DNA of 64,000 nucleotides from Pseudomonas sp. LS.1a (GTDB taxonomy: Bacteria; Pseudomonadota; Gammaproteobacteria; Pseudomonadales; Pseudomonadaceae). Below the pieces are notes generated by a model. It had not been told where the DNA came from. It saw nothing but the letters and a program-made list of their open reading frames with translations, and made no database searches. The stretch spans positions 3,946,001-4,010,000 of the forward strand of contig NZ_CP092827.1 of assembly GCF_022533585.1 (NCBI RefSeq). The letters run 5' to 3'. Shown in pieces: positions 1 to 64,000 of this stretch (its first letter is position 1; each line of letters begins with the position of its first letter). The position numbers and the translations under genes were made by a program.

Positions 1-1242
1 AGGCACCAGCCAGGCCAGGCCCTGGTCGCTCAGCGGCAGGTGCGCCATGAAGTCCGGCAGCACGTGGGCAATGCTGCTGCCCTTGATCGCATCGACCATG
101 CCGAACAGCAGCGACACCAGCATCACTGGCGCCAGGATGCGGGTTGGCGAGTTCCACAGGTCCTTCACGAAGCTCAGCCCGACCACCACGATGCACGGCG
201 GGTAGATCGCGGTGAGCACCGGGATCGAGAACATGATCAGCTTGGTCAGACCGAGGTTGGAGATCAGCAGCGAGAAGCCCGCCAGGATCACCACCAGTGC
301 GCGGTACGACAGCGGCAGGATCTGGCTGAAGTACTCGGCGCAGGCGCAGGTCAGGCCAACCGCGGTCACCAGGCAGGCCAGCGCAATCAGCACGGCGAGG
401 AAGCCGCTGCCCAACGAGCCGAAGGTGTGCTGCACGTAGGCATGCAGTACCGCCGCACCGTTGGTGGCGTCAGCGGCGATTTCGTGGCTGGTGGCGCCCA
501 GGCGGAACAGGCTGATGTACACCAGGGCCAGGCCGACACCGGCGATCAGGCCGGCAATGATGGCATAGCGGGTGATCAGCTTCGGCGACTCGACACCGCG
601 CGAGCGGATGGCGTTGACGATGACGATACCGAACACCAGGGCACCCAGGGTGTCCATGGTCAGGTAACCATCGGAGAAGCCCTTGGAGAACGCCGCGGCA
701 GCATAGGCCGGCTGCGCTTCACCAATGGTGCCGGCAGGCAGCGCGAAGGCAGCGATGCCCAGCACCGCCAGGGCGATGATCTTCAACGGCGCCAGGAAGC
801 GACCCACGGTGTCGAGCAGCTTGCCCGGGTACATGGACACGGCCAGTACCACCAGGAAGTACACCAGGCTGTAGATGAACAGCGCCAGCGGGCTTTCGCC
901 GGTCAGCGGTGCAACACCCACTTCGAACGACACGGTCGCGGTACGCGGGGTGGCGAACAGCGGGCCGACCGACAGGTAGCACACGGCCGCCAGCAGGCCA
1001 CCGAAGAACTTGCCGATGGGGCTGCTCAAGGCATCCATGCCGCCGCCGACCTTGGCCAGGGCAACCACGGTGATGACCGGCAGGCCCACGGCAGTAACCA
1101 GGAAGCCCAGGGCGGCCATCCACACGTGCGGACCAGACTGCAGGCCGACGATAGGCGGGAAGATGATATTGCCCGCGCCTACGAAAAGCGCAAACGTCAT
1201 AAAGCCAAGTGCCAGAATGTCCTGGCCTTTTAAAACTTTCAT
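1..1242 (-). CDS. brnQ: Branched-chain amino acid transporter BrnQ (3' end cut by window)
   Basis: Sodium- or proton-coupled inner-membrane carrier for leucine, isoleucine and valine (LIVCS family). The ATG at 1242 opens with [20 protein letters not shown] followed by [17 protein letters not shown], the conserved first-helix signature of BrnQ. Hydrophobic segments recur throughout the 414 codons present. The frame is open to base 1 and the family is about 437 residues, so only the last 20-odd residues are missing. It is transcribed leftward from the gap that also holds a REP pair. No regulatory site was recognised upstream. The family call is secure. Confidence 0.93.
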
Positions 1243-1551
1243 TTAAGGTAGTACCACACTGCTGAAATCGGGATTCGAGAAGGGATTTCCCCATGGGGTG
1301 GAGGAAATGCTGCCCGGCTTGATAAGCCAGACCCGTTTAGCGTGTCGTTCCCTTTTGGGGGACGGGCACAGAGTGAGCGCGTAGGGTAACTGTTTTGTCA
1401 CCTAAACGCACTGGCACAGTGCTGCTTGTCCGATGTGCGTATCTGTTTGTCGTCTGTGCAACCGGGACAGGGGGGATTATCCTCGCATTGAAACTTTCGT
1501 CTGCGTGAAAAACCCTATCAAACCCATCGAAAAATCCTTGCTGACTGTACT

Positions 1552-1644
1552 GGCCTCTTCGCGGGTTAACCCGCTCCCACAGGTACTTCACAATGCTCAA
1601 GGTTAGTGATTTCCGGTGGGAGCGGGTTTACCCGCGAAGGGGCC
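1552..1644. repeat. REP inverted pair
   Basis: Two arms with the cores cgcgggttaacccgctccca and tgggagcgggtttacccgcg face each other across about 30 bp. This is the P. putida-type REP palindrome, recurring at 14758, 41249 and 61896. Confidence 0.85.
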
Positions 1645-1675
1645 GGCCCAGGAATACCCAAACCCCGGAAACGAC

Positions 1676-1698
1676 AAAGGCCACCCGAAGGTGGCCTC
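1676..1698 (-). terminator. sucD terminator hairpin
   Basis: Read on the minus strand, GGCCACC-TTCG-GGTGGCC is followed by TTTGTCGTTT. It sits about 27 bases past the sucD stop and should end the suc operon transcript. Confidence 0.8.
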
Positions 1699-1723
1699 TG
1701 TGCGCGTGGGGGGTGTAGCAGTA

Positions 1724-2608
1724 TTACTTCTTGACTTCCCAGCCAGTCAGCTCGGCCAGGGCCTTGCCGATGTCAGCCAGGGAACGCACGGTCTTCACAC
1801 CAGCGTCCTGCAGGGCGGCGAACTTCTCGTCCGCAGTGCCCTTGCCGCCGGAGATGATGGCGCCAGCGTGGCCCATGCGCTTGCCCGCAGGTGCAGTAAC
1901 ACCAGCGATGTAGGAAACGACAGGCTTGGTGACGTTGGCCTTGATGTAGGCCGCGGCTTCTTCTTCAGCCGAACCGCCGATCTCACCGATCATGACGATC
2001 GCTTCGGTCTTCGGGTCTTCCTGGAACAGCTTCAGGATGTCGATGAAGTTGGAGCCCGGGATCGGGTCACCGCCGATGCCGACGCAGGTCGACTGGCCGA
2101 AACCGGCGTCGGTGGTCTGCTTCACAGCTTCGTAGGTCAGGGTGCCGGAACGCGAAACGATACCGACTTTGCCTGGCAGGTGGATGTGGCCTGGCATGAT
2201 GCCGATCTTGCACTCGCCCGGGGTGATGACACCTGGGCAGTTAGGGCCGATCAGGGTCACGCCCAGCTCGTCGCACTTGACCTTGGCATCCAGCATGTCC
2301 AGGGTAGGAATGCCTTCGGTGATGCACACGATCAGCTTGATGCCGCCGAAGGCAGCTTCCAGGATCGAGTCCTTGCAGAAAGGAGCCGGAACGTAGATGA
2401 CCGAAGCGTCAGCGCCGGTAGCTTCTACAGCTTCTTTCACAGTGTTGAACACTGGCAGGCCCAGGTGGGTGGTGCCACCCTTGCCTGGGGTTACACCGCC
2501 GACCATCTTGGTGCCGTAGGCGATGGCCTGTTCGGAGTGGAAAGTACCCTGCGAGCCGGTGAAGCCCTGGCAGATGACTTTGGTGTCTTTATTGATCAGG
2601 ACGCTCAT
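1724..2608 (-). CDS. sucD: Succinyl-CoA synthetase alpha subunit
   Basis: Catalyses, with SucC, the reversible conversion of succinyl-CoA to succinate with nucleotide triphosphate formation in the TCA cycle. The 294-residue length is normal. The N-terminal CoA-binding region ([13 protein letters not shown], about residues 15-27) and the active-site loop [14 protein letters not shown] are visible; His247 in that loop is the phosphorylated histidine of the family. The start ATG shares its base A with the sucC stop codon, so the two subunits are translationally coupled. It is the last gene of the sucA-sucB-lpdG-sucC-sucD run. Confidence 0.98.
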
Positions 2609-3774
2609 TACTTGCCCTCCGCAGCTTTGACAACTTGTTGAGCAGCGTCGGTCAGGCTGGTTGCCGCAATGATGTTCAAACCGCTTTCTGCCAGTACTTT
2701 AGCGCCCAGTTCGGCGTTGTTGCCTTCAAGGCGAACGACGACCGGAACTTTGACGCCGACTTCTTTCACTGCACCGATGATGCCTTCGGCAATCATGTCG
2801 CAGCGAACGATGCCGCCGAAGATGTTGACCAGTACGGCCGCGACATTGCTGTCGGACAGAATGATCTTGAACGCTTCGGTAACGCGCTCTTTGGTAGCAC
2901 CACCGCCAACGTCGAGGAAGTTGGCCGGCTTGCCGCCGTGCAGGTTGACGATGTCCATGGTACCCATGGCCAGGCCGGCACCGTTGACCATGCAGCCGAT
3001 GTTGCCTTCGAGGGCAACGTAGTTCAGTTCGAACTTGGCAGCGTGGGCTTCACGGGCGTCGTCCTGCGACGGGTCGTGGAAGGTTTTCAGCTTCGGCTGA
3101 CGGTACATGGCGTTGGCGTCGATGTTGATCTTGGCATCGAGGCAGTGCAGGTCGCCGTCGGCCTTGATCACCAGCGGGTTCACTTCCAGCAGGGCCAGAT
3201 CGTGATCCTTGAACAGCTTGGCCAGACCCACGAAGATCTTGGCGAACTGTTGAACTTGCTTGCCTTCCAGGCCCAGCTGGAATGCCAGCTCGCGACCCTG
3301 GAACGGCTGAGCGCCGACCAGCGGGTCGATGGTGGCCTTGAGGATCTTCTCAGGCGTTTCGTGAGCGACTTTCTCGATGTCCACGCCACCTTCGGTGGAG
3401 GCCATGAACACGATACGGCGGCTCGAACGATCGACTACAGCGCCCAGGTACAGCTCTTTGGCGATGTCAGTGCAGGATTCGACCAGAATCTTGGAGACGG
3501 GTTGACCGTTGGCATCGGTCTGGTAGGTAACCAGATTCTTGCCCAACCACTGTGCAGCGAACGCCTTGGCGTCTTCTTTGCTGCGAACCAGCTTGACACC
3601 GCCCGCTTTACCGCGACCACCGGCGTGAACCTGGGCTTTTACCACCCACTCGTTCCCGCCGATCTTGTCGCAGGCTTCTGCAGCTTGCTCAGGGGTATCG
3701 ACAGCGAAACCCTTGGAAACTGGCAGGCCGTACTCAGCGAACAGCTGCTTACCCTGATACTCGTGAAGATTCAT
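2608..3774 (-). CDS. sucC: Succinyl-CoA synthetase beta subunit
   Basis: Nucleotide-binding subunit of succinyl-CoA synthetase, 388 residues. It begins [19 protein letters not shown] and continues with an ATP-grasp domain (roughly residues 1-230), then a C-terminal ligase domain with FLDVGGGA and [10 protein letters not shown], both family signatures. It ends in the overlapping TAATG that starts sucD. A 172-bp gap separates it from lpdG upstream. Confidence 0.98.
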
Positions 3775-3946
3775 GCTTTTTACCGTCTTCGTTAGGTACT
3801 GCGCTTCGGCGCTGCGCCATCACTGGCGCCGCACCACCTGTGACCGTTGACCCCGGGTTTTCCCGTGTGATCCGGTCCGGCGGACTTTCCGCGGTGAGTC
3901 ATGCACGCAAGACTCACGACGGGCAGCCCGCCGTGGTTTCTTATAA

Positions 3947-5407
<1,461 letters not shown>

Positions 5408-5476
5408 CTACAAGCCGCGGACCGCGCGGCATGGCTTCCTGCGAAGCCAGGGCCGGCACGGTACGCAGCCAGAGGG

Positions 5477-6697
5477 TTAGATGTCCAGCAGCAGGCGAGA
5501 CGGATCTTCCAGCAGGTTCTTGATGGTGACCAGGAAGGTTACCGCTTCCTTGCCGTCGATCAGGCGGTGATCGTACGACAGCGCCAGGTACATCATCGGG
5601 CGAATCACTACCTGGCCATTGATGGCCATCGGGCGCTGGATGATGTTGTGCATGCCGAGAATAGCGGCCTGCGGCGGGTTGACGATCGGGGTCGACATCA
5701 TCGAACCGAAGGTACCACCGTTGGTGATGGTGAAGGTGCCGCCGGTCATCTCTTCAATGGCCAGCTTGCCGTCACGGGCCTTCTTGCCGAAGGTGGCGAT
5801 GCCGTTCTCGATTTCAGCCAGGCTCATCGACTCGGCGTTACGCAGTACCGGTACCACCAGGCCACGGTCGCTGGACACGGCAACGCCGACGTCGGCGTAG
5901 CCGTGGTAGACGATGTCGTTGCCGTCGATCGAGGCGTTGACAGCCGGGAAGCGCTTCAGGGCTTCGGTGGCAGCCTTGACGAAGAACGACATGAAGCCCA
6001 GGCGTACGCCGTTGTGGGTCTTCTCGAACAGGTCCTTGTACTTCGAACGCAGGGCCATGACTTCGGTCATGTCGACTTCGTTGAAGGTGGTCAGCATGGC
6101 CATGCTCGACTGGGCTTCGACCAGACGCTCGGCGATCTTGGCACGCAGGCGGGTCATCGGCACACGCTTCTCGGTGCGGTCGCCAGCGGCAACCACAACC
6201 GGGGCAGCAGCGGCAGCAGCGGCAGGCTTGGCAGCCGCAGCAGGCGCCGACTTCTTGTTGGCGACGGCAGCGACGACGTCTTCCTTGGTGATGCGACCAC
6301 CTTTGCCAGTGCCGGCAACGGTAGCCAGGTCGATGCCGTTCTCTTCAGCCAGCTTGCGCGCGGCCGGGGCGGCAACCGGGTCGTCTTCGCCAGCGTCGGC
6401 AGCAGCGGCAGCCGGGGCAGCAGCGGCCGGGGCGGCAGCTGGTGCAGCGGCGGCAGCACCGCCTTCAACGATCGAACCCAGCACTTCGTCGGACAGGACG
6501 GTGTCGCCCTCGCCCTTGACGATGGCGCCCAGCACGCCATCGGCGGTGGCCAGCACTTCCAGGACGACCTTGTCGGTCTCGATGTCGACGATCAGCTCGT
6601 CACGCTTGACGGCATCGCCCGGCTGTTTGTGCCAGGTGGCAACGGTGCCATCGGCAACCGATTCCGGGAAGGTTGGGGCTTTGATCTCGATAGCCAT
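5477..6697 (-). CDS. sucB: Dihydrolipoyl succinyltransferase (E2 of 2-oxoglutarate dehydrogenase)
   Basis: Core subunit that transfers the succinyl group from SucA to CoA. The 406 residues contain an N-terminal lipoyl domain with [11 protein letters not shown] (lipoylated Lys43), an Ala-rich linker (about 75-105 and again near 150-170), a peripheral subunit-binding domain (about 108-145) and the catalytic domain ending in SYDHRLIDG, with His377 as the acyltransferase histidine. An AAGGAAAC ribosome binding site precedes the ATG. It lies 42 bp after sucA. Confidence 0.98.
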
Positions 6698-6739
6698 TAT
6701 CTGTGTTTCCTTAAATTCGGTTTCAGGTGCGCGAAGGCA

Positions 6740-9571
6740 TTAAACAGTGAAGGCATCTTGCAGCAGTTTTTCCTGCTGCTCGGCGTGCTTCGATGCGTAA
6801 CCACAGGCTGGCGCGGCGGAAGCGTCGCGGCCGGCGTACTCCAGGACCAGTGCCTTGTTGAGGCGGCCCAGGATACGGCGCATGTGGTGCTGGCTGCTGT
6901 ACCAGGCGCCCTGGTTCATCGGCTCTTCCTGACACCAGACCGCATGCTTGAGGTTGGTGTAAGGCGCCAGGATTTCGACCAGGTCGTCCTCAGGGAACGG
7001 ATACAGCTGCTCGATACGCACGATGGCGATGTCTTCGCGGCCTTCGGCACGGCGTTTTTCCAGCAGGTCGTAGTAAACCTTGCCGCCGCACAGGACCAGG
7101 CGCTCGACCTTGGCCGGATCGAGGCTGTCGATTTCCGGGATGACGGTCTGGAACGAACCTTCTGCCAGGTCTTCCAGGGTCGAGATGGCCAGCTTGTGGC
7201 GCAGCAGCGACTTCGGCGTCAGGACGATCAGCGGCTTGCGCAGCGGACGGATGACCTGGCGACGCAGCAGGTGGTAGATCTGGGCCGGGGTGGTCGGTAC
7301 GCAGACCTGGATGTTGTGCTCGGCGCACAGCTGCAGGTAACGCTCCAGGCGCGCGGAGGAGTGCTCCGGGCCCTGCCCTTCATAACCGTGTGGCAGCAGC
7401 ATGGTCAGACCGCACAGACGGCCCCACTTGTGCTCGCCGCTGGTGATGAACTGGTCGATCACCACTTGCGCACCGTTGGCGAAGTCACCGAACTGGGCTT
7501 CCCAGATCACCAGCGCGTTCGGCGTGGTGGTCGAGTAGCCGTATTCGAAGGCCAGTACCGCTTCTTCCGACAGGAAGGAGTCGTACAGTTCGAATTGCGG
7601 CTGGCCCGGGAACAGGTTCTTCAGCGGTACGTAGGTGCTGGCGTCCTTCTGGTTGTGCAGCACCGCGTGACGGTGCGAGAAGGTGCCACGGCCGATGTCC
7701 TGACCGGTCATGCGGATCGGGTGACCTTCGAACTGCAGGGTGGCGTAGGCCATGGTCTCTGCATAACCCCAGTTGATCGGCAAGCCACCGGCCTGCATCT
7801 TCTGGCGATCTTCGTAGATCTTGGCGACCTGGCGCTGGACGACGAAGCCTTCCGGGATCTCCAGCAGCTTGGCCGACAGTTCCTGCAGGGTCTTGAGGTC
7901 GAAGCGGGTGTCGTGACGCGCGGTCCAGGCATGGCCCAGGTACGGACGCCAGTCGACGAACAGCTCACGGTTCGGCTCCTTGACCAGGCTCTTCACCACG
8001 TGCAGGCCGTTGTCCAGCGCGCTGCGGTATTCGTCGATCTTGGCCTGGGCGCGCTCGGCATCGATGCGGCCGGCCTGGATCAGTGCCTCGGCGTACAATT
8101 CACGCGTCGTGCGCTGCTTGCTGATCTGCTGGTACATCAGAGGCTGGGTGCCGTTCGGCTCGTCGGCCTCGTTGTGGCCGCGGCGGCGGTAGCAGACCAG
8201 GTCGATGACCACGTCACGCTTGAACTGCATGCGGTAGTCGATGGCCAGCTGGGTCACGAACAGCACGGCTTCCGGGTCGTCGCCGTTCACGTGCAGGATC
8301 GGCGCCTGGATCATCTTGGCAACGTCGGTGGCGTACTCGGTGGAGCGCGCGTCCAGCGGGTTGCTGATGGTGAAACCAACCTGGTTGTTGATCACGATGT
8401 GCACGGTGCCGCCGGTCTTGAAACCGCGGGTCTGCGACATCTGGAAGGTTTCCATGACCACGCCCTGGCCGGCGAACGCTGCGTCGCCGTGGATCGAGAT
8501 CGGCAGCACCTTGTCGCCAACGGTGTCGTTGCGGCGGTCCTGACGGGCGCGCACCGAACCCTCGACCACTGGCGAGACGATTTCCAGGTGGGACGGGTTG
8601 AACGCCATGGCCAGGTGCACTTCGCCGCCCGGGGTCATCACGTTCGAGGAGAAGCCCTGGTGATACTTCACGTCACCGGAGCCCAGCTCGTTCATCTTCT
8701 TGCCTTCGAACTCGTCGAACAGCTCGCGCGGGTTCTTGCCGAAGGTGTTGACCAGAACGTTCAGACGGCCACGGTGGGCCATGCCGATCACGACTTCCTT
8801 GGTGCCGTAGGAACCGGAACGCTGGATCATCTCGTCCAGCATCGGGATCAGGCTTTCGCCGCCCTCGAGGCCGAAACGCTTGGTGCCCGGGTACTTGGTG
8901 CCCAGGTATTTCTCAAGGCCTTCACCGGCGGTTACGCGCTCGAGCAAATGGGCCTGCACGTCAGCGGAAAACTCCGGACGGCCGCGCACGCTTTCCAGGC
9001 GCTGCTGGAACCAGCTGCGCTGCTCGGAATCGACGATGTGGGTGAACTCGGCGCCAATGGTGCGACAATATGTCTTCTGGAGCGCCTCGAAGATCTCGCG
9101 TAGGCTCGCCTCCTCTTTGCCGATGAACAGGTCGCCGGCACGGAAGGTCGTATCAAGATCGGCATTGGTCAAGCCGTAGTGATTGATCGACAGGTCTACG
9201 GGCGCAGGACGCTGCCACAACCCCAACGGGTCGAGCTTGGCAGCCTGATGGCCGCGCATACGATAGGCCTGGATCAGTCGCAGAACTTCAACCTGCTTCT
9301 TCTCGTGTTCACTGCTCACGCTCCCGGCGGATACCGGTTGGGCGCGGCGCTGGTTCTTTGCCAGCAGTACGAAATGGTCGCGGATTGTCGAGTGCGATAC
9401 ATCGGTAGCGGTGCTGCCGTCGGCGGGCAACTTCTGGAAGTAGGTGCGCCACTCTTCTGGCACAGCGTTAGGGTCGTGCAGGTAGAGCTCATAAAGCTCT
9501 TCCACATATGCAGCGTTACCACCTGAAAGGTGGGCGCTTTCCCACATGCGCTGCATCACGCTTTCTTGCAT
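6740..9571 (-). CDS. sucA: 2-oxoglutarate dehydrogenase E1 component
   Basis: Thiamine-diphosphate-dependent decarboxylase, 943 residues, the first step of the 2-oxoglutarate dehydrogenase complex. The N-terminal MWESAHLSGGNAAYVEELYE matches the short E1 segment that binds E2. HGDAAFAGQG and INNQVGFT mark the ThDP/Mg2+ region, and the C-terminal half carries the transketolase-like domain (SSARLERYLQL). The start at 9571 is preceded by GAGGGTGA. It heads the suc operon; the 245-bp gap to sdhB presumably holds the promoter, but no convincing sigma-70 pair stood out. Confidence 0.98.
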   Translation of the reverse strand: MQESVMQRMWESAHLSGGNAAYVEELYELYLHDPNAVPEEWRTYFQKLPADGSTATDVSHSTIRDHFVLLAKNQRRAQPVSAGSVSSEHEKKQVEVLRLIQAYRMRGHQAAKLDPLGLWQRPAPVDLSINHYGLTNADLDTTFRAGDLFIGKEEASLREIFEALQKTYCRTIGAEFTHIVDSEQRSWFQQRLESVRGRPEFSADVQAHLLERVTAGEGLEKYLGTKYPGTKRFGLEGGESLIPMLDEMIQRSGSYGTKEVVIGMAHRGRLNVLVNTFGKNPRELFDEFEGKKMNELGSGDVKYHQGFSSNVMTPGGEVHLAMAFNPSHLEIVSPVVEGSVRARQDRRNDTVGDKVLPISIHGDAAFAGQGVVMETFQMSQTRGFKTGGTVHIVINNQVGFTISNPLDARSTEYATDVAKMIQAPILHVNGDDPEAVLFVTQLAIDYRMQFKRDVVIDLVCYRRRGHNEADEPNGTQPLMYQQISKQRTTRELYAEALIQAGRIDAERAQAKIDEYRSALDNGLHVVKSLVKEPNRELFVDWRPYLGHAWTARHDTRFDLKTLQELSAKLLEIPEGFVVQRQVAKIYEDRQKMQAGGLPINWGYAETMAYATLQFEGHPIRMTGQDIGRGTFSHRHAVLHNQKDASTYVPLKNLFPGQPQFELYDSFLSEEAVLAFEYGYSTTTPNALVIWEAQFGDFANGAQVVIDQFITSGEHKWGRLCGLTMLLPHGYEGQGPEHSSARLERYLQLCAEHNIQVCVPTTPAQIYHLLRRQVIRPLRKPLIVLTPKSLLRHKLAISTLEDLAEGSFQTVIPEIDSLDPAKVERLVLCGGKVYYDLLEKRRAEGREDIAIVRIEQLYPFPEDDLVEILAPYTNLKHAVWCQEEPMNQGAWYSSQHHMRRILGRLNKALVLEYAGRDASAAPACGYASKHAEQQEKLLQDAFTV

Positions 9572-9816
9572 GCTTGGTCACCCTCGGTTAGGGGACTGAT
9601 CGGCGAGAGCCACAGCAAACCTGGAAAAGTCCGAATACAGCGACTGAACCACGCCACTTGGATCCTGCTGATTTTCCGGGTACCAGCCCGGAAGCCCCTG
9701 CTGGTCTCATATCTTCATAGGTAATGAACGCAGGCTTTGTGGGCCCTTGTTCGGGTTTTACCGCAGTGCGGGCTCACCACCCGCACCTCGGCTTACTGCA
9801 GGTACAACACTTTGTA

Positions 9817-10521
9817 TCAGGTACCGCTTTGCAGCAGCATGTTACGTACGTGGCCGATTGCCTTGGTCGGGTTCAGACCTTTCGGGCAAACGTTGACGCA
9901 GTTCATGATCCCGCGGCAGCGGAATACGCTGAACGGGTCATCCAGGGACGCCAGGCGCTCCTGGGTCTTGGTGTCACGGCTGTCGGCCAGGAAGCGATAG
10001 GCCTGTAGCAGTGCGGCGGGGCCCAGGAACTTGTCCGGGTTCCACCAGAACGATGGGCAGGAAGTCGAGCAGCAAGCGCACAGGATGCACTCGTACAGGC
10101 CGTCCAGCTTGTCGCGGTCTTCTGGCGACTGCAGGCGCTCGATGGCCGGCGCCGGGGTGTCGTTCTGCAGGTACGGCTTCACCTTCTCGTACTGCTTGTA
10201 GAAGATGCTCATGTCGACGACCAGGTCACGAATGACCGGCAGGCCCGGCAGCGGGCGCAGAACCAGCTTGTTGCCCTTCACCACCGCCGACAGCGGGGTG
10301 ATGCAGGCCAGGCCGTTCTTGCCGTTCATGTTCATGCCGTCGGAACCGCAAACGCCTTCACGGCAGGAGCGACGGTACGAGAAACCTTCGTCCTTTTCCT
10401 TGATCAGCGCCAACACATCGAGAACCATCAGGTCCTTGCCGCCGGTATCGACGTCGAACGACTCCATTTTTGGCGCCGAGTCGGTGTCCGGGTTGTAACG
10501 ATAAACTTCGACTTTCAACAT
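9817..10521 (-). CDS. sdhB: Succinate dehydrogenase iron-sulfur subunit
   Basis: Carries electrons from SdhA to the membrane quinone site. All three clusters are visible: CREGVCGSDGMNMNGKNGLAC-type spacing for [2Fe-2S], CILCACC...CP for [4Fe-4S], and CRGIMNCVNVCPKGLNP for [3Fe-4S]. I chose the ATG at 10521 (234 residues, MLKVEVYRYN) over the GTG at 10530, because the AAGGGTGG ribosome binding site ends about 5 bases before the ATG and would overlap the GTG. It lies 11 bp after sdhA and is the last gene of sdhCDAB. Confidence 0.97.
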   Translation of the reverse strand: MLKVEVYRYNPDTDSAPKMESFDVDTGGKDLMVLDVLALIKEKDEGFSYRRSCREGVCGSDGMNMNGKNGLACITPLSAVVKGNKLVLRPLPGLPVIRDLVVDMSIFYKQYEKVKPYLQNDTPAPAIERLQSPEDRDKLDGLYECILCACCSTSCPSFWWNPDKFLGPAALLQAYRFLADSRDTKTQERLASLDDPFSVFRCRGIMNCVNVCPKGLNPTKAIGHVRNMLLQSGT

Positions 10522-10532
10522 AGCAGCCACCC

Positions 10533-12305
10533 TTAGTAAGTCCGGACTTTTGGTTCGAAGGCTGGAACAGTCTTCGGCGCAAAGTTGACGCCGCGCTTGG
10601 CAACGCGCTTCTCACCCGGGTAGTACAGGGTGTGGCACAGCCAGTTTTCGTCGTCACGGTCTTCGAAGTCTTCACGGGCGTGAGCGCCGCGGGACTCTTT
10701 ACGGGCTTCGGCCGCGATGGCGGTAGCTTCGGCGACTTCCAGCAGGTTCTGCAGCTCCAGCGCTTCGATACGCGCAGTGTTGAAGGCCTGGGACTTGTCG
10801 TTGATCTTGACGTTGGCAATACGGTCACGCAGGCCGGCCAGCTGCTCGATACCCTTCTGCATGTATTCGCCAGTACGGAATACACCGAAGTAGTTCTGCA
10901 TGCAGCTCTGCAGTTCGCGCTTGAGGCTGGCAACGTCTTCGCCAGTGGTACGCTCGTTGAGCTTGTTCAGGCGGTTCAGGGCAACATCGATATCGGTGTC
11001 GCTGGCGTCGCGGTATTCCACGCCGTCGGACAGCGATTTTTCCAGGTGCAGGCCAGCGGCACGACCGAATACCACCAGGTCGAGCAGCGAGTTGCCACCC
11101 AGACGGTTGGCACCGTGGACCGATACGCACGCCACTTCACCCACGGCGAACAGACCCGGGATGATGTGGTCCTTGCCTTCGGCGTCCATGGTGATGGCCT
11201 GGCCATGAATGTTGGTGGCAACGCCGCCCATCATGTAGTGGCAGGTCGGTACGACCGGAACCGGCGCGACCACCGGGTCGACGTGGGCGAAGGTCTTGGA
11301 CAGTTCGCAGATACCTGGCAGGCGGCTGTGCAGCACTTCCTCGCCCAGGTGGTCCAGCTTCAGCAGTACGTGGTCCTTGTTCGGGCCCACGCCGTTGCCG
11401 GCGATGATTTCCTTGACCATGGAACGGGCAACCACGTCGCGGCCGGCCAGGTCTTTCGCGTTCGGCGCGTAACGCTCCATGAAGCGCTCGCCGTGGGCGT
11501 TGATCAGGTAGCCACCTTCACCGCGGCAACCTTCGGTAACCAGTACACCGGCGCCGGCGATGCCGGTCGGGTGGAACTGCCACATCTCGATGTCCTGCAC
11601 CGGCACGCCTGCACGCAGCGCCATGCCGATACCGTCACCGGTGTTGATCAGGGCGTTGGTGGTGGAGGCGTAGATACGACCGGCACCGCCAGTGGCCAGA
11701 ACGGTGGCCTTGGACTTGATGTACATGGTTTCGCCGGTTTCGATGCAGATCGCGATCACACCGACGAACGCGCCGTCCTGGTTCTTCACCAGGTCAACAG
11801 CGTAGTACTCGTTGAGGAAGGTAGTGCCGGCCTTCAGGTTGCCCTGGTACAGGGTGTGCAGCAGCGCGTGACCGGTACGGTCGGAAGCAGCACAGGTACG
11901 GGCGGCCTGGCCACCTTTACCGAAGTCCTTGGACTGGCCACCGAACGGACGCTGGTAGATGCGACCGGTTTCGGTACGCGAGAACGGCAGGCCCATGTGG
12001 TCCAGCTCGAAGACCGCAGCCGGGCCTTCCTGACACATGTATTCGATAGCGTCCTGGTCACCGATGTAGTCGGAGCCTTTGACGGTATCGTACATGTGCC
12101 AGCGCCAGTCGTCGTTCGGGTCGGCCGAAGCGATGGCGCAGGTGATGCCGCCCTGGGCGGATACAGTGTGCGAACGGGTCGGGAAGACCTTGGTGACCAC
12201 GGCAGTCTTGTGACCGCCTTGAGCCAGCTGCAGCGCAGCGCGCATGCCGGCACCGCCGCCACCGATGATGATGGCGTCGAAGGAAATGGTTGGAATGCTA
12301 GCCAT
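10533..12305 (-). CDS. sdhA: Succinate dehydrogenase flavoprotein subunit
   Basis: Oxidises succinate to fumarate; 590 residues, the normal length. The dinucleotide motif [13 protein letters not shown] is near the N-terminus, and [10 protein letters not shown] contains the histidine that binds FAD covalently. [11 protein letters not shown] and the C-terminal [12 protein letters not shown] are family signatures. It follows sdhD by 3 bp and is part of sdhCDAB, acting at the cytoplasmic face of the inner membrane as complex II. Confidence 0.98.
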
Positions 12306-12308
12306 GGA

Positions 12309-12677
12309 TCAGATACCCCAGAGAATCTGCACACCCCAGACGAAGTAAGCGAACATCGCAACGCCGCATACCGCCTGGAACAGGAAACGAATCGCAGTTG
12401 CCGACTTGCCGAACGACATTGGCGTCAGGTAGTCGGTTGCAATGGTCCACATGCCGACCCAGGCGTGAGCGCCCAGGGCAACGAGGGCCAGCAGACTGAA
12501 GATCCGCATCGCGTTGTTGGAGAACAGACCATGCCACTGGGTGTAGTCGATGCCTGGGTGGGCGACCACGTAGCCGATCAGGAAGAGGAAGTAAGCCGCG
12601 AGAACGACCGCAGAAACGCGCTGCGCCATCCAGTCATAGAGGCCCGAACGCGACAGGTTCGTGACATTGGTTACCAT
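12309..12677 (-). CDS. sdhD: Succinate dehydrogenase membrane anchor subunit
   Basis: A 122-residue hydrophobic anchor with three predicted membrane helices (around VVLAAYFLFLIGYVV, IFSLLALVALGAHAWVG and FLFQAVCGVAMFAYFVW). It contributes to heme b and ubiquinone binding. The ATG at 12677 gives MVTNVTNLSRSG, the usual Pseudomonas start; a TTG two codons upstream is less likely. The start overlaps the sdhC stop by 7 bases. Confidence 0.95.
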   Translation of the reverse strand: MVTNVTNLSRSGLYDWMAQRVSAVVLAAYFLFLIGYVVAHPGIDYTQWHGLFSNNAMRIFSLLALVALGAHAWVGMWTIATDYLTPMSFGKSATAIRFLFQAVCGVAMFAYFVWGVQILWGI

Positions 12678-13057
12678 ACCCAAACTCCCACCAGAACGAT
12701 CAGCACCACGGAGATGACGATCACGATTTTCGAGCCCAGCTTGCCGCCTTCCAGCGTCTCACCGATACCCATGTCCATGATCAGGTGACGTACACCTGCC
12801 ACGAGGTGATAAAGCAGGGCGGATAGCAGGCCCCAGGTCACGAATTTGGCCAGCGGGCTGGTCAGACACGCCTTCACCTCACCAAAGCCTTCCTCGGAAC
12901 CCAGCGACTTGCCCAGTGCATAAAGCATGATGGCAAGGCCGAGGAACAGGATGACGCCGGAGATACGGTGCAGGATGGACGTGTACGCAGTGACGGGGAG
13001 CTTGATGGTCCTTAGGTCTAGGTTTACAGGTCGTTGGCTTTTCACGGCTTTTTTCAC
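12671..13057 (-). CDS. sdhC: Succinate dehydrogenase cytochrome b556 subunit
   Basis: A 128-residue anchor subunit. The motif TAYTSILHRISGVILFLGL includes the SxxHR quinone/heme-site signature, and YHLVAGVRHLIMDMG contains the heme-ligand histidine region. There are three membrane helices. The start is GTG at 13057, with AGGGG about 10 bases upstream. It is first in sdhCDAB, behind a good sigma-70 promoter at 13181-13209. Confidence 0.96.
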   Translation of the reverse strand: MKKAVKSQRPVNLDLRTIKLPVTAYTSILHRISGVILFLGLAIMLYALGKSLGSEEGFGEVKACLTSPLAKFVTWGLLSALLYHLVAGVRHLIMDMGIGETLEGGKLGSKIVIVISVVLIVLVGVWVW

Positions 13058-13180
13058 ACTGAAGAGCCCCTAGCGAATCAGGGCAAAGTTGTTGGTAAGT
13101 GTACTGGTCAGGTACCCACCACCCAGGGAACGGCGACCCCCAGCAGTTCGGGCTTGCAAGCCCCTGGCGGTCGGGTTGCG

Positions 13181-13209
13181 AGTATAGACAGTTAGGCTGC
13201 TTATGACAA
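13181..13209 (-). promoter_or_regulatory. Sigma-70 promoter for sdhCDAB
   Basis: On the minus strand, TTGTCA (13209-13204), a 17-bp spacer and TATACT (13186-13181) make a near-consensus promoter. It implies a leader of roughly 115 nt before the sdhC GTG, with a small palindrome (ggcttgcaagcc) inside it. Confidence 0.7.
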
Positions 13210-13323
13210 CGTGAGGGGGTAGCCCAAATAGCGCATTGCCTTTAACGGACAAAAGGCGTAAATGGGCGAGAATTTCGTGAAAAATCAGGCCTCAATGCCT
13301 GTTTCAACAAGCCTTTAGGCAAA

Positions 13324-13351
13324 TTGACATCTGAATTTATCCCTCTATAGT
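13324..13351 (+). promoter_or_regulatory. Sigma-70 promoter for gltA
   Basis: TTGACA (13324-13329), a 16-bp spacer and TATAGT (13346-13351) lie about 50 bp before the gltA start. Together with the sdhC promoter it accounts for the 352-bp divergent gap; no further gene is seen there. Confidence 0.75.
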
Positions 13352-13409
13352 GGTGCGGGCCCTGCGTGGGGGGTCTGTCTGATGATTTCAAGCATTAATA
13401 GGAGGCCAC

Positions 13410-14699
13410 ATGGCTGACAAAAAAGCGCAGTTGGTCATCGAGGGCGCTGCCCCCGTCGAGCTGCCCATTTTAACCGGCACCGTTGGTCCTGATGTAATCG
13501 ACGTCCGCGGGTTGGGGGCCACTGGTCACTTCACCTTCGACCCTGGTTTCATGGCGACTGCCTCGTGCGAGTCGAAGATCACCTACATTGACGGCGACAA
13601 AGGTATCCTGCTGCACCGCGGCTACCCGATCGAGCAGCTCGCTGAAAAATCCGACTACCTCGAAACCTGCTACCTGCTGCTCAACGGCGAACTGCCGAAT
13701 GCCGAGCAGAAGGCCCAGTTCGTCAGCACCGTAAAGAACCACACCATGGTTCACGAGCAGCTGAAGTCCTTCTTCAACGGCTTCCGCCGCGACGCTCACC
13801 CGATGGCAGTGATGTGCGGCGTGGTCGGCGCCCTGTCGGCGTTCTATCACGACTCCCTGGACATCAATAACCCGCAACACCGCGAAATTTCCGCGGTGCG
13901 CCTGGTCGCCAAGATGCCGACCCTGGCCGCGATGGTTTACAAGTACTCCATGGGCCAGCCGATGATGTACCCGCGCAACGACCTGTCGTACGCGGAAAAC
14001 TTCCTGCACATGATGTTCAATACCCCGTGCGAGATCAAACCGATCAGCCCGGTGCTGGCCAAGGCGATGGACCGGATCTTCATCCTCCACGCCGACCACG
14101 AGCAGAACGCCTCCACCTCCACCGTTCGTCTGGCCGGCTCGTCGGGTGCCAACCCGTTCGCCTGTATCGCCGCCGGTATCGCCGCACTGTGGGGCCCGGC
14201 CCACGGCGGTGCGAACGAAGCGGTCCTGACCATGCTCGATGAAATCGGCGATGTCTCGAACATCGACAAGTTCATCGCCAAGGCCAAGGACAAGAACGAC
14301 CCGTTCAAGCTCATGGGCTTCGGTCACCGCGTGTACAAGAACCGCGACCCACGCGCCACCGTGATGAAGCAGACCTGCGACGAAGTCCTGCGCGAGCTGG
14401 GCATCAAGAACGACCCGCAGCTGGAACTGGCCATGCGCCTGGAAGAGATCGCCCTGACCGATCCGTACTTCATCGAGCGCTCGCTGTACCCGAACGTCGA
14501 CTTCTACTCGGGGATCATCCTCAAGGCAATCGGCATTCCGACCAGCATGTTCACCGTGATCTTCGCCCTGGCACGTACCGTGGGCTGGATCTCGCACTGG
14601 AAAGAAATGCTCTCCAGCCCGTACAAGATCGGCCGCCCGCGCCAGCTGTACACCGGCGAGCAGAAGCGCGACATCGTTGCGCTGCAGGACCGCAAGTAA
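13410..14699 (+). CDS. gltA: Citrate synthase (type II, hexameric family)
   Basis: Condenses acetyl-CoA with oxaloacetate to citrate. The 429-residue length is typical of the NADH-sensitive Gram-negative enzyme. Active-site segments are visible: the [11 protein letters not shown] region, the [11 protein letters not shown] loop with the catalytic His, [14 protein letters not shown], and VDFYSGIIL with the catalytic Asp. A strong AGGAGG ribosome binding site precedes the ATG. It diverges from sdhCDAB and is followed by a clear terminator. Confidence 0.98.
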
Positions 14700-14717
14700 G
14701 CTTCCATAGCCGAACGC

Positions 14718-14746
14718 AAAAAGGCTGCCCTCGGGCAGCCTTTTTT
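14718..14746 (+). terminator. gltA rho-independent terminator
   Basis: Stem aaggctgccc / gggcagcctt with a 2-base loop and a T run immediately after it, starting about 20 bp past the gltA stop. Confidence 0.92.
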
Positions 14747-14757
14747 ATTCCTCCTGT

Positions 14758-14855
14758 GCCGACCTCTTCGCGGGTAAACCCGCTCCCACAGGGCCTTCAC
14801 AGACCCGGAGGATTGTGAGAACCCTGTGGGAGCGGGTTTACCCGCGAAGAGGCCA
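14758..14855. repeat. REP inverted pair
   Basis: Two facing REP arms (cgcgggtaaacccgctccca and its complement) with about 30 bp between them, in the convergent gap between gltA and the START-domain gene. Confidence 0.88.
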
Positions 14856-14874
14856 GTACAGACAGTACAAAGCC

Positions 14875-15483
14875 TCAGTTTTTCTCAGCTCGTTCCCGCA
14901 ACCCTTTCAGGGTATTGAACGGCGCATCCACCACGAACTTGTTGGCCACCATCGCTGGCACGCTACCACCTGGCTCGGTGTGTACCTGATAGGTCACCTC
15001 CGTGCTGTCGCCCTTGGGCACCAGTTTCCAGAAGCCTTCGACCTTCGCCACCCGCACAAAGCCCTTCTCTTCCGGGATGTAGGTCGGCTCTTCCTTCAGG
15101 TTGCGTACCAGGCTGCCATCAGCCTGCTTCACCGTGGTCACATGCAATACCGAGTCCCGCGGCGTCACCGGCCATGGCGTATTGAACTGGGTGTAGGTCC
15201 AGCTCTGGTCACCTTCATGCTTGAGCAGCTTCTGCGACTTGCACTCATGAATCCATTTGCAGGCACCTACCACGTCTTCCTGCAACGCCTGCACCTTGGC
15301 CAGCGGCGCCTTGATCACGGTGACGCCTTGATAGGCCTTGTACTTGGAACCGGCCACTTCACTGAGGGAAACCTTGATCCCCTCCTCGTCCTTGGCCACC
15401 TGCCAGTTTTCGGCCCAGGCCGCAGGCGACAGCAGAACACCCATGCCACACAGCAGAGCAATACGCTTGAACGATCTCATCAT
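14875..15483 (-). CDS. Exported START-domain protein
   Basis: A 202-residue protein with an N-terminal signal peptide (basic MMRSFKR, hydrophobic core, cleavage after AWA). The rest resembles the StAR-related lipid-transfer (START) fold: an ENWQVAKDEEGIKV opening, a mid-domain CKWIHECKSQ and the WPVTPRDSV motif common in bacterial START proteins. The family binds hydrophobic ligands; the ligand here is unknown. Two adjacent ATG codons (15483 and 15480) could both start it. It lies in the same orientation as the cysteine-cluster gene 30 bp upstream, so they may be co-transcribed. Confidence 0.8.
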   Translation of the reverse strand: MMRSFKRIALLCGMGVLLSPAAWAENWQVAKDEEGIKVSLSEVAGSKYKAYQGVTVIKAPLAKVQALQEDVVGACKWIHECKSQKLLKHEGDQSWTYTQFNTPWPVTPRDSVLHVTTVKQADGSLVRNLKEEPTYIPEEKGFVRVAKVEGFWKLVPKGDSTEVTYQVHTEPGGSVPAMVANKFVVDAPFNTLKGLRERAEKN

Positions 15484-15513
15484 GTTTATCCTTGTTTTCG
15501 AAGATCCAGCCTG

Positions 15514-15768
15514 TCACGCCGCCGTCATCTGCTCCCACCAACCGAGAATCCTGATGGCCTCGTCACGGTCATTGCCGCACACCTCGACATCCGCCTTGAA
15601 ACCGCCACACACCGCCGGTCGCTCGGGCTTGCCGAACAGGTCGCAGAGGTTGTCTACGGTCAGGTGCAGGCAGCGCTCGCCAGCCGGCTTGCCATTGGGC
15701 ATGCGCGGCATCGCAGAGGTGATGGACGGGGCAATGCAGCAGGCACCACAGCCCTCACGGCAATTCAT
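15514..15768 (-). CDS. YkgJ-family cysteine cluster protein
   Basis: A small 84-residue protein that starts MNCREGCGACCIAPSIT and has further cysteines at CLHL, LCDLF, AVCGGF and EVCGN. This CxxxCxxCC plus downstream-cysteine pattern is that of the YkgJ/UPF0153 family, thought to bind zinc or an iron-sulfur cluster. The biochemical role is not established. No signal peptide is visible. Confidence 0.82.
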   Translation of the reverse strand: MNCREGCGACCIAPSITSAMPRMPNGKPAGERCLHLTVDNLCDLFGKPERPAVCGGFKADVEVCGNDRDEAIRILGWWEQMTAA

Positions 15769-15898
15769 GGCTATTCACCAAAATCAGGACTCCCTGGAAC
15801 AAAACGGGACGAACGCCCCTGGATAGTAACCGCTCAAACAGGCGTTTGAAATTGCTGGCACGATGAAATCTGCCATGACCCGGCAGTCAGTTCGCTGA

Positions 15899-16390
15899 CT
15901 ACTGGCGGTACTCGAAATCGATGGCCGCCCCTTCCACGTCGCGACGGCTGTCATTGCGCAGTTGCAGCTGCATTTCGTTGCTGATCAGCCGACCATTGAG
16001 CTGGAACGGGCTGTCATCGGCCTCTGGCTTTTCAGTGAACATGGGCGGCAGCAAAGGTTTACGTCGCTGGATCGGCGCAAGGCTGCCCACATTCGGCTCC
16101 AGGCTATTGACCATATCGGCAGGCAGGCTGAGGTCGAGCTTTGCCTTGGGCAACGGCTGGGCAACCTCTTTGCTCACGGGCTTGCGTGCCGGCCTGGCCT
16201 TGCTGTTGCCGGCTTTCCTGGCCGCCTGCTTGTGCGCTGGCTTGGCTGCGGCTTTCTGCACCGGCTTGGCTTTCTGCACCGGTTTGGCCGCCTGCGCCTG
16301 GCCTGCCGGCTGCGCAGCCTGGGTAGCACCAGCCAGAGTGCAGAGCGGTACAAGGCACAAGATCAGGGCAATACGGCGCAAAGCATTCAT
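15899..16390 (-). CDS. Exported basic Ala/Lys/Pro-rich protein, function unknown
   Basis: A 163-residue protein with a signal peptide (MNALRRIALILCLVPLCTLAGATQA). A low-complexity stretch follows (about residues 26-80) in which AKPVQKAKPVQKAAAKPAHK-like units repeat; this resembles basic cell-wall or DNA-interacting tails. The C-terminal 80 residues (from LDLSLPADMVNSLEP) look folded and end FEYRQ. I do not recognise a named family. Composition suggests a periplasmic protein associated with an anionic surface. Confidence 0.7.
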   Translation of the reverse strand: MNALRRIALILCLVPLCTLAGATQAAQPAGQAQAAKPVQKAKPVQKAAAKPAHKQAARKAGNSKARPARKPVSKEVAQPLPKAKLDLSLPADMVNSLEPNVGSLAPIQRRKPLLPPMFTEKPEADDSPFQLNGRLISNEMQLQLRNDSRRDVEGAAIDFEYRQ

Positions 16391-16453
16391 GGCAAATGGA
16401 CAGGCTGGCAGGAAAAGTGCGTATGCTCCCTGTTCCGCAGGCGCGTGGCAAGC

Positions 16454-17896
16454 CTACAAAAGCGCGGCCGCTGGCTCCCGGCACAATTGCTGGGCCAGCA
16501 GGCCGAGAGTGATCACCGCGCGCTCGGCTTCCTTGTTCCAAGGTATACCGCAATTAAGGCGGATGCAGTGGTTGAATTGCTCGGTGTTACTGAAGATCAG
16601 CCCGGGCGCAATACTGATGCCCTGCTCCAGCGCGCGCACATGCAGCTCCTGGGTGTTGACCCGCCCGGGCAGGCTCACCCACAGGATGAAACCGCCCGTC
16701 GGCCGGGTCATCTGGGTACCCTCGGGGAAGTGCTGCTGCACCGCCAGCTGATAGGCACTGAGGTTCTTGCGGTACTCCTGGCGGATGTAACGCAGGTGCC
16801 GGTCGTAGCCGCCATTCTCCAGGTAGGCCGCCACACCCATCTGCGTCACGCTGCAGGCCGAGTGGGTGGTAAAGGTTTGCAGGCGCTGGATTTCGTCCCG
16901 ATAGCGCCCGGCAATCATCCAGCCTACGCGTACACCGGGGGACAGGGTCTTGGAAAAACTCGAGCAATAGATCACCCGGTCCAGCCGGTCGAATGCCTTC
17001 AGCGCCTTGGTCTTGCCCTGCTCGAACATCAGCTCGCCATAGATGTCATCCTCGACGATCTGGATATCGAAGTCCGACGCCAGGCGCAGCAACTGCTTCT
17101 GTCGCTCCTCCGGGACGGTGCCGCCCAGCGGGTTGCTAAGGCGCGCAGTCAGCACCAGGGCCTTGATCGACCACTGATTGGCCGCCAGCTGCAAGGCTTC
17201 GAGGCTGATGCCGGTGGACGGGTCACTGGGGATCTCGATCACCTTCAGGCCCAGCAGGTCGGCCAGCTGCAACAGCCCGTAATAGGTGGGTGATTCGGCG
17301 GCAATCAAGTCGCCGGGACGGGTCAGCACGCGCAGTGACATCTGCAGCGCATCGACGCAGCCATGGGTCACGATCACTTCACGCGGGTCGACCAGCACGC
17401 CGGCATCACGCATGCGTATGGCGATCTGCCGGCGCAGCGGCTCGAAACCGGGGCTGAACATGTAGCTGAAGGCGCGTGGGCTGTGAAAGCGCGTCACCTT
17501 GGCGATCTGCTGGTGCAGGGCCCGGACCGGCAAGTAGTCGACGTGCGGCACCGCGGCGCCGAACGGGAACACGCCATCACGGCGAGCTTCGGTCAGTACC
17601 TGCTGGATGATACTGGCACGGGTGACCAGGCCGGGGCGCTCCACCCGGGCGATGTCCGGGGTCTGCGCAGTCAGGGCCGGGGTCTGGTGCACGTAGTAGC
17701 CGGACTGCGGCCGCGCACGGATCAGCCCCTGATCCTCGAGATTGGCATAGGCCTGCAGCACCGTGGCATGGCTGACATTGAGCTGGGCGCTCATCTTGCG
17801 CACGGAGGGTACCCGCTCGCCTGGCTGGTAGACACCGCGACGGATGTCATCGGCCAGTTGCTGGGCGATACGCTGGTACAGCAACAGGTTGGTCAT
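16454..17896 (-). CDS. MocR-type GntR regulator with aminotransferase domain
   Basis: A 480-residue fusion of an N-terminal GntR winged helix (about residues 1-75, with GVYQPGERVPSVRKMSAQLNVS) and a class I aminotransferase fold. The PLP lysine lies in YCSSFSKTLSPGVRVGWM. MocR regulators use PLP as a sensor and usually control amino-acid or vitamin B6-related genes. I chose the ATG at 17896 (MTNLLLYQRIAQQ) because the longer open frame adds 26 residues with no domain match. The target is unknown; the divergent side holds only a terminator. Confidence 0.9.
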   Translation of the reverse strand: MTNLLLYQRIAQQLADDIRRGVYQPGERVPSVRKMSAQLNVSHATVLQAYANLEDQGLIRARPQSGYYVHQTPALTAQTPDIARVERPGLVTRASIIQQVLTEARRDGVFPFGAAVPHVDYLPVRALHQQIAKVTRFHSPRAFSYMFSPGFEPLRRQIAIRMRDAGVLVDPREVIVTHGCVDALQMSLRVLTRPGDLIAAESPTYYGLLQLADLLGLKVIEIPSDPSTGISLEALQLAANQWSIKALVLTARLSNPLGGTVPEERQKQLLRLASDFDIQIVEDDIYGELMFEQGKTKALKAFDRLDRVIYCSSFSKTLSPGVRVGWMIAGRYRDEIQRLQTFTTHSACSVTQMGVAAYLENGGYDRHLRYIRQEYRKNLSAYQLAVQQHFPEGTQMTRPTGGFILWVSLPGRVNTQELHVRALEQGISIAPGLIFSNTEQFNHCIRLNCGIPWNKEAERAVITLGLLAQQLCREPAAALL

Positions 17897-18057
17897 GGCT
17901 TTATCTCGACGCGCGGACTGGCTCGTTATTCTTGTGTAGCTCACTGACAGTAGAGAATACCGTAACAGTTGCAAAGTGTACTGGGACAGATCGCAGGATA
18001 GTCAACAATACAGTTGCGTGACAGCTATAGAAACGATCAAGCCCGGCTAGCCCGACG

Positions 18058-18088
18058 AAAAGCCGGGGCTGCTTCGCAGCCCCCTTTT
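18058..18088 (-). terminator. Terminator of the OmpA-lipoprotein operon
   Basis: On the minus strand, GGGGCTGC-GAA-GCAGCCCC is followed by GGCTTTTCG, just after the 18097 stop. Confidence 0.8.
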
Positions 18089-18096
18089 CACATGAT

Positions 18097-18909
18097 TCAG
18101 CGCGCTGGCGCCAGCTTGCCCTTGTCATCGGAGAACACGATCTCCACGCGGCGGTTCTGCGCCCTGCCCCGCTCCGAGGCATTGGCCTCGATCGGGTACT
18201 GGTCGCCATACCCCTCGACCTGCAGGCGCTTTTCGTCAATCCCCAGGTCCACCAGCATGTCGGCCACGGCCTGCGCCCGATCACGGGACAGCTTCAGGTT
18301 GTCCTCCGCCGGGCCGGTGCTGTCGGTATAACCCTCGATTCGCACCACCCGGCGCGGGTTGAGCTGAAGGAACTGCACCAGCTTGAGCACGGTACGGCTG
18401 GCCGAGTTCTTCAGGTCGGCACGACCGGTGTCGAACAGCACGTCACCCAGGGTCATCACCAGGCCACGGTCGGTCTGCTCCGAGGCCAGCGCGGCAATCT
18501 GCGACTCGATCCACTTGCCCTGCTGCTGCACACTGGCCAGCTTGGCCTCGCGCAGGGCCAGCTGCAGGCGCTGGCGCTCCAGGTCGAGCTTGGCCTGGCG
18601 TTCCTGATTCAGCGCCAGCTTGGCATGCTCGCTGGCAATCTCGCTGTAACGCTGGCTCAGGTAAGCGTAATGGCGCACGTCGGCACCGGTGCCGATATAG
18701 CTGGACAGGCGCTCGGCGCGAGCCAGCGACTCGCCTGCGCGAATCACGTCACGCGGTGCGCTGCGCAGCACATCGGAATCATCCTTGACCTTCTGGAAGG
18801 CTGCGGTGGCTTCATCCAGCGCTGCGCTGCTGCGCTGGCTGGCGCAACCTTGAAGACCTGCCGACAGCGCCAGCACTGCCAGCGCAGCCAATGGCATGCG
18901 ACGGATCAT
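18097..18909 (-). CDS. OmpA-family lipoprotein with DUF4398 domain
   Basis: A 270-residue envelope protein. The signal ends in a lipobox (LQGCAS), predicting lipidation at the cysteine. Residues about 30-125 are a DUF4398-like helical domain, followed by a coiled stretch (QERQAKLDLERQRLQLALRE) and a C-terminal OmpA peptidoglycan-binding domain with GYTDSTGPAEDNLKLSRDRA and GYGDQYPIEANASERGRAQN. It probably links the outer membrane to peptidoglycan. Its start overlaps the stop of the upstream lipoprotein gene by 4 bases (ATGA). Confidence 0.9.
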   Translation of the reverse strand: MIRRMPLAALAVLALSAGLQGCASQRSSAALDEATAAFQKVKDDSDVLRSAPRDVIRAGESLARAERLSSYIGTGADVRHYAYLSQRYSEIASEHAKLALNQERQAKLDLERQRLQLALREAKLASVQQQGKWIESQIAALASEQTDRGLVMTLGDVLFDTGRADLKNSASRTVLKLVQFLQLNPRRVVRIEGYTDSTGPAEDNLKLSRDRAQAVADMLVDLGIDEKRLQVEGYGDQYPIEANASERGRAQNRRVEIVFSDDKGKLAPAR

Positions 18910-19259
18910 GGCTGCACCTCCAGCTGCTTGCGCAGGCGCTTGACCCGCGACTGCAGCAGTTGCAGCTGCTCTTCGCTCTTCTGGTTCAGCACCTGGGCCT
19001 CGGCCAGGCGCGCATCCAGCTCGGCCTGCTCGGCACGCATGCGCGCGTCGCGGTAGTCTTCGGTGAGCATATTGGTCTTGGCCCGGGCCAGCTTGTCTTC
19101 GGCCAGCTTGAGCGCTTCGACCTGTTCGGTGGCACCGACGGCCCTGGCCTGCTCCAGTGCCTGTTCGGAAATGCGCATCTGCTCGTTAGGGGCCGGATCG
19201 TTGGCGCAGCCAGCCAGGCCGAGCACGGCCAGGGCAAGGATTAGTGGTTGGGTTCTCAC
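18906..19259 (-). CDS. DUF4398 lipoprotein
   Basis: A 117-residue protein with a lipobox (LGLAGCAN) and an all-helical DUF4398 region (AEDKLARAKTNMLTEDYRDARMRAEQAELDARLAEA) ending in a coiled coil (KSEEQLQLLQSRVKRLRKQLE). It is translationally coupled to the OmpA-family lipoprotein, which carries the same domain type. The pair is likely to form one envelope assembly. Function unknown. Confidence 0.85.
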   Translation of the reverse strand: MRTQPLILALAVLGLAGCANDPAPNEQMRISEQALEQARAVGATEQVEALKLAEDKLARAKTNMLTEDYRDARMRAEQAELDARLAEAQVLNQKSEEQLQLLQSRVKRLRKQLEVQP

Positions 19260-19268
19260 GCAATCTTC

Positions 19269-20090
19269 CTAGTGTTTGGGGGCGTCCGACGGCACCTGCA
19301 GCTGTGCTTTCCAGCGCTCGACATTACGTTGCAGCACGGCCTCGGACGCACCGGAGATCGGCAATTCTGTCAGTTTTTTTGCCAGTTGCCCACGCAACCA
19401 GCTGTCATTGCAGGCCGAGTTGTGCGACAGGGCCAGGTACAGGCCCGGCCGATCCACCGGCAGGCCGCGGGCGATCAGGTCATTGCTCATGCCCAGGCTC
19501 TGGACCATGGCCATGCCTGAATAGCGGCCAGCGAGCACATAATCCACCTGGCCGAGCACCAGTTTCTGGAACGCCTGGGTCAGGTTCTGTGCCGGCACCA
19601 GCTTCAGCTGGGCCTTGGCGAAAGCGGTAAAGGCCGGGGTCAGCCGCGCGCGCTCGGACAAGCTGCCCTGATACTGGGCCAGGTCCGCCGGGCCTTCGAA
19701 GACCAGTGTGGCGTCGTGGCGCGTCCACACCAGGTATTCGTTGAGCTGCAGGGGTGGGTGGAGGTAGTCCAACGCGGTCAGTTGCTCCACCTGCATGGGG
19801 GTGTCGAGCAGCAGGTCCATGCGCCCGCTACGCACTTCTTCCAGCGCCTGGTCACGACGGCCGGCGTTCAGCACCTCCACCTTCACGCCCAGCTCGCCAG
19901 CCACCTGGCGCAGCAGGTCGACGTTGGCGCCGATCAGGTGTTTCGGGTCGCTCGGGTCTTGCCATGAATAGGGCGGCGCATCGGGGCTACCGGTTGCCAC
20001 CAGGCGTTCGCACTTGCCTGCCGCCATGACCAGCGGCGACACCAACAACGCCGTGCATGCCAGCACCCTGCCTGCTTTACGCAGCACCAT
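19269..20090 (-). CDS. Periplasmic solute-binding protein (amino-acid type)
   Basis: A 273-residue protein with a cleavable signal peptide (core ACTALLVSPLVMAAGK). It has the SBP_bac_3 pattern: an early PPYSWQDPSD, then GANVDLLRQVAGELGVKVEVL, and GRMDLLLDTPMQ. No permease or ATPase genes accompany it, so it may be an orphan binding protein or sensor. It is 9 bp from the DUF4398 lipoprotein gene, suggesting one operon with the two lipoproteins. Confidence 0.85.
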   Translation of the reverse strand: MVLRKAGRVLACTALLVSPLVMAAGKCERLVATGSPDAPPYSWQDPSDPKHLIGANVDLLRQVAGELGVKVEVLNAGRRDQALEEVRSGRMDLLLDTPMQVEQLTALDYLHPPLQLNEYLVWTRHDATLVFEGPADLAQYQGSLSERARLTPAFTAFAKAQLKLVPAQNLTQAFQKLVLGQVDYVLAGRYSGMAMVQSLGMSNDLIARGLPVDRPGLYLALSHNSACNDSWLRGQLAKKLTELPISGASEAVLQRNVERWKAQLQVPSDAPKH

Positions 20091-20117
20091 TGCTCACTCC
20101 TTGTATTGCTTGGCCTG

Positions 20118-20211
20118 GCCCAATCGCCGGCAAGCCAGCTCCCACAGGCACAGCGCCGCCCTTGAGAACTGTACTGTACCTGTGGGAGCTGGCTTGCCGG
20201 TGATTGGGCCG
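20118..20211. repeat. REP inverted pair (variant)
   Basis: Facing arms with the core cggcaagccagctcccacag and its complement; a REP subtype different from the cgcgggtaaacccg type. Confidence 0.8.
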
Positions 20212-20225
20212 GAACAGACCACAAA

Positions 20226-20264
20226 AAAACCCGGCCCCCTGTGCGAGGGCCGGGTTCTTTATAA
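20226..20264 (-). terminator. etfBA terminator
   Basis: Stem aacccggccc / gggccgggtt around a 9-base loop, with A and T runs on either side. It lies immediately past etfA and may act in both directions. Confidence 0.88.
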
Positions 20265-20278
20265 GTGAAGCAGGCGGA

Positions 20279-21208
20279 TCAGACCAGCTTTTCCAGCTCC
20301 GGAACCGCTTCGAACAGGTCAGCGACCAGGCCGTAGTCGGCTACCTGGAAGATCGGTGCTTCTTCGTCCTTGTTGATCGCCACGATCACCTTGGAGTCTT
20401 TCATGCCGGCCAGGTGCTGGATCGCGCCAGAGATGCCGACGGCGATGTACAGCTGCGGCGCAACGATCTTGCCGGTCTGGCCGACCTGCATGTCGTTCGG
20501 CACGAAGCCGGCGTCGACGGCGGCGCGCGAAGCACCGACGGCAGCACCGAGCTTGTCGGCCAGGCTGTACAGGTGCTTGAAGTTGTCACCGTTGCCCATG
20601 CCACGGCCGCCGGAAACGACGATCTTGGCAGCGGTCAGTTCTGGGCGGTCGGACTTGGCCAGCTCTTCGCCAACGAAGGCCGAGATGCCGGCGTTGTGGG
20701 CAGCGCCGACGGCCTCGATGGCAGCCGAACCACCTTCGGCGGCCACGGCGTCGAAGCCGGTGGTACGCACGGTGATGACCTTGATGGCCGCGCTCGATTG
20801 CACGGTGGCAATGGCGTTACCGGCATAGATCGGGCGCTTGAAGGTGTCGGCGGACTCGACCGAGATGATCTCGGAAATCTGGTCCACATCCAGCAGCGCA
20901 GCAACGCGCGGCAGGATGTTCTTGCCATTGGTGGTGGCCGGGGCCAGCACGTGGCTGTAGCCCTTGGCCAGCTCGACGATCAGCGGCGCAACGTTTTCCG
21001 GCAGGACATGGGCGTAGGCAGCATTATCGGCAACCAGCACCTTGGCCACGCCAGCGATCTTGGCAGCAGACTCGGCAACGCCGCCCACGTTCTGGCCAGC
21101 GACCAGCACGTGCACATCACCACCGATCTTGGCGGCAGCGGCAACAGTGTTCAGGGTGGCCGGGGCTACGGCACCGTTCTCGTATTCAGCGACAACCAGG
21201 ATAGTCAT
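20279..21208 (-). CDS. etfA: Electron transfer flavoprotein alpha subunit
   Basis: FAD-binding subunit (309 residues) of the soluble carrier that takes electrons from acyl-CoA and other dehydrogenases to the quinone pool. The C-terminal FAD domain shows [42 protein letters not shown] and the signature [17 protein letters not shown]. The start abuts the etfB stop, so the two are translationally coupled. Confidence 0.97.
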
Positions 21209-21958
21209 TTAGATTACCTTCGCTTCGTTCTTCAGCTTCTCGACCAGTTCGGCCACCGATTTGACCTTGATACCCGCGCTGCGGGCAGCCGGGGCTTCAA
21301 CTTTCACGGTCTTGTTGGTGGAGGCGAGGGAAACGCCCAGCGCGTCTGGAGTGACGGTCTCCAGCGGCTTCTTCTTGGCCTTCATGATGTTCGGCAGCGA
21401 CGCGTAGCGCGGCTCGTTCAGGCGCAGGTCGGTGGTGACGATGGCTGGCAGGTTCAGCGCAACGGTCTGCAGGCCGCCATCGATTTCACGGGTGACGTTC
21501 AGCTTGTCGCCCGCCACTTCCACCTTGGAGGCGAAGGTGCCTTGTGCGTAGCCGGTCAGCGCAGCCAGCATCTGGCCGGTCTGGTTGTTGTCGCTGTCGA
21601 TGGCCTGCTTGCCGAGAATGACCAGCTGCGGCTGCTCTTTGTCGACAACGGCTTTCAGCGCCTTGGCCACGGCCAGGGAGTTCAGTTCGTCAGCGGCCTC
21701 GACCAGGATGGCGCGGTCGGCACCCAGGGCCAGGGCGGTACGCAGCTGCTCCTGAGCAGTGGCCGGGCCGACGGAAACGACGACGATCTCGGTCGCAACG
21801 CCCTTTTCCTTCAGGCGTACGGCTTCTTCCACGGCGATTTCGCAGAAGGGGTTCATGGACATCTTGACGTTAGCAAGGTCGACGCCGGAGTTGTCCGCTT
21901 TGACACGAACCTTGACGTTGTAGTCGACCACTCGTTTGACAGCTACAAGAACCTTCAT
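21209..21958 (-). CDS. etfB: Electron transfer flavoprotein beta subunit
   Basis: AMP-binding subunit of ETF, 249 residues. It starts [20 protein letters not shown] and contains the beta-subunit signature region [24 protein letters not shown] and the recognition-loop leucine segment near the C-terminus ([16 protein letters not shown]). It diverges from the ETF-quinone oxidoreductase gene across a 556-bp gap. Confidence 0.97.
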
Positions 21959-22333
21959 GGATTCCTCGTTACTCTCCGGTGAATAGATAGTCGCCTGGGG
22001 CTGAGCCCTGCGATGCGCGTGGGTACAAGGGCACCTCTAAAAACGTACCGGGAGGCGGTAACTTCACAGTGACCGAACAGTCTTGTCCGGACTCTTGCGA
22101 CAAATACTCACGGGTCATTTTCTGTCGTGGCGTGTAAACTCCACTACAAACCGGCCCAAGGCCGCAAAACCCTGCTCCACACCTGGTCTTTAGAGGTGTA
22201 CCTGCGCCCGGCTGCAAGCCTACGGCGAACGTAAAACCGCTCGTATCTTGACCGTAACACCCAATCCGGTCAATACGGCAAATCGGTCACCCTCCAGCCG
22301 CGCTCCTGTGATTTTACTGGCCTGCGGCAAATT

Positions 22334-22347
22334 CAAACAAACGTTTG
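22334..22347. promoter_or_regulatory. PsrA-type operator
   Basis: The site is CAAAC-N4-GTTTG, an exact fit to the published PsrA pattern (G/C)AAAC-N2-4-GTTT(G/C), embedded in the perfect palindrome acaaacgtttgt. PsrA is the fatty-acid-responsive TetR-family regulator known to act on etf genes in P. aeruginosa. The site ends 2 bp before the -35 hexamer. Confidence 0.72.
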
Positions 22348-22349
22348 TA

Positions 22350-22378
22350 TTGGACCCGCCAAGTGGTGTAGATATAAT
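22350..22378 (+). promoter_or_regulatory. Sigma-70 promoter of the ETF-quinone oxidoreductase gene
   Basis: TTGGAC (22350-22355), a 17-bp spacer and a perfect TATAAT (22373-22378). It leaves a leader of about 130 nt before the GTG start. Confidence 0.72.
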
Positions 22379-22514
22379 GCGCGGCCAAGACAAAACGGTG
22401 TAGTCCGTCATTTGCCCAGCTACAGTTCCGCCGTTGCGTAGAACCGCTGCGAATGCCCCCGCGCACCCATAAGACAAAGCAACAGCACGAGCCTTGATGA
22501 GTAGGAGAGAACCA

Positions 22515-24179
22515 GTGGAACGCGAATACATGGAATTCGACGTGGTCATCGTCGGCGCCGGCCCGGCGGGCCTGTCCGCCGCCTGCCGCCTGAAGCAGAA
22601 GGCCGCCGAAACCGGTAGCGAAATCAGCGTCTGCGTGGTGGAAAAAGGCTCTGAAGTCGGCGCCCACATCCTCTCCGGCGCGGTGTTCGAACCCCGTGCC
22701 CTGAACGAGCTGTTCCCCGACTGGAAAGCGCTCGGCGCGCCGCTGAACACCGAAGTGAAGCGCGACGACATCTACGTGCTCAAGGATGCCGGCAGCTCGA
22801 CCAAGGTGCCTGACCTGTTCGTGCCCAAGACCATGCACAACCAGGGCAACTACATCATTTCGCTGGGCAACCTGTGCCGCTGGCTGGCCCAGCAGGCCGA
22901 GAACCTGGGCGTGGAAATCTACCCGGGCTTCGCCGCCCAGGAAGCACTGTTCGACGACAACGGCGTGGTCCGCGGCATCGTCACCGGTGACCTCGGTGTC
23001 GACCGTGAAGGCAACCCGAAGGACGGCCTGTACACCCCGGGCATGGAACTGCGCGCCAAGTACACCCTGTTCGCCGAAGGCTGCCGTGGCCATATCGGCA
23101 AGCAACTGATCAAGCGCTTCAACCTTGACAGCGAGGCCGACGTCCAGCACTACGGCATCGGCCTGAAGGAAATCTGGGAAATCGACCCGGCCAAGCACGA
23201 GCAGGGCCTGGTGGTGCACACCGCTGGCTGGCCGCTGGACGTGATGGCCAAGGACAACACCGGTGGTTCGTTCCTCTATCACCTGGAAAACAACCAGGTA
23301 GTGGTCGGCCTGATCGTCGACCTGTCCTACGCCAACCCGTACCTGTCGCCGTTCGACGAGTTCCAGCGCCTGAAGCACCACCCGGTGATGAGCCAGTACC
23401 TCGAAGGCGGCAAGCGCATCAGCTACGGTGCCCGTGCCATCTGCAAGGGCGGCTTCAACTCGCTGCCGAAGATGGTATTCAACGGTGGCGCGTTGATCGG
23501 CTGTGACCTGGGCACCCTGAACTTCGCCAAGATCAAGGGCAGCCACACTGCGATGAAGTCTGGCATGCTGGCCGCCGAAGCAGTGGCTGACGCACTGATC
23601 GCCGGCAGCGAAGGCGGTGACCAGCTGAACGGCTACGTCAGTGCCTTCAAGGCCAGCTGGCTGTACGAAGAACTGTTCGCCAGCCGCAACTTCGGCCCGG
23701 CCATGCACAAGTTCGGCCCGCTGCTGGGCGCGGCGTTCAACTATGTGGACCAGAACTGGTTCGGCGGCAAGCTGCCGTTCACCCTGCACGACACCAAGCC
23801 GGACTACGCCTGCCTGAAGCTGGCGGCCGAGTCGCAGAAGATCGACTACCCGAAACCGGACGGCAAGCTCAGTTTCGACAAGCTCAGCTCGGTATTCCTC
23901 TCCAGCACCAACCACGAAGAGGAACAACCCTGCCACCTGAAGCTGACCGACCCGAACGTGCCGATCGCCAGCAACCTGCCGCTGTACGACGAGCCGGCCC
24001 AGCGCTACTGCCCGGCGGGCGTGTACGAAGTGGTCACCCAGGAAGACGGCAGCAAGCGCTTCCAGATCAACGCGCAGAACTGCGTGCACTGCAAGACCTG
24101 CGACATCAAGGACCCGGCCCAGAACATCACCTGGGTCACCCCTGAAGGCGCTGGCGGGCCGAACTACCCGAACATGTAA
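22515..24179 (+). CDS. Electron transfer flavoprotein-ubiquinone oxidoreductase
   Basis: A 554-residue inner-membrane-associated enzyme that passes electrons from reduced ETF to ubiquinone. The N-terminal FAD motif VVIVGAGPAGLSAACRL, a mid-region with CKGGFNSLPKM and GTLNFAKIKGSHTAMKSGM, and a C-terminal [4Fe-4S] site (CPAGVYEV ... NCVHCKTCDIKDP) match the family along its length. I chose the GTG at 22515 because TAGGAG sits just before it; the upstream in-frame ATG at 22497 lacks a good site. Confidence 0.96.
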   Translation: MEREYMEFDVVIVGAGPAGLSAACRLKQKAAETGSEISVCVVEKGSEVGAHILSGAVFEPRALNELFPDWKALGAPLNTEVKRDDIYVLKDAGSSTKVPDLFVPKTMHNQGNYIISLGNLCRWLAQQAENLGVEIYPGFAAQEALFDDNGVVRGIVTGDLGVDREGNPKDGLYTPGMELRAKYTLFAEGCRGHIGKQLIKRFNLDSEADVQHYGIGLKEIWEIDPAKHEQGLVVHTAGWPLDVMAKDNTGGSFLYHLENNQVVVGLIVDLSYANPYLSPFDEFQRLKHHPVMSQYLEGGKRISYGARAICKGGFNSLPKMVFNGGALIGCDLGTLNFAKIKGSHTAMKSGMLAAEAVADALIAGSEGGDQLNGYVSAFKASWLYEELFASRNFGPAMHKFGPLLGAAFNYVDQNWFGGKLPFTLHDTKPDYACLKLAAESQKIDYPKPDGKLSFDKLSSVFLSSTNHEEEQPCHLKLTDPNVPIASNLPLYDEPAQRYCPAGVYEVVTQEDGSKRFQINAQNCVHCKTCDIKDPAQNITWVTPEGAGGPNYPNM

Positions 24180-24199
24180 GGCCGCTGCTCTTGCGCTAA

Positions 24200-24239
24200 C
24201 GAAAAGCCCCCGGTTCTCACGAGCCGGGGGCTTTTTATT
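24200..24239 (+). terminator. Terminator after ETF-quinone oxidoreductase
   Basis: Stem agcccccgg / ccgggggct flanked by an A run and a T run; probably active in both directions, serving mqsA as well. Confidence 0.9.
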
Positions 24240-24250
24240 GCCTGCCAATA

Positions 24251-24652
24251 TCAGGCAGTTCGCACTTCCTCGAAGAGCTCTGGGTGGCGGTCCAGCAGCT
24301 TGAGCAGTTTCACCAGCGCCACTGGCGGCGTGGTCTTGCCGTTTTCATAACGAGAGAACGCATTGACCCCACCACCGAAAATTTCCCCCGCTTCACGCTG
24401 GTCGAGGTCGAACTTCCGGCGCATGGCTGCAATGAAGGCAGGGTCAACAACGGCTCCATTGACTTGTCGCTCAAAGGCCGACATCAGGTCACTCATGCGC
24501 TGCGCCTCTCCCATGCCCAGTATCACCTCACCACAAGCAGGGCAGTATTCGCCATAAACATCGGGAATAACGGTAGCTTCACCCTTGTAGCGATAAGGCA
24601 TGTCCTTGGATTGCGCGACCAATTCCGCTCCTCCACACAGTGGGCATTTCAT
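24251..24652 (-). CDS. mqsA: MqsA antitoxin
   Basis: A 133-residue antitoxin and autorepressor. The N-terminal zinc domain has CPLCGG (residues 3-8) and CPACGEVILG; the C-terminal half is an HTH-XRE domain (REAGEIFGGGVNAFSRYENGKTTPP). The ATG at 24652 is chosen because it begins the conserved MKCPLCGG; the longer frame would overlap mqsR. It starts just after the mqsR stop, so toxin precedes antitoxin, as in E. coli mqsRA. Confidence 0.94.
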   Translation of the reverse strand: MKCPLCGGAELVAQSKDMPYRYKGEATVIPDVYGEYCPACGEVILGMGEAQRMSDLMSAFERQVNGAVVDPAFIAAMRRKFDLDQREAGEIFGGGVNAFSRYENGKTTPPVALVKLLKLLDRHPELFEEVRTA

Positions 24653-24653
24653 T

Positions 24654-24950
24654 TCATAGCTCCTTGAAAGACACGATGAGCAGGTCGTCAACCACCATCA
24701 ACTTGAGGTAAACCCTTCCTACAGCGGTCTGGGGACGATAGGCGTCCTGCCAGACTCGATGATTGTTGTAGGTCGTCATGCTCTTATGAAAGTCGCCTGG
24801 CGTTAGCTCGCGAACAATGTTCAGCATGGCGAAAGGCTCAATGCCAAGTGCCCGCGCACCCTGCGTGGCTACCCCGGTAGTACGCACTTTGCCTAGACTC
24901 AACAGCGCCTTCACCCGCTGCAGCGGGCAGTGAGGCATTCTCTTTTCCAT
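24654..24950 (-). CDS. mqsR: MqsR mRNA interferase toxin
   Basis: A 98-residue RelE-fold endoribonuclease known to cleave mRNA at GC-rich sites such as GCU in E. coli. Length and sequence align well with the E. coli toxin (MEKRMPH ... SMTTY..H..WQD.YRP). The catalytic residues of the family, Lys56, Gln68 and Tyr81, are all present, so the toxin looks intact. The gene lies directly behind two palindromes and is translationally coupled to mqsA. Confidence 0.94.
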   Translation of the reverse strand: MEKRMPHCPLQRVKALLSLGKVRTTGVATQGARALGIEPFAMLNIVRELTPGDFHKSMTTYNNHRVWQDAYRPQTAVGRVYLKLMVVDDLLIVSFKEL

Positions 24951-24956
24951 GAGAAA

Positions 24957-24973
24957 TTAACCTTCCAGGTTAA
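24957..24973. promoter_or_regulatory. mqsRA operator 1 (MqsA palindrome)
   Basis: Perfect palindrome ttaacct-tcc-aggttaa, matching the AACCT-N3-AGGTT sites bound by MqsA. It starts 6 bp before the mqsR ATG, and on the coding strand the likely ribosome binding site GGAAGG lies inside it. Confidence 0.85.
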
Positions 24974-24985
24974 ATTTGGCTAATA

Positions 24986-25001
24986 GGTTATTCCAATAAC
25001 C
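24986..25001. promoter_or_regulatory. mqsRA upstream palindrome (candidate operator 2)
   Basis: Perfect palindrome ggttatt-cc-aataacc, centred about 29 bp from operator 1. Its half-sites are in the opposite order (GGTT..AACC), so it may be a second MqsA site or a site for another regulator. Confidence 0.55.
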
Positions 25002-25044
25002 CCGGCCCGGAAGTCTGCCTCAATGCCCTGCAGCCGTTACCGGC

Positions 25045-26370
25045 TCATTTGTCACCGCACATGATCGGCATCGGCTCCGCCGCAAACGCCAATGGCTCAC
25101 GACGCCCGAAATACAGGGCTGTCAGCAGCCCGACCGTACCCATGACCAGACAAAAGCCGACACACACCCACGGGCTCCACGGCATCAGTGCAATCAACGC
25201 CAACGGTGTGGTGCTGGCCCACAGCGCGTAAGCCACGTTGTAGGTGAAGGAAATGCCCGACACGCGGATCTCGGCCGGGAACAGCCCGACCATCACCGAC
25301 GGCACCACACCTACCACGCCGCAGGACAAACCTGCCAGCGCATAGGCCAGCCAGGTCAGGCCCCACTGCCCCACCAGGCTGGCGTACAACGCACCGATGC
25401 CCACCGGCAGCAACAGGCTATAGAGCATCAGCGCGCGCCAGGCGCCTACACGGTCGACCAGCAGCCCGGCCAGCACGCAGCCAATGTTGAGGAAGACGAT
25501 GCCCACGCTGCTCAGGGCAAAGGTGTGCCCGGCACTCATGCCGAAGCGCTGCTGCATCACTGTCGGGGTAATCACCACCAGCACCACCACGGCGGATGTC
25601 AGCACACAAGTCAGCAGTGCCGCCGGGATCAACGCCCGGCGGTGTTCGCCCAGCACCCGCCGTAGCGGGAAGCTCACCGGCTGCCCCTGGCGTGCGCGCA
25701 GGGCGAGGAACACCGGTGTTTCGCTGAGCCAACGGCGCAACCACACGCCGATCACGCCGAATACCCCGCCGAGCAGGAACGGGTAGCGCCAGGCGTAGTC
25801 GAGAATTTCCTGCGCTGTGAACAGCTGTGCCAGCAAGGTCGCGGTCAGCGCTCCCAGCAGGTAGCCGAAGGTCAACCCGGCCTGCAGGAAGCCCAGGGCG
25901 TAGCCGCGGCGCCCGGCTGGTGCGTGCTCGGCGACGAAGGTCCAGGCACTCGGCACCTCGCCGCCCACCGCCGCGCCCTGCAGGATGCGCAGGGCCAGCA
26001 GGATCAGCGGCGCCGCATAGCCGATGTCGGCGTAGGTCGGCATCACCCCGATCAACAGGCACGGCAGGGCCATCATCAGGATGCTCAGGCTGAAGACCCG
26101 CTTGCGTCCCAGGTGGTCGGCGAAGTGTGCCATCAGGATGCCGCCCAGCGGCCGCGCCAGGTAGCCAGTGACGAAGATCCCGAAGCTTTGCAGCAGGCGC
26201 AGCCATTCGGGCATCTCGGGCGGGAAGAACAGCTGGCTGAGGGTCAGCGCAAAGAACACGAAAATGATGAAATCGTAGATTTCCAGCGCGCCGCCCAACG
26301 CCGCCAGGCCCAGGGTCCGGTGGTCACCGCGGCTGAACCGGGGCGGGCGAGCGGTATCGATGGCAGTCAT
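25045..26370 (-). CDS. MFS transporter, metabolite:H+ symporter (MHS) type
   Basis: A 441-residue inner-membrane protein with about 12 hydrophobic segments. The loop after helix 2 carries AHFADHLGRKRVF, the MFS motif, and ALEIYDFIIFVFFA plus GRRGYALGFLQAGLTFGYLLG are typical of the MHS group (ProP, ShiA, citrate and alpha-ketoglutarate carriers). The substrate cannot be told from sequence; a small organic acid is the default for the group. It is a single gene; nothing adjacent suggests a pathway. Confidence 0.85.
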   Translation of the reverse strand: MTAIDTARPPRFSRGDHRTLGLAALGGALEIYDFIIFVFFALTLSQLFFPPEMPEWLRLLQSFGIFVTGYLARPLGGILMAHFADHLGRKRVFSLSILMMALPCLLIGVMPTYADIGYAAPLILLALRILQGAAVGGEVPSAWTFVAEHAPAGRRGYALGFLQAGLTFGYLLGALTATLLAQLFTAQEILDYAWRYPFLLGGVFGVIGVWLRRWLSETPVFLALRARQGQPVSFPLRRVLGEHRRALIPAALLTCVLTSAVVVLVVITPTVMQQRFGMSAGHTFALSSVGIVFLNIGCVLAGLLVDRVGAWRALMLYSLLLPVGIGALYASLVGQWGLTWLAYALAGLSCGVVGVVPSVMVGLFPAEIRVSGISFTYNVAYALWASTTPLALIALMPWSPWVCVGFCLVMGTVGLLTALYFGRREPLAFAAEPMPIMCGDK

Positions 26371-26442
26371 GGCAGGGTCCGCAAATCGGCAAAGGGCAAG
26401 AGGATAGCAAATAGCGCCCCCCTTGCCCCGCCCGCTGCGGCT

Positions 26443-26922
26443 TTAGCGGTTGAACATGGTATTGACGAAATTGGCCCGCGGCCGTGGCCGCGGCGTAGTA
26501 GCCGGCATGGCGCCCGGCAGTGGCAGCTTGCCGACCAGCAGCGGTGTATCGATGATCGCCATGAACGTCTCCAGCGCCTCGTTATCGGGCACCTGGGGCA
26601 GGCTCAGGCTGACGGCCTGGCGCTCGGTCTGCGGCACCGAGGGCACTATCAACTGGGTAGAGTGATACAGCAGGGCATGCTGGATCTGCGTACTGACGCG
26701 GCAGAAGCGCACCAGGTCGACCCCGGCATGGCTGGCCAGCTCGATATTGCCCAACAGCAGGTGGAAAGGCTGCAAGGCACACAGCACCAGGCGCTGCAGC
26801 TCCTCGAAGCTGTCCACTGGCGCTATCCGGTAGTAGCCCAGGCCATTGAGCAGCCGCTCCAGCTGCAGGCGCTGGCACGGGTGTGCGTCGGCAATGAGGA
26901 TGCGCAGGGTCTTGTTGGCCAT
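26443..26922 (-). CDS. Degenerate response-regulator receiver protein
   Basis: A 159-residue protein: an N-terminal receiver-like domain (LRILIADAHPCQRLQLERLLNGLGY, about residues 6-110) and a Pro/Arg-rich tail (ATTPRPRPRAN). No DNA-binding or enzymatic output domain is present. The acidic pair is reduced to one Asp (Asp12), and by alignment the phosphoacceptor aspartate is replaced by Asn59 (LLLGNIELASHAGVDL). It is therefore likely a pseudo-receiver that signals without standard phosphorylation. No kinase is adjacent. Confidence 0.72.
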   Translation of the reverse strand: MANKTLRILIADAHPCQRLQLERLLNGLGYYRIAPVDSFEELQRLVLCALQPFHLLLGNIELASHAGVDLVRFCRVSTQIQHALLYHSTQLIVPSVPQTERQAVSLSLPQVPDNEALETFMAIIDTPLLVGKLPLPGAMPATTPRPRPRANFVNTMFNR

Positions 26923-27090
26923 GGTCGGACCTGGGCAGTTGGGTAATGGGTACGCTCCCTGACCATACTGCGCCAGTAACGGCTGCTGCCAAGGTTATGC
27001 CTGGCAGGGGTCTTCTTTGATAGAAGTCGGGAAAACCGCGGAAATCAAGTGACTGACTGACGGAATTTGCATTTGCCTTTAACCCGGCAA

Positions 27091-27567
27091 TCAGGATTCC
27101 CACGCGCGCATGCGCACCCGGCAGTGCTTCATGGCATTGACGATGTGCTTTTCTACCAGGCTGCGGGAAATACCCAGGCGCTCGGCAATCTGCTGGTGTG
27201 ACAGGCCATCTAGCTTGCGCAGCAGGAAGCAGTCGCGGCAGACCTTGCTCAGCTCATCCAGGGCGCGCTGCATCAGCGCCAGGCGCTGGTCGAGCTGCAT
27301 GCCGTGGCTCGGTGCCGGGGTGTGCCAGCGCTCGTCGCTGTCCAGCACCTCCAGCGGCTCGGCCTGGCGCACCTGGTGCCGCCGGTGGCGGTCGATCACC
27401 AGGTTGAGCGCGGTACGGTAAAGGAAGGCACGCGGGTGCTCGATGCGCTCGCCGTCGGTGCGCTCCAGCACCCGCAGGTAGGCATCGTGCGCCACGTCTT
27501 CGGCGGCCTGACGATTGCCCAGGCGCGCGGAAAGGAAGCCCACCAGTTCGCGATAGTAATGTTCCAC
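27091..27567 (-). CDS. fpvI: Iron-starvation ECF sigma factor, FpvI-like
   Basis: A 158-residue ECF sigma factor of the FecI group. Region 2 is visible in AEDVAHDAYLRVLER and ALNLVIDRHRRHQ; region 4 in DCFLLRKLDGLSHQQIAERLGISRSLVEKHI. The start is GTG at 27567 with AGG upstream. A Fur-like box lies 90-107 bp upstream. In P. aeruginosa FpvI drives the pyoverdine receptor gene fpvA with anti-sigma FpvR. Here no FecR-type anti-sigma gene and no TonB receptor gene is adjacent, so the FpvI assignment rests on position beside pvdRT-opmQ and family resemblance. Confidence 0.78.
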   Translation of the reverse strand: MEHYYRELVGFLSARLGNRQAAEDVAHDAYLRVLERTDGERIEHPRAFLYRTALNLVIDRHRRHQVRQAEPLEVLDSDERWHTPAPSHGMQLDQRLALMQRALDELSKVCRDCFLLRKLDGLSHQQIAERLGISRSLVEKHIVNAMKHCRVRMRAWES

Positions 27568-27655
27568 GACGTTACCTGAGATCGTCCTGCCAGCCTATGC
27601 CAGAAAGCCCTTTCAGGCAGCAATGCGGGACCGAGTGATGTCAACGTGCGATCTT

Positions 27656-27674
27656 ACAAATTATAATTATTCTC
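27656..27674 (-). promoter_or_regulatory. Fur box upstream of the FpvI-like sigma gene
   Basis: The minus strand reads GAGAATAATTATAATTTGT, matching the 19-bp Fur consensus at 12 positions, with the A/T-rich core intact. Placement upstream of an iron-starvation sigma gene supports it. Confidence 0.65.
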
Positions 27675-27697
27675 AGCAACAAGAGGGGAATGGCTGG

Positions 27698-27956
27698 AGG
27701 GCGTTAGCGCCTGGGAGACCGAGCGCCGCCCGCGCGGCGCATCGCGAGCGAAGCTCGCTCCTACATTTGTTTCGGGCCAGTAACGCCTGCGCCAGCGCGC
27801 GCGACCGCCTTGTTTGTTCCACACAATATCGAGGTGAACGCCAAAGGGCCGCGCGCCTCTGCCTCAGGATTAACTGGCCCGAAACAAATGTAGGAGCGAG
27901 CTTCGCTCGCGATGCGCCGCGCGGGCGGCGCTCGATCTCGCAGGCGCCACAACCCT
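27698..27956. repeat. MITE-like dispersed repeat, copy A
   Basis: An element of about 260 bp with perfect 60-bp inverted arms (27721-27780 and 27874-27933) around a core of about 93 bp, plus weaker outer arms (agggcgtt.gcgcctgggaga / tctcgcaggcgccacaaccct). Its core is the reverse complement of the core of copy B at 47770-47986, with a few differences. It codes for no transposase. It occupies most of the 481-bp gap between the fpvI-like gene and pvdR. Confidence 0.88.
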
Positions 27957-27993
27957 GTCGCCATACACCTGTCAGCCCCTACCCAACATTCGC

Positions 27994-28017
27994 TAAATCC
28001 CCTCCTGCCGCTTTCGT
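27994..28017 (+). promoter_or_regulatory. PvdS (iron-starvation) box for pvdR
   Basis: GCTAAAT with TAAAT at 27994-27998, exactly 16 bp, then CGT at 28015-28017: a perfect PvdS promoter signature, 31 bp before the pvdR ATG. Confidence 0.92.
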
Positions 28018-28048
28018 CTATCTGGCACCCCCTCGGCTGGAAGTCTGC

Positions 28049-29221
28049 ATGAGACCTTTAACCAACACCCGTCGCCGGGTCCTGCTCACTGGCCTGGGCC
28101 TGCTCGGCCTGAGCAGCCTGCTGGCCTGGAAGGCCCTGCCCTACGGCGCGCAGCCGCTCAGTACGGTCGCCGTAACCCGTGCCGACATCGAAAGCAGCGT
28201 CACCGCACTGGGCACCCTGCAACCACGGCGCTACGTGGACGTTGGCGCCCAGGCGTCCGGGCAGATCCACACCCTGCACGTCGAGGTCGGCGACACGGTG
28301 CGCAAAGGCCAGTTGCTGGTCGAGATCGACCCGTCGACCCAGCAGGCCCGGCTGGATGCCGGCCGCTATTCGATCGACAACCTCAAGGCCCAGTTGGCCG
28401 AACAACGCGCGCAGTTCCAACTGGCCCGGCAACAGCTCAAACGGCAACGCGACCTGGCCGCCGCCGGTGCCACCCGCGACGAGGACGTACAAACGGCCGC
28501 AGCGCAGCTGAAGGTCACCCAGGCGCGCATCGACATGTTCCAGGCGCAGATCCACCAGGCCCAGGCCAGCCTGCGCAGCGACGAGGCCGAGCTGGGCTAC
28601 ACGCGCATCTACGCGCCGATGGACGGTACGGTAGTGGCGGTGGATGCCCGTGAAGGGCAAACCCTCAATGCCCAGCAGCAAACCCCGTTGATCCTGCGCA
28701 TCGCCAAGCTCTCGCCGATGACCGTGTGGGCCCAGGTGTCGGAGGCCGACATCGGCAAGGTCACCCCGGGCATGACCGCCTACTTCACCACCCTGGCCGG
28801 CGGCAAGCGCCGCTGGACCAGCACCGTGCGGCAGGTACTGCCGATCCCGCCCAAGCCGCTGGAGCAGGCCAGCCAGGGCGGCGGCAGCCCGGCCAGCGTC
28901 AACAATGGCAGCGCCGGCAGCCAGGTGGTGCAGTACAGCGTGCTGCTGGATGTCGACAACCCGGACGGTGCGCTGATGGCCGAGATGACCACCCAGGTGT
29001 TCTTCGTCGCAGGCAAAGCCAGCCAGGTGCTGACCGTACCACTGGCTGCGCTGGACGACGGTGATGGCCTGCGCCTGGCCCATGTACTGACCCGCGACGG
29101 CAAGGTCGAACAGCGCCAGGTTCGCACTGGCCTCAGCGACCGCCTGCGGGTGCAGGTGCTGGACGGCCTCAACGAAGGCGAACGCCTGGTGATCGGCGCC
29201 CCTGGCGTCAGTGGAGGTTGA
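28049..29221 (+). CDS. pvdR: Pyoverdine efflux periplasmic adaptor PvdR (MacA family)
   Basis: Membrane-fusion protein, 390 residues, joining the PvdT pump to OpmQ. An N-terminal membrane anchor (VLLTGLGLLGLSSLLAW) is followed by the barrel-sandwich lipoyl motif (VDVGAQASGQIHTLHVEVGDTVRKGQ), a helical hairpin (about residues 105-180, AEQRAQFQLARQQLKRQRDL) and beta-barrel domains (YTRIYAPMDGTVVAVDAREG). I chose the ATG at 28049 since the PvdS box lies 31 bp upstream; the longer open frame runs through the repeat. It exports recycled or modified pyoverdine from the periplasm. Confidence 0.94.
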   Translation: MRPLTNTRRRVLLTGLGLLGLSSLLAWKALPYGAQPLSTVAVTRADIESSVTALGTLQPRRYVDVGAQASGQIHTLHVEVGDTVRKGQLLVEIDPSTQQARLDAGRYSIDNLKAQLAEQRAQFQLARQQLKRQRDLAAAGATRDEDVQTAAAQLKVTQARIDMFQAQIHQAQASLRSDEAELGYTRIYAPMDGTVVAVDAREGQTLNAQQQTPLILRIAKLSPMTVWAQVSEADIGKVTPGMTAYFTTLAGGKRRWTSTVRQVLPIPPKPLEQASQGGGSPASVNNGSAGSQVVQYSVLLDVDNPDGALMAEMTTQVFFVAGKASQVLTVPLAALDDGDGLRLAHVLTRDGKVEQRQVRTGLSDRLRVQVLDGLNEGERLVIGAPGVSGG

Positions 29222-31186
29222 ATGAGCACACCCCTGATCGAGCTGGTCGACATCCGGAAATCCTACGGCGGCGTCGAAACGCCCAAGGTCGATATCCTCC
29301 ATGGCATAAACCTGTGCATCCATCCCGGCGAGTTCGTCGCCATCGTCGGCGCCTCCGGCTCCGGCAAGTCGACCTTGATGAATATCCTCGGCTGCCTTGA
29401 CCGCCCCACTTCCGGCAGCTACCGCTTCGCCGGCAAGGATGTGGCCGAGCTGGGCAGCGACGAACTGGCCTGGTTACGCCGCGAGGCGTTTGGCTTCGTG
29501 TTCCAGGGCTACCACCTGATCCCTTCGGGCTCGGCCCAGGAGAACGTCGAAATGCCGGCTATCTATGCCGGCGTCGCCGCCAGCGAACGCCACGCCCGCG
29601 CCAGCGCCCTGCTCGCCCGCCTTGGCCTGGCCAGCCGCACCGGCAACCGCCCGCACCAGTTGTCCGGCGGCCAGCAGCAACGGGTGTCGATTGCCCGGGC
29701 CTTGATGAACGGCGGCCATATCATCCTCGCCGACGAACCCACCGGCGCCCTCGACAGCCACAGCGGCACCGAAGTGATGGCGTTGCTCGACGAGCTGGCC
29801 AGCCAGGGCCACGTGATCATCCTGATCACCCACGACCGCAACGTGGCGGCGCGGGCGCAGCGGGTGATCGAAATTCGTGACGGCCTGATCATCAGCGATT
29901 CCGCCGCCGAAAAGCCCACGACCCACGACGGCCGCGGGCTGCAGGCCGACCAGCTGCGCCAGCGCCTGGACCGTGGCGCAACCTTGCACGGGGCGTGGAA
30001 AGGCGAATTGCTCGAAGCCCTGCAGGCGGCCTGGCGGGTGATGTGGGTCAACCGCTTCCGCACCGCCCTGACCCTGCTGGGCATCGTCATTGGCGTAGCC
30101 TCGGTGGTGGTGATGCTGGCCGTGGGCGAAGGCAGCAAGCGCCAGGTCATGGCGCAGATGGCCGCCTTCGGCTCGAACATCCTCTACCTCAACGGCAAGC
30201 CGGCGAGCCTGGGCGAACAGGCTGGCACCATCACCCTCGACGATGTCGCCGCCATCGGCCAACTGCCGCAGGTCAAGCACGTGATGCCGGTGATCGGCGA
30301 AAAGATGATGGTGCGCCACGGCAACAGCAGCCAGCGGTTCTATGTGGGCGGCAACAACACCGGGTTCCCCGAGATTTTCAACTGGCCGGCGGTGGAAGGC
30401 AGCTTCTACACCGATGCCGATGAAGCCAACGCTGCGGCGGTGGCGGTGATCGGCCAGAAAGTGCGGGAAAAGATGCTCGACCCCGGGCGCGATCCGCTGG
30501 GGCAGTACCTGCTGATTGGCAATGTGCCGTTCCAGGTGGTCGGTATCCTGGCCGGCAAGGGCGCCAGCTCTGGCGACCAGGACAGCGACGGGCGCATCGT
30601 GGTGCCCTACTCCGCCGCCGCCATCCGCCTGTTCGGCCAGCGTGACCCGGACTACATCGCCGTTGCCGCCCTCGACTCCATGCGGGTCAACGAAGCCGAA
30701 GCGGCCATCGACAAGCTGCTGCGCCAGCGCCACAACGGCCGCCAGGACTTCGAGCTGACCAATGACGCGGCGCTGATCCAGGCCGAAGCGCGCACGCAGA
30801 ACAGCCTGTCGCTGATGCTGGGGGCGATCGCCGCGATCTCGCTGCTGGTGGGCGGCATCGGCGTGATGAACATCATGCTGATGACCGTGCGCGAGCGTAC
30901 CCGTGAAATCGGCATCCGCATGGCCACCGGCGCGCGCCAGCGCGACATCCTGCGGCAATTTCTCAGCGAGGCGGTGATGCTGTCGATGGTTGGCGGCCTG
31001 GCCGGCATCGTCCTGGCCCTGGCCATCGGTGGCGGCCTGATGCTGGCCGAAGTGGCGGTGGCCTTTGCCCTGCCCGCCATGCTCGGCGCCTTCGCCTGCG
31101 CCGTCGTCACCGGCATCGTGTTCGGCTTCATGCCAGCGCGCAAGGCCGCCCGCCTCGACCCGGTCAAAGCCCTTACCAGCGAATAA
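29222..31186 (+). CDS. pvdT: Pyoverdine efflux ABC transporter PvdT (MacB family)
   Basis: A 654-residue fused ABC transporter. The ATPase comes first: Walker [10 protein letters not shown] (residues 43-51), signature [15 protein letters not shown], Walker [14 protein letters not shown] membrane domain of the MacB/FtsX type follows, with the first helix near [20 protein letters not shown], a large periplasmic domain, and three C-terminal helices. The ATG follows the pvdR stop directly, with GGAGG inside the end of pvdR, so the pair is coupled. Confidence 0.95.
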
Positions 31187-31189
31187 CCC

Positions 31190-32593
31190 ATGACTCTGCC
31201 TAGCCGCATCAGCCTGTTGACCTTATGCGTATGCCTCGCCGCCTGCAGCACGCCGCCCACACCTGCCAGCGGTATCGCCACGCCACCTGCCTGGCAAGGC
31301 GAGGCCGCATCACCCTCGGCACAACTGCCAACGGCACAGTGGTGGCAAGCCTTCGCCAGCCGCGAGCTCGACCGCCTGGTACAGCACGCCTTGCACAATG
31401 CCCATGACCTGGCTGCAGCCACGGCGCGGGTGCGCCAGGCCCGGGCCCGCGCAGTCATCGCCGGCGCGCCGCTGCTGCCGGAGCTGAAGCTGGGCCTGGA
31501 CGGCAGCCGTCAACGCCTGCTGCACGGTGACGGCAATGACCAGCTGGATGTCAGCCGCAACGAACCCACCAGTACCTCGTTCGACATGCAGCTCAGCGCC
31601 AGCTACGAAATCGACTTCTGGGGTGGCCTGCGGGCGACCCGCGACAGCGCCCTGCGCAACCTGGATGCCAGCCGCTTCGACCGCCAGACCGTGGAGCTGA
31701 CCCTGGTCAGCGCGGTGGCCGACAGTTACCTGCAGGGCCTGGCCCTGCAAGAACAGCTGCGCATTGCCCGCCTCAACCTGCGCAATGCCCAGGACGTACT
31801 GGGCCTGGTCGAGGCACGCCAGCGCAGCGGTTCCGCCACACGCCTGGAACTGGCCCAGCAACGCAGCCTGGTAGCCACGCAGCAACGCCAGCTGCCGTTA
31901 CTGGAGCAGAAGTGGCAGGACAGCCGGGTCACCCTGGCAACCCTGCTCGGCGACCCGTTGCAGTCGCTACCCGCCAGCCAGGAAGCGATCATCACCCTGC
32001 AATGGCCCGCCATTGGCAGCGGCGTACCCAGCGAGCTGCTCACCCGTCGCCCGGACATTGCCGCGGCGGAAGCACGGCTGGCCGCCGCCAGCGCCAACCT
32101 GCAGGTCGCCCGCGCCGCCATGCTGCCCAAGCTCACCCTCGGGGCCAACCTGGGGGCTGGCGCCAACACCTTTGCCCATTTGTTCGACAGCGCCTACTAC
32201 ACGCTCACCAGCGGCCTGGTCGCGCCGATCTTCAACAACGGCCGGTTGCGCGCCGCGCGTGAACTGGCCGAGGCGGAACAGGCAGAGTTGCTGGAGACCT
32301 ACCGCAGCAGCATCCTGGCCGGTTTTGCCGATGTCGAGAAAGCGCTCAATGCGATCCAGGGCGTGGACCGCCAGCGGCAGTGGCAGGATGAAGAGGTGGC
32401 GCAGGCGCGGCTGGCGTTCGAACTGGCGCAGCAGCGTTATGGCGCGGGAGCGGAAACGCTGTTGAGCGTGCTTGAGACCCAGCGCACCTTGTATGTGGCG
32501 CAGGACCAGCAGGTGCAATTGCGCCTGGCCCGGTTGCAGGGCAGTGTGGCGTTGTACAAGGCATTGGGGGGTGGGTGGCAGGTCGGGCAGTAA
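31190..32593 (+). CDS. opmQ: Pyoverdine efflux outer-membrane factor OpmQ
   Basis: TolC-type outer-membrane channel, 467 residues, with a lipoprotein signal (LLTLCVCLAACSTPP). Two OEP repeats are visible, with typical SYEIDFWGGLRATRDSAL, then RRPDIAAAEARLAAASANLQVARAAMLPKLTLGA, characteristic of NodT-family channels. It starts 3 bp after pvdT stops, completing the PvdR-PvdT-OpmQ tripartite pump. Confidence 0.94.
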   Translation: MTLPSRISLLTLCVCLAACSTPPTPASGIATPPAWQGEAASPSAQLPTAQWWQAFASRELDRLVQHALHNAHDLAAATARVRQARARAVIAGAPLLPELKLGLDGSRQRLLHGDGNDQLDVSRNEPTSTSFDMQLSASYEIDFWGGLRATRDSALRNLDASRFDRQTVELTLVSAVADSYLQGLALQEQLRIARLNLRNAQDVLGLVEARQRSGSATRLELAQQRSLVATQQRQLPLLEQKWQDSRVTLATLLGDPLQSLPASQEAIITLQWPAIGSGVPSELLTRRPDIAAAEARLAAASANLQVARAAMLPKLTLGANLGAGANTFAHLFDSAYYTLTSGLVAPIFNNGRLRAARELAEAEQAELLETYRSSILAGFADVEKALNAIQGVDRQRQWQDEEVAQARLAFELAQQRYGAGAETLLSVLETQRTLYVAQDQQVQLRLARLQGSVALYKALGGGWQVGQ

Positions 32594-32611
32594 ACCGCGT
32601 TGCTTTCCGGG

Positions 32612-32702
32612 GCTGCTGCGCAGCCCATCGCGACGCAAGGCCGCTCCCACAGGTTCAAGCATGCACCGTCATGTGGGAGCGGCCTTGTGTCGCGAAAAGG
32701 GC
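32612..32702. repeat. REP inverted pair
   Basis: Facing arms (cgcgacgcaaggccgctccc and its near-complement) in the convergent gap between opmQ and pvdP; probably blocks read-through on both sides. Confidence 0.8.
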
Positions 32703-32717
32703 GCAGAGCGCCCCCAA

Positions 32718-34337
32718 TCAACGCGAGCGCTGCGCCACCTTCAGGTTGCGCGCATACCACGGCCGCTGCGGTACCTTGAGCCGCAGCTTGTCGAGCAGGT
32801 CGTCATCGCTGTAGATGATGCGCAACGCCAGCTTCATGGTCTCCGGGTCCATCTCGACACTGCGCCCGGGCCGCAAACCCGGCACCGTCGAGCAGCCGTG
32901 GGTATCCGGCCCCAGCCACGGGTCCGCCACTTGCACCCAGCGCCCTGGCGCAAACCATGGCACACCATTGACCTCCAGGCGCCGCACCTCGCCCGGATGC
33001 AGCCGCTCATGGGCATGGAACCAGTCCTCGATGCGGTCGTCGATCCAGCCGTGAAATTGCCAGAACACCGGGTTCACATGGGATGAAAACGGGTCACCAA
33101 GAAAATCGTTCTGCTCGGCGAACCAGCGTTCGGCAAAATCATCCGGCGTACGCGCCGTCGGCACCGGCATACCGTTGGACGGGTCGCGCGGCACCGATGC
33201 CCAGCGCATGTGCAGCCAGTCGTGCAGGCCCAGCTCCACTTCCGAACCGAACTGGCCCAGGGTCAAGGTGCTCAGGTACTCCGGGTCGGTATAGCGTGAC
33301 TCCCAGACCTGGAAGTTGCCATGGAAGGTATCCGGCGTCTTGATGTCGCGCACCCACTGGGTGTATTCCGCATCACCGCTGGCCAGCCAGGTGGGCGGCA
33401 GGGCATTGCCGTCATGGTTGTCGAAATAGCGGGCGAACCCGGCGCGGTCGCGCTCCAGTTCCGGCTGCGGCAGCGGGAAGCGCGGCCATGACGGCAAGTC
33501 CTGCAAGGCACGGGCATTGCCAAGCATGTGCCGGTGCATGAAGAAAAAGTCCTCGCCCGAGCCGTTGCGGTCTTTGTGCCGGCCCCGGGCGTCACGCTCG
33601 CGGTCACGTGGCCCAGGCTGCCAGCCCAGGCCACGCAGGGCGCCCTGCTTGTCCTTGTCCAGTTTGTGCCATTTGTCCCGCGAGGCATGCCACAGCTGGT
33701 GGAACAGGCGATGCTCCGGGGCGATCAGCCAGGCCAGCAGTTGCGGGTTCAGCGGGGTACGCTCGCGCGCCTCGGGGAAGGTGCGCTTCAAGGCCAGGAA
33801 GTGGTTGTCCTCCACGGGCAATGTCAGCGCGCGGTCCAGGCGCGCAATACGCCCGTTGAGGGTCGCCGGCCCGGCGTTGCCGAACCGGCCCCAGACCTCG
33901 TCGAGCACGATATGGCATTCATAGCGGGCATGGGCCGAACACAGACGCCAGCGCAAGGTGCCCGGTTTGTCGGCCAGAAGGTCACCTACCACGCGGTAGC
34001 GCGGCTCTTCCTGCCCACGCAGGCGCTCGGGGGTATCCAGGTAGCCGCGCAGGGCTCGCCCGCTGGTTGCCACATCCAGGAACAGCTCCAGCTCACCTGT
34101 GGGTAGACCGTCCAGCCCCGCATCCTGGCCCTGCAGGGTCCAGCGCCAGATACCCCGCAGGGTATCGCCCAACTGCTGCAGGCGAGTATCGGCCAGTTCG
34201 ACGACGGCCTCGCCAGGGGTTGCCGGGAATTCCTCGTCGGCACGCTGGCGCTGCACATACAGCGCCCCCAGCGCACCGGGCACCACCACACCCGTCAATG
34301 CCACACCGGCGATGAAACCGCGTCGGGAAATCGTCAT
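32718..34337 (-). CDS. pvdP: PvdP tyrosinase for pyoverdine chromophore maturation
   Basis: A 539-residue copper enzyme that completes the pyoverdine chromophore from ferribactin in the periplasm. The N-terminus has a twin-arginine signal (TISRRGFIAG, then a hydrophobic stretch). Copper-ligand histidines of the tyrosinase type are visible in FFFMHRHML, LHDWLHMRW and FWQFHGWIDDRIEDWFHAH. I prefer the ATG at 34337 to one 15 bases upstream because it begins the usual Tat sequence. A PvdS box on the minus strand lies 54-77 bp upstream. Confidence 0.92.
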   Translation of the reverse strand: MTISRRGFIAGVALTGVVVPGALGALYVQRQRADEEFPATPGEAVVELADTRLQQLGDTLRGIWRWTLQGQDAGLDGLPTGELELFLDVATSGRALRGYLDTPERLRGQEEPRYRVVGDLLADKPGTLRWRLCSAHARYECHIVLDEVWGRFGNAGPATLNGRIARLDRALTLPVEDNHFLALKRTFPEARERTPLNPQLLAWLIAPEHRLFHQLWHASRDKWHKLDKDKQGALRGLGWQPGPRDRERDARGRHKDRNGSGEDFFFMHRHMLGNARALQDLPSWPRFPLPQPELERDRAGFARYFDNHDGNALPPTWLASGDAEYTQWVRDIKTPDTFHGNFQVWESRYTDPEYLSTLTLGQFGSEVELGLHDWLHMRWASVPRDPSNGMPVPTARTPDDFAERWFAEQNDFLGDPFSSHVNPVFWQFHGWIDDRIEDWFHAHERLHPGEVRRLEVNGVPWFAPGRWVQVADPWLGPDTHGCSTVPGLRPGRSVEMDPETMKLALRIIYSDDDLLDKLRLKVPQRPWYARNLKVAQRSR

Positions 34338-34390
34338 TGCATACCTGTGCATTCATTGCGGCCATGGAGCACGGCCCGTCCAAGGCTAGA

Positions 34391-34414
34391 ACGTTGCACG
34401 GCAGGCGAAATTTA
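34391..34414 (-). promoter_or_regulatory. PvdS box for pvdP
   Basis: The minus strand reads GCTAAAT, with TAAAT at 34414-34410, then 16 bp and CGT at 34393-34391: a perfect match. Confidence 0.92.
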
Positions 34415-34490
34415 GCGGCTTACCCACCCCAAACCTTGAGGGCTACTCGGCCACTCCTACAGGGCCCTGCGCCGGAGTCCTGATAGCGGC

Positions 34491-34514
34491 TAAATTTCCC
34501 GGGTGCGTGCTCGT
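34491..34514 (+). promoter_or_regulatory. PvdS box for pvdMN
   Basis: GGCTAAAT, with TAAAT at 34491-34495, then 16 bp and CGT at 34512-34514. It lies 61 bp before the pvdM ATG, back to back with the pvdP box; the -35 elements are only about 76 bp apart. Confidence 0.92.
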
Positions 34515-34575
34515 TCACTGCAGGTAGCGGCGGCCTCTGTGCCCATCCCTCGACGGTGAACCTACTGAGACCAAG

Positions 34576-35922
34576 ATGACGACTCCACGCTGGAAGAAAG
34601 CCCTGTTTATCAGCCTGGCCGCGGCGGTTGCCGCTGGCGCCGGGCTTGCCGCCTGGCACTACTTCGCCACACCTGCCGGCTATTCCAGGGAGGTGACCCG
34701 CCAGGCCGACGACCTGCAGGAACGCATCATCTCGTTTGACAGCCACGTCACCCTGCCGCTGACTTTCGGCACCGAGGGCAGCGAGGCCGACAAGGACGGC
34801 AATGGCCGCTTCGACCTGGCCAAGGCCGCACGCGGGCGATTGTCCGGCGCGGCCCTGACCATCTTCGCCTGGCCAGAATCCTGGACTGGTGACGGTGGCC
34901 CGCACCGCCCCACCCCAGGCTTCGTCGAAGCCGCCCGCCACACCCAGGAAGTGCGCTACAACGCCATCACCGCCATGGTCCGCGACTTCCCGCAGCAGGT
35001 GGGTATTGCCTACACCCCGCAAGACATGCGGCGCTTGCACGGCGAAGGCAAGTTCGCGGTGTTCCTCAGCATGCTCAACGCCTATGCGCTGGGCGACGAC
35101 ATCGACCAGCTCGACCGCTGGGCCGCGCGCGGCGTGCGCATGTTCGGCTTCAGCTACGTGGGCAACAACAGCTGGGCCGACTCCTCGCGCCCGCTGCCGT
35201 TCTTCAATGACACCGCCGATGCCCTGGACGGCCTGTCGCCGATTGGCAAGCGCGCCGTGCAGCGGCTGAACGACCTGGGCGTGATCATCGATGTGTCGCA
35301 AATGTCCAGCAAGGCGCTGGCCCAGGCCGTCGCCCTCAGCCGGGCGCCGGTGGTGGCCTCGCACTCGGCGCCACGAGCGATGGTCGACATCGACCGCAAC
35401 CTCTCCGACAAGGAGCTGCAGCTGATCAAGGACAGTGGCGGCGTGGTCCAGCTGGTGGCCTTCTCCACCTACCTCAAGCCCCTGAGCAGCAAGACCCGGG
35501 ACAAACTCGACGCCCTGCGCGCCGGCTACGACCTGCCGCCGCTGGCCAACCTGAACTACGCACTGATGCCCGGCGACCCGGTGATCGCCGGCTGGCCCGA
35601 GCAGAAGGTCGGCCAGTACGCCAACGCGCTGTATGGCATTCTCGAGGAAGAACCGCCGGCCACGCTCAAGGACTATGGCGACGCCATCGACTACACCGTG
35701 CGCAAGATCGGCATCGACCATGTCGGCCTGAGCTCGGACTTCAACGAAGGCGGCGGCATCGACGGCTGGCAGAACGCCAGTGAAGCACGCAACGTCACCG
35801 CCGAACTGATCAGCCGCGGCTACTCCGAAGCCGATATTGCCAAGCTCTGGGGCGGTAACTTCCTGCGGGTGTGGGAGCAGGTGCAGCGCACCGCGCAACC
35901 CGTCGCCACCTCATCCCCCTGA
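34576..35922 (+). CDS. pvdM: PvdM, membrane-anchored dipeptidase-family pyoverdine maturation protein
   Basis: A 448-residue member of peptidase family M19 (renal dipeptidase). It has an N-terminal membrane anchor (KALFISLAAAVAAGAGLAAW), an SFDSHVTLP segment in place of the usual metal-binding DxH, and ASHSAPRAMVDIDRNLSDKEL and HVGLSSDFNEGGGIDG near the C-terminus. PvdM is required for oxidation of ferribactin to dihydropyoverdine; its reaction is not fully settled. It heads a pair with pvdN 17 bp downstream. Confidence 0.92.
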   Translation: MTTPRWKKALFISLAAAVAAGAGLAAWHYFATPAGYSREVTRQADDLQERIISFDSHVTLPLTFGTEGSEADKDGNGRFDLAKAARGRLSGAALTIFAWPESWTGDGGPHRPTPGFVEAARHTQEVRYNAITAMVRDFPQQVGIAYTPQDMRRLHGEGKFAVFLSMLNAYALGDDIDQLDRWAARGVRMFGFSYVGNNSWADSSRPLPFFNDTADALDGLSPIGKRAVQRLNDLGVIIDVSQMSSKALAQAVALSRAPVVASHSAPRAMVDIDRNLSDKELQLIKDSGGVVQLVAFSTYLKPLSSKTRDKLDALRAGYDLPPLANLNYALMPGDPVIAGWPEQKVGQYANALYGILEEEPPATLKDYGDAIDYTVRKIGIDHVGLSSDFNEGGGIDGWQNASEARNVTAELISRGYSEADIAKLWGGNFLRVWEQVQRTAQPVATSSP

Positions 35923-35939
35923 CTCTTGCGAGCAACTTG

Positions 35940-37226
35940 ATGAACGATCGTCGCACCTTTCTCAAGCAGGCCGGCCTGCTGGCGGCCGCCCTGCCCCTCA
36001 CAGGCCCGCTGCTGCCTGCCGCCCACGCGGCACCTGCACAGCCTGCCACTGCCAACGGCTGGGCCGCGTTTCGCAGCCTGTTCGAGCTGGACCCGGCCTA
36101 CGCACACTTTGCCAACTTCCTGATCACCTCGCACCCAAGGCCCGTGCGCGAAGCCATCGAGGCGCTGCGCGCCCGCTTCGACCGCCACCCGGCCCGCATG
36201 GTCGACTGGGACAGCCAGTCGGAGTGGAAGCACGAAGCCGCCGTGCGTGAATGGGCAGCCCGCTACCTCGAAGTGACGCCCCGGCAAATCGCCCTGACCG
36301 GCAGCACCACCGAAGGCCTGGGGCTGATCTATGGCGGGCTGAAGATTGCCCCGGGGCAGGAAATTCTCACCACCGTGCACGAGCATTCGGCCGCCCGTCA
36401 CACCATGGGCTTTCGCACCACGCGCGATGGCACGCCAGTTCACCGGTTGCGCCTGTTCGAAGACCCCGCCAAGGTCAACAGCGACCAGGTACTGGCCACC
36501 ATTGCGGCTGCCATCGGGCCGAAAACCCGGGTGCTGGGCATGACCTGGGTGCATTCGGGCAGTGGCGTGAAACTGCCCGTGGGCGAGATCGGCGCGCTGG
36601 TGCGCGAGGTCAATCGCCAGCGTGACGAGCAGGACCGGATCATCTACGTGATCGACGGCGTGCACGGCTTTGGTGTCGAAGACATGCGCTTTGCCGACCT
36701 CAACTGCGATTACTTCATCGCCGGCACGCACAAGTGGATGTTCGGACCGCGCGGTACCGGGATCATCTGCGCGGCGTCCACCGAACTGAAGCAGCTGAAC
36801 CCGACCATTGCCACGTTTTCCGAGAATGAAGACTTTGCCACGGTGATGACGCCCGGGGGTTACCACGCGTTCGAGCATCGCTGGGCATTGGGCAAGGCGT
36901 TCGAGTTGCACCTGCAGTTGGGCAAGGCGGCGGTCCAGGCGCGAATTCATGGGCTTAATGACTATCTCAGGCAGCGGCTTGAAGCGCTGCCGGGGATCGA
37001 GCTGGTGACACCGCGCAGTGCGCAGTATTCGGCGGGGTTCACCTTCTTCCGGGTCACGGGGCAGGATGCTGACGAGATTGCCCGGTATCTCAACAGCCAG
37101 CGCATTGTGGTCGATGCGGTGTCGCGGGATGTCGGGCCGGTGGTGCGGACAGCGCCTGGGCTGTTGAATACCGAGGCGGAGATCGAGCGATTGGTCGATG
37201 CATTGAAGAAGCACGTTCGCGGATGA
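35940..37226 (+). CDS. pvdN: PvdN, PLP enzyme modifying the pyoverdine glutamate side chain
   Basis: A 428-residue class V aminotransferase-fold enzyme. The N-terminus is a Tat signal (NDRRTFLKQAGLLAAALPL), so it works in the periplasm. The PLP lysine lies in FIAGTHKWMFGPRGTG. In P. fluorescens and P. aeruginosa PvdN converts the side-chain glutamate of pyoverdine to succinamide. I chose the ATG at 35940 because the longer frame would overlap pvdM and spoil the Tat signal. Confidence 0.93.
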   Translation: MNDRRTFLKQAGLLAAALPLTGPLLPAAHAAPAQPATANGWAAFRSLFELDPAYAHFANFLITSHPRPVREAIEALRARFDRHPARMVDWDSQSEWKHEAAVREWAARYLEVTPRQIALTGSTTEGLGLIYGGLKIAPGQEILTTVHEHSAARHTMGFRTTRDGTPVHRLRLFEDPAKVNSDQVLATIAAAIGPKTRVLGMTWVHSGSGVKLPVGEIGALVREVNRQRDEQDRIIYVIDGVHGFGVEDMRFADLNCDYFIAGTHKWMFGPRGTGIICAASTELKQLNPTIATFSENEDFATVMTPGGYHAFEHRWALGKAFELHLQLGKAAVQARIHGLNDYLRQRLEALPGIELVTPRSAQYSAGFTFFRVTGQDADEIARYLNSQRIVVDAVSRDVGPVVRTAPGLLNTEAEIERLVDALKKHVRG

Positions 37227-37232
37227 AGCCCT

Positions 37233-37251
37233 GGGGCCGCTTTGCGGCCCC
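37233..37251. terminator. Weak hairpin between pvdN and the hydrolase gene
   Basis: ggggccgc-ttt-gcggcccc without a T run; it may act as a convergent stop with limited efficiency. Confidence 0.4.
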
Positions 37252-37263
37252 GGCGAGCTCAAG

Positions 37264-38232
37264 TCAGGATTGGCCGCCGACCCGCTTCAACCACTCCCCG
37301 ACATCCCGGTAAATCCCCTCCACCTGCCCCACGATCCCCGACATGCGCAAGAAGTCATGGGTCAACCCCTCCACCCGGGCAAAGGTCACCGCCGTCCCGC
37401 CCGCCATCAGCCAGTCACGATAGGCCATGCCCTCATCGTGCAACGGGTCATACTCGGCCACGAACAGGTACGCCGGCGCCAATGGCTCGCGCAGCGTCGA
37501 CAGCAACGGCGACACCCGCCAGTCCAGGCGCTGTTCGCGCTGCGGTGCATAGTGCTGGTAGAACCACGCCAGGGTAGGTGTCTCCAGCAGGTAACCCTCG
37601 GCATGCTCGCGATGGGACTCACGCTGGCAGGAGATATCGGTCACCGGGTAGAACAGCAACTGCGCCAGCGGCTTGAACGCCAGCGCTTCGGGCTGCTCCA
37701 CCGCCGTAATGGCCAGCACCGCCGCCAGGCTGGCGCCCACACTGTCCCCTGCCAGCACCACCCGGCGGTTGTCCAGGCCCAGCGAGGCCGCCTGCTCAGC
37801 CAGCCAGTTGGCGGCGTCCAGCGCATCGTGCAGGGCCACCGGGAACTGCTGCTCCGGTGCCAGCCGGTAGTCTGCCGCCAGCACCGCGAACTCGCCCAGG
37901 GCCGCCAGGCGACGGCACACCGAGTCGTGCGAATCGAGGCTGCCGACCACGTAGCCGCCGCCGTGCAGGTACAGGATCACCGGCTGCAAGGCAGCGCCGG
38001 CATCGCCCTGGCGGTACAAGCGAGCCGCCAGGCGAGCACCGTCGCGTGCGGTAATCTGCAGCTCGCTGGCCGTGACGTTGCCAGGCGGGCTCGGGTCGAG
38101 CACCTGCGAGCTGCCTTCGAACTCGGCACGGGCCTGGGCCACGTCCATCGCGTGCATGGGCAGGCTCCTGCCCGTCAGCCGGCCAAATTCGACCAGTTCC
38201 AGAAATGCCGCCAGATCAGGGTGCAGTGCCAT
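37264..38232 (-). CDS. Alpha/beta hydrolase, hormone-sensitive lipase type
   Basis: A 322-residue hydrolase. The oxyanion motif LYLHGGGYVVGS (about 87-98), nucleophile GDSVGAS (Ser164), the acid in AEYDPLHDEG and the His in EGLTHDF complete the triad. The substrate is unknown; the family covers short acyl esters and some amides. I chose the ATG at 38232 because AAGGAAC precedes it. Its promoter region carries a TAATT-N16-CGT box, the same variant as pvdL's. Pyoverdine precursors carry a fatty acyl chain, which makes a role there conceivable but unproven. No secretion signal is visible, so it probably acts in the cytoplasm. Confidence 0.85.
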   Translation of the reverse strand: MALHPDLAAFLELVEFGRLTGRSLPMHAMDVAQARAEFEGSSQVLDPSPPGNVTASELQITARDGARLAARLYRQGDAGAALQPVILYLHGGGYVVGSLDSHDSVCRRLAALGEFAVLAADYRLAPEQQFPVALHDALDAANWLAEQAASLGLDNRRVVLAGDSVGASLAAVLAITAVEQPEALAFKPLAQLLFYPVTDISCQRESHREHAEGYLLETPTLAWFYQHYAPQREQRLDWRVSPLLSTLREPLAPAYLFVAEYDPLHDEGMAYRDWLMAGGTAVTFARVEGLTHDFLRMSGIVGQVEGIYRDVGEWLKRVGGQS

Positions 38233-38276
38233 GTGGGTTCCTTGGGTGAACAATGTGACTCAAGCCTCCCTACGGG

Positions 38277-38300
38277 ACGTAGCAGCGCACCGAAAAATTA
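38277..38300 (-). promoter_or_regulatory. Variant PvdS box for the hydrolase gene
   Basis: On the minus strand, TAATT (38300-38296), 16 bp and CGT (38279-38277). One base departs from TAAAT, as in the pvdL box. It is placed 45 bp before the ATG. Confidence 0.6.
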
Positions 38301-38314
38301 CCCGCCCACACAGC

Positions 38315-38338
38315 TAAATCGTTGGTGCAGGCACTCGT
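38315..38338 (+). promoter_or_regulatory. PvdS box for the SCP2-cupin gene
   Basis: GCTAAAT, with TAAAT at 38315-38319, exactly 16 bp and CGT at 38336-38338: a perfect match, 36 bp before the GTG start. Confidence 0.9.
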
Positions 38339-38374
38339 TATCCCTGCACAACGAAAGACCGCCAGAGGCATACC

Positions 38375-39496
38375 GTGGACCTTCAGAGCATTCTCAGCAA
38401 ACTGTTCGCCAACGCTCATGCCGTGGGCATCGAAGGCGTTTTCCAGTTCGTCTTCAGCCAGGACCGGGCCTTCTGGTCGGAGGTGCGCGACAGCAGCCGC
38501 ACCGGTGCCGGCCGGCACAGCGCCCCGGACGTCACCATCGAGCTGGCCGAGCGTGACTTCATGGGCATCATGGGCGGCACCGCCAACGTCGAAGAGCTGT
38601 TCGCCAGCGCCCGCCTGAAGATCAGCGGCAACATGGGCCTGGCCACCCTGCTGCCGCAGATCATCAGCAACGCCCGGCGCGGCGCTCCGGCGACCAAGGT
38701 GTCGATGAACCAGCGCTACCCGACACCGGCACGCCTCAGCGAACGGGTGTCGGCCGCGCAACCGGTGCAGCGCGAGGTGGCACGCATTGCCCGCGCCGAC
38801 ATGCCGCCGGCGCGCTTCCAGGGAGAGTACCTGGAGCACGGAACACCCGTGGTGATCAGTGATGCCCTGCAGGACTGGCCGCTGTTCAGCATGGGCCGCG
38901 AAGCTTCGCTGGAGCATTTCGCCGAACTGCAGGGCATCACCCGGCACGGCGACTACGTGAAGAAGACCTTCTCCACCGACCGCGACTTCCGTTCCACTTC
39001 CATGGCCGACTTCATCGCCTCGCTGGACACCCCGGCCAAACCCGGCGAAACCCCGGCCTACATGGGCAACAACATCGTGCCGGAAAAGCTGCTGGCGCTG
39101 ATTCGCTACCCGCAGTACTTCGCCCGCGAGAAGTTCATTGCGCCGCGTATCTGGATCGGCCCCAAGGGCACCCTGACGCCACTGCACCGCGATGACACCG
39201 ACAACCTGTTCGCGCAGGTATGGGGACAGAAGTCTTTCATCCTTGCCGCACCGCACCATCGCCCAGCCCTGGGCACCTGGTCGACCAGCCCCAAGGGCGG
39301 CCTGGACGGCTGCGACTTCAACCCCGACGCCCCGGACTACCAGCGTTTCCCGGCGGCACGCGAAGTGCCTTTCCTGCGCGTTGTGCTGCAGGCTGGTGAC
39401 CTGCTGTTCCTGCCCGAAGGGTGGTTCCACCAGGTGGAGTCTGTGACCACCTCGCTGTCGGTGAACTTCTGGGTGAACTCCGGGCGCGGCTGGTAG
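38375..39496 (+). CDS. SCP2-cupin_8 (JmjC-like) fusion protein, putative Fe(II)/2-oxoglutarate oxygenase
   Basis: A 373-residue two-domain protein. Residues about 15-110 look like an SCP2 sterol/lipid carrier domain (PDVTIELAERDFMGIMGG, then SARLKISGNMGLATLL). Residues about 140-373 are a cupin_8/JmjC-like barrel with the facial-triad motif LHRDD (His271, Asp273) and GWFHQVES (His352), so metal binding looks intact. Start is GTG at 38375 with AGAGG upstream. The family includes protein and peptide hydroxylases. A perfect PvdS box puts it in the pyoverdine regulon; the substrate is unknown. It is clearly not the TauD-type aspartate hydroxylase class by sequence. Confidence 0.82.
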   Translation: MDLQSILSKLFANAHAVGIEGVFQFVFSQDRAFWSEVRDSSRTGAGRHSAPDVTIELAERDFMGIMGGTANVEELFASARLKISGNMGLATLLPQIISNARRGAPATKVSMNQRYPTPARLSERVSAAQPVQREVARIARADMPPARFQGEYLEHGTPVVISDALQDWPLFSMGREASLEHFAELQGITRHGDYVKKTFSTDRDFRSTSMADFIASLDTPAKPGETPAYMGNNIVPEKLLALIRYPQYFAREKFIAPRIWIGPKGTLTPLHRDDTDNLFAQVWGQKSFILAAPHHRPALGTWSTSPKGGLDGCDFNPDAPDYQRFPAAREVPFLRVVLQAGDLLFLPEGWFHQVESVTTSLSVNFWVNSGRGW

Positions 39497-39576
39497 CCGG
39501 GATTGCCAGGGGGACTGCGCCGACCGGAAGGCTTGCGCTGTCGCACAGATAACTGAATTCGCAAGCGATCCTCGTA

Positions 39577-39725
39577 CCCTGTGGGAGCGGCTTTAGCCGC
39601 GAAGAATCCAACGCAGTGCATGGCACCGGCTGCGCCGGTGTTCGCGGCTGAAGCCGCTCCCACAGGGTCCCTGCTAATTCAATGAGTTATGTGCAGTTCT
39701 GTGGGAGCCGGCTTGCCGGCGACAG
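39577..39725. repeat. REP cluster, three units
   Basis: Two facing arms with the core gtgggagcggctttagccgc and its near-complement, then a third unit of another subtype (gtgggagccggcttgccggc). They fill most of the 255-bp gap between the SCP2-cupin gene and pvdH. Confidence 0.8.
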
Positions 39726-39751
39726 GGCCGCGCAGCGGCCCCGGCAATCGA

Positions 39752-41143
39752 TCAGACCGCCGCGATCAACGCCTCGGAAAAGCGCTGCGCAACCTCATCG
39801 ATCTGCTCGCCACTGATGATCAACGGCGGCAAGAAGCGCACCACCGCCCCATGCCGCCCACCCAGCTCCAGGATCAGCCCACGCTTGAGGCATTCGCGCT
39901 GCACCTTCGCCGCCAGCTCGCGGTTGGCCGCCGGATACCCAAGTGCATCCCGCTGCCCTTGCGGGTCCACCAGCTCTACCCCGAGCATCAGCCCACGCCC
40001 GCGAACATCACCCAACTGCGGATAAGCCCGCTGCAGCTGCTGCAGGTGCTGGCGCAGGCGCTGCCCCATGGCCTCGGCATGCTCGGCCAGGCGATGCTCG
40101 ACCAGGTAGTCGATCACCGCCGAGCCCGCCGCCATGGCCATCTGGTTACCACGGAAAGTGCCGGCGTGGGCGCCCGGTTTCCAGGTGTCCAGCCAGTCGC
40201 GGTACACCACCACCGCCAGCGGCAGGCTGCCGCCAATGGCCTTGGACAGGGTGACCACGTCCGGAACGATGCCGGCATGCTCGAAGGCGAACATGCGCCC
40301 GGTGCGGGCAAATCCACTCTGGATCTCATCGACGATCAACGCCACGCCGGCCTGCTCGGTGATACGGCGTACACCCTTGAGCCACTCGATATCGGCCGGG
40401 ATCACCCCGCCCTCACCCTGCACCACTTCCAGAATGACCGCCGCCGGCAGCGGCACGCCGCTTTCCGGGTCGAGCAACAGGTTTTCCAGATAATGCAGGT
40501 TGGCCTTGACCCCGGCTTCGCCGCCCAGGCCGAACGGGCAACGGTAGTCGTAGGGGTACGGCATGAACTGCACACCGTTGCCGAGCAAGGCCCCCAGCGG
40601 CTGCTTCGGCCCATGGCTACCCATCAGGCTCAGCGCACCCTGGCTCATGCCATGGTAGGCGCCGTGGAAGGCCAGCACGGTGCTGCGGCCGGTGGCGCTG
40701 CGCACCAGCTTCAGCGCTGCTTCCACCGCATCGGTACCGGTCGGGCCGCAGAACTGCACCTTGGCCTCACGGCGCAACGCCTCGGGCAGTACGCCGAACA
40801 GGTCCTGGACGAAGCGGTCCTTGACCGGCGTGGTCAGGTCCAGCGTGTGCAGGGGCAGCTCATCGGCCAGTACCCGCTGGATCGCCTCGACCACCACCGG
40901 GTGGTTGTGGCCCAGCGCCAAGGTGCCGGCGCCGGCCAGGCAGTCGATGAACTGGCGACCTTCGACATCTTCCACATGGATGCCACGGGCGCGCTTGAGC
41001 GCCAGCGGAATTCGGCGCGGGTAGCTGCGGGCATTGGACTCCTGTTGCTGCTGGCGTTGCAGCAAGGGTGAATCGGTGAACTCGTACAAGGCACGCGGCG
41101 CGCTGGCCGGCGGGACCTGGGCAAGGCAGGAAGCAGTGGACAT
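39752..41143 (-). CDS. pvdH: L-2,4-diaminobutyrate:2-oxoglutarate aminotransferase
   Basis: A 463-residue class III aminotransferase that makes diaminobutyrate from aspartate semialdehyde; the product is loaded by PvdL. The PLP region ALIVDEIQSGFARTGRMFA and VTLSKAIGGSLPLAVVV, with the Schiff-base lysine in the latter, are typical. I chose the ATG at 41143 because GAGGAATC precedes it. A PvdS box lies 50-73 bp upstream on the minus strand. Confidence 0.94.
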   Translation of the reverse strand: MSTASCLAQVPPASAPRALYEFTDSPLLQRQQQQESNARSYPRRIPLALKRARGIHVEDVEGRQFIDCLAGAGTLALGHNHPVVVEAIQRVLADELPLHTLDLTTPVKDRFVQDLFGVLPEALRREAKVQFCGPTGTDAVEAALKLVRSATGRSTVLAFHGAYHGMSQGALSLMGSHGPKQPLGALLGNGVQFMPYPYDYRCPFGLGGEAGVKANLHYLENLLLDPESGVPLPAAVILEVVQGEGGVIPADIEWLKGVRRITEQAGVALIVDEIQSGFARTGRMFAFEHAGIVPDVVTLSKAIGGSLPLAVVVYRDWLDTWKPGAHAGTFRGNQMAMAAGSAVIDYLVEHRLAEHAEAMGQRLRQHLQQLQRAYPQLGDVRGRGLMLGVELVDPQGQRDALGYPAANRELAAKVQRECLKRGLILELGGRHGAVVRFLPPLIISGEQIDEVAQRFSEALIAAV

Positions 41144-41192
41144 GGTGATTCCTCGCAAGCAAGCGAAAGTGCGGGTGTTCGTCGCTTGGGAA

Positions 41193-41216
41193 ACGCTTGA
41201 GTGCGGGGAGGATTTA
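41193..41216 (-). promoter_or_regulatory. PvdS box for pvdH
   Basis: On the minus strand, GCTAAAT, with TAAAT at 41216-41212, 16 bp and CGT at 41195-41193: a perfect match. Confidence 0.92.
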
Positions 41217-41248
41217 GCGGTTGCTGCGGGATTTTTGAAAGCAGGCCC

Positions 41249-41350
41249 GGCCCCTTCGCGGGTAAACCCGCTCCCACAGGATTTGCACGGACCTCAGGGT
41301 TGATGCTGCACCTGTGGGAGCGGGTTTACCCGCGAAGAGGCCGGCACAGG
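41249..41350. repeat. REP inverted pair
   Basis: Facing cgcgggtaaacccgctccca arms between the pvdH promoter and the end of the sensor kinase gene. Confidence 0.86.
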
Positions 41351-41359
41351 CAATAAAAA

Positions 41360-42682
41360 TTAATGCCCCGAGCGCGCCGGCACTTGCAAAAGCACCCGCA
41401 ACCCATCACTGCGGCTGTCGAACTTCAGGCTACCGGCACAACGCTGCACGATCGCCTGTACGATCGCCAGCCCCAACCCGCAGCCACCACTCTGCCCGTT
41501 ACGCCAGAAACGCTCGGTCAGGTGCTCCAGGTCCGCCTCGGCAATCCCCGGCCCATGGTCACGCACCATGAAGCCCACCTGGCCGTCAGCCATCTGCACT
41601 TCAAGCTCCACCACCTCGTCACCGCCATGGCGCAAGGCGTTGTCCAGCAGGTTGCGCAGCGCTGCCACCGCCAACGGTCCCGGCATGCCCAGGTAAATCT
41701 GCGTAGCGGCTTCAGGCAAACGCAGCACGATGCGCCGGTTGTCGCCGCCGCCGGCATCCTGCACCGCCTGCCGGGCCACCTGCTCGGCGCTGCACTGCAC
41801 GCCATCCTCGAACGACAGGCTGCCTTCCACACGCGCCAGCATCAACAACTGCTCCAGCGTGCGGTGCATGCGGTCGGCGCCCTGCTCGGCATGCTCCAAC
41901 GCCTGCTCGCGCACGGCGCCGTCGGTCATCCGCGCTACCTGCAAGTGGGTCTTGATCGCCGTCAGCGGGCTGCGCAGTTCATGCGCGGCATCGTCGGTCA
42001 GGCGCCGCTCACGCTCGATGGTCTGGGCAATGCGCAAAAACAGCTGGTTCTGGGTTTCCAGCAATGGTTGCAGTTCGCTGGGCATGCCCGCCACCTGCAA
42101 TGGCTCGACGCTGTCCGCGCGCCGGCGGCGCAGGGCATCGCGCATGCGGTTGAGCGGCTCCAGGCCCTTGCCCAGGCCGATCCACAACAGCCCCAGGCTG
42201 CCAAGCAGGGCCATCAGCACCGGCGCCGAGGCCGCCAGCAGGATCGACTGGTTCAGCGCCTCGCGCTCCATGTGCCGGTCAGCGGTGGTGATACGCACAT
42301 CGCCATGGTTGTAGGTGAAGGTGCGCCACAGCGCGTCATCGATGGTCTGGTCACGGAAACCGCTGCGCTCATCATCCATGGCGCCATCATGCTTGTGGTT
42401 GCTGGCAAGTATTTCACCCCGCAGCGAGCTGACCTGGCAGGCCATGCCGTCCGGCACGCTGAACTGGTCGGCGGAAAAGTGCGCCTCCCCACCCTTGGCA
42501 GTCAACGGCTGCGGCAGCTGGTCGATCAGCCCGGCGACCATGCGCGCAGAAGCCACCAGGCGCTGGTCGAGGGAGAACATCATCTGCTGGCGCAGGTCGC
42601 GCAGCATCCACGCGGCAGCCAGCACCCAGATGATCACGAAGGCACTGCCCAGGATCAGGCTCAGGCGTACCCGCAGGCTCAT
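41360..42682 (-). CDS. dsbS: Sensor histidine kinase, DsbS-like (copper sensing)
   Basis: A 440-residue kinase with two membrane helices (about 8-28 and 170-190) around a periplasmic sensor, then HAMP, HisKA (AHELRSPLTAIKTHLQ) and HATPase domains (NLLDNALRHGG, DHGPGIAEADL, GCGLGLAIVQAI). In P. aeruginosa the DsbS sensor detects copper through Cys82; here residue 82 is the single cysteine in the periplasmic segment MACQVSS. That position, and the linked dsbDEG operon, support the assignment. Its start overlaps the dsbR stop by 4 bases. Confidence 0.82.
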   Translation of the reverse strand: MSLRVRLSLILGSAFVIIWVLAAAWMLRDLRQQMMFSLDQRLVASARMVAGLIDQLPQPLTAKGGEAHFSADQFSVPDGMACQVSSLRGEILASNHKHDGAMDDERSGFRDQTIDDALWRTFTYNHGDVRITTADRHMEREALNQSILLAASAPVLMALLGSLGLLWIGLGKGLEPLNRMRDALRRRRADSVEPLQVAGMPSELQPLLETQNQLFLRIAQTIERERRLTDDAAHELRSPLTAIKTHLQVARMTDGAVREQALEHAEQGADRMHRTLEQLLMLARVEGSLSFEDGVQCSAEQVARQAVQDAGGGDNRRIVLRLPEAATQIYLGMPGPLAVAALRNLLDNALRHGGDEVVELEVQMADGQVGFMVRDHGPGIAEADLEHLTERFWRNGQSGGCGLGLAIVQAIVQRCAGSLKFDSRSDGLRVLLQVPARSGH

Positions 42683-43362
42683 GATGCGGCCTCCTCCGGC
42701 GCCTGCGCCGGGCCCAGGCGGTAGCCCAGGCCGCGCACGGTCTCGACGATGCCGTTGCCCAGCTTGCGCCGCAGATGGTGGATATGCACGTTCAGGGCAT
42801 TGCTCTCGACTTCGTCGCTGAAGCCGTACACGCAGTCTTTGAGCTGCTCGCTGGACAGCACCCGCCCGGGGTTCTGCAGCAGCGCCTGGAGCAATGCCTG
42901 TTCACGCCGGGACAGGTCGACCGGCTGGCCGGCCAGGGTTGCCTCGCAGCTGCTCGGGTCGTAGCGCAGCGGGCCGTGTTCGATCACATTCACCGCCCGC
43001 CCGGCCACCCGCCGCAGCAGGGTGTGCAGGCGTGCGGCCAGCTCGCGCAGGTCGAAGGGTTTGAGCAGGTAGTCGTCGGCACCAGCCTGCAGGCCATCGA
43101 CCCGGTCGGTGACCGCATCACGGGCGGTGAGCACCAGCACTGGCAGTGTCTCGCCTTTCTCGCGCAGGCGGCGCAACAGCTTCAGGCCGTCTTCGTCGGG
43201 CAGGCCAAGGTCGAGAATCATCACGTCGAACTGCGCGGCCTGCAGCATCGCCCGTGCATCGGCGGCGTTGCCCACACGGTCCACGGTCAGGCCCTGGGCG
43301 GTAAGGCCGGCGCAGATGCCGGCGGCGATCAGGTCGTCGTCCTCGCAGAGCAGAACGTGCAT
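42679..43362 (-). CDS. dsbR: Response regulator, OmpR family, DsbR-like
   Basis: A 227-residue regulator with a receiver domain (phosphoacceptor Asp51 in VMILDLGLPDEDG, acidic pair EDDD near 7-10, Lys in LLKPFDLRELAAR) and a winged helix (LSRREQALLQALLQNPGRVLSSEQL, VESNALNVHIHHLRRKLG). The ATG at 43362 begins the receiver; the longer frame adds unlikely sequence. It is coupled to dsbS. A direct repeat with an 11-bp period lies in its promoter. Confidence 0.84.
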   Translation of the reverse strand: MHVLLCEDDDLIAAGICAGLTAQGLTVDRVGNAADARAMLQAAQFDVMILDLGLPDEDGLKLLRRLREKGETLPVLVLTARDAVTDRVDGLQAGADDYLLKPFDLRELAARLHTLLRRVAGRAVNVIEHGPLRYDPSSCEATLAGQPVDLSRREQALLQALLQNPGRVLSSEQLKDCVYGFSDEVESNALNVHIHHLRRKLGNGIVETVRGLGYRLGPAQAPEEAAS

Positions 43363-43405
43363 GGTGGGGCTCCCGGAATGGTGTAGCTGGCATTGCACCT
43401 TGGGC

Positions 43406-43423
43406 GGATTAAGGGGGGATTAT
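43406..43423. promoter_or_regulatory. Direct repeat in the dsbR promoter (candidate DsbR site)
   Basis: GGATTA occurs at 43406 and 43417, an 11-bp period typical of OmpR-family tandem binding. It resembles the GGTTAA pair before dsbD. Confidence 0.5.
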
Positions 43424-43475
43424 GGACCTTTTGTGGCGTGAAGGGGTGTTCACCTTGACGCTTGCAGTGAGCACA

Positions 43476-44045
43476 TCAGGCCTGAATCAACCCCTGCGGC
43501 GTATCTACATCCAGCAGAACCCCGGCATCCTCCACTTCAACCACCACGCAACAATCCCGCTGCGCCCGCACCACCGCACGCGCCCCTTCATCCCCGGCCA
43601 GTTGCCCCAGCGCCGGCCAGAAATCGCGCCCGAAAATCACCGGGTGTCCGTGCTGCCCGGCATGACGTGGCAACACGATTTTCGAAGCGCTGGCGGCTTC
43701 CGCCAACTGCCGCAAAGTGGCCGGTTCGATCCAAGGCATATCACCCAGCAAAATCGCCACCGCCTGCGCCTTGCTGTCGACTAACGCCCCAGCCCCGGCA
43801 GCCAGACTATGCCCCATCCCCGACGCCGCACCAGGGCTCACGACAACCCGGCAATCAGCTGAGAGCCCGAAATCCTCGCCCCGCTCCCCTTCGCGCAGCA
43901 CTACGCGTACATCATCGAATACTGCCCGCGCCCGCGCCACGCTATGTGCCAGCAGGCAGCGGCCATCGGCCAGGGCCGCCCGGCGTTTGTCGGAACCGAA
44001 ACGCGTGCCGCGGCCTGCCGCCAGCACCAGCGCGACCACACTCAC
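43476..44045 (-). CDS. MobA-like nucleotidyltransferase (molybdenum cofactor type)
   Basis: A 189-residue NTP-transferase of the MobA/MocA group, with the nucleotide-binding LVLAAGRGTRFGSDKR at the N-terminus and GDMPWIEP in mid-protein. Relatives transfer CMP or GMP onto molybdopterin for xanthine-dehydrogenase-type enzymes. The start is GTG at 44045, overlapping the stop of the xdhC remnant (GTGA). No molybdenum enzyme gene is present in this window. Confidence 0.82.
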   Translation of the reverse strand: MSVVALVLAAGRGTRFGSDKRRAALADGRCLLAHSVARARAVFDDVRVVLREGERGEDFGLSADCRVVVSPGAASGMGHSLAAGAGALVDSKAQAVAILLGDMPWIEPATLRQLAEAASASKIVLPRHAGQHGHPVIFGRDFWPALGQLAGDEGARAVVRAQRDCCVVVEVEDAGVLLDVDTPQGLIQA

Positions 44046-44209
44046 AGCGCCACCACCGCGGTGTCGGCGCTGGCGTTCACCAGCAGCAGCGAGCCCGGCG
44101 CACGGGGTGCCGAGCCATAGGTGGCGAGTACCGTGCACAGCCACACCCGCTGGCGGTCGCACGCATACTGCAACGCCTGGCGGATCACCTGGAGATCGAG
44201 ATGCTGCAC
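44042..44209 (-). pseudogene. xdhC-family remnant (N-terminal piece only)
   Basis: A 55-codon frame from a GTG at 44209 reads VQHLDLQVIRQALQYACDRQ, then RVWLCTVLATYGSAPRAPGS, the conserved N-terminus of XdhC/CoxI proteins (molybdenum-enzyme maturation factors of about 250-350 residues). After about residue 44 the similarity ends and the frame closes with ASADTAVVAL and a TGA that overlaps the MobA-like start. This looks like a large in-frame or near-in-frame internal deletion that kept the junction with the next gene. It could still make a short peptide but cannot be a working XdhC. Confidence 0.72.
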
Positions 44210-44360
44210 GCTTTACTCCGCCTTCAGTTCGACGAACTACTGTACGCCCAGGTCGCCGGGCAATCCACTCCAGGCCTGGCGCAGGCAGTTGAACCTGTCA
44301 GTCACCTGCAAGCAGGCTCGGCGCCAGTGCGGGCTGCAGGAATTTGCATCCACAGGAAAG

Positions 44361-44378
44361 GGTTAACCTTGGGTTAAT
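44361..44378. promoter_or_regulatory. Direct repeat upstream of dsbD (candidate DsbR site)
   Basis: GGTTAA at 44361 and 44372, an 11-bp period, 49 bp before the dsbD ATG. The spacing suits a tandem OmpR-family dimer. Confidence 0.55.
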
Positions 44379-44426
44379 CGACCCAAGCCAGCATGACCCC
44401 TTTCAACGTACTGCCAAGGCGAAGAC

Positions 44427-46142
44427 ATGCGCGTCCTCCTGCTCTTCCTGACACTGCTGCTGGCCGGCCCGCTGCAGGCCAACCCGTTCGATGTCAAACC
44501 GGCATTCCTGCCGGTCAACCAGGCCTTCGTGCTGACCCACGACCGCCAGGCCGATGGCCAGATGCGCCTGTTCTTCCAGATCCAGCCAGGCTACTACCTG
44601 TATCAGAAGCGCCTGAAGTTCGACGGCCTGCCTGCCGAACAGCACCCGCAACTGCCAACCGCCCTCAACCACCACGACGAATTCTTCGGTGACAGTGCGG
44701 TGTACCGCGACCAGCTCGAACTGCTGCTCCCGGCCAATGCCCAGGGTCAGCTGCGCCTGGGCTGGCAGGGCTGTGCCGACGCCGGCCTGTGCTACCCGCC
44801 GCAAACCACGCTGATCGACCTGGGCGGCAGTGTGGCGCCAGCGGCCGAACAAGCCTCTGACCAGGCCCTGGCCAGCGACCTGCAACAAGGCCACCTGGCC
44901 TGGAGCCTGCTGGCGTTCTTCGGCCTGGGCCTGTTGCTGGCCTTTACCCCCTGCACGCTGCCGATGCTGCCGATCCTCGCCGGGCTGGTACTGGGCAATG
45001 GCGCCAGTGCCCGGCGCGGCTGGGTACTGGCTGGGGTCTATGTACTGAGCATGGCCCTGGTGTATGCCGCCCTGGGCGTGGTTGCCGCGCTGCTGGGCGC
45101 CAGCCTGCAGGCCTGGCTGCAGCAACCCTGGCTGCTGGGCAGCCTGGCGGGGCTGTTCGTGCTGCTGGCCCTGCCGATGTTCGGCGCCTTCGAACTGCAA
45201 CTGCCCGCCGCTGTGCGTGACCGCCTCGACCGCGCCGGGCAAGGCACCCGTGGCGGCAACCTGTATGGCGCGGCGCTGCTGGGCGCGCTGTCCGGCCTGC
45301 TCATGGGCCCATGCATGACCGCGCCGTTGGCCGGCGCGTTGCTGTACATCGCCCAGAGCGGCGACGTGCTGCAGGGGGCGCTGGTGCTGTTCAGCCTCGG
45401 CCTGGGCATGGGCGTGCCGCTGCTGTTGCTGGTGACCCTGGGCAACCGCTACCTGCCACGCCCGGGCGCCTGGATGAACCGGGTCAAGGGCGTGTTCGGC
45501 TTCGTGTTCCTGGGCATGGCGCTGTACACCGTGCGCGGCCTGCTGCCCGCGGCCTTGCTGCTGGCCCTGAGCGGCGCCTTGCTGATCGCCCTGGCCTGGG
45601 CTGCCTGGCCGGCCCTGCAGCGGTTGCCGGCGTTGCGCGCAGTGCCGCTGCTGGGTGCCCTGTGGGGTGGCCTGCTGCTGGTGGGTGCTGCGGCCGGTGG
45701 CGACGACCTCTGGCAGCCGCTGCGCCCGTTCGCCGGTGGCGCTGCTGCGCCGGCCGCCGGCCAGCACGCCGAGGACGCCTTCGTCACCGTCAGCCGCCCC
45801 GAAGACCTGCAACGCGAACTGGATGCGGCCAAGGCCCGTGGCCAGTGGGTGATGCTCGACTACTATGCCGATTGGTGCGTGTCGTGCAAGGTCATGGAAA
45901 AACAGGTGTTCGCCCGCAGCGACGTGCAGGCCGGCCTGGCCGGCGTGCACCTGCTGCGCCTGGACGTGACCGCCGACACCCCGGCCAGCCAGGCCCTGCT
46001 GCAGCGTTACCAGGTACCCGGCCCGCCCAGCATCATCTGGGTCGGCCCGGAAGGCGACGAACGCCGTGCGCGGCGCATCACCGGTGAAGTGGATGCGGCC
46101 GCCTTCCTGCAACACTGGACCCAGACCAGGAGCCAAGGCTGA
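44427..46142 (+). CDS. dsbD: Thiol:disulfide interchange protein DsbD
   Basis: A 571-residue membrane protein that carries reducing power from cytoplasmic thioredoxin to periplasmic thiol proteins. It has a signal peptide, an N-terminal DsbD-alpha domain (GCADAGLCYPPQ, about 112-123), a central eight-helix domain with the redox cysteine pair (first in FTPCTLPMLP, second in GPCMTAPLAG), and a C-terminal thioredoxin domain with DWCVSCK. All three cysteine pairs are present. The first gene of dsbD-dsbE-dsbG; its stop overlaps the next start (TGATG). Confidence 0.93.
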   Translation: MRVLLLFLTLLLAGPLQANPFDVKPAFLPVNQAFVLTHDRQADGQMRLFFQIQPGYYLYQKRLKFDGLPAEQHPQLPTALNHHDEFFGDSAVYRDQLELLLPANAQGQLRLGWQGCADAGLCYPPQTTLIDLGGSVAPAAEQASDQALASDLQQGHLAWSLLAFFGLGLLLAFTPCTLPMLPILAGLVLGNGASARRGWVLAGVYVLSMALVYAALGVVAALLGASLQAWLQQPWLLGSLAGLFVLLALPMFGAFELQLPAAVRDRLDRAGQGTRGGNLYGAALLGALSGLLMGPCMTAPLAGALLYIAQSGDVLQGALVLFSLGLGMGVPLLLLVTLGNRYLPRPGAWMNRVKGVFGFVFLGMALYTVRGLLPAALLLALSGALLIALAWAAWPALQRLPALRAVPLLGALWGGLLLVGAAAGGDDLWQPLRPFAGGAAAPAAGQHAEDAFVTVSRPEDLQRELDAAKARGQWVMLDYYADWCVSCKVMEKQVFARSDVQAGLAGVHLLRLDVTADTPASQALLQRYQVPGPPSIIWVGPEGDERRARRITGEVDAAAFLQHWTQTRSQG

Positions 46143-46978
46143 TGCTGACCGTAACCCTCGGGCCACTGACCATGGCCCTCAACCACCTGCTGATGCTCAC
46201 CGCCCTGGTGATCGCCAGCGTGGTCGGCTGGTGGGTCGCCCGGCGTGGCGGCGAGAGCCCGGAATCGGCACTGTTCAACCTGTTCCTGGTCGGCCTGCTG
46301 TGCGCACGTGCCGGCTTCGTGCTGGCCTACTGGCCGATGTACCAGGACGACCCGCTGCAGATCATCGATATCCGTGATGGCGGCTTCCTGTTCTGGTCGG
46401 GCCTGGCCGGCATCGTGCTCGGCGCCCTTTGGCAGGGCTGGCGCCACCCGGGCCTGCGCCGCCCGCTGGGCTGGGCGCTGTTCAGCGGGGCGCTGTTCTG
46501 GGGCCTGGCCAGCCTCGGCGGCCATTTGTACAGCAAGGGCACCGAACTGCCGGAACTGAGCCTGCGCAACGCCAGCGGCCAATCCGTAGCGTTGCACAGC
46601 TACCGCGGCAAGCCGCTGGTCATCAACATCTGGGCCACCTGGTGCCCACCCTGCCGACGCGAAATGCCGGTGCTGCAACAGGCGCAAAGCGCTTACCCGC
46701 ACGTGACCTTCCTGTTCGTCAACCAGGGCGAAACCCCGGAAAACGTCAGCACCTTCCTCGCCACCACCGGCCTGAGCCTGACCCACGTGCTGTTCGACGG
46801 TACCGGCCTGCTGGCCCAGCGCGTCGGCTCCATGGCCCTGCCCACCACCCTGTTCTACGACGCCGACGGGCGGCTGGTCGGCAGCCACCTCGGCGAGCTG
46901 TCCCGGGCCAGCCTGCGCCACGCCCTGGAGCCTTTCGACCGGGCCACCGTGCCCGCCCCTGCCGCACAAGGAAACTGA
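46142..46978 (+). CDS. dsbE: TlpA/DsbE-like thioredoxin with an Lgt-like membrane N-terminus
   Basis: A 278-residue protein with four hydrophobic helices in the first 130 residues, including RDGGFLFWSGLAGIVLGALW, which resembles the Lgt (prolipoprotein diacylglyceryl transferase) signature region. A periplasmic thioredoxin-like TlpA domain follows with the active site WATWCPPCRREM. It should reduce periplasmic disulfides using DsbD. The N-terminus lacks most Lgt catalytic features visible to me, so enzyme activity there is doubtful. It is coupled to dsbD and one base from dsbG. Confidence 0.84.
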   Translation: MLTVTLGPLTMALNHLLMLTALVIASVVGWWVARRGGESPESALFNLFLVGLLCARAGFVLAYWPMYQDDPLQIIDIRDGGFLFWSGLAGIVLGALWQGWRHPGLRRPLGWALFSGALFWGLASLGGHLYSKGTELPELSLRNASGQSVALHSYRGKPLVINIWATWCPPCRREMPVLQQAQSAYPHVTFLFVNQGETPENVSTFLATTGLSLTHVLFDGTGLLAQRVGSMALPTTLFYDADGRLVGSHLGELSRASLRHALEPFDRATVPAPAAQGN

Positions 46979-46979
46979 C

Positions 46980-47738
46980 ATGCGACTGACTGCACTGCTG
47001 CCCCTGTCCCTGGCCCTGCTGGCTGCCCCCAGCCTGCGGGCCGAAGAGTTGCCCAAGGCGATTCAACAACTGCAAGCCAAGGGCGCCGTGATCAAAGGCA
47101 GCTTCGACGCCCCCAACGGCCTGCGCGGGTATGCCGCCGAGTACCAGAATAACGGCCTGGCCCTGTACCTCACCCCTGACGGCAAGCATGTACTGGTCGG
47201 CAGCCTGTTCGACGAACAGGGCAAGGACCTCAGTGCCGAGCCGCTGAAAAAGCTGGTGTATGCGCCGATGAGCAAGGAAATCTGGGCGAAGATGGAGAAA
47301 ACCGCCTGGATCGCCGACGGCAAGGACGATGCACCGCGCAAGGTGTACCTGTTCAGCGACCCCAACTGCCCGTACTGCAACATGTTCTGGGAACAGGCGC
47401 GGCCGTGGGTGGAGTCGGGCAAGGTGCAGTTGCGCCATATCATGGTCGGCATCATCCGCGAGGACAGCCCGGGCAAGTCGGCGGCGCTGCTGGCGGCGAA
47501 AGACCCGGCCCAGGCACTGCACGAGCATGAAAAAGCAGGCAAGGCCAGCAAGTTGAAGGCACTGGAGCAGGTGCCAGAGGCGGTGCAGCAGAAGCTGGCG
47601 GCGAACATGGCGCTGATGGAAGAAATGGGCTTGCAGGCGACCCCGGCGATTTTCTATCAGGATGACCAGGGCAACCTGCAGAGCCAGCAAGGCGCACCAC
47701 GGCCGGAGTTGCTTGGGAAGATTCTCGGCAAGCGGTAG
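46980..47738 (+). CDS. dsbG: Periplasmic disulfide isomerase DsbG
   Basis: A 252-residue soluble periplasmic protein with a signal peptide (LTALLPLSLALLAAPSLRA) and a thioredoxin domain with DPNCPYCNMFW as active site. The N-terminal domain would dimerise it (family feature). DsbG protects single-cysteine sulfenic acids and isomerises disulfides. It ends the dsbDEG operon. Confidence 0.92.
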   Translation: MRLTALLPLSLALLAAPSLRAEELPKAIQQLQAKGAVIKGSFDAPNGLRGYAAEYQNNGLALYLTPDGKHVLVGSLFDEQGKDLSAEPLKKLVYAPMSKEIWAKMEKTAWIADGKDDAPRKVYLFSDPNCPYCNMFWEQARPWVESGKVQLRHIMVGIIREDSPGKSAALLAAKDPAQALHEHEKAGKASKLKALEQVPEAVQQKLAANMALMEEMGLQATPAIFYQDDQGNLQSQQGAPRPELLGKILGKR

Positions 47739-47769
47739 CGCATGTCGGGGGTTTTGCGGTGAGGCGTAG

Positions 47770-47986
47770 ATCGAGCGCCGCCCGCGCGGCGCATCGCGAG
47801 CAAGCTCGCTCCTACATTTGTTTCGGGCCAATAATTCCTGAGGCAGAGGCGCGCGGTCCCTTGGCGTCCATCACGCTATTGTGCCGAACAAACAAGGCGG
47901 TCGGGCGCGTTGGCACAGGCGTTACTGGCCCGAAACAAATGTAGGAGCGAGCTTGCTCGCGATGCGCCGCGCGGGCGGCGCTCGAT
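47770..47986. repeat. MITE-like dispersed repeat, copy B
   Basis: Perfect 61-bp inverted arms (47770-47830 and 47926-47986) surround a 95-bp core that is the reverse complement of the copy A core (27698-27956) with scattered substitutions. It fills the convergent gap between dsbG and pvdL and probably also terminates both transcripts. Confidence 0.9.
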
Positions 47987-48024
47987 TTCCGCCGCCCCGC
48001 AAAACTCAAGGCGAAACCCTAACC

Positions 48025-51000
48025 CTACAACCCCTCCAGCTCGGCCATCAGGTCACTGAGCCGGTCGACTTTGTCGTCATCCAGCGCACTGCCCTGCAGC
48101 CCCTGCACATATTCAGCCAGCTCCTCTACCGTGCTGCACTCGAACATCGCCCGTAGCGGCACGTTCAGTTGTAACTCCTTCTGCACCCGCGAGGCGATCT
48201 GCGTGGCCAGCAGCGAATGCCCGCCCAACTCGAAGAAGTTGTCGTGCACCCCTACCCGCTCGGCCTTCAGCACATCGGCCCAGATACCGGCCAACACCTC
48301 CTCCAGCTCGTTACGCGGCGCCTGGTAGGCCTGGCTGTGCTGGCCACCGATGTCGATGGCCGGCAGGGCCTTGCGGTCGAGCTTGCCGTTGGCGTTGTGC
48401 GGCAGGCTGTCGAACCAGCCCCAGTGCAGCGGCACCATGTACTCCGGCAACTCGGCACGCAGGCGCTGCTTGAGCTGCTCCAGCAACGCAGCATCGGCTG
48501 CAATGCCCTGATGCGCCACCAGGTAGCCCACCAGGTGCTTGCCATTGACGCCCTCTTGCACGCCAACGGCAGCATCGCGGATTTCCGCCTGCTCGTGCAG
48601 ACGGGCTTCGATCTCGCCCAGTTCGATGCGGTAGCCGCGAATCTTTACCTGGTGGTCGATGCGCCCGACATACTCCAGCACCCCGTCCGGACGCTGCCGC
48701 GCCAGGTCGCCGGTGCGGTACAGGCGTTCGCCCGGCGCACCATGAGGATGGGGGATGAATGCCAGCGCCGTACGCATCGGGTCGCCGACATAGCCACGGC
48801 CCACGCCGGTGCCAGCCACGCACAGCTCACCCACCGCCCCCAGCGGCACCAGCGTCTGGTCCTCGCCGAACAGGTACAGGCGGTTGTTGTCGGTCGGCGT
48901 GCCGATCGGCAGGTAGCTGCCACGGGTCGAGGCGGCATCTACGCGGAAGAACGCCACGTCATCGGAGCACTCCGCCGGGCCATAGGCGTTGACCAGGCCG
49001 ATCTGCGGGTAACGCTGCAGCCACTGCGCTGCCAGCTCCGGTGGCATGGCTTCGCCGGTCGGCAGCATCCAGCGCAACCCGTCGAGCGCCTGATGGTCGT
49101 TGGCCAGCATGCCCTGGATCAGCGACGGCACACTTTCCAGTACGGTGATGCCGGTAGCCTGCACATGCGTCAGCAGGCCCTGCGGGTCATGGGCGATGGC
49201 GTTCGGCACAATCTCCACTTTGGCGCCGAACAACGGCGCGGCAAGGAACTGCCACACGGAAATGTCGAAGCTCTGCGAGGCCGTCTGGGCGACCACGTCC
49301 TGCTCGCTGAGCGCCAGGTACGGCACCTTGCTCAGCTGGTTGTTGAGCATGCCGCGCTGCTCGACCATCACCCCCTTCGGCAGGCCGGTGGAGCCTGAGG
49401 TGTAGATCACATAAGCGAGGTTATCCGGCCCGCTGTGGATGCCTGGGTTGTGGCTGGCAACGGCACTGGCCTGGATGTCTTCCCAAACCAGCAGCTGCGG
49501 CCGTGTCGCCAGCTCCAGCTCATCCAGCAACAGCTGCCCTTGCTCAGCACAGGCTGCACTGCACACCAGCACCGGCGTGCCGCTGAGCTGGATGATGCTT
49601 TGCAGGCGCGCTGCCGGCAGGCCAGGGTCCAGCGGCAGGTAGCCAGCGCCAGCCTTGAAGCTGCCAACGATCATGCCCAGCAACGGCAACCCGCGTTCGG
49701 CCAGCAATGCCACCGGCTGATCCACGCGGACCCCGGAAGCCACCAGGGCATGGCCCAGGCGGTTGGCCGCCAGGTTCAGCCCGGCGTAGTCATAGGAGGC
49801 TTCCAGGCAACGGGCCACAGTACGCTGCGGATGCGCGGCCACTTGTGCTTCGAACTGCGCGATGTAGCTCTGCTCCAGCGGATAAGACCGTTCGGTACGG
49901 TTGCAGTCTTCCAGCAGGAAGCGCTGTTCTTCGGTGCCAAGCAACGGCAGTTCACCCACCTCCCCTTCAAAACCCTGCACCAGCGCCAGCAGCAGGCGCT
50001 TGAACTCGGCCAGCAGGCGCTCGACGGTCGGGTAGTCGAAGTAACGCTGGTCGAACGACAGGTGCAGGCCGAGGTCATCGCCCGGGTAGCACACTGCTGT
50101 CAGCGGGAAGTTGGTATGGGTACGGCCCGAGTCGGAACTGGCATTCAGGTGCTGGGCGTGGTCGAGCACGGTGGTTTCCACCGGCGCGTTCTCGAACACG
50201 AACAGGCTGTCGAACAGCGGCTGACCCTTGGGCAGCTCGCTGCATTCCTGGATCGCCACCAGCGGCAGGTATTCGTACTCGCGCAGCTCCATGTTGCGCT
50301 CCAGCAGGCCTTGCAACCACTGGCGCACACTGCAGCGCTCACCCGCCACCGGCAACTGCACGCGCAAGGCAATGCTGTTGATGAACAGGCCGACGGTACG
50401 CTGCATCTGCGGCATGCTCACCGGGCGCCCGGCCACGGTCACGCCAAAGATCACGTCGCGGTCGCCGCTGTAGCGCGCCAGCACCAGGGCCCAGGCCGCC
50501 TGGGCAAAGGTGTTGACGGTGAGCTGGTGGGCCTGGGCCAGTTCGCGCAGGCGCACGCCGTCGCTTACCGCCAGGCGGGTGTAGCAGTCACCGACGATCA
50601 TGCCGCTACCGGCATGGTCGTGGCGCAGCGGGCGGTCGCTGGGGAGGGTGGTGGCGCGTTCGAAGCCGGCCAGGTTGGCCTGCCACCAGGCGCGCGCGTC
50701 GTCCAGGCCCTGGCGTTGCAGCCAGCCGATGTAGTCGCGGTAGCGCGGTGGCACCGGCAGCTGGGCCTGACGGCCTTCGCCAAGGGCCTGGTAGACCTCG
50801 AAGAAGTCGTTCATCAACAACGAGCGGCACCAGGCGTCGATGAGGATGTGGTGGTTGCTCATCATGAACCAGTAGCGCTCGTCGGCCACACGCACCAGGC
50901 GCAGGTGGAACGGCGCCTCGCTGAGCAGGGCGAAACCCGCCTCGCGTTCCTGCTTGTGCAAGGCCTGCAGGCGCTGCTCCTGGGCGTCGTCATCGAGGCC

Positions 51001-54000
51001 GCGCCAGTCCTGGTAGTCCACCGGTGTGTTGCCCGGCTTGTGGATGATCTGCAGCATCGCCTCGCCGGTATTCCAGCTGAACGATGCACGTAGCGCTTCG
51101 TGGCGCGCCACTACCGCCTGCCAGGCCTGGGCGAAGCGCTCGGGGTCGAGCGCGCTGTTGATGCGGTAGCGGTCCTGCATGTAATAGAGGCCGGTGCCCG
51201 GCTCCAGCAGGGTGTGCAACAGCATGCCCTCCTGCATCGGCGTCAGCGGGTAGACGTCCTCGATCTGCGCAGCCGGTACCGGCAGCGCGTCGATCTGCGC
51301 CTGGGTCAGGTGTGCCAGCGGGAAGTCCGACGGCGTGAAGCTGCCGTTGCCATCCGCCAGGCAATGCTCGACCAGTGCCAGCAGCTCCTGGCGATAAGCC
51401 TCGGCCAGGCGGGCGATGGTCCGCTCGTCATAGCGCTCGGTGCTGAAGGTCCAACGCAGTTGCAGGGCACCGCCATACACCTGGCCATCGACACTCAGCC
51501 AGTTGGGCAGCGGTGCATCGAGGTCATGGGCCAGGCCGGCCGGGGCGTCCATTGGCTGGAACAGAGCAGAGCTGTCGAACTGCTGGTCGAACTGACCCAG
51601 GTAGTTGAAAGTGATACGCGCCTGCGGCAAGGCCGCCATCTGCTCGCGCCCGGCCTCATCCGCCAGGTAGCGCAACACACCGTAACCCAGCCCTTTGTGC
51701 GGCACCTGGCGCAGCTGCTCCTTGATGCGCTTGATCGAACCGGCCCGCGCCGCGTCGTCCTCGCCTGGCAGCGGGCGCAGGCTCAGTGGATAAGCGTTGG
51801 TGAACCAACCGACGCTGCGGGTCAGGTCCATGTCTTCGAACAGCCCGTCGCGACCATGGCCTTCAAGCTGTACCAGCACTTCTTCGTCGCCGCTCCAGCG
51901 GCACAGGGCACGTGCCAGCGCGGTCAGCAGCAGGTCATTGACCTGGGTGTGATAGGCCGCCGGGGCCTGTTGCAGCAACTGCCGGGTCTGCACCACATCC
52001 AGGCCGATGGCCAGGGTACGGGCGTGACGGTGCAGGTTGCCGCCCTGCGGGTGATCGCATGGCAGTTCGCGGCGCACGCTGCCCAACTGGCCTTGCCACC
52101 AGCCCAGCTCGTCACGCAGCGAATCGCTACCGGCGTAGCTGGCCAGGCGTGCGGCCCAGTCGCCCATGGCATGGGTCTTGGCCGCCAGCGGCTGGCCACG
52201 GTACAGCGCCTGCAGGTCTTCCAGCAGCACGCGCCACGACACGCCATCGACCACCAGGTGATGGATCGCCAGCAACAGGCGCTGGCTGCCCTGCCCGTCC
52301 TTTACCAGCAAGGCGCGCAACAGTGGGCCCTGCTGCAGGTCGAGGCTGCGTTGCAGGTCGGTATACAGCGGTTGGCAATCGGCGAAGTCGGCAACCGTGG
52401 CTGTCCATAGCAATTGCCCGGTGCCAGGCTGGGCATATTCGGCCTGCCAACGGCCCTGGGCCTGGCTGAAGCGCAGACGCAGGCTGTCGTGGTGCTGCAC
52501 CAGGGCGGCCAAGGCGTGCTCCAGTAACCCTTCATCCAGCGGCTCGCGCGCCTCCAGCAGAACGGCCTGGTTCCAGTGCTGCGGCTGTGGCACTTCACTG
52601 TCGAAGAACCAGTGCTGGATCGGCGTGAGGCCGGTCTGGCCCTGGCGCTGGCCCTGTTCGATGCTGCTGGCGGCTTCGCTGTGCCGAACGATGGCCGCCA
52701 GGGTCTGGATGGTCTGATGCTGGAACAGGTCGCGCGGGGTGAACTGCAAACCGGCCTGACGGGCCCGGCTGACCACCTGGATCGACAGGATCGAGTCGCC
52801 GCCCAGCTCGAAGAAGTTGTCCTGCACGCCAACCCGGGCAACGTTGAGCACGTCGCACCAGATCTGCGCCAATTGCGCTTCTACCGGGCTGCCGGGCGCC
52901 TGGTACTGCTGGCGAGCCTGCTCCAGGTCCGGCAGCGGCAGCGCACGGCGGTCGAGCTTGCCGTTGCCCATCAGCGGCAGGCTGTCGAGCAGCACCAGGT
53001 GCGCTGGCACCATGTAGTCCGGCAGATGCTGGCGGGCATCGGCCTTCACCGCGTCGCGCAGCAGGCCCTGGGTCTCGCTGTCGGCAGCGGCCTGCTTGCA
53101 CACCAGGTAGCCCACCAACTGCTTGCCGCCCGGCAGGTCGAGGGCCAGCACCACGGCCTCGTCGATATCGGCATGCGCCTGCAGGCGGCTTTCGATCTCG
53201 CCCAGTTCGATGCGGAAACCGCGAATCTTCACCTGCTGGTCGGCGCGGCCGACGTACTCGACCAGGCCATCGCTGCCCAGGCGCACCAGGTCACCGGTGC
53301 GGTACAGGCGCCCGCCTTCGCTGCTGAACGGGTCGGCGACGAAGCGCTCGGCGCTGAGGCCCGGGCGGTCGTGGTACCCCTGGGCCAGGCCGGCACCGCC
53401 GACATACAGCTCGCCAATACCGCCTTGTGGCAACAGGGCAAGGTCCTCGTCAAGGATGTAGGCCGTGCGGCTACCGATGACGCGGCCGATCGGTACGCTG
53501 CCAAGCTCCGCTGGCAGTGTCTGTGGTGCCAGGCAGGCCAGCGGCATGACCACGGTTTCGGTCGGCCCGTAGGCGTTGAAGAACTGCTGCGGCGCGAAGG
53601 CCTGGCGGATGCGCTGCAGGTGTTCGCCGGTCAGCGCTTCACCACCGGTAATCACCAGGCGCACGGGCAACTGCTCGCCCTGCCCGGCCAGGTACTGCGC
53701 CAACTGGCTACCGTAGCTGGGCGTGAAGCCGAGGATGCTCACCTGCTGCTCGTGCACCAGCTGACAGATGTCTTCGGCACCCCACTGCCCCTGGGCACGC
53801 AACACCACGCGGGCGCCACACAGCAGCGGCACCCACAGGCGTTCGCTGGCGGCATCGAAATTGATCGAATAGAAGTGCAGCTCGCAGTCATCGCTGCGCA
53901 TGCCGAACGCCGCGATCACCGCCTGGCAATGCATGGCGAACTCGCCGTGGCTGACTACCACGCCCTTGGGCTTGCCGGTGGAGCCGGAGGTGTAGATCAG

Positions 54001-57000
54001 GTAGGCCTGGTGCTGCGGCAGGTTGTGGTTGTCCAGCGGCGCATCGCTGTAGGCCGACAGGCTGGCGCTGTCGTCCTCCAGGCTCCAGCGCGTCACGCCT
54101 TCGGGCAGCTCGCCCAGGGTTTGCAGCAGCGCGCGCTGGCTCAGCAGCAGGCCGATGCGGCTGTCTTCAATCATGTAGCGCAGGCGGTCGAGCGGGTACT
54201 CGGGGTCGAGCGGCACGTAGGCGCCACCGGCCTTGAGGATGGCCAGCAGGCCGACGACCATTTCCAGCGAGCGCTCCAGCGCCAGGCCCACGCGCACCTG
54301 CGGGCCGACGCCGCGCTCGCGCAGGGCGCGGGCCAGGCGGTTGGCCTGCTGGTCGAGTTCGGCATAGGTCATGTGCTGGCCGGCGAAGGTCAACGCACCT
54401 GCATGCGGCGTGCGCGCAGCCTGGGCGGCGAACAGGCCGTGCAGGGTCTGGCCGAGGTCGAGGTCCTGCTCGCCCTGCAACTGGCCCGCCAGCACCTGCT
54501 GCTCGGCGCTACTCAGCATCGGCAGCTCACACAGGCGCTGCTGCGGGTTGTCGAGCAGGCCGGCCAGCAGTTGCTGCCAGTGCTCGGCCATGCGTGCAAT
54601 GCGTGGTTCGTCGAACAGGTCACGGCTGTAGGTCAGGCAGCAACCCAGGCGGCCGTCGAGGTCGGTCACCTCCAGGTACAGGTCGAACTTGGTGGCGCTG
54701 GCGTCGTTGACCAGGTAGTCCACCTGCATGCCAGCAAGCTGGCGGCTTTGCTGGAAGGCCCAGCGCTGCACGTTGCACATCACCTGGAACAGCGGGTTGT
54801 AGGCGCTGCTGCGCGGTGGCTGCAGGGCTTCCACCAGCTGGTCGAACGGCAGGTCCTGGTGCGACTGGCCTTCGATGGCAACCTGGCGCATCTGCTCCAG
54901 CAACTGTGCGGCGGTCATCTGGCCGTCCAGCTCGCAACGCAGCACCTGGGTGTTGAGGAACGCGCCGATCAGCCCTTCGCTTTCCGGGCGGATGCGGTTG
55001 GCCACCGGCGCGCCAATGCGCAGGTCACGCTGGCCGCTGTAGCGGTGCAACAAGGCGGCCAGGGTGGCTGCCATGGTCATGAACAGGGTCAGGCCACGCT
55101 GGCTGTTGAAGGCATGTACGCGGGCAACCAGCGCCGGGTCGAGCTCGAAACGGTACAGCTCGCCACGGTGGCTCTGCACGGCCGGGCGCGGGCGGTCGGC
55201 AGGCAACGCCAGCACCGGGTGTTCGTCGCCCAGGCGATCCTTCCAGTAGGCCAGCTGGCGGGCGCCCTCGCCGCTCTCCAGCCATTGCCGTTGCCAAACG
55301 CTGTAGTCCAGGTACTGCACCGGCAGCGGCGCCAGCGGCGATTCGCGGTCATCGACGAAGGCCTCGTACAGCTCGCCCAGTTCGCGGGCGAAGATGTCCA
55401 TGGCCCAGCCTTCGGTGACGATGTGGTGCAGGGTCAGTACGAAGAAGTGCTCACGCTCTTCGGCTTTGACCAGGCATGCGCGCAGCAGCGGGCCGCGCTC
55501 CAGATCGAACGGCTGGTGCGCCTGGTCGTCGGCCAGTTGTTGCAGGCGTTGTTGGCGGGCATCGGCGGGCAAGGCGCTGAAGTCCTGCCAGTCGAGGTGC
55601 AGGCTGCTGTCTTCGGCCACGCACTGGTACGGCACGCCATCGATGCCGGGGAAGGTGGTGCGCAGGGTTTCGTGGCGCACCACCAGCGCCTGCAGCGCAC
55701 GCTCGAAGGCATCCACATGCAGGGCGCCGCGCAGGCGTGCCATGCCGCCGACGTTGTACGCCGGGCTGTCCGGCTCCATTTGCCAGAGGAACCACATGCG
55801 CTGCTGAGAATACGACAGCGGCACCGCCTGACGGCGGTCGACACGGGCGATTGCGCCTTGCAGGTTGTGCTCACCGGCAGCGCGGACACGCGCGATCTCG
55901 GCACAGAAGGCGCCCAGCTCGCTGGCGTCGAACAGGGCCTTGAGCGGTAGCTCGACATCGCAGGCCTGACGCGTGCGCGAAACAATTTGAGTGGCCAGCA
56001 GCGAATGGCCGCCGAGGGCGAAGAAGTCATCCTGCAGGCCGATGCACGGCAGGTTCAGCACCTCGCGCCAGATGGCGGCAACCTGCTGCTGCAGCTCGGT
56101 TTGTGGCTCGACGTGCGCACGCTGCTGCCACACCGGGGCCGGCAATGCCTTGCGCTCGACCTTGCCGCTGGGGCCCAGCGGCATCTGCGCCAGCGGGATG
56201 AGTTGTGCCGGCACCATGTAAGCCGGTAGTTGTTCAGCCAGCACCGTCAGCAATGCATCAGGCTGGGCGCTGCCGGTGTAGTAACCGACCAGTTGTGCGC
56301 CGACGGCATCCTTGTGGATCAGCACCAGCGCCTGTTCGACCCCCGCTTGCGCCAGCAGGCAGGCCTGGACTTCCTCGGGCTCGACCCGGAAGCCACGCAC
56401 CTTGACCTGCTGGTCGAGGCGGCCAAGGTACTCCAGCGCCTCGGTCTGCACCTGCCAGCGGGCGCGGTCGCCACTGCGGTACAGGCGTTCGCCATGGCCG
56501 TCGGCCCGGGGCACGAAGCGCTCGGCGGTGAGGCCCGGGCGGCCCAGGTAGCCACGGGCCAGGCCTGCACCGCCAAGGTACAGCTCGCCCGGTACACCAG
56601 GGGCCGTCAGTTCCAGCTCGTCGTCCAGCACGCGGCACAGCACATTGCCCAGCGGGCGGCCGATCGGCGAGTGCTCGCCATCGCTAGCCTGGCAATGCCA
56701 GTGGGTGACGTTGATGGCGGTTTCGGTCGGGCCATAGCGGTTGTGCAGTTGCACCTGTGGCAGCGCCTGTAGCACCCGGTCACGCAGCGCGACGGACAGC
56801 GCTTCACCACCGGAGAACAGCCGGCGCAGGCTGCTGCAGGCACCCGCCTGCGGCTCCTGGATGAATACCTGCAACAGCGGCGGCACGAAGTGCAGCGTGG
56901 TCACGCCATGGGTTTGCACCAACGCGGCGATGCGCTGCGGGTCACGGTGCTCGCCGGGGCCGGCAAGCACCAGCTTGCAACCGGTCACCAGCGGCCAGAA

Positions 57001-60000
57001 GCATTCCCACACCGAAACGTCGAAGCTGATCGGCGCCTTCTGCATCAGCACGTCACTGTCGTCCAGCGCATAGCTGGCCTGCATCCACTGCAGGCGCTCG
57101 GCCAGTGCTGCATGGGTATTGCCCACGCCTTTTGGCTGGCCAGTGGTGCCGGAGGTATAGATCACGTAGGCCAGGTTGTCGCCATGCAGGTGCAGGCCAG
57201 GCGCATGGGTAGGCCAGCTGTCCAGGTGCAACTGGTCGAGGGCAATGGCGCTGACGCCCTCGACCTGTGGCAGCCTGCCCAGCAGGCTGCTGTGGCTCAG
57301 CAGCAGGCCAGCGTTGCAGTCGCCGAGCATGTAGGCCAGGCGCTCGGCCGGGTAATCGACGTCCAGCGGCACATAGGCGCCACCGGCCTTGAGAATGCCC
57401 AGCAGGCCGACCAGCAGCTGCGGCGAACGCTCTACGGCGATGGCCACGCAGGTGTCGGGGCCGACGCCTTTGTCACGCAGGTAGTGGGCCAGACGGTTGG
57501 CTTGCTGGTGCAGCTCGGCGTACTCCAGGCTGCCACCGTCCCACACCAGGGCGGTGCGCTGCGGGGTCAGGCGTGCCTGTTCATTGAGCTGCTCGACCAG
57601 CAGACGCTGCGGTGCTGCTACCGGTGCCTGGCCCCAGCTCAGCAGTTGCGCGCGGCCAGGCTCGTCGAGCAATTGCACCTCGCCCAGCGCCCGCTGCGGC
57701 TCGGCGCACACCTGCTCCAGCAGGGCCAGCAGGTGCTGGGCCAGACGCTGGACGGTGCTGGCGTCGAACAGTTCTGCGGCATAGTCGAAAGCCAGGCTCA
57801 GGCGGCCCTGGTGGTCTTCCTCACTGTGCAACTGCAAGTCGAACTTGGCTTCGCGACTGTGCCACGGCAGTTCTTCGGCCAGCAGGCCCGGCAGGCGGCG
57901 CAGGGCAGACAGGTCACGTTGCTGGTGGTTGAACATGACCTGGAACAGGCCTTGCTCGCGTGCCTCGGGCAAGGCGTCGACCAGTTGCTCGAACGGCAGG
58001 TCCTGGTTGGCTTGGGCGTCCAGGGTGGCCTGGCGCACCTGGGCCAGTAACTGATCGAACGGCAGGCGGCCATCGAGTTGCGCGCGCAGCACCTGGGTAT
58101 TGATGAAGAAGCCGACCATACCTTGGGTTTCCAGGCGCGGGCGGTTGGCGTTGGGCACGCCGACGCGGATATCGGCCTGGCCACTGTAGCGGTGCAGTAG
58201 CGCCTGCCAGCCGGCCAGCAGCACCATGAACAGGCTGGCCTGCTGTTCGCGGGCCAGGCCCTTGAGCGCCTCGGTGAGCCTGGCCGGTACCTTGAGGCTG
58301 AAGCGGGCGGCACGGTGGTCGCGCTGGCTGGCGCGTGGATGGTCGGTGCACAGGTCGAGCACCGGTAGTTCATCTCCCAGGCGCACCTGCCAGTACTGCA
58401 ACTGACGCTCGGCTTCGCCTGCGGCCAGCCACTGTCGCTGCCAGGTGCCGTAGTCGGCGTAACCCAGGGTCAGCGCTGCCAGGTTGGCCTCAAGGCCTTG
58501 GCAACGGGCGGCGTACAGTTTGGCGAATTCGTCGAGCAGGATGTTCAGCGACCAGCCATCGGCGACGATATGGTGCAGGGTCACCCATAGCTGATGGTGT
58601 TCATCGTCAAGGCGCGCCAGGGTCACCCGCAGCAATGGCCCATGGGTCAGGTCGAACGGCTGGCGGGCCTCGGTTTCCCGCTGGGCGGCGACCTGTTCGG
58701 CGGCCTGGCCTTCGAGGTCCAGGCGGCGAAGGTTGAACGCCTGTTGCGGCAGGATGCGCTGCAGGGCCTGGCCGTTCTCTTCGGCAAACAGGGTACGCAG
58801 TGATTCGTGGCGCGCCACCAGCGCCTTGAAGGCCGCTTCCAGGGCACTTTCGTCCAGCTCACCGCGCAACTGCAGGCCGGCCGGAATGTTATAGGCGGCC
58901 GACTGCGGGTCCAACTGCCATAGCAGCCACAGGCGGTTTTGCGCCAGCGACTGGGGCAGCGCCTGGGTGCGCTCCAGGGTGGCGATGGCCCCGACCCGGC
59001 CACCGCCTTCGGCGATGATCGCGGCCACGGCCTTGGCGTAATCAGCCAGTACCGGCGCCTCGAACAGGGTGCGCAGGCCCAGGTTGATGCCCAGTTCATC
59101 GGCCAGGCGTGCGGTGGCGTGGGTGGCGGCGATGGAGTTGCCGCCCAGCAACAGGAAGTGGTCGTCTGCTGCCACCGCCTCGACCTTGAGGATGTCGCGC
59201 CACACAGCGGCGATGCGTGCCTGTAGTTCATCGCCGGCTGCCCCCGTGGCAACGGGCTCGCCCACTTCAGGGAAGCGGGCATAGCAGTCCAGGCTGCCAT
59301 CGTCCATGCGCAAGCGGCAGGCCGAACGCTGCAGCTTGCCGCTGGAGGTCTTGGGCAGCGCGCCCGGGTTCAGCAACAGGACCACGGCCGGGGCCTGGCG
59401 GCAGGCGTCGGCGATCACCTGGCGCAGGGTCTTGATCAGGTCCTGGGGTTTGATCGCCTTCTGCACGTTGCGGCTGACTTCCACCGCCACGCCGATGCCC
59501 TCCTCGCCTTGCTGCTCTACGGCGAACACCGCCACCCGGCCTTTGCGCAGCACATCCACTTCGCGCTCGAGGGTTTTTTCCAGGTCCTGCGGGTACAGGT
59601 TCTGCCCACGCACGATCAGCATGTCTTTCAGGCGCCCGGTGACGAACACTTCGCCTTCGCGCATGAAACCCAGGTCACCGGTACGCAGCCAGGTCTGGCC
59701 GTCCATCTCGACGAAGGTGCGGGCGCTGGCCTCTGGGTTGCGCCAGTAGCCCAGGGCGATGCTCGGGCCGCCGGCCCAGATCTCGCCCACCTGGTTGTCG
59801 CCCAGCACCTGCAGGCGTTGTGGTTCGACAATGCGCACGGCATGCCCGGGCTGCGGGTAGCCACAGCTCATCAGCACACTGCCCTTGCCAGGTTCTGCAC
59901 GGTTGGCGGCGAAGGCTTCGGCGTCCAGCTCCAATTCAGCGATGCCCTGGCCACGGCGGCTGCCGCTGACGAACAGGGTCGCCTCGGCCAGGCCGTAGCT

Positions 60001-60978
60001 GGCGAAGAAGCTCTGTGAGTCGAAGCCGCAGGCCTGAAACTTGTCGGCGAAGGTCGCCAGGCTGTCCTGGCGGATCGGCTCGGAGCCGGAATAGGCCACC
60101 CGCCAACGGCTGAGGTCGAGCCCGGCCAGCGAGGCTTCGCTGACCCGCTCGCTGCACAGCCGGTAGGCGAAGTCGGGGCCGCCGCTGATGGTACCGCCGT
60201 ATTCACTGATGGCCTGCAACCAGCGCAGCGGCCGGGCCAGGAAGTAGCCCGGCGACATCAGTACGCAGGGTACGCCGCTGAAGATCGGCTGCAACAGGCC
60301 GCCGATCAGGCCCATGTCGTGGTACAGCGGCAGCCAGCTGACGATCACGTCATCAGGATTGAGGTCGAGGCCAAAGCCCTGGCGGATCAGTTGTTCGTTG
60401 GCCACCAGGTTGCCATGGCTGACCTGCACGCCTTTGGGCAATGCGGTGGAGCCTGAGGTGTACTGCAGGAAGGCGATGTCATCACCCTTGAGTACGGGCT
60501 CGCGCCAGTTCGCAGCCAACGCCGGGTCCAGGCTATCCACTGCCAGCAGTTCGGGAGCGTTGGGCGCCGCCAGGGCCTCCAGGCCCTGCAGGCTGCCGTG
60601 CAGCGCCGCAACGGTCAGCAGCAGGCGCGGCTCGGCGTCGTCGATGATCGACAACAAGCGCTGCTGGTGGTGCTGGCGCGCGGACTCCGGCGGGTAGGCC
60701 GGCACTGCAATCACACCGGCATACAGACAGCCGAAGAACGCCGCCACGTAGTCTGGCCCGCTGGGGAACAGCAGCACTGCACGGTCGCCGAAGCCGGCCC
60801 GGGCCTGCAAGGCAGCGGCGATGGTGCGCGCACGCTGGTCGAGGTCCCGATAGCTGAGCACGGCCTGCTCGCCGGGCGCGTCGGCCAGAAAGCGCAAGGC
60901 GACTTTGTCCGGGCTCTGCGCGGCGCGTTGCGCCAGGGCCTGGACCAGCGAGAGCGGGAGTTCGAAGGCGTCCGTCAT
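48025..60978 (-). CDS. pvdL: Pyoverdine chromophore NRPS PvdL
   Basis: A 4317-residue synthetase that starts pyoverdine assembly. Domain order from motifs: acyl-AMP ligase ([12 protein letters not shown] about 171), carrier (LGGNS about 611), condensation (HHIVADGWS about 801), adenylation ([12 protein letters not shown] about 1273), carrier (1655), condensation (HHIVTEGW about 1849), adenylation (2328), carrier ([10 protein letters not shown] about 2724), epimerase ([10 protein letters not shown] about 2905), condensation (HHILIDAW about 3375), adenylation (3857), carrier (4250). The order AL-T-C-A-T-C-A-T-E-C-A-T is that of P. aeruginosa PvdL, which loads a fatty acid, Glu, D-Tyr and Dab. 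There is no thioesterase, so it hands on to another NRPS. The ATG at 60978 has AGGAAC upstream. Confidence 0.96.
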
Positions 60979-61071
60979 GGGGTGTTCCTGCCAGTGTCTG
61001 GTTGGGTCGGGCCGGCTGCTGCGCGAACGTGGGCGCGGCGGCGTGTGGCGGCCTGGGGTGTACACAGGGGA

Positions 61072-61095
61072 ACGGATGGGCGGGGGGATAAATTA
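61072..61095 (-). promoter_or_regulatory. PvdS box for pvdL (TAATT variant)
   Basis: On the minus strand, GCTAATT, with TAATT at 61095-61091, 16 bp and CGT at 61074-61072. It differs by one base from TAAAT. It lies 94-117 bp before the pvdL ATG. Confidence 0.82.
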
Positions 61096-61152
61096 GCGTA
61101 TGAAAGGGTTTGGGGGCTGCATTTGGGCTGCTGGGGGTAGGCCTTGGGTGGT

Positions 61153-61200
61153 GCGGCGCTCGATCTCACAGGCGCTGAAAACGCCCTGCCATGCACCCAG
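61153..61200. repeat. Solo end of the MITE-like repeat, copy C
   Basis: gcggcgctcgatctcacagg and the following 25 bases match the outer right end and flank of copy A (27925-27968) with scattered changes. No inner arm or core is present, so this is a truncated end or a remnant. It lies between the pvdL PvdS box and the pvdS promoter. Confidence 0.6.
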
Positions 61201-61252
61201 CAACCCTCACGCCTTAGAACCGAAATCACATGAAACTAATTACATTTCGCAT

Positions 61253-61281
61253 TTGACAATTATTATCATTCTGAATAGCTT
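61253..61281 (+). promoter_or_regulatory. pvdS promoter with Fur box
   Basis: TTGACA (61253-61258), a 17-bp spacer and TAGCTT (61276-61281) overlap a Fur box at 61255-61273 (GACAATTATTATCATTCTG, 14 of 19 matches to the Fur consensus). Fur bound here would block the promoter directly. Confidence 0.78.
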
Positions 61282-61348
61282 GTCGCCCGTCGTAGGAAGC
61301 TTCCCAACTTTGGGTGCGTCCTTTCCCCTCTGTGACAAGGTGATTTCC

Positions 61349-61879
61349 ATGGCGGAACAACTATCCACAAGTAAGTGCGATTCACCATTACTGCAGGCCT
61401 TCGTCGACAACCGCAGCATCCTGGTCAAGATCGCCGCCCGCATCACCGGCTGCCGCTCGCGCGCCGAAGATGTGGTGCAGGACGCCTTTTTCCGGCTCGG
61501 CGCCGCTCCGCACATCACCTCGTCGTTCAAGGCGCAGCTGAGCTACCTGTTCCAGATCGTGCGCAACCTGGCCATCGACCACTACCGCAAGCAGGCCATG
61601 GAGTTGAAGTACTCCGGCAGCGAGGAGGAAGGCCTGAACGTGGTCGTGCAAAACGCCTCCCCCGAAGCCACCCACATCAACCTCGCCGCACTGGATGACA
61701 TTGCCGAGGCGCTGAACGAACTGCCTCAGCGCACCCGCTATGCCTTCGAGATGTACCGCCTGCATGGCGTGCCGCAAAAAGACATTGCCAAGGAGCTGGG
61801 CGTGTCGCCGACGCTGGTCAACTTCATGATCCGCGATGCGCTGGTACATTGCCGCAAGACGGCCAGTCGGCAGGCCTGA
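61349..61879 (+). CDS. pvdS: Iron-starvation sigma factor PvdS
   Basis: A 176-residue ECF sigma factor that directs RNA polymerase to pyoverdine promoters. Region 2 is in GCRSRAEDVVQDAFFRLG and IVRNLAIDHYRKQAM, region 4 in YRLHGVPQKDIAKELGVSPTLVNFMI. The ATG at 61349 follows AAGGTGAT. The longer open frame (83 more codons) would run through the Fur box and promoter, so it is rejected. It diverges from pvdL and is repressed by Fur in the family. Elsewhere the P. putida ortholog is called PfrI. Confidence 0.95.
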   Translation: MAEQLSTSKCDSPLLQAFVDNRSILVKIAARITGCRSRAEDVVQDAFFRLGAAPHITSSFKAQLSYLFQIVRNLAIDHYRKQAMELKYSGSEEEGLNVVVQNASPEATHINLAALDDIAEALNELPQRTRYAFEMYRLHGVPQKDIAKELGVSPTLVNFMIRDALVHCRKTASRQA

Positions 61880-61895
61880 TCAAGCAGAGTTCGCT

Positions 61896-61988
61896 TCTTC
61901 GCGGGCACGCCCGCTCCCACAGGATAAGCACAGACCTCAAAGACTGAGGGGGACCTGTGGGAGCGGGCGTGCCCGCGAAGAAGCCACC
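61896..61988. repeat. REP inverted pair
   Basis: Facing cgcgggcacgcccgctccca arms in the convergent gap between pvdS and pvdYII. Confidence 0.85.
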
Positions 61989-61994
61989 TCGATA

Positions 61995-63008
61995 TCAAGC
62001 CAGTTTGCAGCGGTCGAAAAACCGTTCCCGCCCCAGAATCATCAACGCCGCACGCTTGTGCGGGAAGTCGAACTCCTTGTCGCAATGGAAGCACTGGTCG
62101 TGCATGTAGCCGATCATCTTGCCGTTGTCGGCACGCGGCTCGGCCACCACCCGCTGGGTGCGCGGGTCATCCAGGAACAGGTAGTGCACCAGCGCCGATA
62201 GCCAACTGGCCACCTTGTGCGGCCCGCGGTGGCTCTCCTCCCCTACCAGCATGTGGATGCCACGGTCGTAGTCATCGGCCGGGTAGAACGGCGCAATGCG
62301 GTCTTCCTTGGCCCAGTACGCCTCGAAGTAGGCAAACGGCTGGTCATCGAAGCAGCCGATCAGCGTCAGGGTATGCGGGTCGGCCTCGAGCTTGCCCAGG
62401 TACTCGCGATGCTGCGCAAGGGTGCCACCCTCCTGCCAGAACGCCTCCACCCGTGGGTTGTTCTGCCAGCGGTTGAAGCGCTCCAGGTCATGCTCGATCT
62501 CCAAGGTCCGCAGCGACACCCAACTGCCCAGGCGCGCATCGAAGCGCCGGTACACCTCGCCACGGGGCTTGGGCGTGCGGCGTGGGTGGCGCTTGCCGTT
62601 GCTGATCTGCATCTGCTGCGGGTATGCCACGGTGGCCGACTCGCCCAGCCACGGCTGCGGCAGCTGCCAGAACAGCGCTCGCTCGCACAGGTACTGGCCT
62701 GGCTGCTCACCGGCTAGCAGCAGGCCACTGGTCAATGCCTGGGGCAGCGCCTCGGGTAGGTGCCAGGCCAGGCGCTGACAGGCCGGATCGCGGGACAGCA
62801 GCCAATAACAGGCGGCCCACAAGGCCTGATAGGGGCGCTCGGGGCACAGGCGCTCAAGGTGAAGGTGCAGGGTAGCGCCCGCCTCCAGGCGCAACTGGAT
62901 CAGCGGGCGGCCTTCGAGGGACAGGCTCAGCCAGCTGTCGCCCTCCTCGGCACTGAGGCTGCGCCAGCGTGGTACTGACAGGGGCTGCGAAGCGGCATCG
63001 AACGGCAT
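61995..63008 (-). CDS. PvdYII-like siderophore N-acyltransferase
   Basis: A 337-residue protein of the IucB/AlcB/RhbD acyltransferase group (GNAT fold). The C-terminal half carries EAYWAKEDRIAPFYPADDYDRG, then GPHKVASWLSALVHYLFLDD and EPRADNGKMIGYMHDQCFH, conserved in hydroxamate siderophore acylases. In P. aeruginosa type II strains PvdYII acetylates hydroxyornithine; pvdF (formyl) does so in other types. A perfect PvdS box precedes it. The start ATG is at 63008. Which acyl group it transfers cannot be settled from sequence. Confidence 0.84.
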   Translation of the reverse strand: MPFDAASQPLSVPRWRSLSAEEGDSWLSLSLEGRPLIQLRLEAGATLHLHLERLCPERPYQALWAACYWLLSRDPACQRLAWHLPEALPQALTSGLLLAGEQPGQYLCERALFWQLPQPWLGESATVAYPQQMQISNGKRHPRRTPKPRGEVYRRFDARLGSWVSLRTLEIEHDLERFNRWQNNPRVEAFWQEGGTLAQHREYLGKLEADPHTLTLIGCFDDQPFAYFEAYWAKEDRIAPFYPADDYDRGIHMLVGEESHRGPHKVASWLSALVHYLFLDDPRTQRVVAEPRADNGKMIGYMHDQCFHCDKEFDFPHKRAALMILGRERFFDRCKLA

Positions 63009-63050
63009 GGGCTTGACTCACGGCAATGAAGAAAAGGCTCACTGCTGAGA

Positions 63051-63074
63051 ACGTTGCCGCAACGCGCGAATTTA
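63051..63074 (-). promoter_or_regulatory. PvdS box for pvdYII
   Basis: On the minus strand, ACTAAAT, with TAAAT at 63074-63070, 16 bp and CGT at 63053-63051. It lies 43-66 bp before the ATG; its -35 end overlaps the stop codon of the upstream gene. Confidence 0.9.
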
Positions 63075-63881
63075 GTTGCGTGGTGCGGCCACCGTGATGC
63101 GGTAGGGCTCGAAGATGCGCGCCAGCTCGCCGCTGTCGCGCAGGGCGCGCAGCAGCGCCGCGAACGACTGCTCGCCGATGGGTGCCCCCGGGCGCAGCAA
63201 GGCGTAGTGGTGGTAGACCTGGTCAATGCGCTGCGAAGGCACCAACCGCTCCCGGCTGGCCGGGTTGCGCGCCAGGAAATCGCTGAGGTAGGAACGCGTG
63301 ACCAGGGCTATATCGGCGCGGCCGGCCTGCACCATCAGCAGGTTGCTGTCGTGGGAGTAGGTCAGGGTCGCGTTGAAGGCCTTGCGCAGGTAGTCCGGGT
63401 CGGGATTGAAGCCGGCGAACGCATAGTGATAGCCGTTGAACAGCGCCAGGCGCTTGCCATGCAGGTCATCGAAGTAATGCGGGTCACGGCCATTGGCCTG
63501 CCGGGCAACGAACACTTCGGCGTCTTCCAGGCCCATGTCCACGGTCTGGTGGGCTATCTGCTGCCAACCCCATTGCGGGTTCTCGAAAATGGCCATGTCG
63601 GTGCGGCCTTGCTGGAAGTCACCGAAACGCCGCTGGATGGACGTGGGCACCAGAACGAAGCGGTAGTGCTGCTGCGCACGATTGAGCGCGTCGACCAGTT
63701 GCGGCAGCAGGCCGGTGTCGGCGCCCTGCTCCGGGCGCACGGTGTAGGGCGGGAAATGCGCCGCGCCAATCTTCACTTCGACGGTACCAGCCGCCCATGA
63801 CGGCACCGCCAGCCAGAACACAGCCAGCAGCATCAGGGAAGACAAGGCCTTGAGGCCGGGCGCTGGAGTCAAGACGGACAC
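63072..63881 (-). CDS. Periplasmic solute-binding protein, amino-acid type
   Basis: A 269-residue SBP_bac_3-like protein with a signal peptide (LSSLMLLAVFWLAVPSWAAG). AAHFPPYTVRPEQGADTGLLPQLV and GRTDMAIFENPQWGWQ are typical of the fold. The start is GTG at 63881. No permease is adjacent, as with the protein at 19269. It ends 63 bp before pvdYII starts; a PvdS box overlaps its stop, so the two are probably separate transcripts. I see no gene in the last 119 bases. Confidence 0.82.
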   Translation of the reverse strand: MSVLTPAPGLKALSSLMLLAVFWLAVPSWAAGTVEVKIGAAHFPPYTVRPEQGADTGLLPQLVDALNRAQQHYRFVLVPTSIQRRFGDFQQGRTDMAIFENPQWGWQQIAHQTVDMGLEDAEVFVARQANGRDPHYFDDLHGKRLALFNGYHYAFAGFNPDPDYLRKAFNATLTYSHDSNLLMVQAGRADIALVTRSYLSDFLARNPASRERLVPSQRIDQVYHHYALLRPGAPIGEQSFAALLRALRDSGELARIFEPYRITVAAPRN

Positions 63882-64000
63882 TCATCACGGTTCATGCCTG
63901 GGTCCGCCTAAGCTAGGCGTTTTCCGGGCCGGATACAACTGCCGGTTATGTGGCCCTTTGTGCCAAAGCCGCGGGCAAATTGCCAGGGGGTGCCGGATGC

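Follow-up and report, generated by a model that had tools for sequence, protein, structure and literature searches.

The known hydroxylases of aspartate and histidine residues in siderophores are TauD-type enzymes. The pyoverdine precursor, according to the available passages of a 2018 review, is acylated in the cytosol and loses its acyl chain to PvdQ in the periplasm, a feature general for the pathway. The same passages attribute the malamide side chain to an unknown enzyme, its biosynthesis being a blank, and give it as absent from PAO1 and A506; succinamide, hydroxylated in the periplasm, is considered the likelier substrate, and a hydroxylated-Glu intermediate 'has never been found'. The accessible part of a 2022 review likewise treats malamide and malate side-chain biosynthesis as unknown, and the literature passages covered name no gene for azotobactin's extra ring. 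Here we describe a gene, named SCUP in this work, from a 64,000-nucleotide stretch of the Pseudomonas sp. LS.1a genome (the window), and propose that it may well encode the missing hydroxylase acting on one end of pyoverdine. We could find no published function for its family in the literature covered (mostly without subscription papers), where no title or abstract opening on this subject names the gene; the word 'cupin' is absent from the papers checked for it.

Domain anatomy and promoter of SCUP

The gene and its elements are arranged as follows.

38315..38338 (+): PvdS (iron-starvation, IS) box, exact TAAAT-N16-CGT, first base 60 nt before the SCUP start codon
38375..39496 (+): SCUP, an SCP2-Cupin_8 (JmjC-like) fusion; GTG start, ORF of 373 aa
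38432..38662 (+): SCP2 lipid-carrier domain, residues 20-96 (Pfam PF02036; PDB sequence matches to SCP2/nonspecific lipid-transfer proteins)
38807..39472 (+): Cupin_8/JmjC double-stranded beta-helix oxygenase domain, residues 145-366 (Pfam PF13621; JMJD5 fold)
39185..39193 (+): HxD metal motif, His271, Arg272 and Asp273, aligned with the HQD of JMJD5
39230..39232 (+): Lys286, predicted 2-oxoglutarate-binding lysine; invariant and aligned with the JMJD5 lysine
39428..39430 (+): His352, predicted third metal ligand (sequence and JMJD5 alignment)

The original prediction described this gene as an SCP2-cupin_8 fusion and a probable non-heme iron oxygenase with an intact HxD...H motif, distinct from the TauD-like siderophore hydroxylases, and each of these points held. 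Both domains score above the curated Pfam cut-offs (E 5e-9 and 36.8 bits against 21.3 for PF02036; E 4e-38 and 132 bits against 27 for PF13621), PF02668 (TauD) is not among the Pfam matches at E 1e-3, and an NCBIfam search gave no match at the same threshold. Across 21 aligned homologues M1 is invariant, which supports the choice of start codon, and His271, Asp273, His352, Lys286 and Asn277 are each conserved in 21 of 21 sequences. At the positions aligned with Lys286 and Asn277, JMJD5 has the same two residue types, which we take to bind 2-oxoglutarate there. The barrel adopts the double-stranded beta-helix fold, with Foldseek matches covering the JmjC part, and the SCP2 fold is assigned from Pfam and sequence matches. 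By fold and motif, SCUP is therefore a predicted JMJD5-like oxygenase of the Fe(II)/2-oxoglutarate type. Inspection by eye found no evident signal peptide, and for this reason the protein is taken as cytosolic.

The perfect PvdS box noted earlier is indeed exact, and the window holds six TAAAT-N16-CGT boxes against 0.25 expected from shuffled sequences. When spacers of 14 to 18 were allowed in a search upstream of SCUP in 80 named loci, a same-strand box with exactly N16 was found 55-115 nt upstream in 72 of them, mostly about 60 bases before the start; an Azotobacter-type copy carries its box 71 bases before the start, and in L011, L059, L061, L062, L066, L071, L078 and L080 no box lies within 500 bp. 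Judged by these counts, the box upstream of SCUP is not a chance match, and because it is conserved in 72 of the 80 loci the gene seems to belong stably to the iron-starvation (PvdS) regulon. Elsewhere in the window, the listed start of a PvdR-type frame (27623-29221, +) precedes a PvdS box at 27994, and the actual start codon probably lies past the box.

Genomic setting and distribution

SCUP is flanked by pyoverdine genes: pvdP, pvdM and pvdN precede it and pvdH comes after it.

32718..34352 (-): PvdP tyrosinase, chromophore formation (NCBIfam NF051454)
34576..35922 (+): PvdM, Peptidase_M19 family (Pfam PF01244), gene name by position
35871..37226 (+): PvdN, Glu to succinamide side-chain enzyme (NCBIfam NF051467)
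39752..41158 (-): PvdH diaminobutyrate-2-oxoglutarate transaminase (NCBIfam)
48025..61065 (-): PvdL NRPS, from its size, its condensation and adenylation domains and its place beside the sigma factor
61100..61879 (+): ECF sigma factor beside PvdL, most likely PvdS (Pfam sigma-70 r2/r4), name by position

We take the product of 34576..35922 to be PvdM and the large NRPS to be PvdL, which presumably assembles acylated Glu-Tyr-Dab, the first part of the precursor. The side-chain NRPSs occupy four frames nearly 300 kb from PvdL. Seven adenylation domains in them read Asp-Lys-Asp-Ser-?-Lys-OHOrn, with a gap that fits one more domain before the second Lys, an order that matches the GB-1 peptide (automatic parsing missed several codes, and pocket stretches were read by eye on contiguous sequence; among the codes of G000 one module was apparently unread). 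A TauD gene of the Asp-hydroxylase type adjoins these NRPSs.

Two further genes of the window were recorded. An Abhydrolase_3 esterase (37264-38253, -), LipP1-like below the NCBIfam cut-off, diverges from SCUP across a common promoter region, and among L001-L080 this gene adjoins SCUP only in L001-L007. A GNAT acetyltransferase (Acetyltransf_8; 61995-63008, -) resembling hydroxyornithine acetylases is preceded by a PvdS box (63051-63074), despite which the siderotype predicted for the window genome lacks acetyl-OHOrn; the azotobactin locus L130 also has a homologue, close to pvdM.

In an even draw of 199 Pseudomonas genomes, SCUP was matched in 44 at a threshold of E 1e-20, and 42 were kept after two weak matches had been dropped (G174, 38% identity; G103, 34% identity). 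All 42 carriers are among the 140 genomes with pvdP, a co-occurrence with a chance of 4e-8 if genomes were independent, which serves as a guide only, genomes being related. The two genes share a contig in 33 of the 42, always within 54 kb, and lie on different contigs in nine. Regular occurrence in genomes without pyoverdine genes, which the original prediction had named as speaking against a pyoverdine role, was not observed, for SCUP without pvdP is absent from the 199 genomes. The distribution within the genus is patchy.

A pvd gene or NRPS lies in the fetched 10-kb flank of SCUP in 74 of the 80 named loci, a count from which a weak ABC-transporter match in L077 is excluded and in which NRPSs were confirmed as pyoverdine-type by their codes in some loci only. 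Neither was found in the fetched flanks of L072, L073, L075 and L077, nor in L022 and L043, whose flanks are short. These figures bear on the idea that SCUP modifies a protein, as do JMJD5 and FIH, or has some other role in the PvdS regulon away from the siderophore. Its nearest solved relatives act on proteins, and in P. taiwanensis (L072) and P. shirazensis (L075) the gene follows those for a two-component system and a DoxX protein, and the fetched 10-kb flanks contain no pyoverdine gene; however, both copies keep the PvdS box, and the constant presence of pvdP and the neighbours in 74 loci argue for a link to the siderophore. We regard a role of either kind as unlikely, with some weight left to it.

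The linkage extends beyond the genus: a family-wide draw of 298 genomes gave 19 SCUP matches, two of them in carriers outside Pseudomonas. In an Azotobacter-type genome (G250), pvdP is followed by SCUP on the same strand, near NRPSs, and the encoded protein is 97% identical to one labelled Azotobacter vinelandii. Ten side-chain adenylation domains, their pocket stretches read by eye, give Asp-Ser-Hse-Gly-Asp-Ser-Cit/Arg-Hse-OHOrn-Hse, which we take to be the azotobactin peptide. The available text of the A. vinelandii genome paper assigns azotobactin synthesis to a pvd cluster of at least 60 kb. The same pvdP-SCUP tandem is found in G238, probably P. lopnurensis, and SCUP lies directly beside pvdP in five genomes altogether (G250, G238, G149, G181 and G080). 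PvdN does not reach its cut-off in G250, G238, G149 and G181; it does in G000, G480, G542 and G080, the last being the only one of the five with PvdN above cut-off. SCUP represents a real, conserved JmjC-SCP2 family of pyoverdine and azotobactin producers.

Several observations concern individual copies. In nine loci SCUP has a SIP (siderophore-interacting FAD-binding) reductase gene as a same-strand neighbour no more than about 210 bp away, downstream in L004, L008, L010, L011 and L067 and upstream in L014, L018, L057 and L059. SCUP is also present in records labelled as enterobacteria, namely L067 (Pantoea sp. Ap-967) and P0089 (Serratia proteamaculans, a 1456-bp contig); L067 has the P. putida gene order and a pvdH at 95% identity, which makes the Pantoea label doubtful. 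The gene is interrupted or shortened in G034, G105 and G080, and pvdP is fragmented too in G034 and G080, through either assembly error or decay. Absence of a species from the 80-locus list was rejected as a sign of gene absence: the carrier G480, with a 93% identical copy, is unrecognisable there by name. A GB-1 primer, allowing up to one mismatch, matches three of 398 genomes, exactly in G542 and G143 and with one mismatch in G480; G542 and G480 carry SCUP and G143 does not, so such NRPS regions exist in carriers and non-carriers alike.

In part of the P. putida-type loci (L008, L010, L064 and L067), SCUP lies between an NRPS and pvdH. We take syrP to hold this position in KT2440, a strain that we presume to lack SCUP and to be identical with NBRC 100650. 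Amino-acid side chains are the targets of JmjC hydroxylases such as FIH and JMJD5. Position and enzyme class would both suit an amino-acid beta-hydroxylase of a peptide residue (Asp, His or another) that replaces the TauD-type enzymes. Replacement was rejected, because the window genome and several relatives carry both: a TauD gene accompanies SCUP also in L027, L016, L058, L060, L068 and L076. Peptide beta-hydroxylation is further made unlikely by the pyoverdine of P. fulva, whose peptide, in the accessible part of the published description, is Asp-Ser-Ser-AcOHOrn-Lys-Lys-cOHOrn and contains no carbon-hydroxylated residue. SCUP is probably not a peptide beta-hydroxylase, and we consider that role very improbable. 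Together, the TauD gene beside the NRPSs and the P. fulva peptide make the N-terminal Glu, from which the malamide side chain derives and which azotobactin lacks, the best candidate residue. The earlier suggestion that the barrel hydroxylates 'a residue or the acyl chain', which did not mention malamide or azotobactin, is narrowed in its first part to this candidate, other residues of the peptide being unlikely.

Side-chain chemistry and a possible role

The isoform masses listed for P. fulva in the available part of the paper fit succinamide, succinic acid, succinimide, malamide and azotobactin within 0.01 Da by our arithmetic, which assigns the peaks at 1204.57 and 1205.54 opposite to the naming in the paper's text. 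For strain NBRC 16637 the accessible table gives succinimide, succinamide, malamide and an 'azotobactin -16' mass, not 1131.50; this azotobactin mass is listed for strain 16639. The NBRC 16637 genome corresponds to L008, where SCUP adjoins an NRPS beginning Asp-Ser. In the published passages covered, azotobactin is reported in GB-1, and malamide occurs alongside azotobactin in the azotobactin-making strains GB-1 and P. fulva; azotobactin is also reported from P. chlororaphis ATCC 9446. NBRC 14164, the type strain of P. putida, is the most likely identity of the carrier G480; the masses listed for that strain in the available table are spaced as imide, succinamide, succinic acid and malamide. 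Mass pairs 16 apart, a spacing that is ambiguous for peptides with hydroxy-Asp, are listed there for NBRC 14671 (L010, a SCUP carrier) and for NBRC 15366, NBRC 3778 and P. parafulva 16635; these last three, and NBRC 12996 with its malamide mass, lie outside the strains scored for SCUP. Malamide is absent from the masses tabulated for the KT2440-type strain. For P. taiwanensis VLB120, a malic acid side chain was reportedly described by Baune in 2017. Malamide or azotobactin fits the carriers P. fulva 16637, probably NBRC 14164 and possibly NBRC 14671, and the association of SCUP with malamide and azotobactin is a correlation with support from the chemistry of a few strains.

Other carriers point the opposite way. 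L031 is presumably the P. brassicacearum type strain DSM 13227 under another collection number, and we assumed the A214 peptide for the mass comparison. The ion published for DSM 13227 (m/z 1134.41) fits the succinamide form of the A214 peptide and not malamide, and for P. taiwanensis, of which L072 carries SCUP, the available text gives m/z 1044 only, readable as the succinic form. These single ions look unhydroxylated and count against our proposal; the accessible parts of the two papers report no search for further forms. The 'azotobactin -16' mass of NBRC 16637, in place of 1131.50, weighs in the same direction, as do the 2018 review's preference for periplasmic hydroxylation of succinamide, given that SCUP shows no evident signal peptide, and its statement on the hydroxylated-Glu intermediate.

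We propose that SCUP acts in the cytosol as an Fe(II)/2-oxoglutarate hydroxylase on the acylated N-terminal Glu, a reading to which we give about even odds (roughly 0.5). PvdL would start the peptide with an acylated Glu; the SCP2 domain would bind the fatty acyl group carried by the acylated ferribactin precursor (or by NRPS-bound acyl-Glu), and the JmjC barrel would hydroxylate the neighbouring N-terminal Glu in the cytosol, before export. Recognition of the acylated peptide by SCP2, as suggested in the original prediction, would be compatible with this scheme. After export and deacylation, PvdN would turn the hydroxylated Glu into malamide, and by hydrolysis into malic acid, instead of succinamide. 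In cells that lack PvdN, or in which it works slowly, the remaining carbonyl would close the extra five-membered ring of azotobactin once the activated side chain had been cut away. The part of this scheme that concerns the acyl chain and Glu is drawn from the architecture of SCUP, and the part that concerns malamide and azotobactin from the pairing of the two products and the lack of PvdN in the Azotobacter-type genome. That the acyl chain serves as a handle for a cytosolic oxygenase, and that a single Glu hydroxylation decides between malamide (with PvdN) and azotobactin (without it), is a more tentative extension.

Parts of the same evidence could be read differently. As the original prediction also suggested, SCUP might hydroxylate the fatty acyl chain itself, the change being lost later with the chain, and to our knowledge no benefit or product of such a reaction has been described. 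The SCP2 domain and the cytosolic acylation set out in the 2018 review passages would suit this chemistry, yet acylation is general for the pathway and SCUP is found in only 42 of the 140 pvdP-positive genomes; we judge it quite improbable. Alternatively, SCUP could make only the azotobactin chromophore, by attacking the precursor at its side-chain acyl group or its ring system, and malamide would come from another enzyme. This would agree with the position of SCUP next to pvdP at the azotobactin locus as well as in G238, G149, G181 and G080 and with the azotobactin published for GB-1 and P. fulva 16639. However, one hydroxylation can explain why the listed masses place malamide and azotobactin in the same strains, and NBRC 16637 has malamide without the plain azotobactin mass in its listing; an azotobactin-only role seems unlikely. 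Hydroxylation of the acylated N-terminal Glu remains our preferred reading.

Comparison with known systems

SCUP offers one testable candidate for both the malamide enzyme and the azotobactin ring. If the proposal is true, one Glu hydroxylation would account for the missing malamide enzyme as well as for how the azotobactin chromophore arises, a JmjC family would join the siderophore tailoring enzymes, and the gene would serve in genome mining as a marker for malamide pyoverdines and azotobactins. The precursor acyl chain, put on in the cytosol and removed by PvdQ according to the available review text, would then act as a substrate handle.

Among described proteins, JMJD5/KDM8, JMJD7, TYW5 and FIH have the same double-stranded beta-helix fold and HxD...H triad, and JMJD5, to which SCUP is about 26% identical, has the Lys and Asn at the same places. 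In contrast to these proteins, SCUP is bacterial, carries an N-terminal SCP2 domain and a PvdS box, and lies in siderophore loci. The TauD-type beta-hydroxylases (SyrP, TBH_Asp, IBH_Asp and IBH_His) are, as predicted for SCUP, Fe/2-oxoglutarate oxygenases of siderophore pathways, but they belong to another Pfam family (PF02668), and the window genome has a TauD gene besides SCUP. The SCP2/nonspecific lipid-transfer domains are matched by sequence, both through PF02036 and among solved SCP2 proteins, and SCUP differs from them by its fusion to a JmjC barrel. PvdN and PtaA would share with SCUP its proposed target, the N-terminal Glu of pyoverdine; these two are, in the published passages available, PLP enzymes exported to the periplasm, whereas SCUP is a predicted oxygenase with no export signal evident in its sequence.
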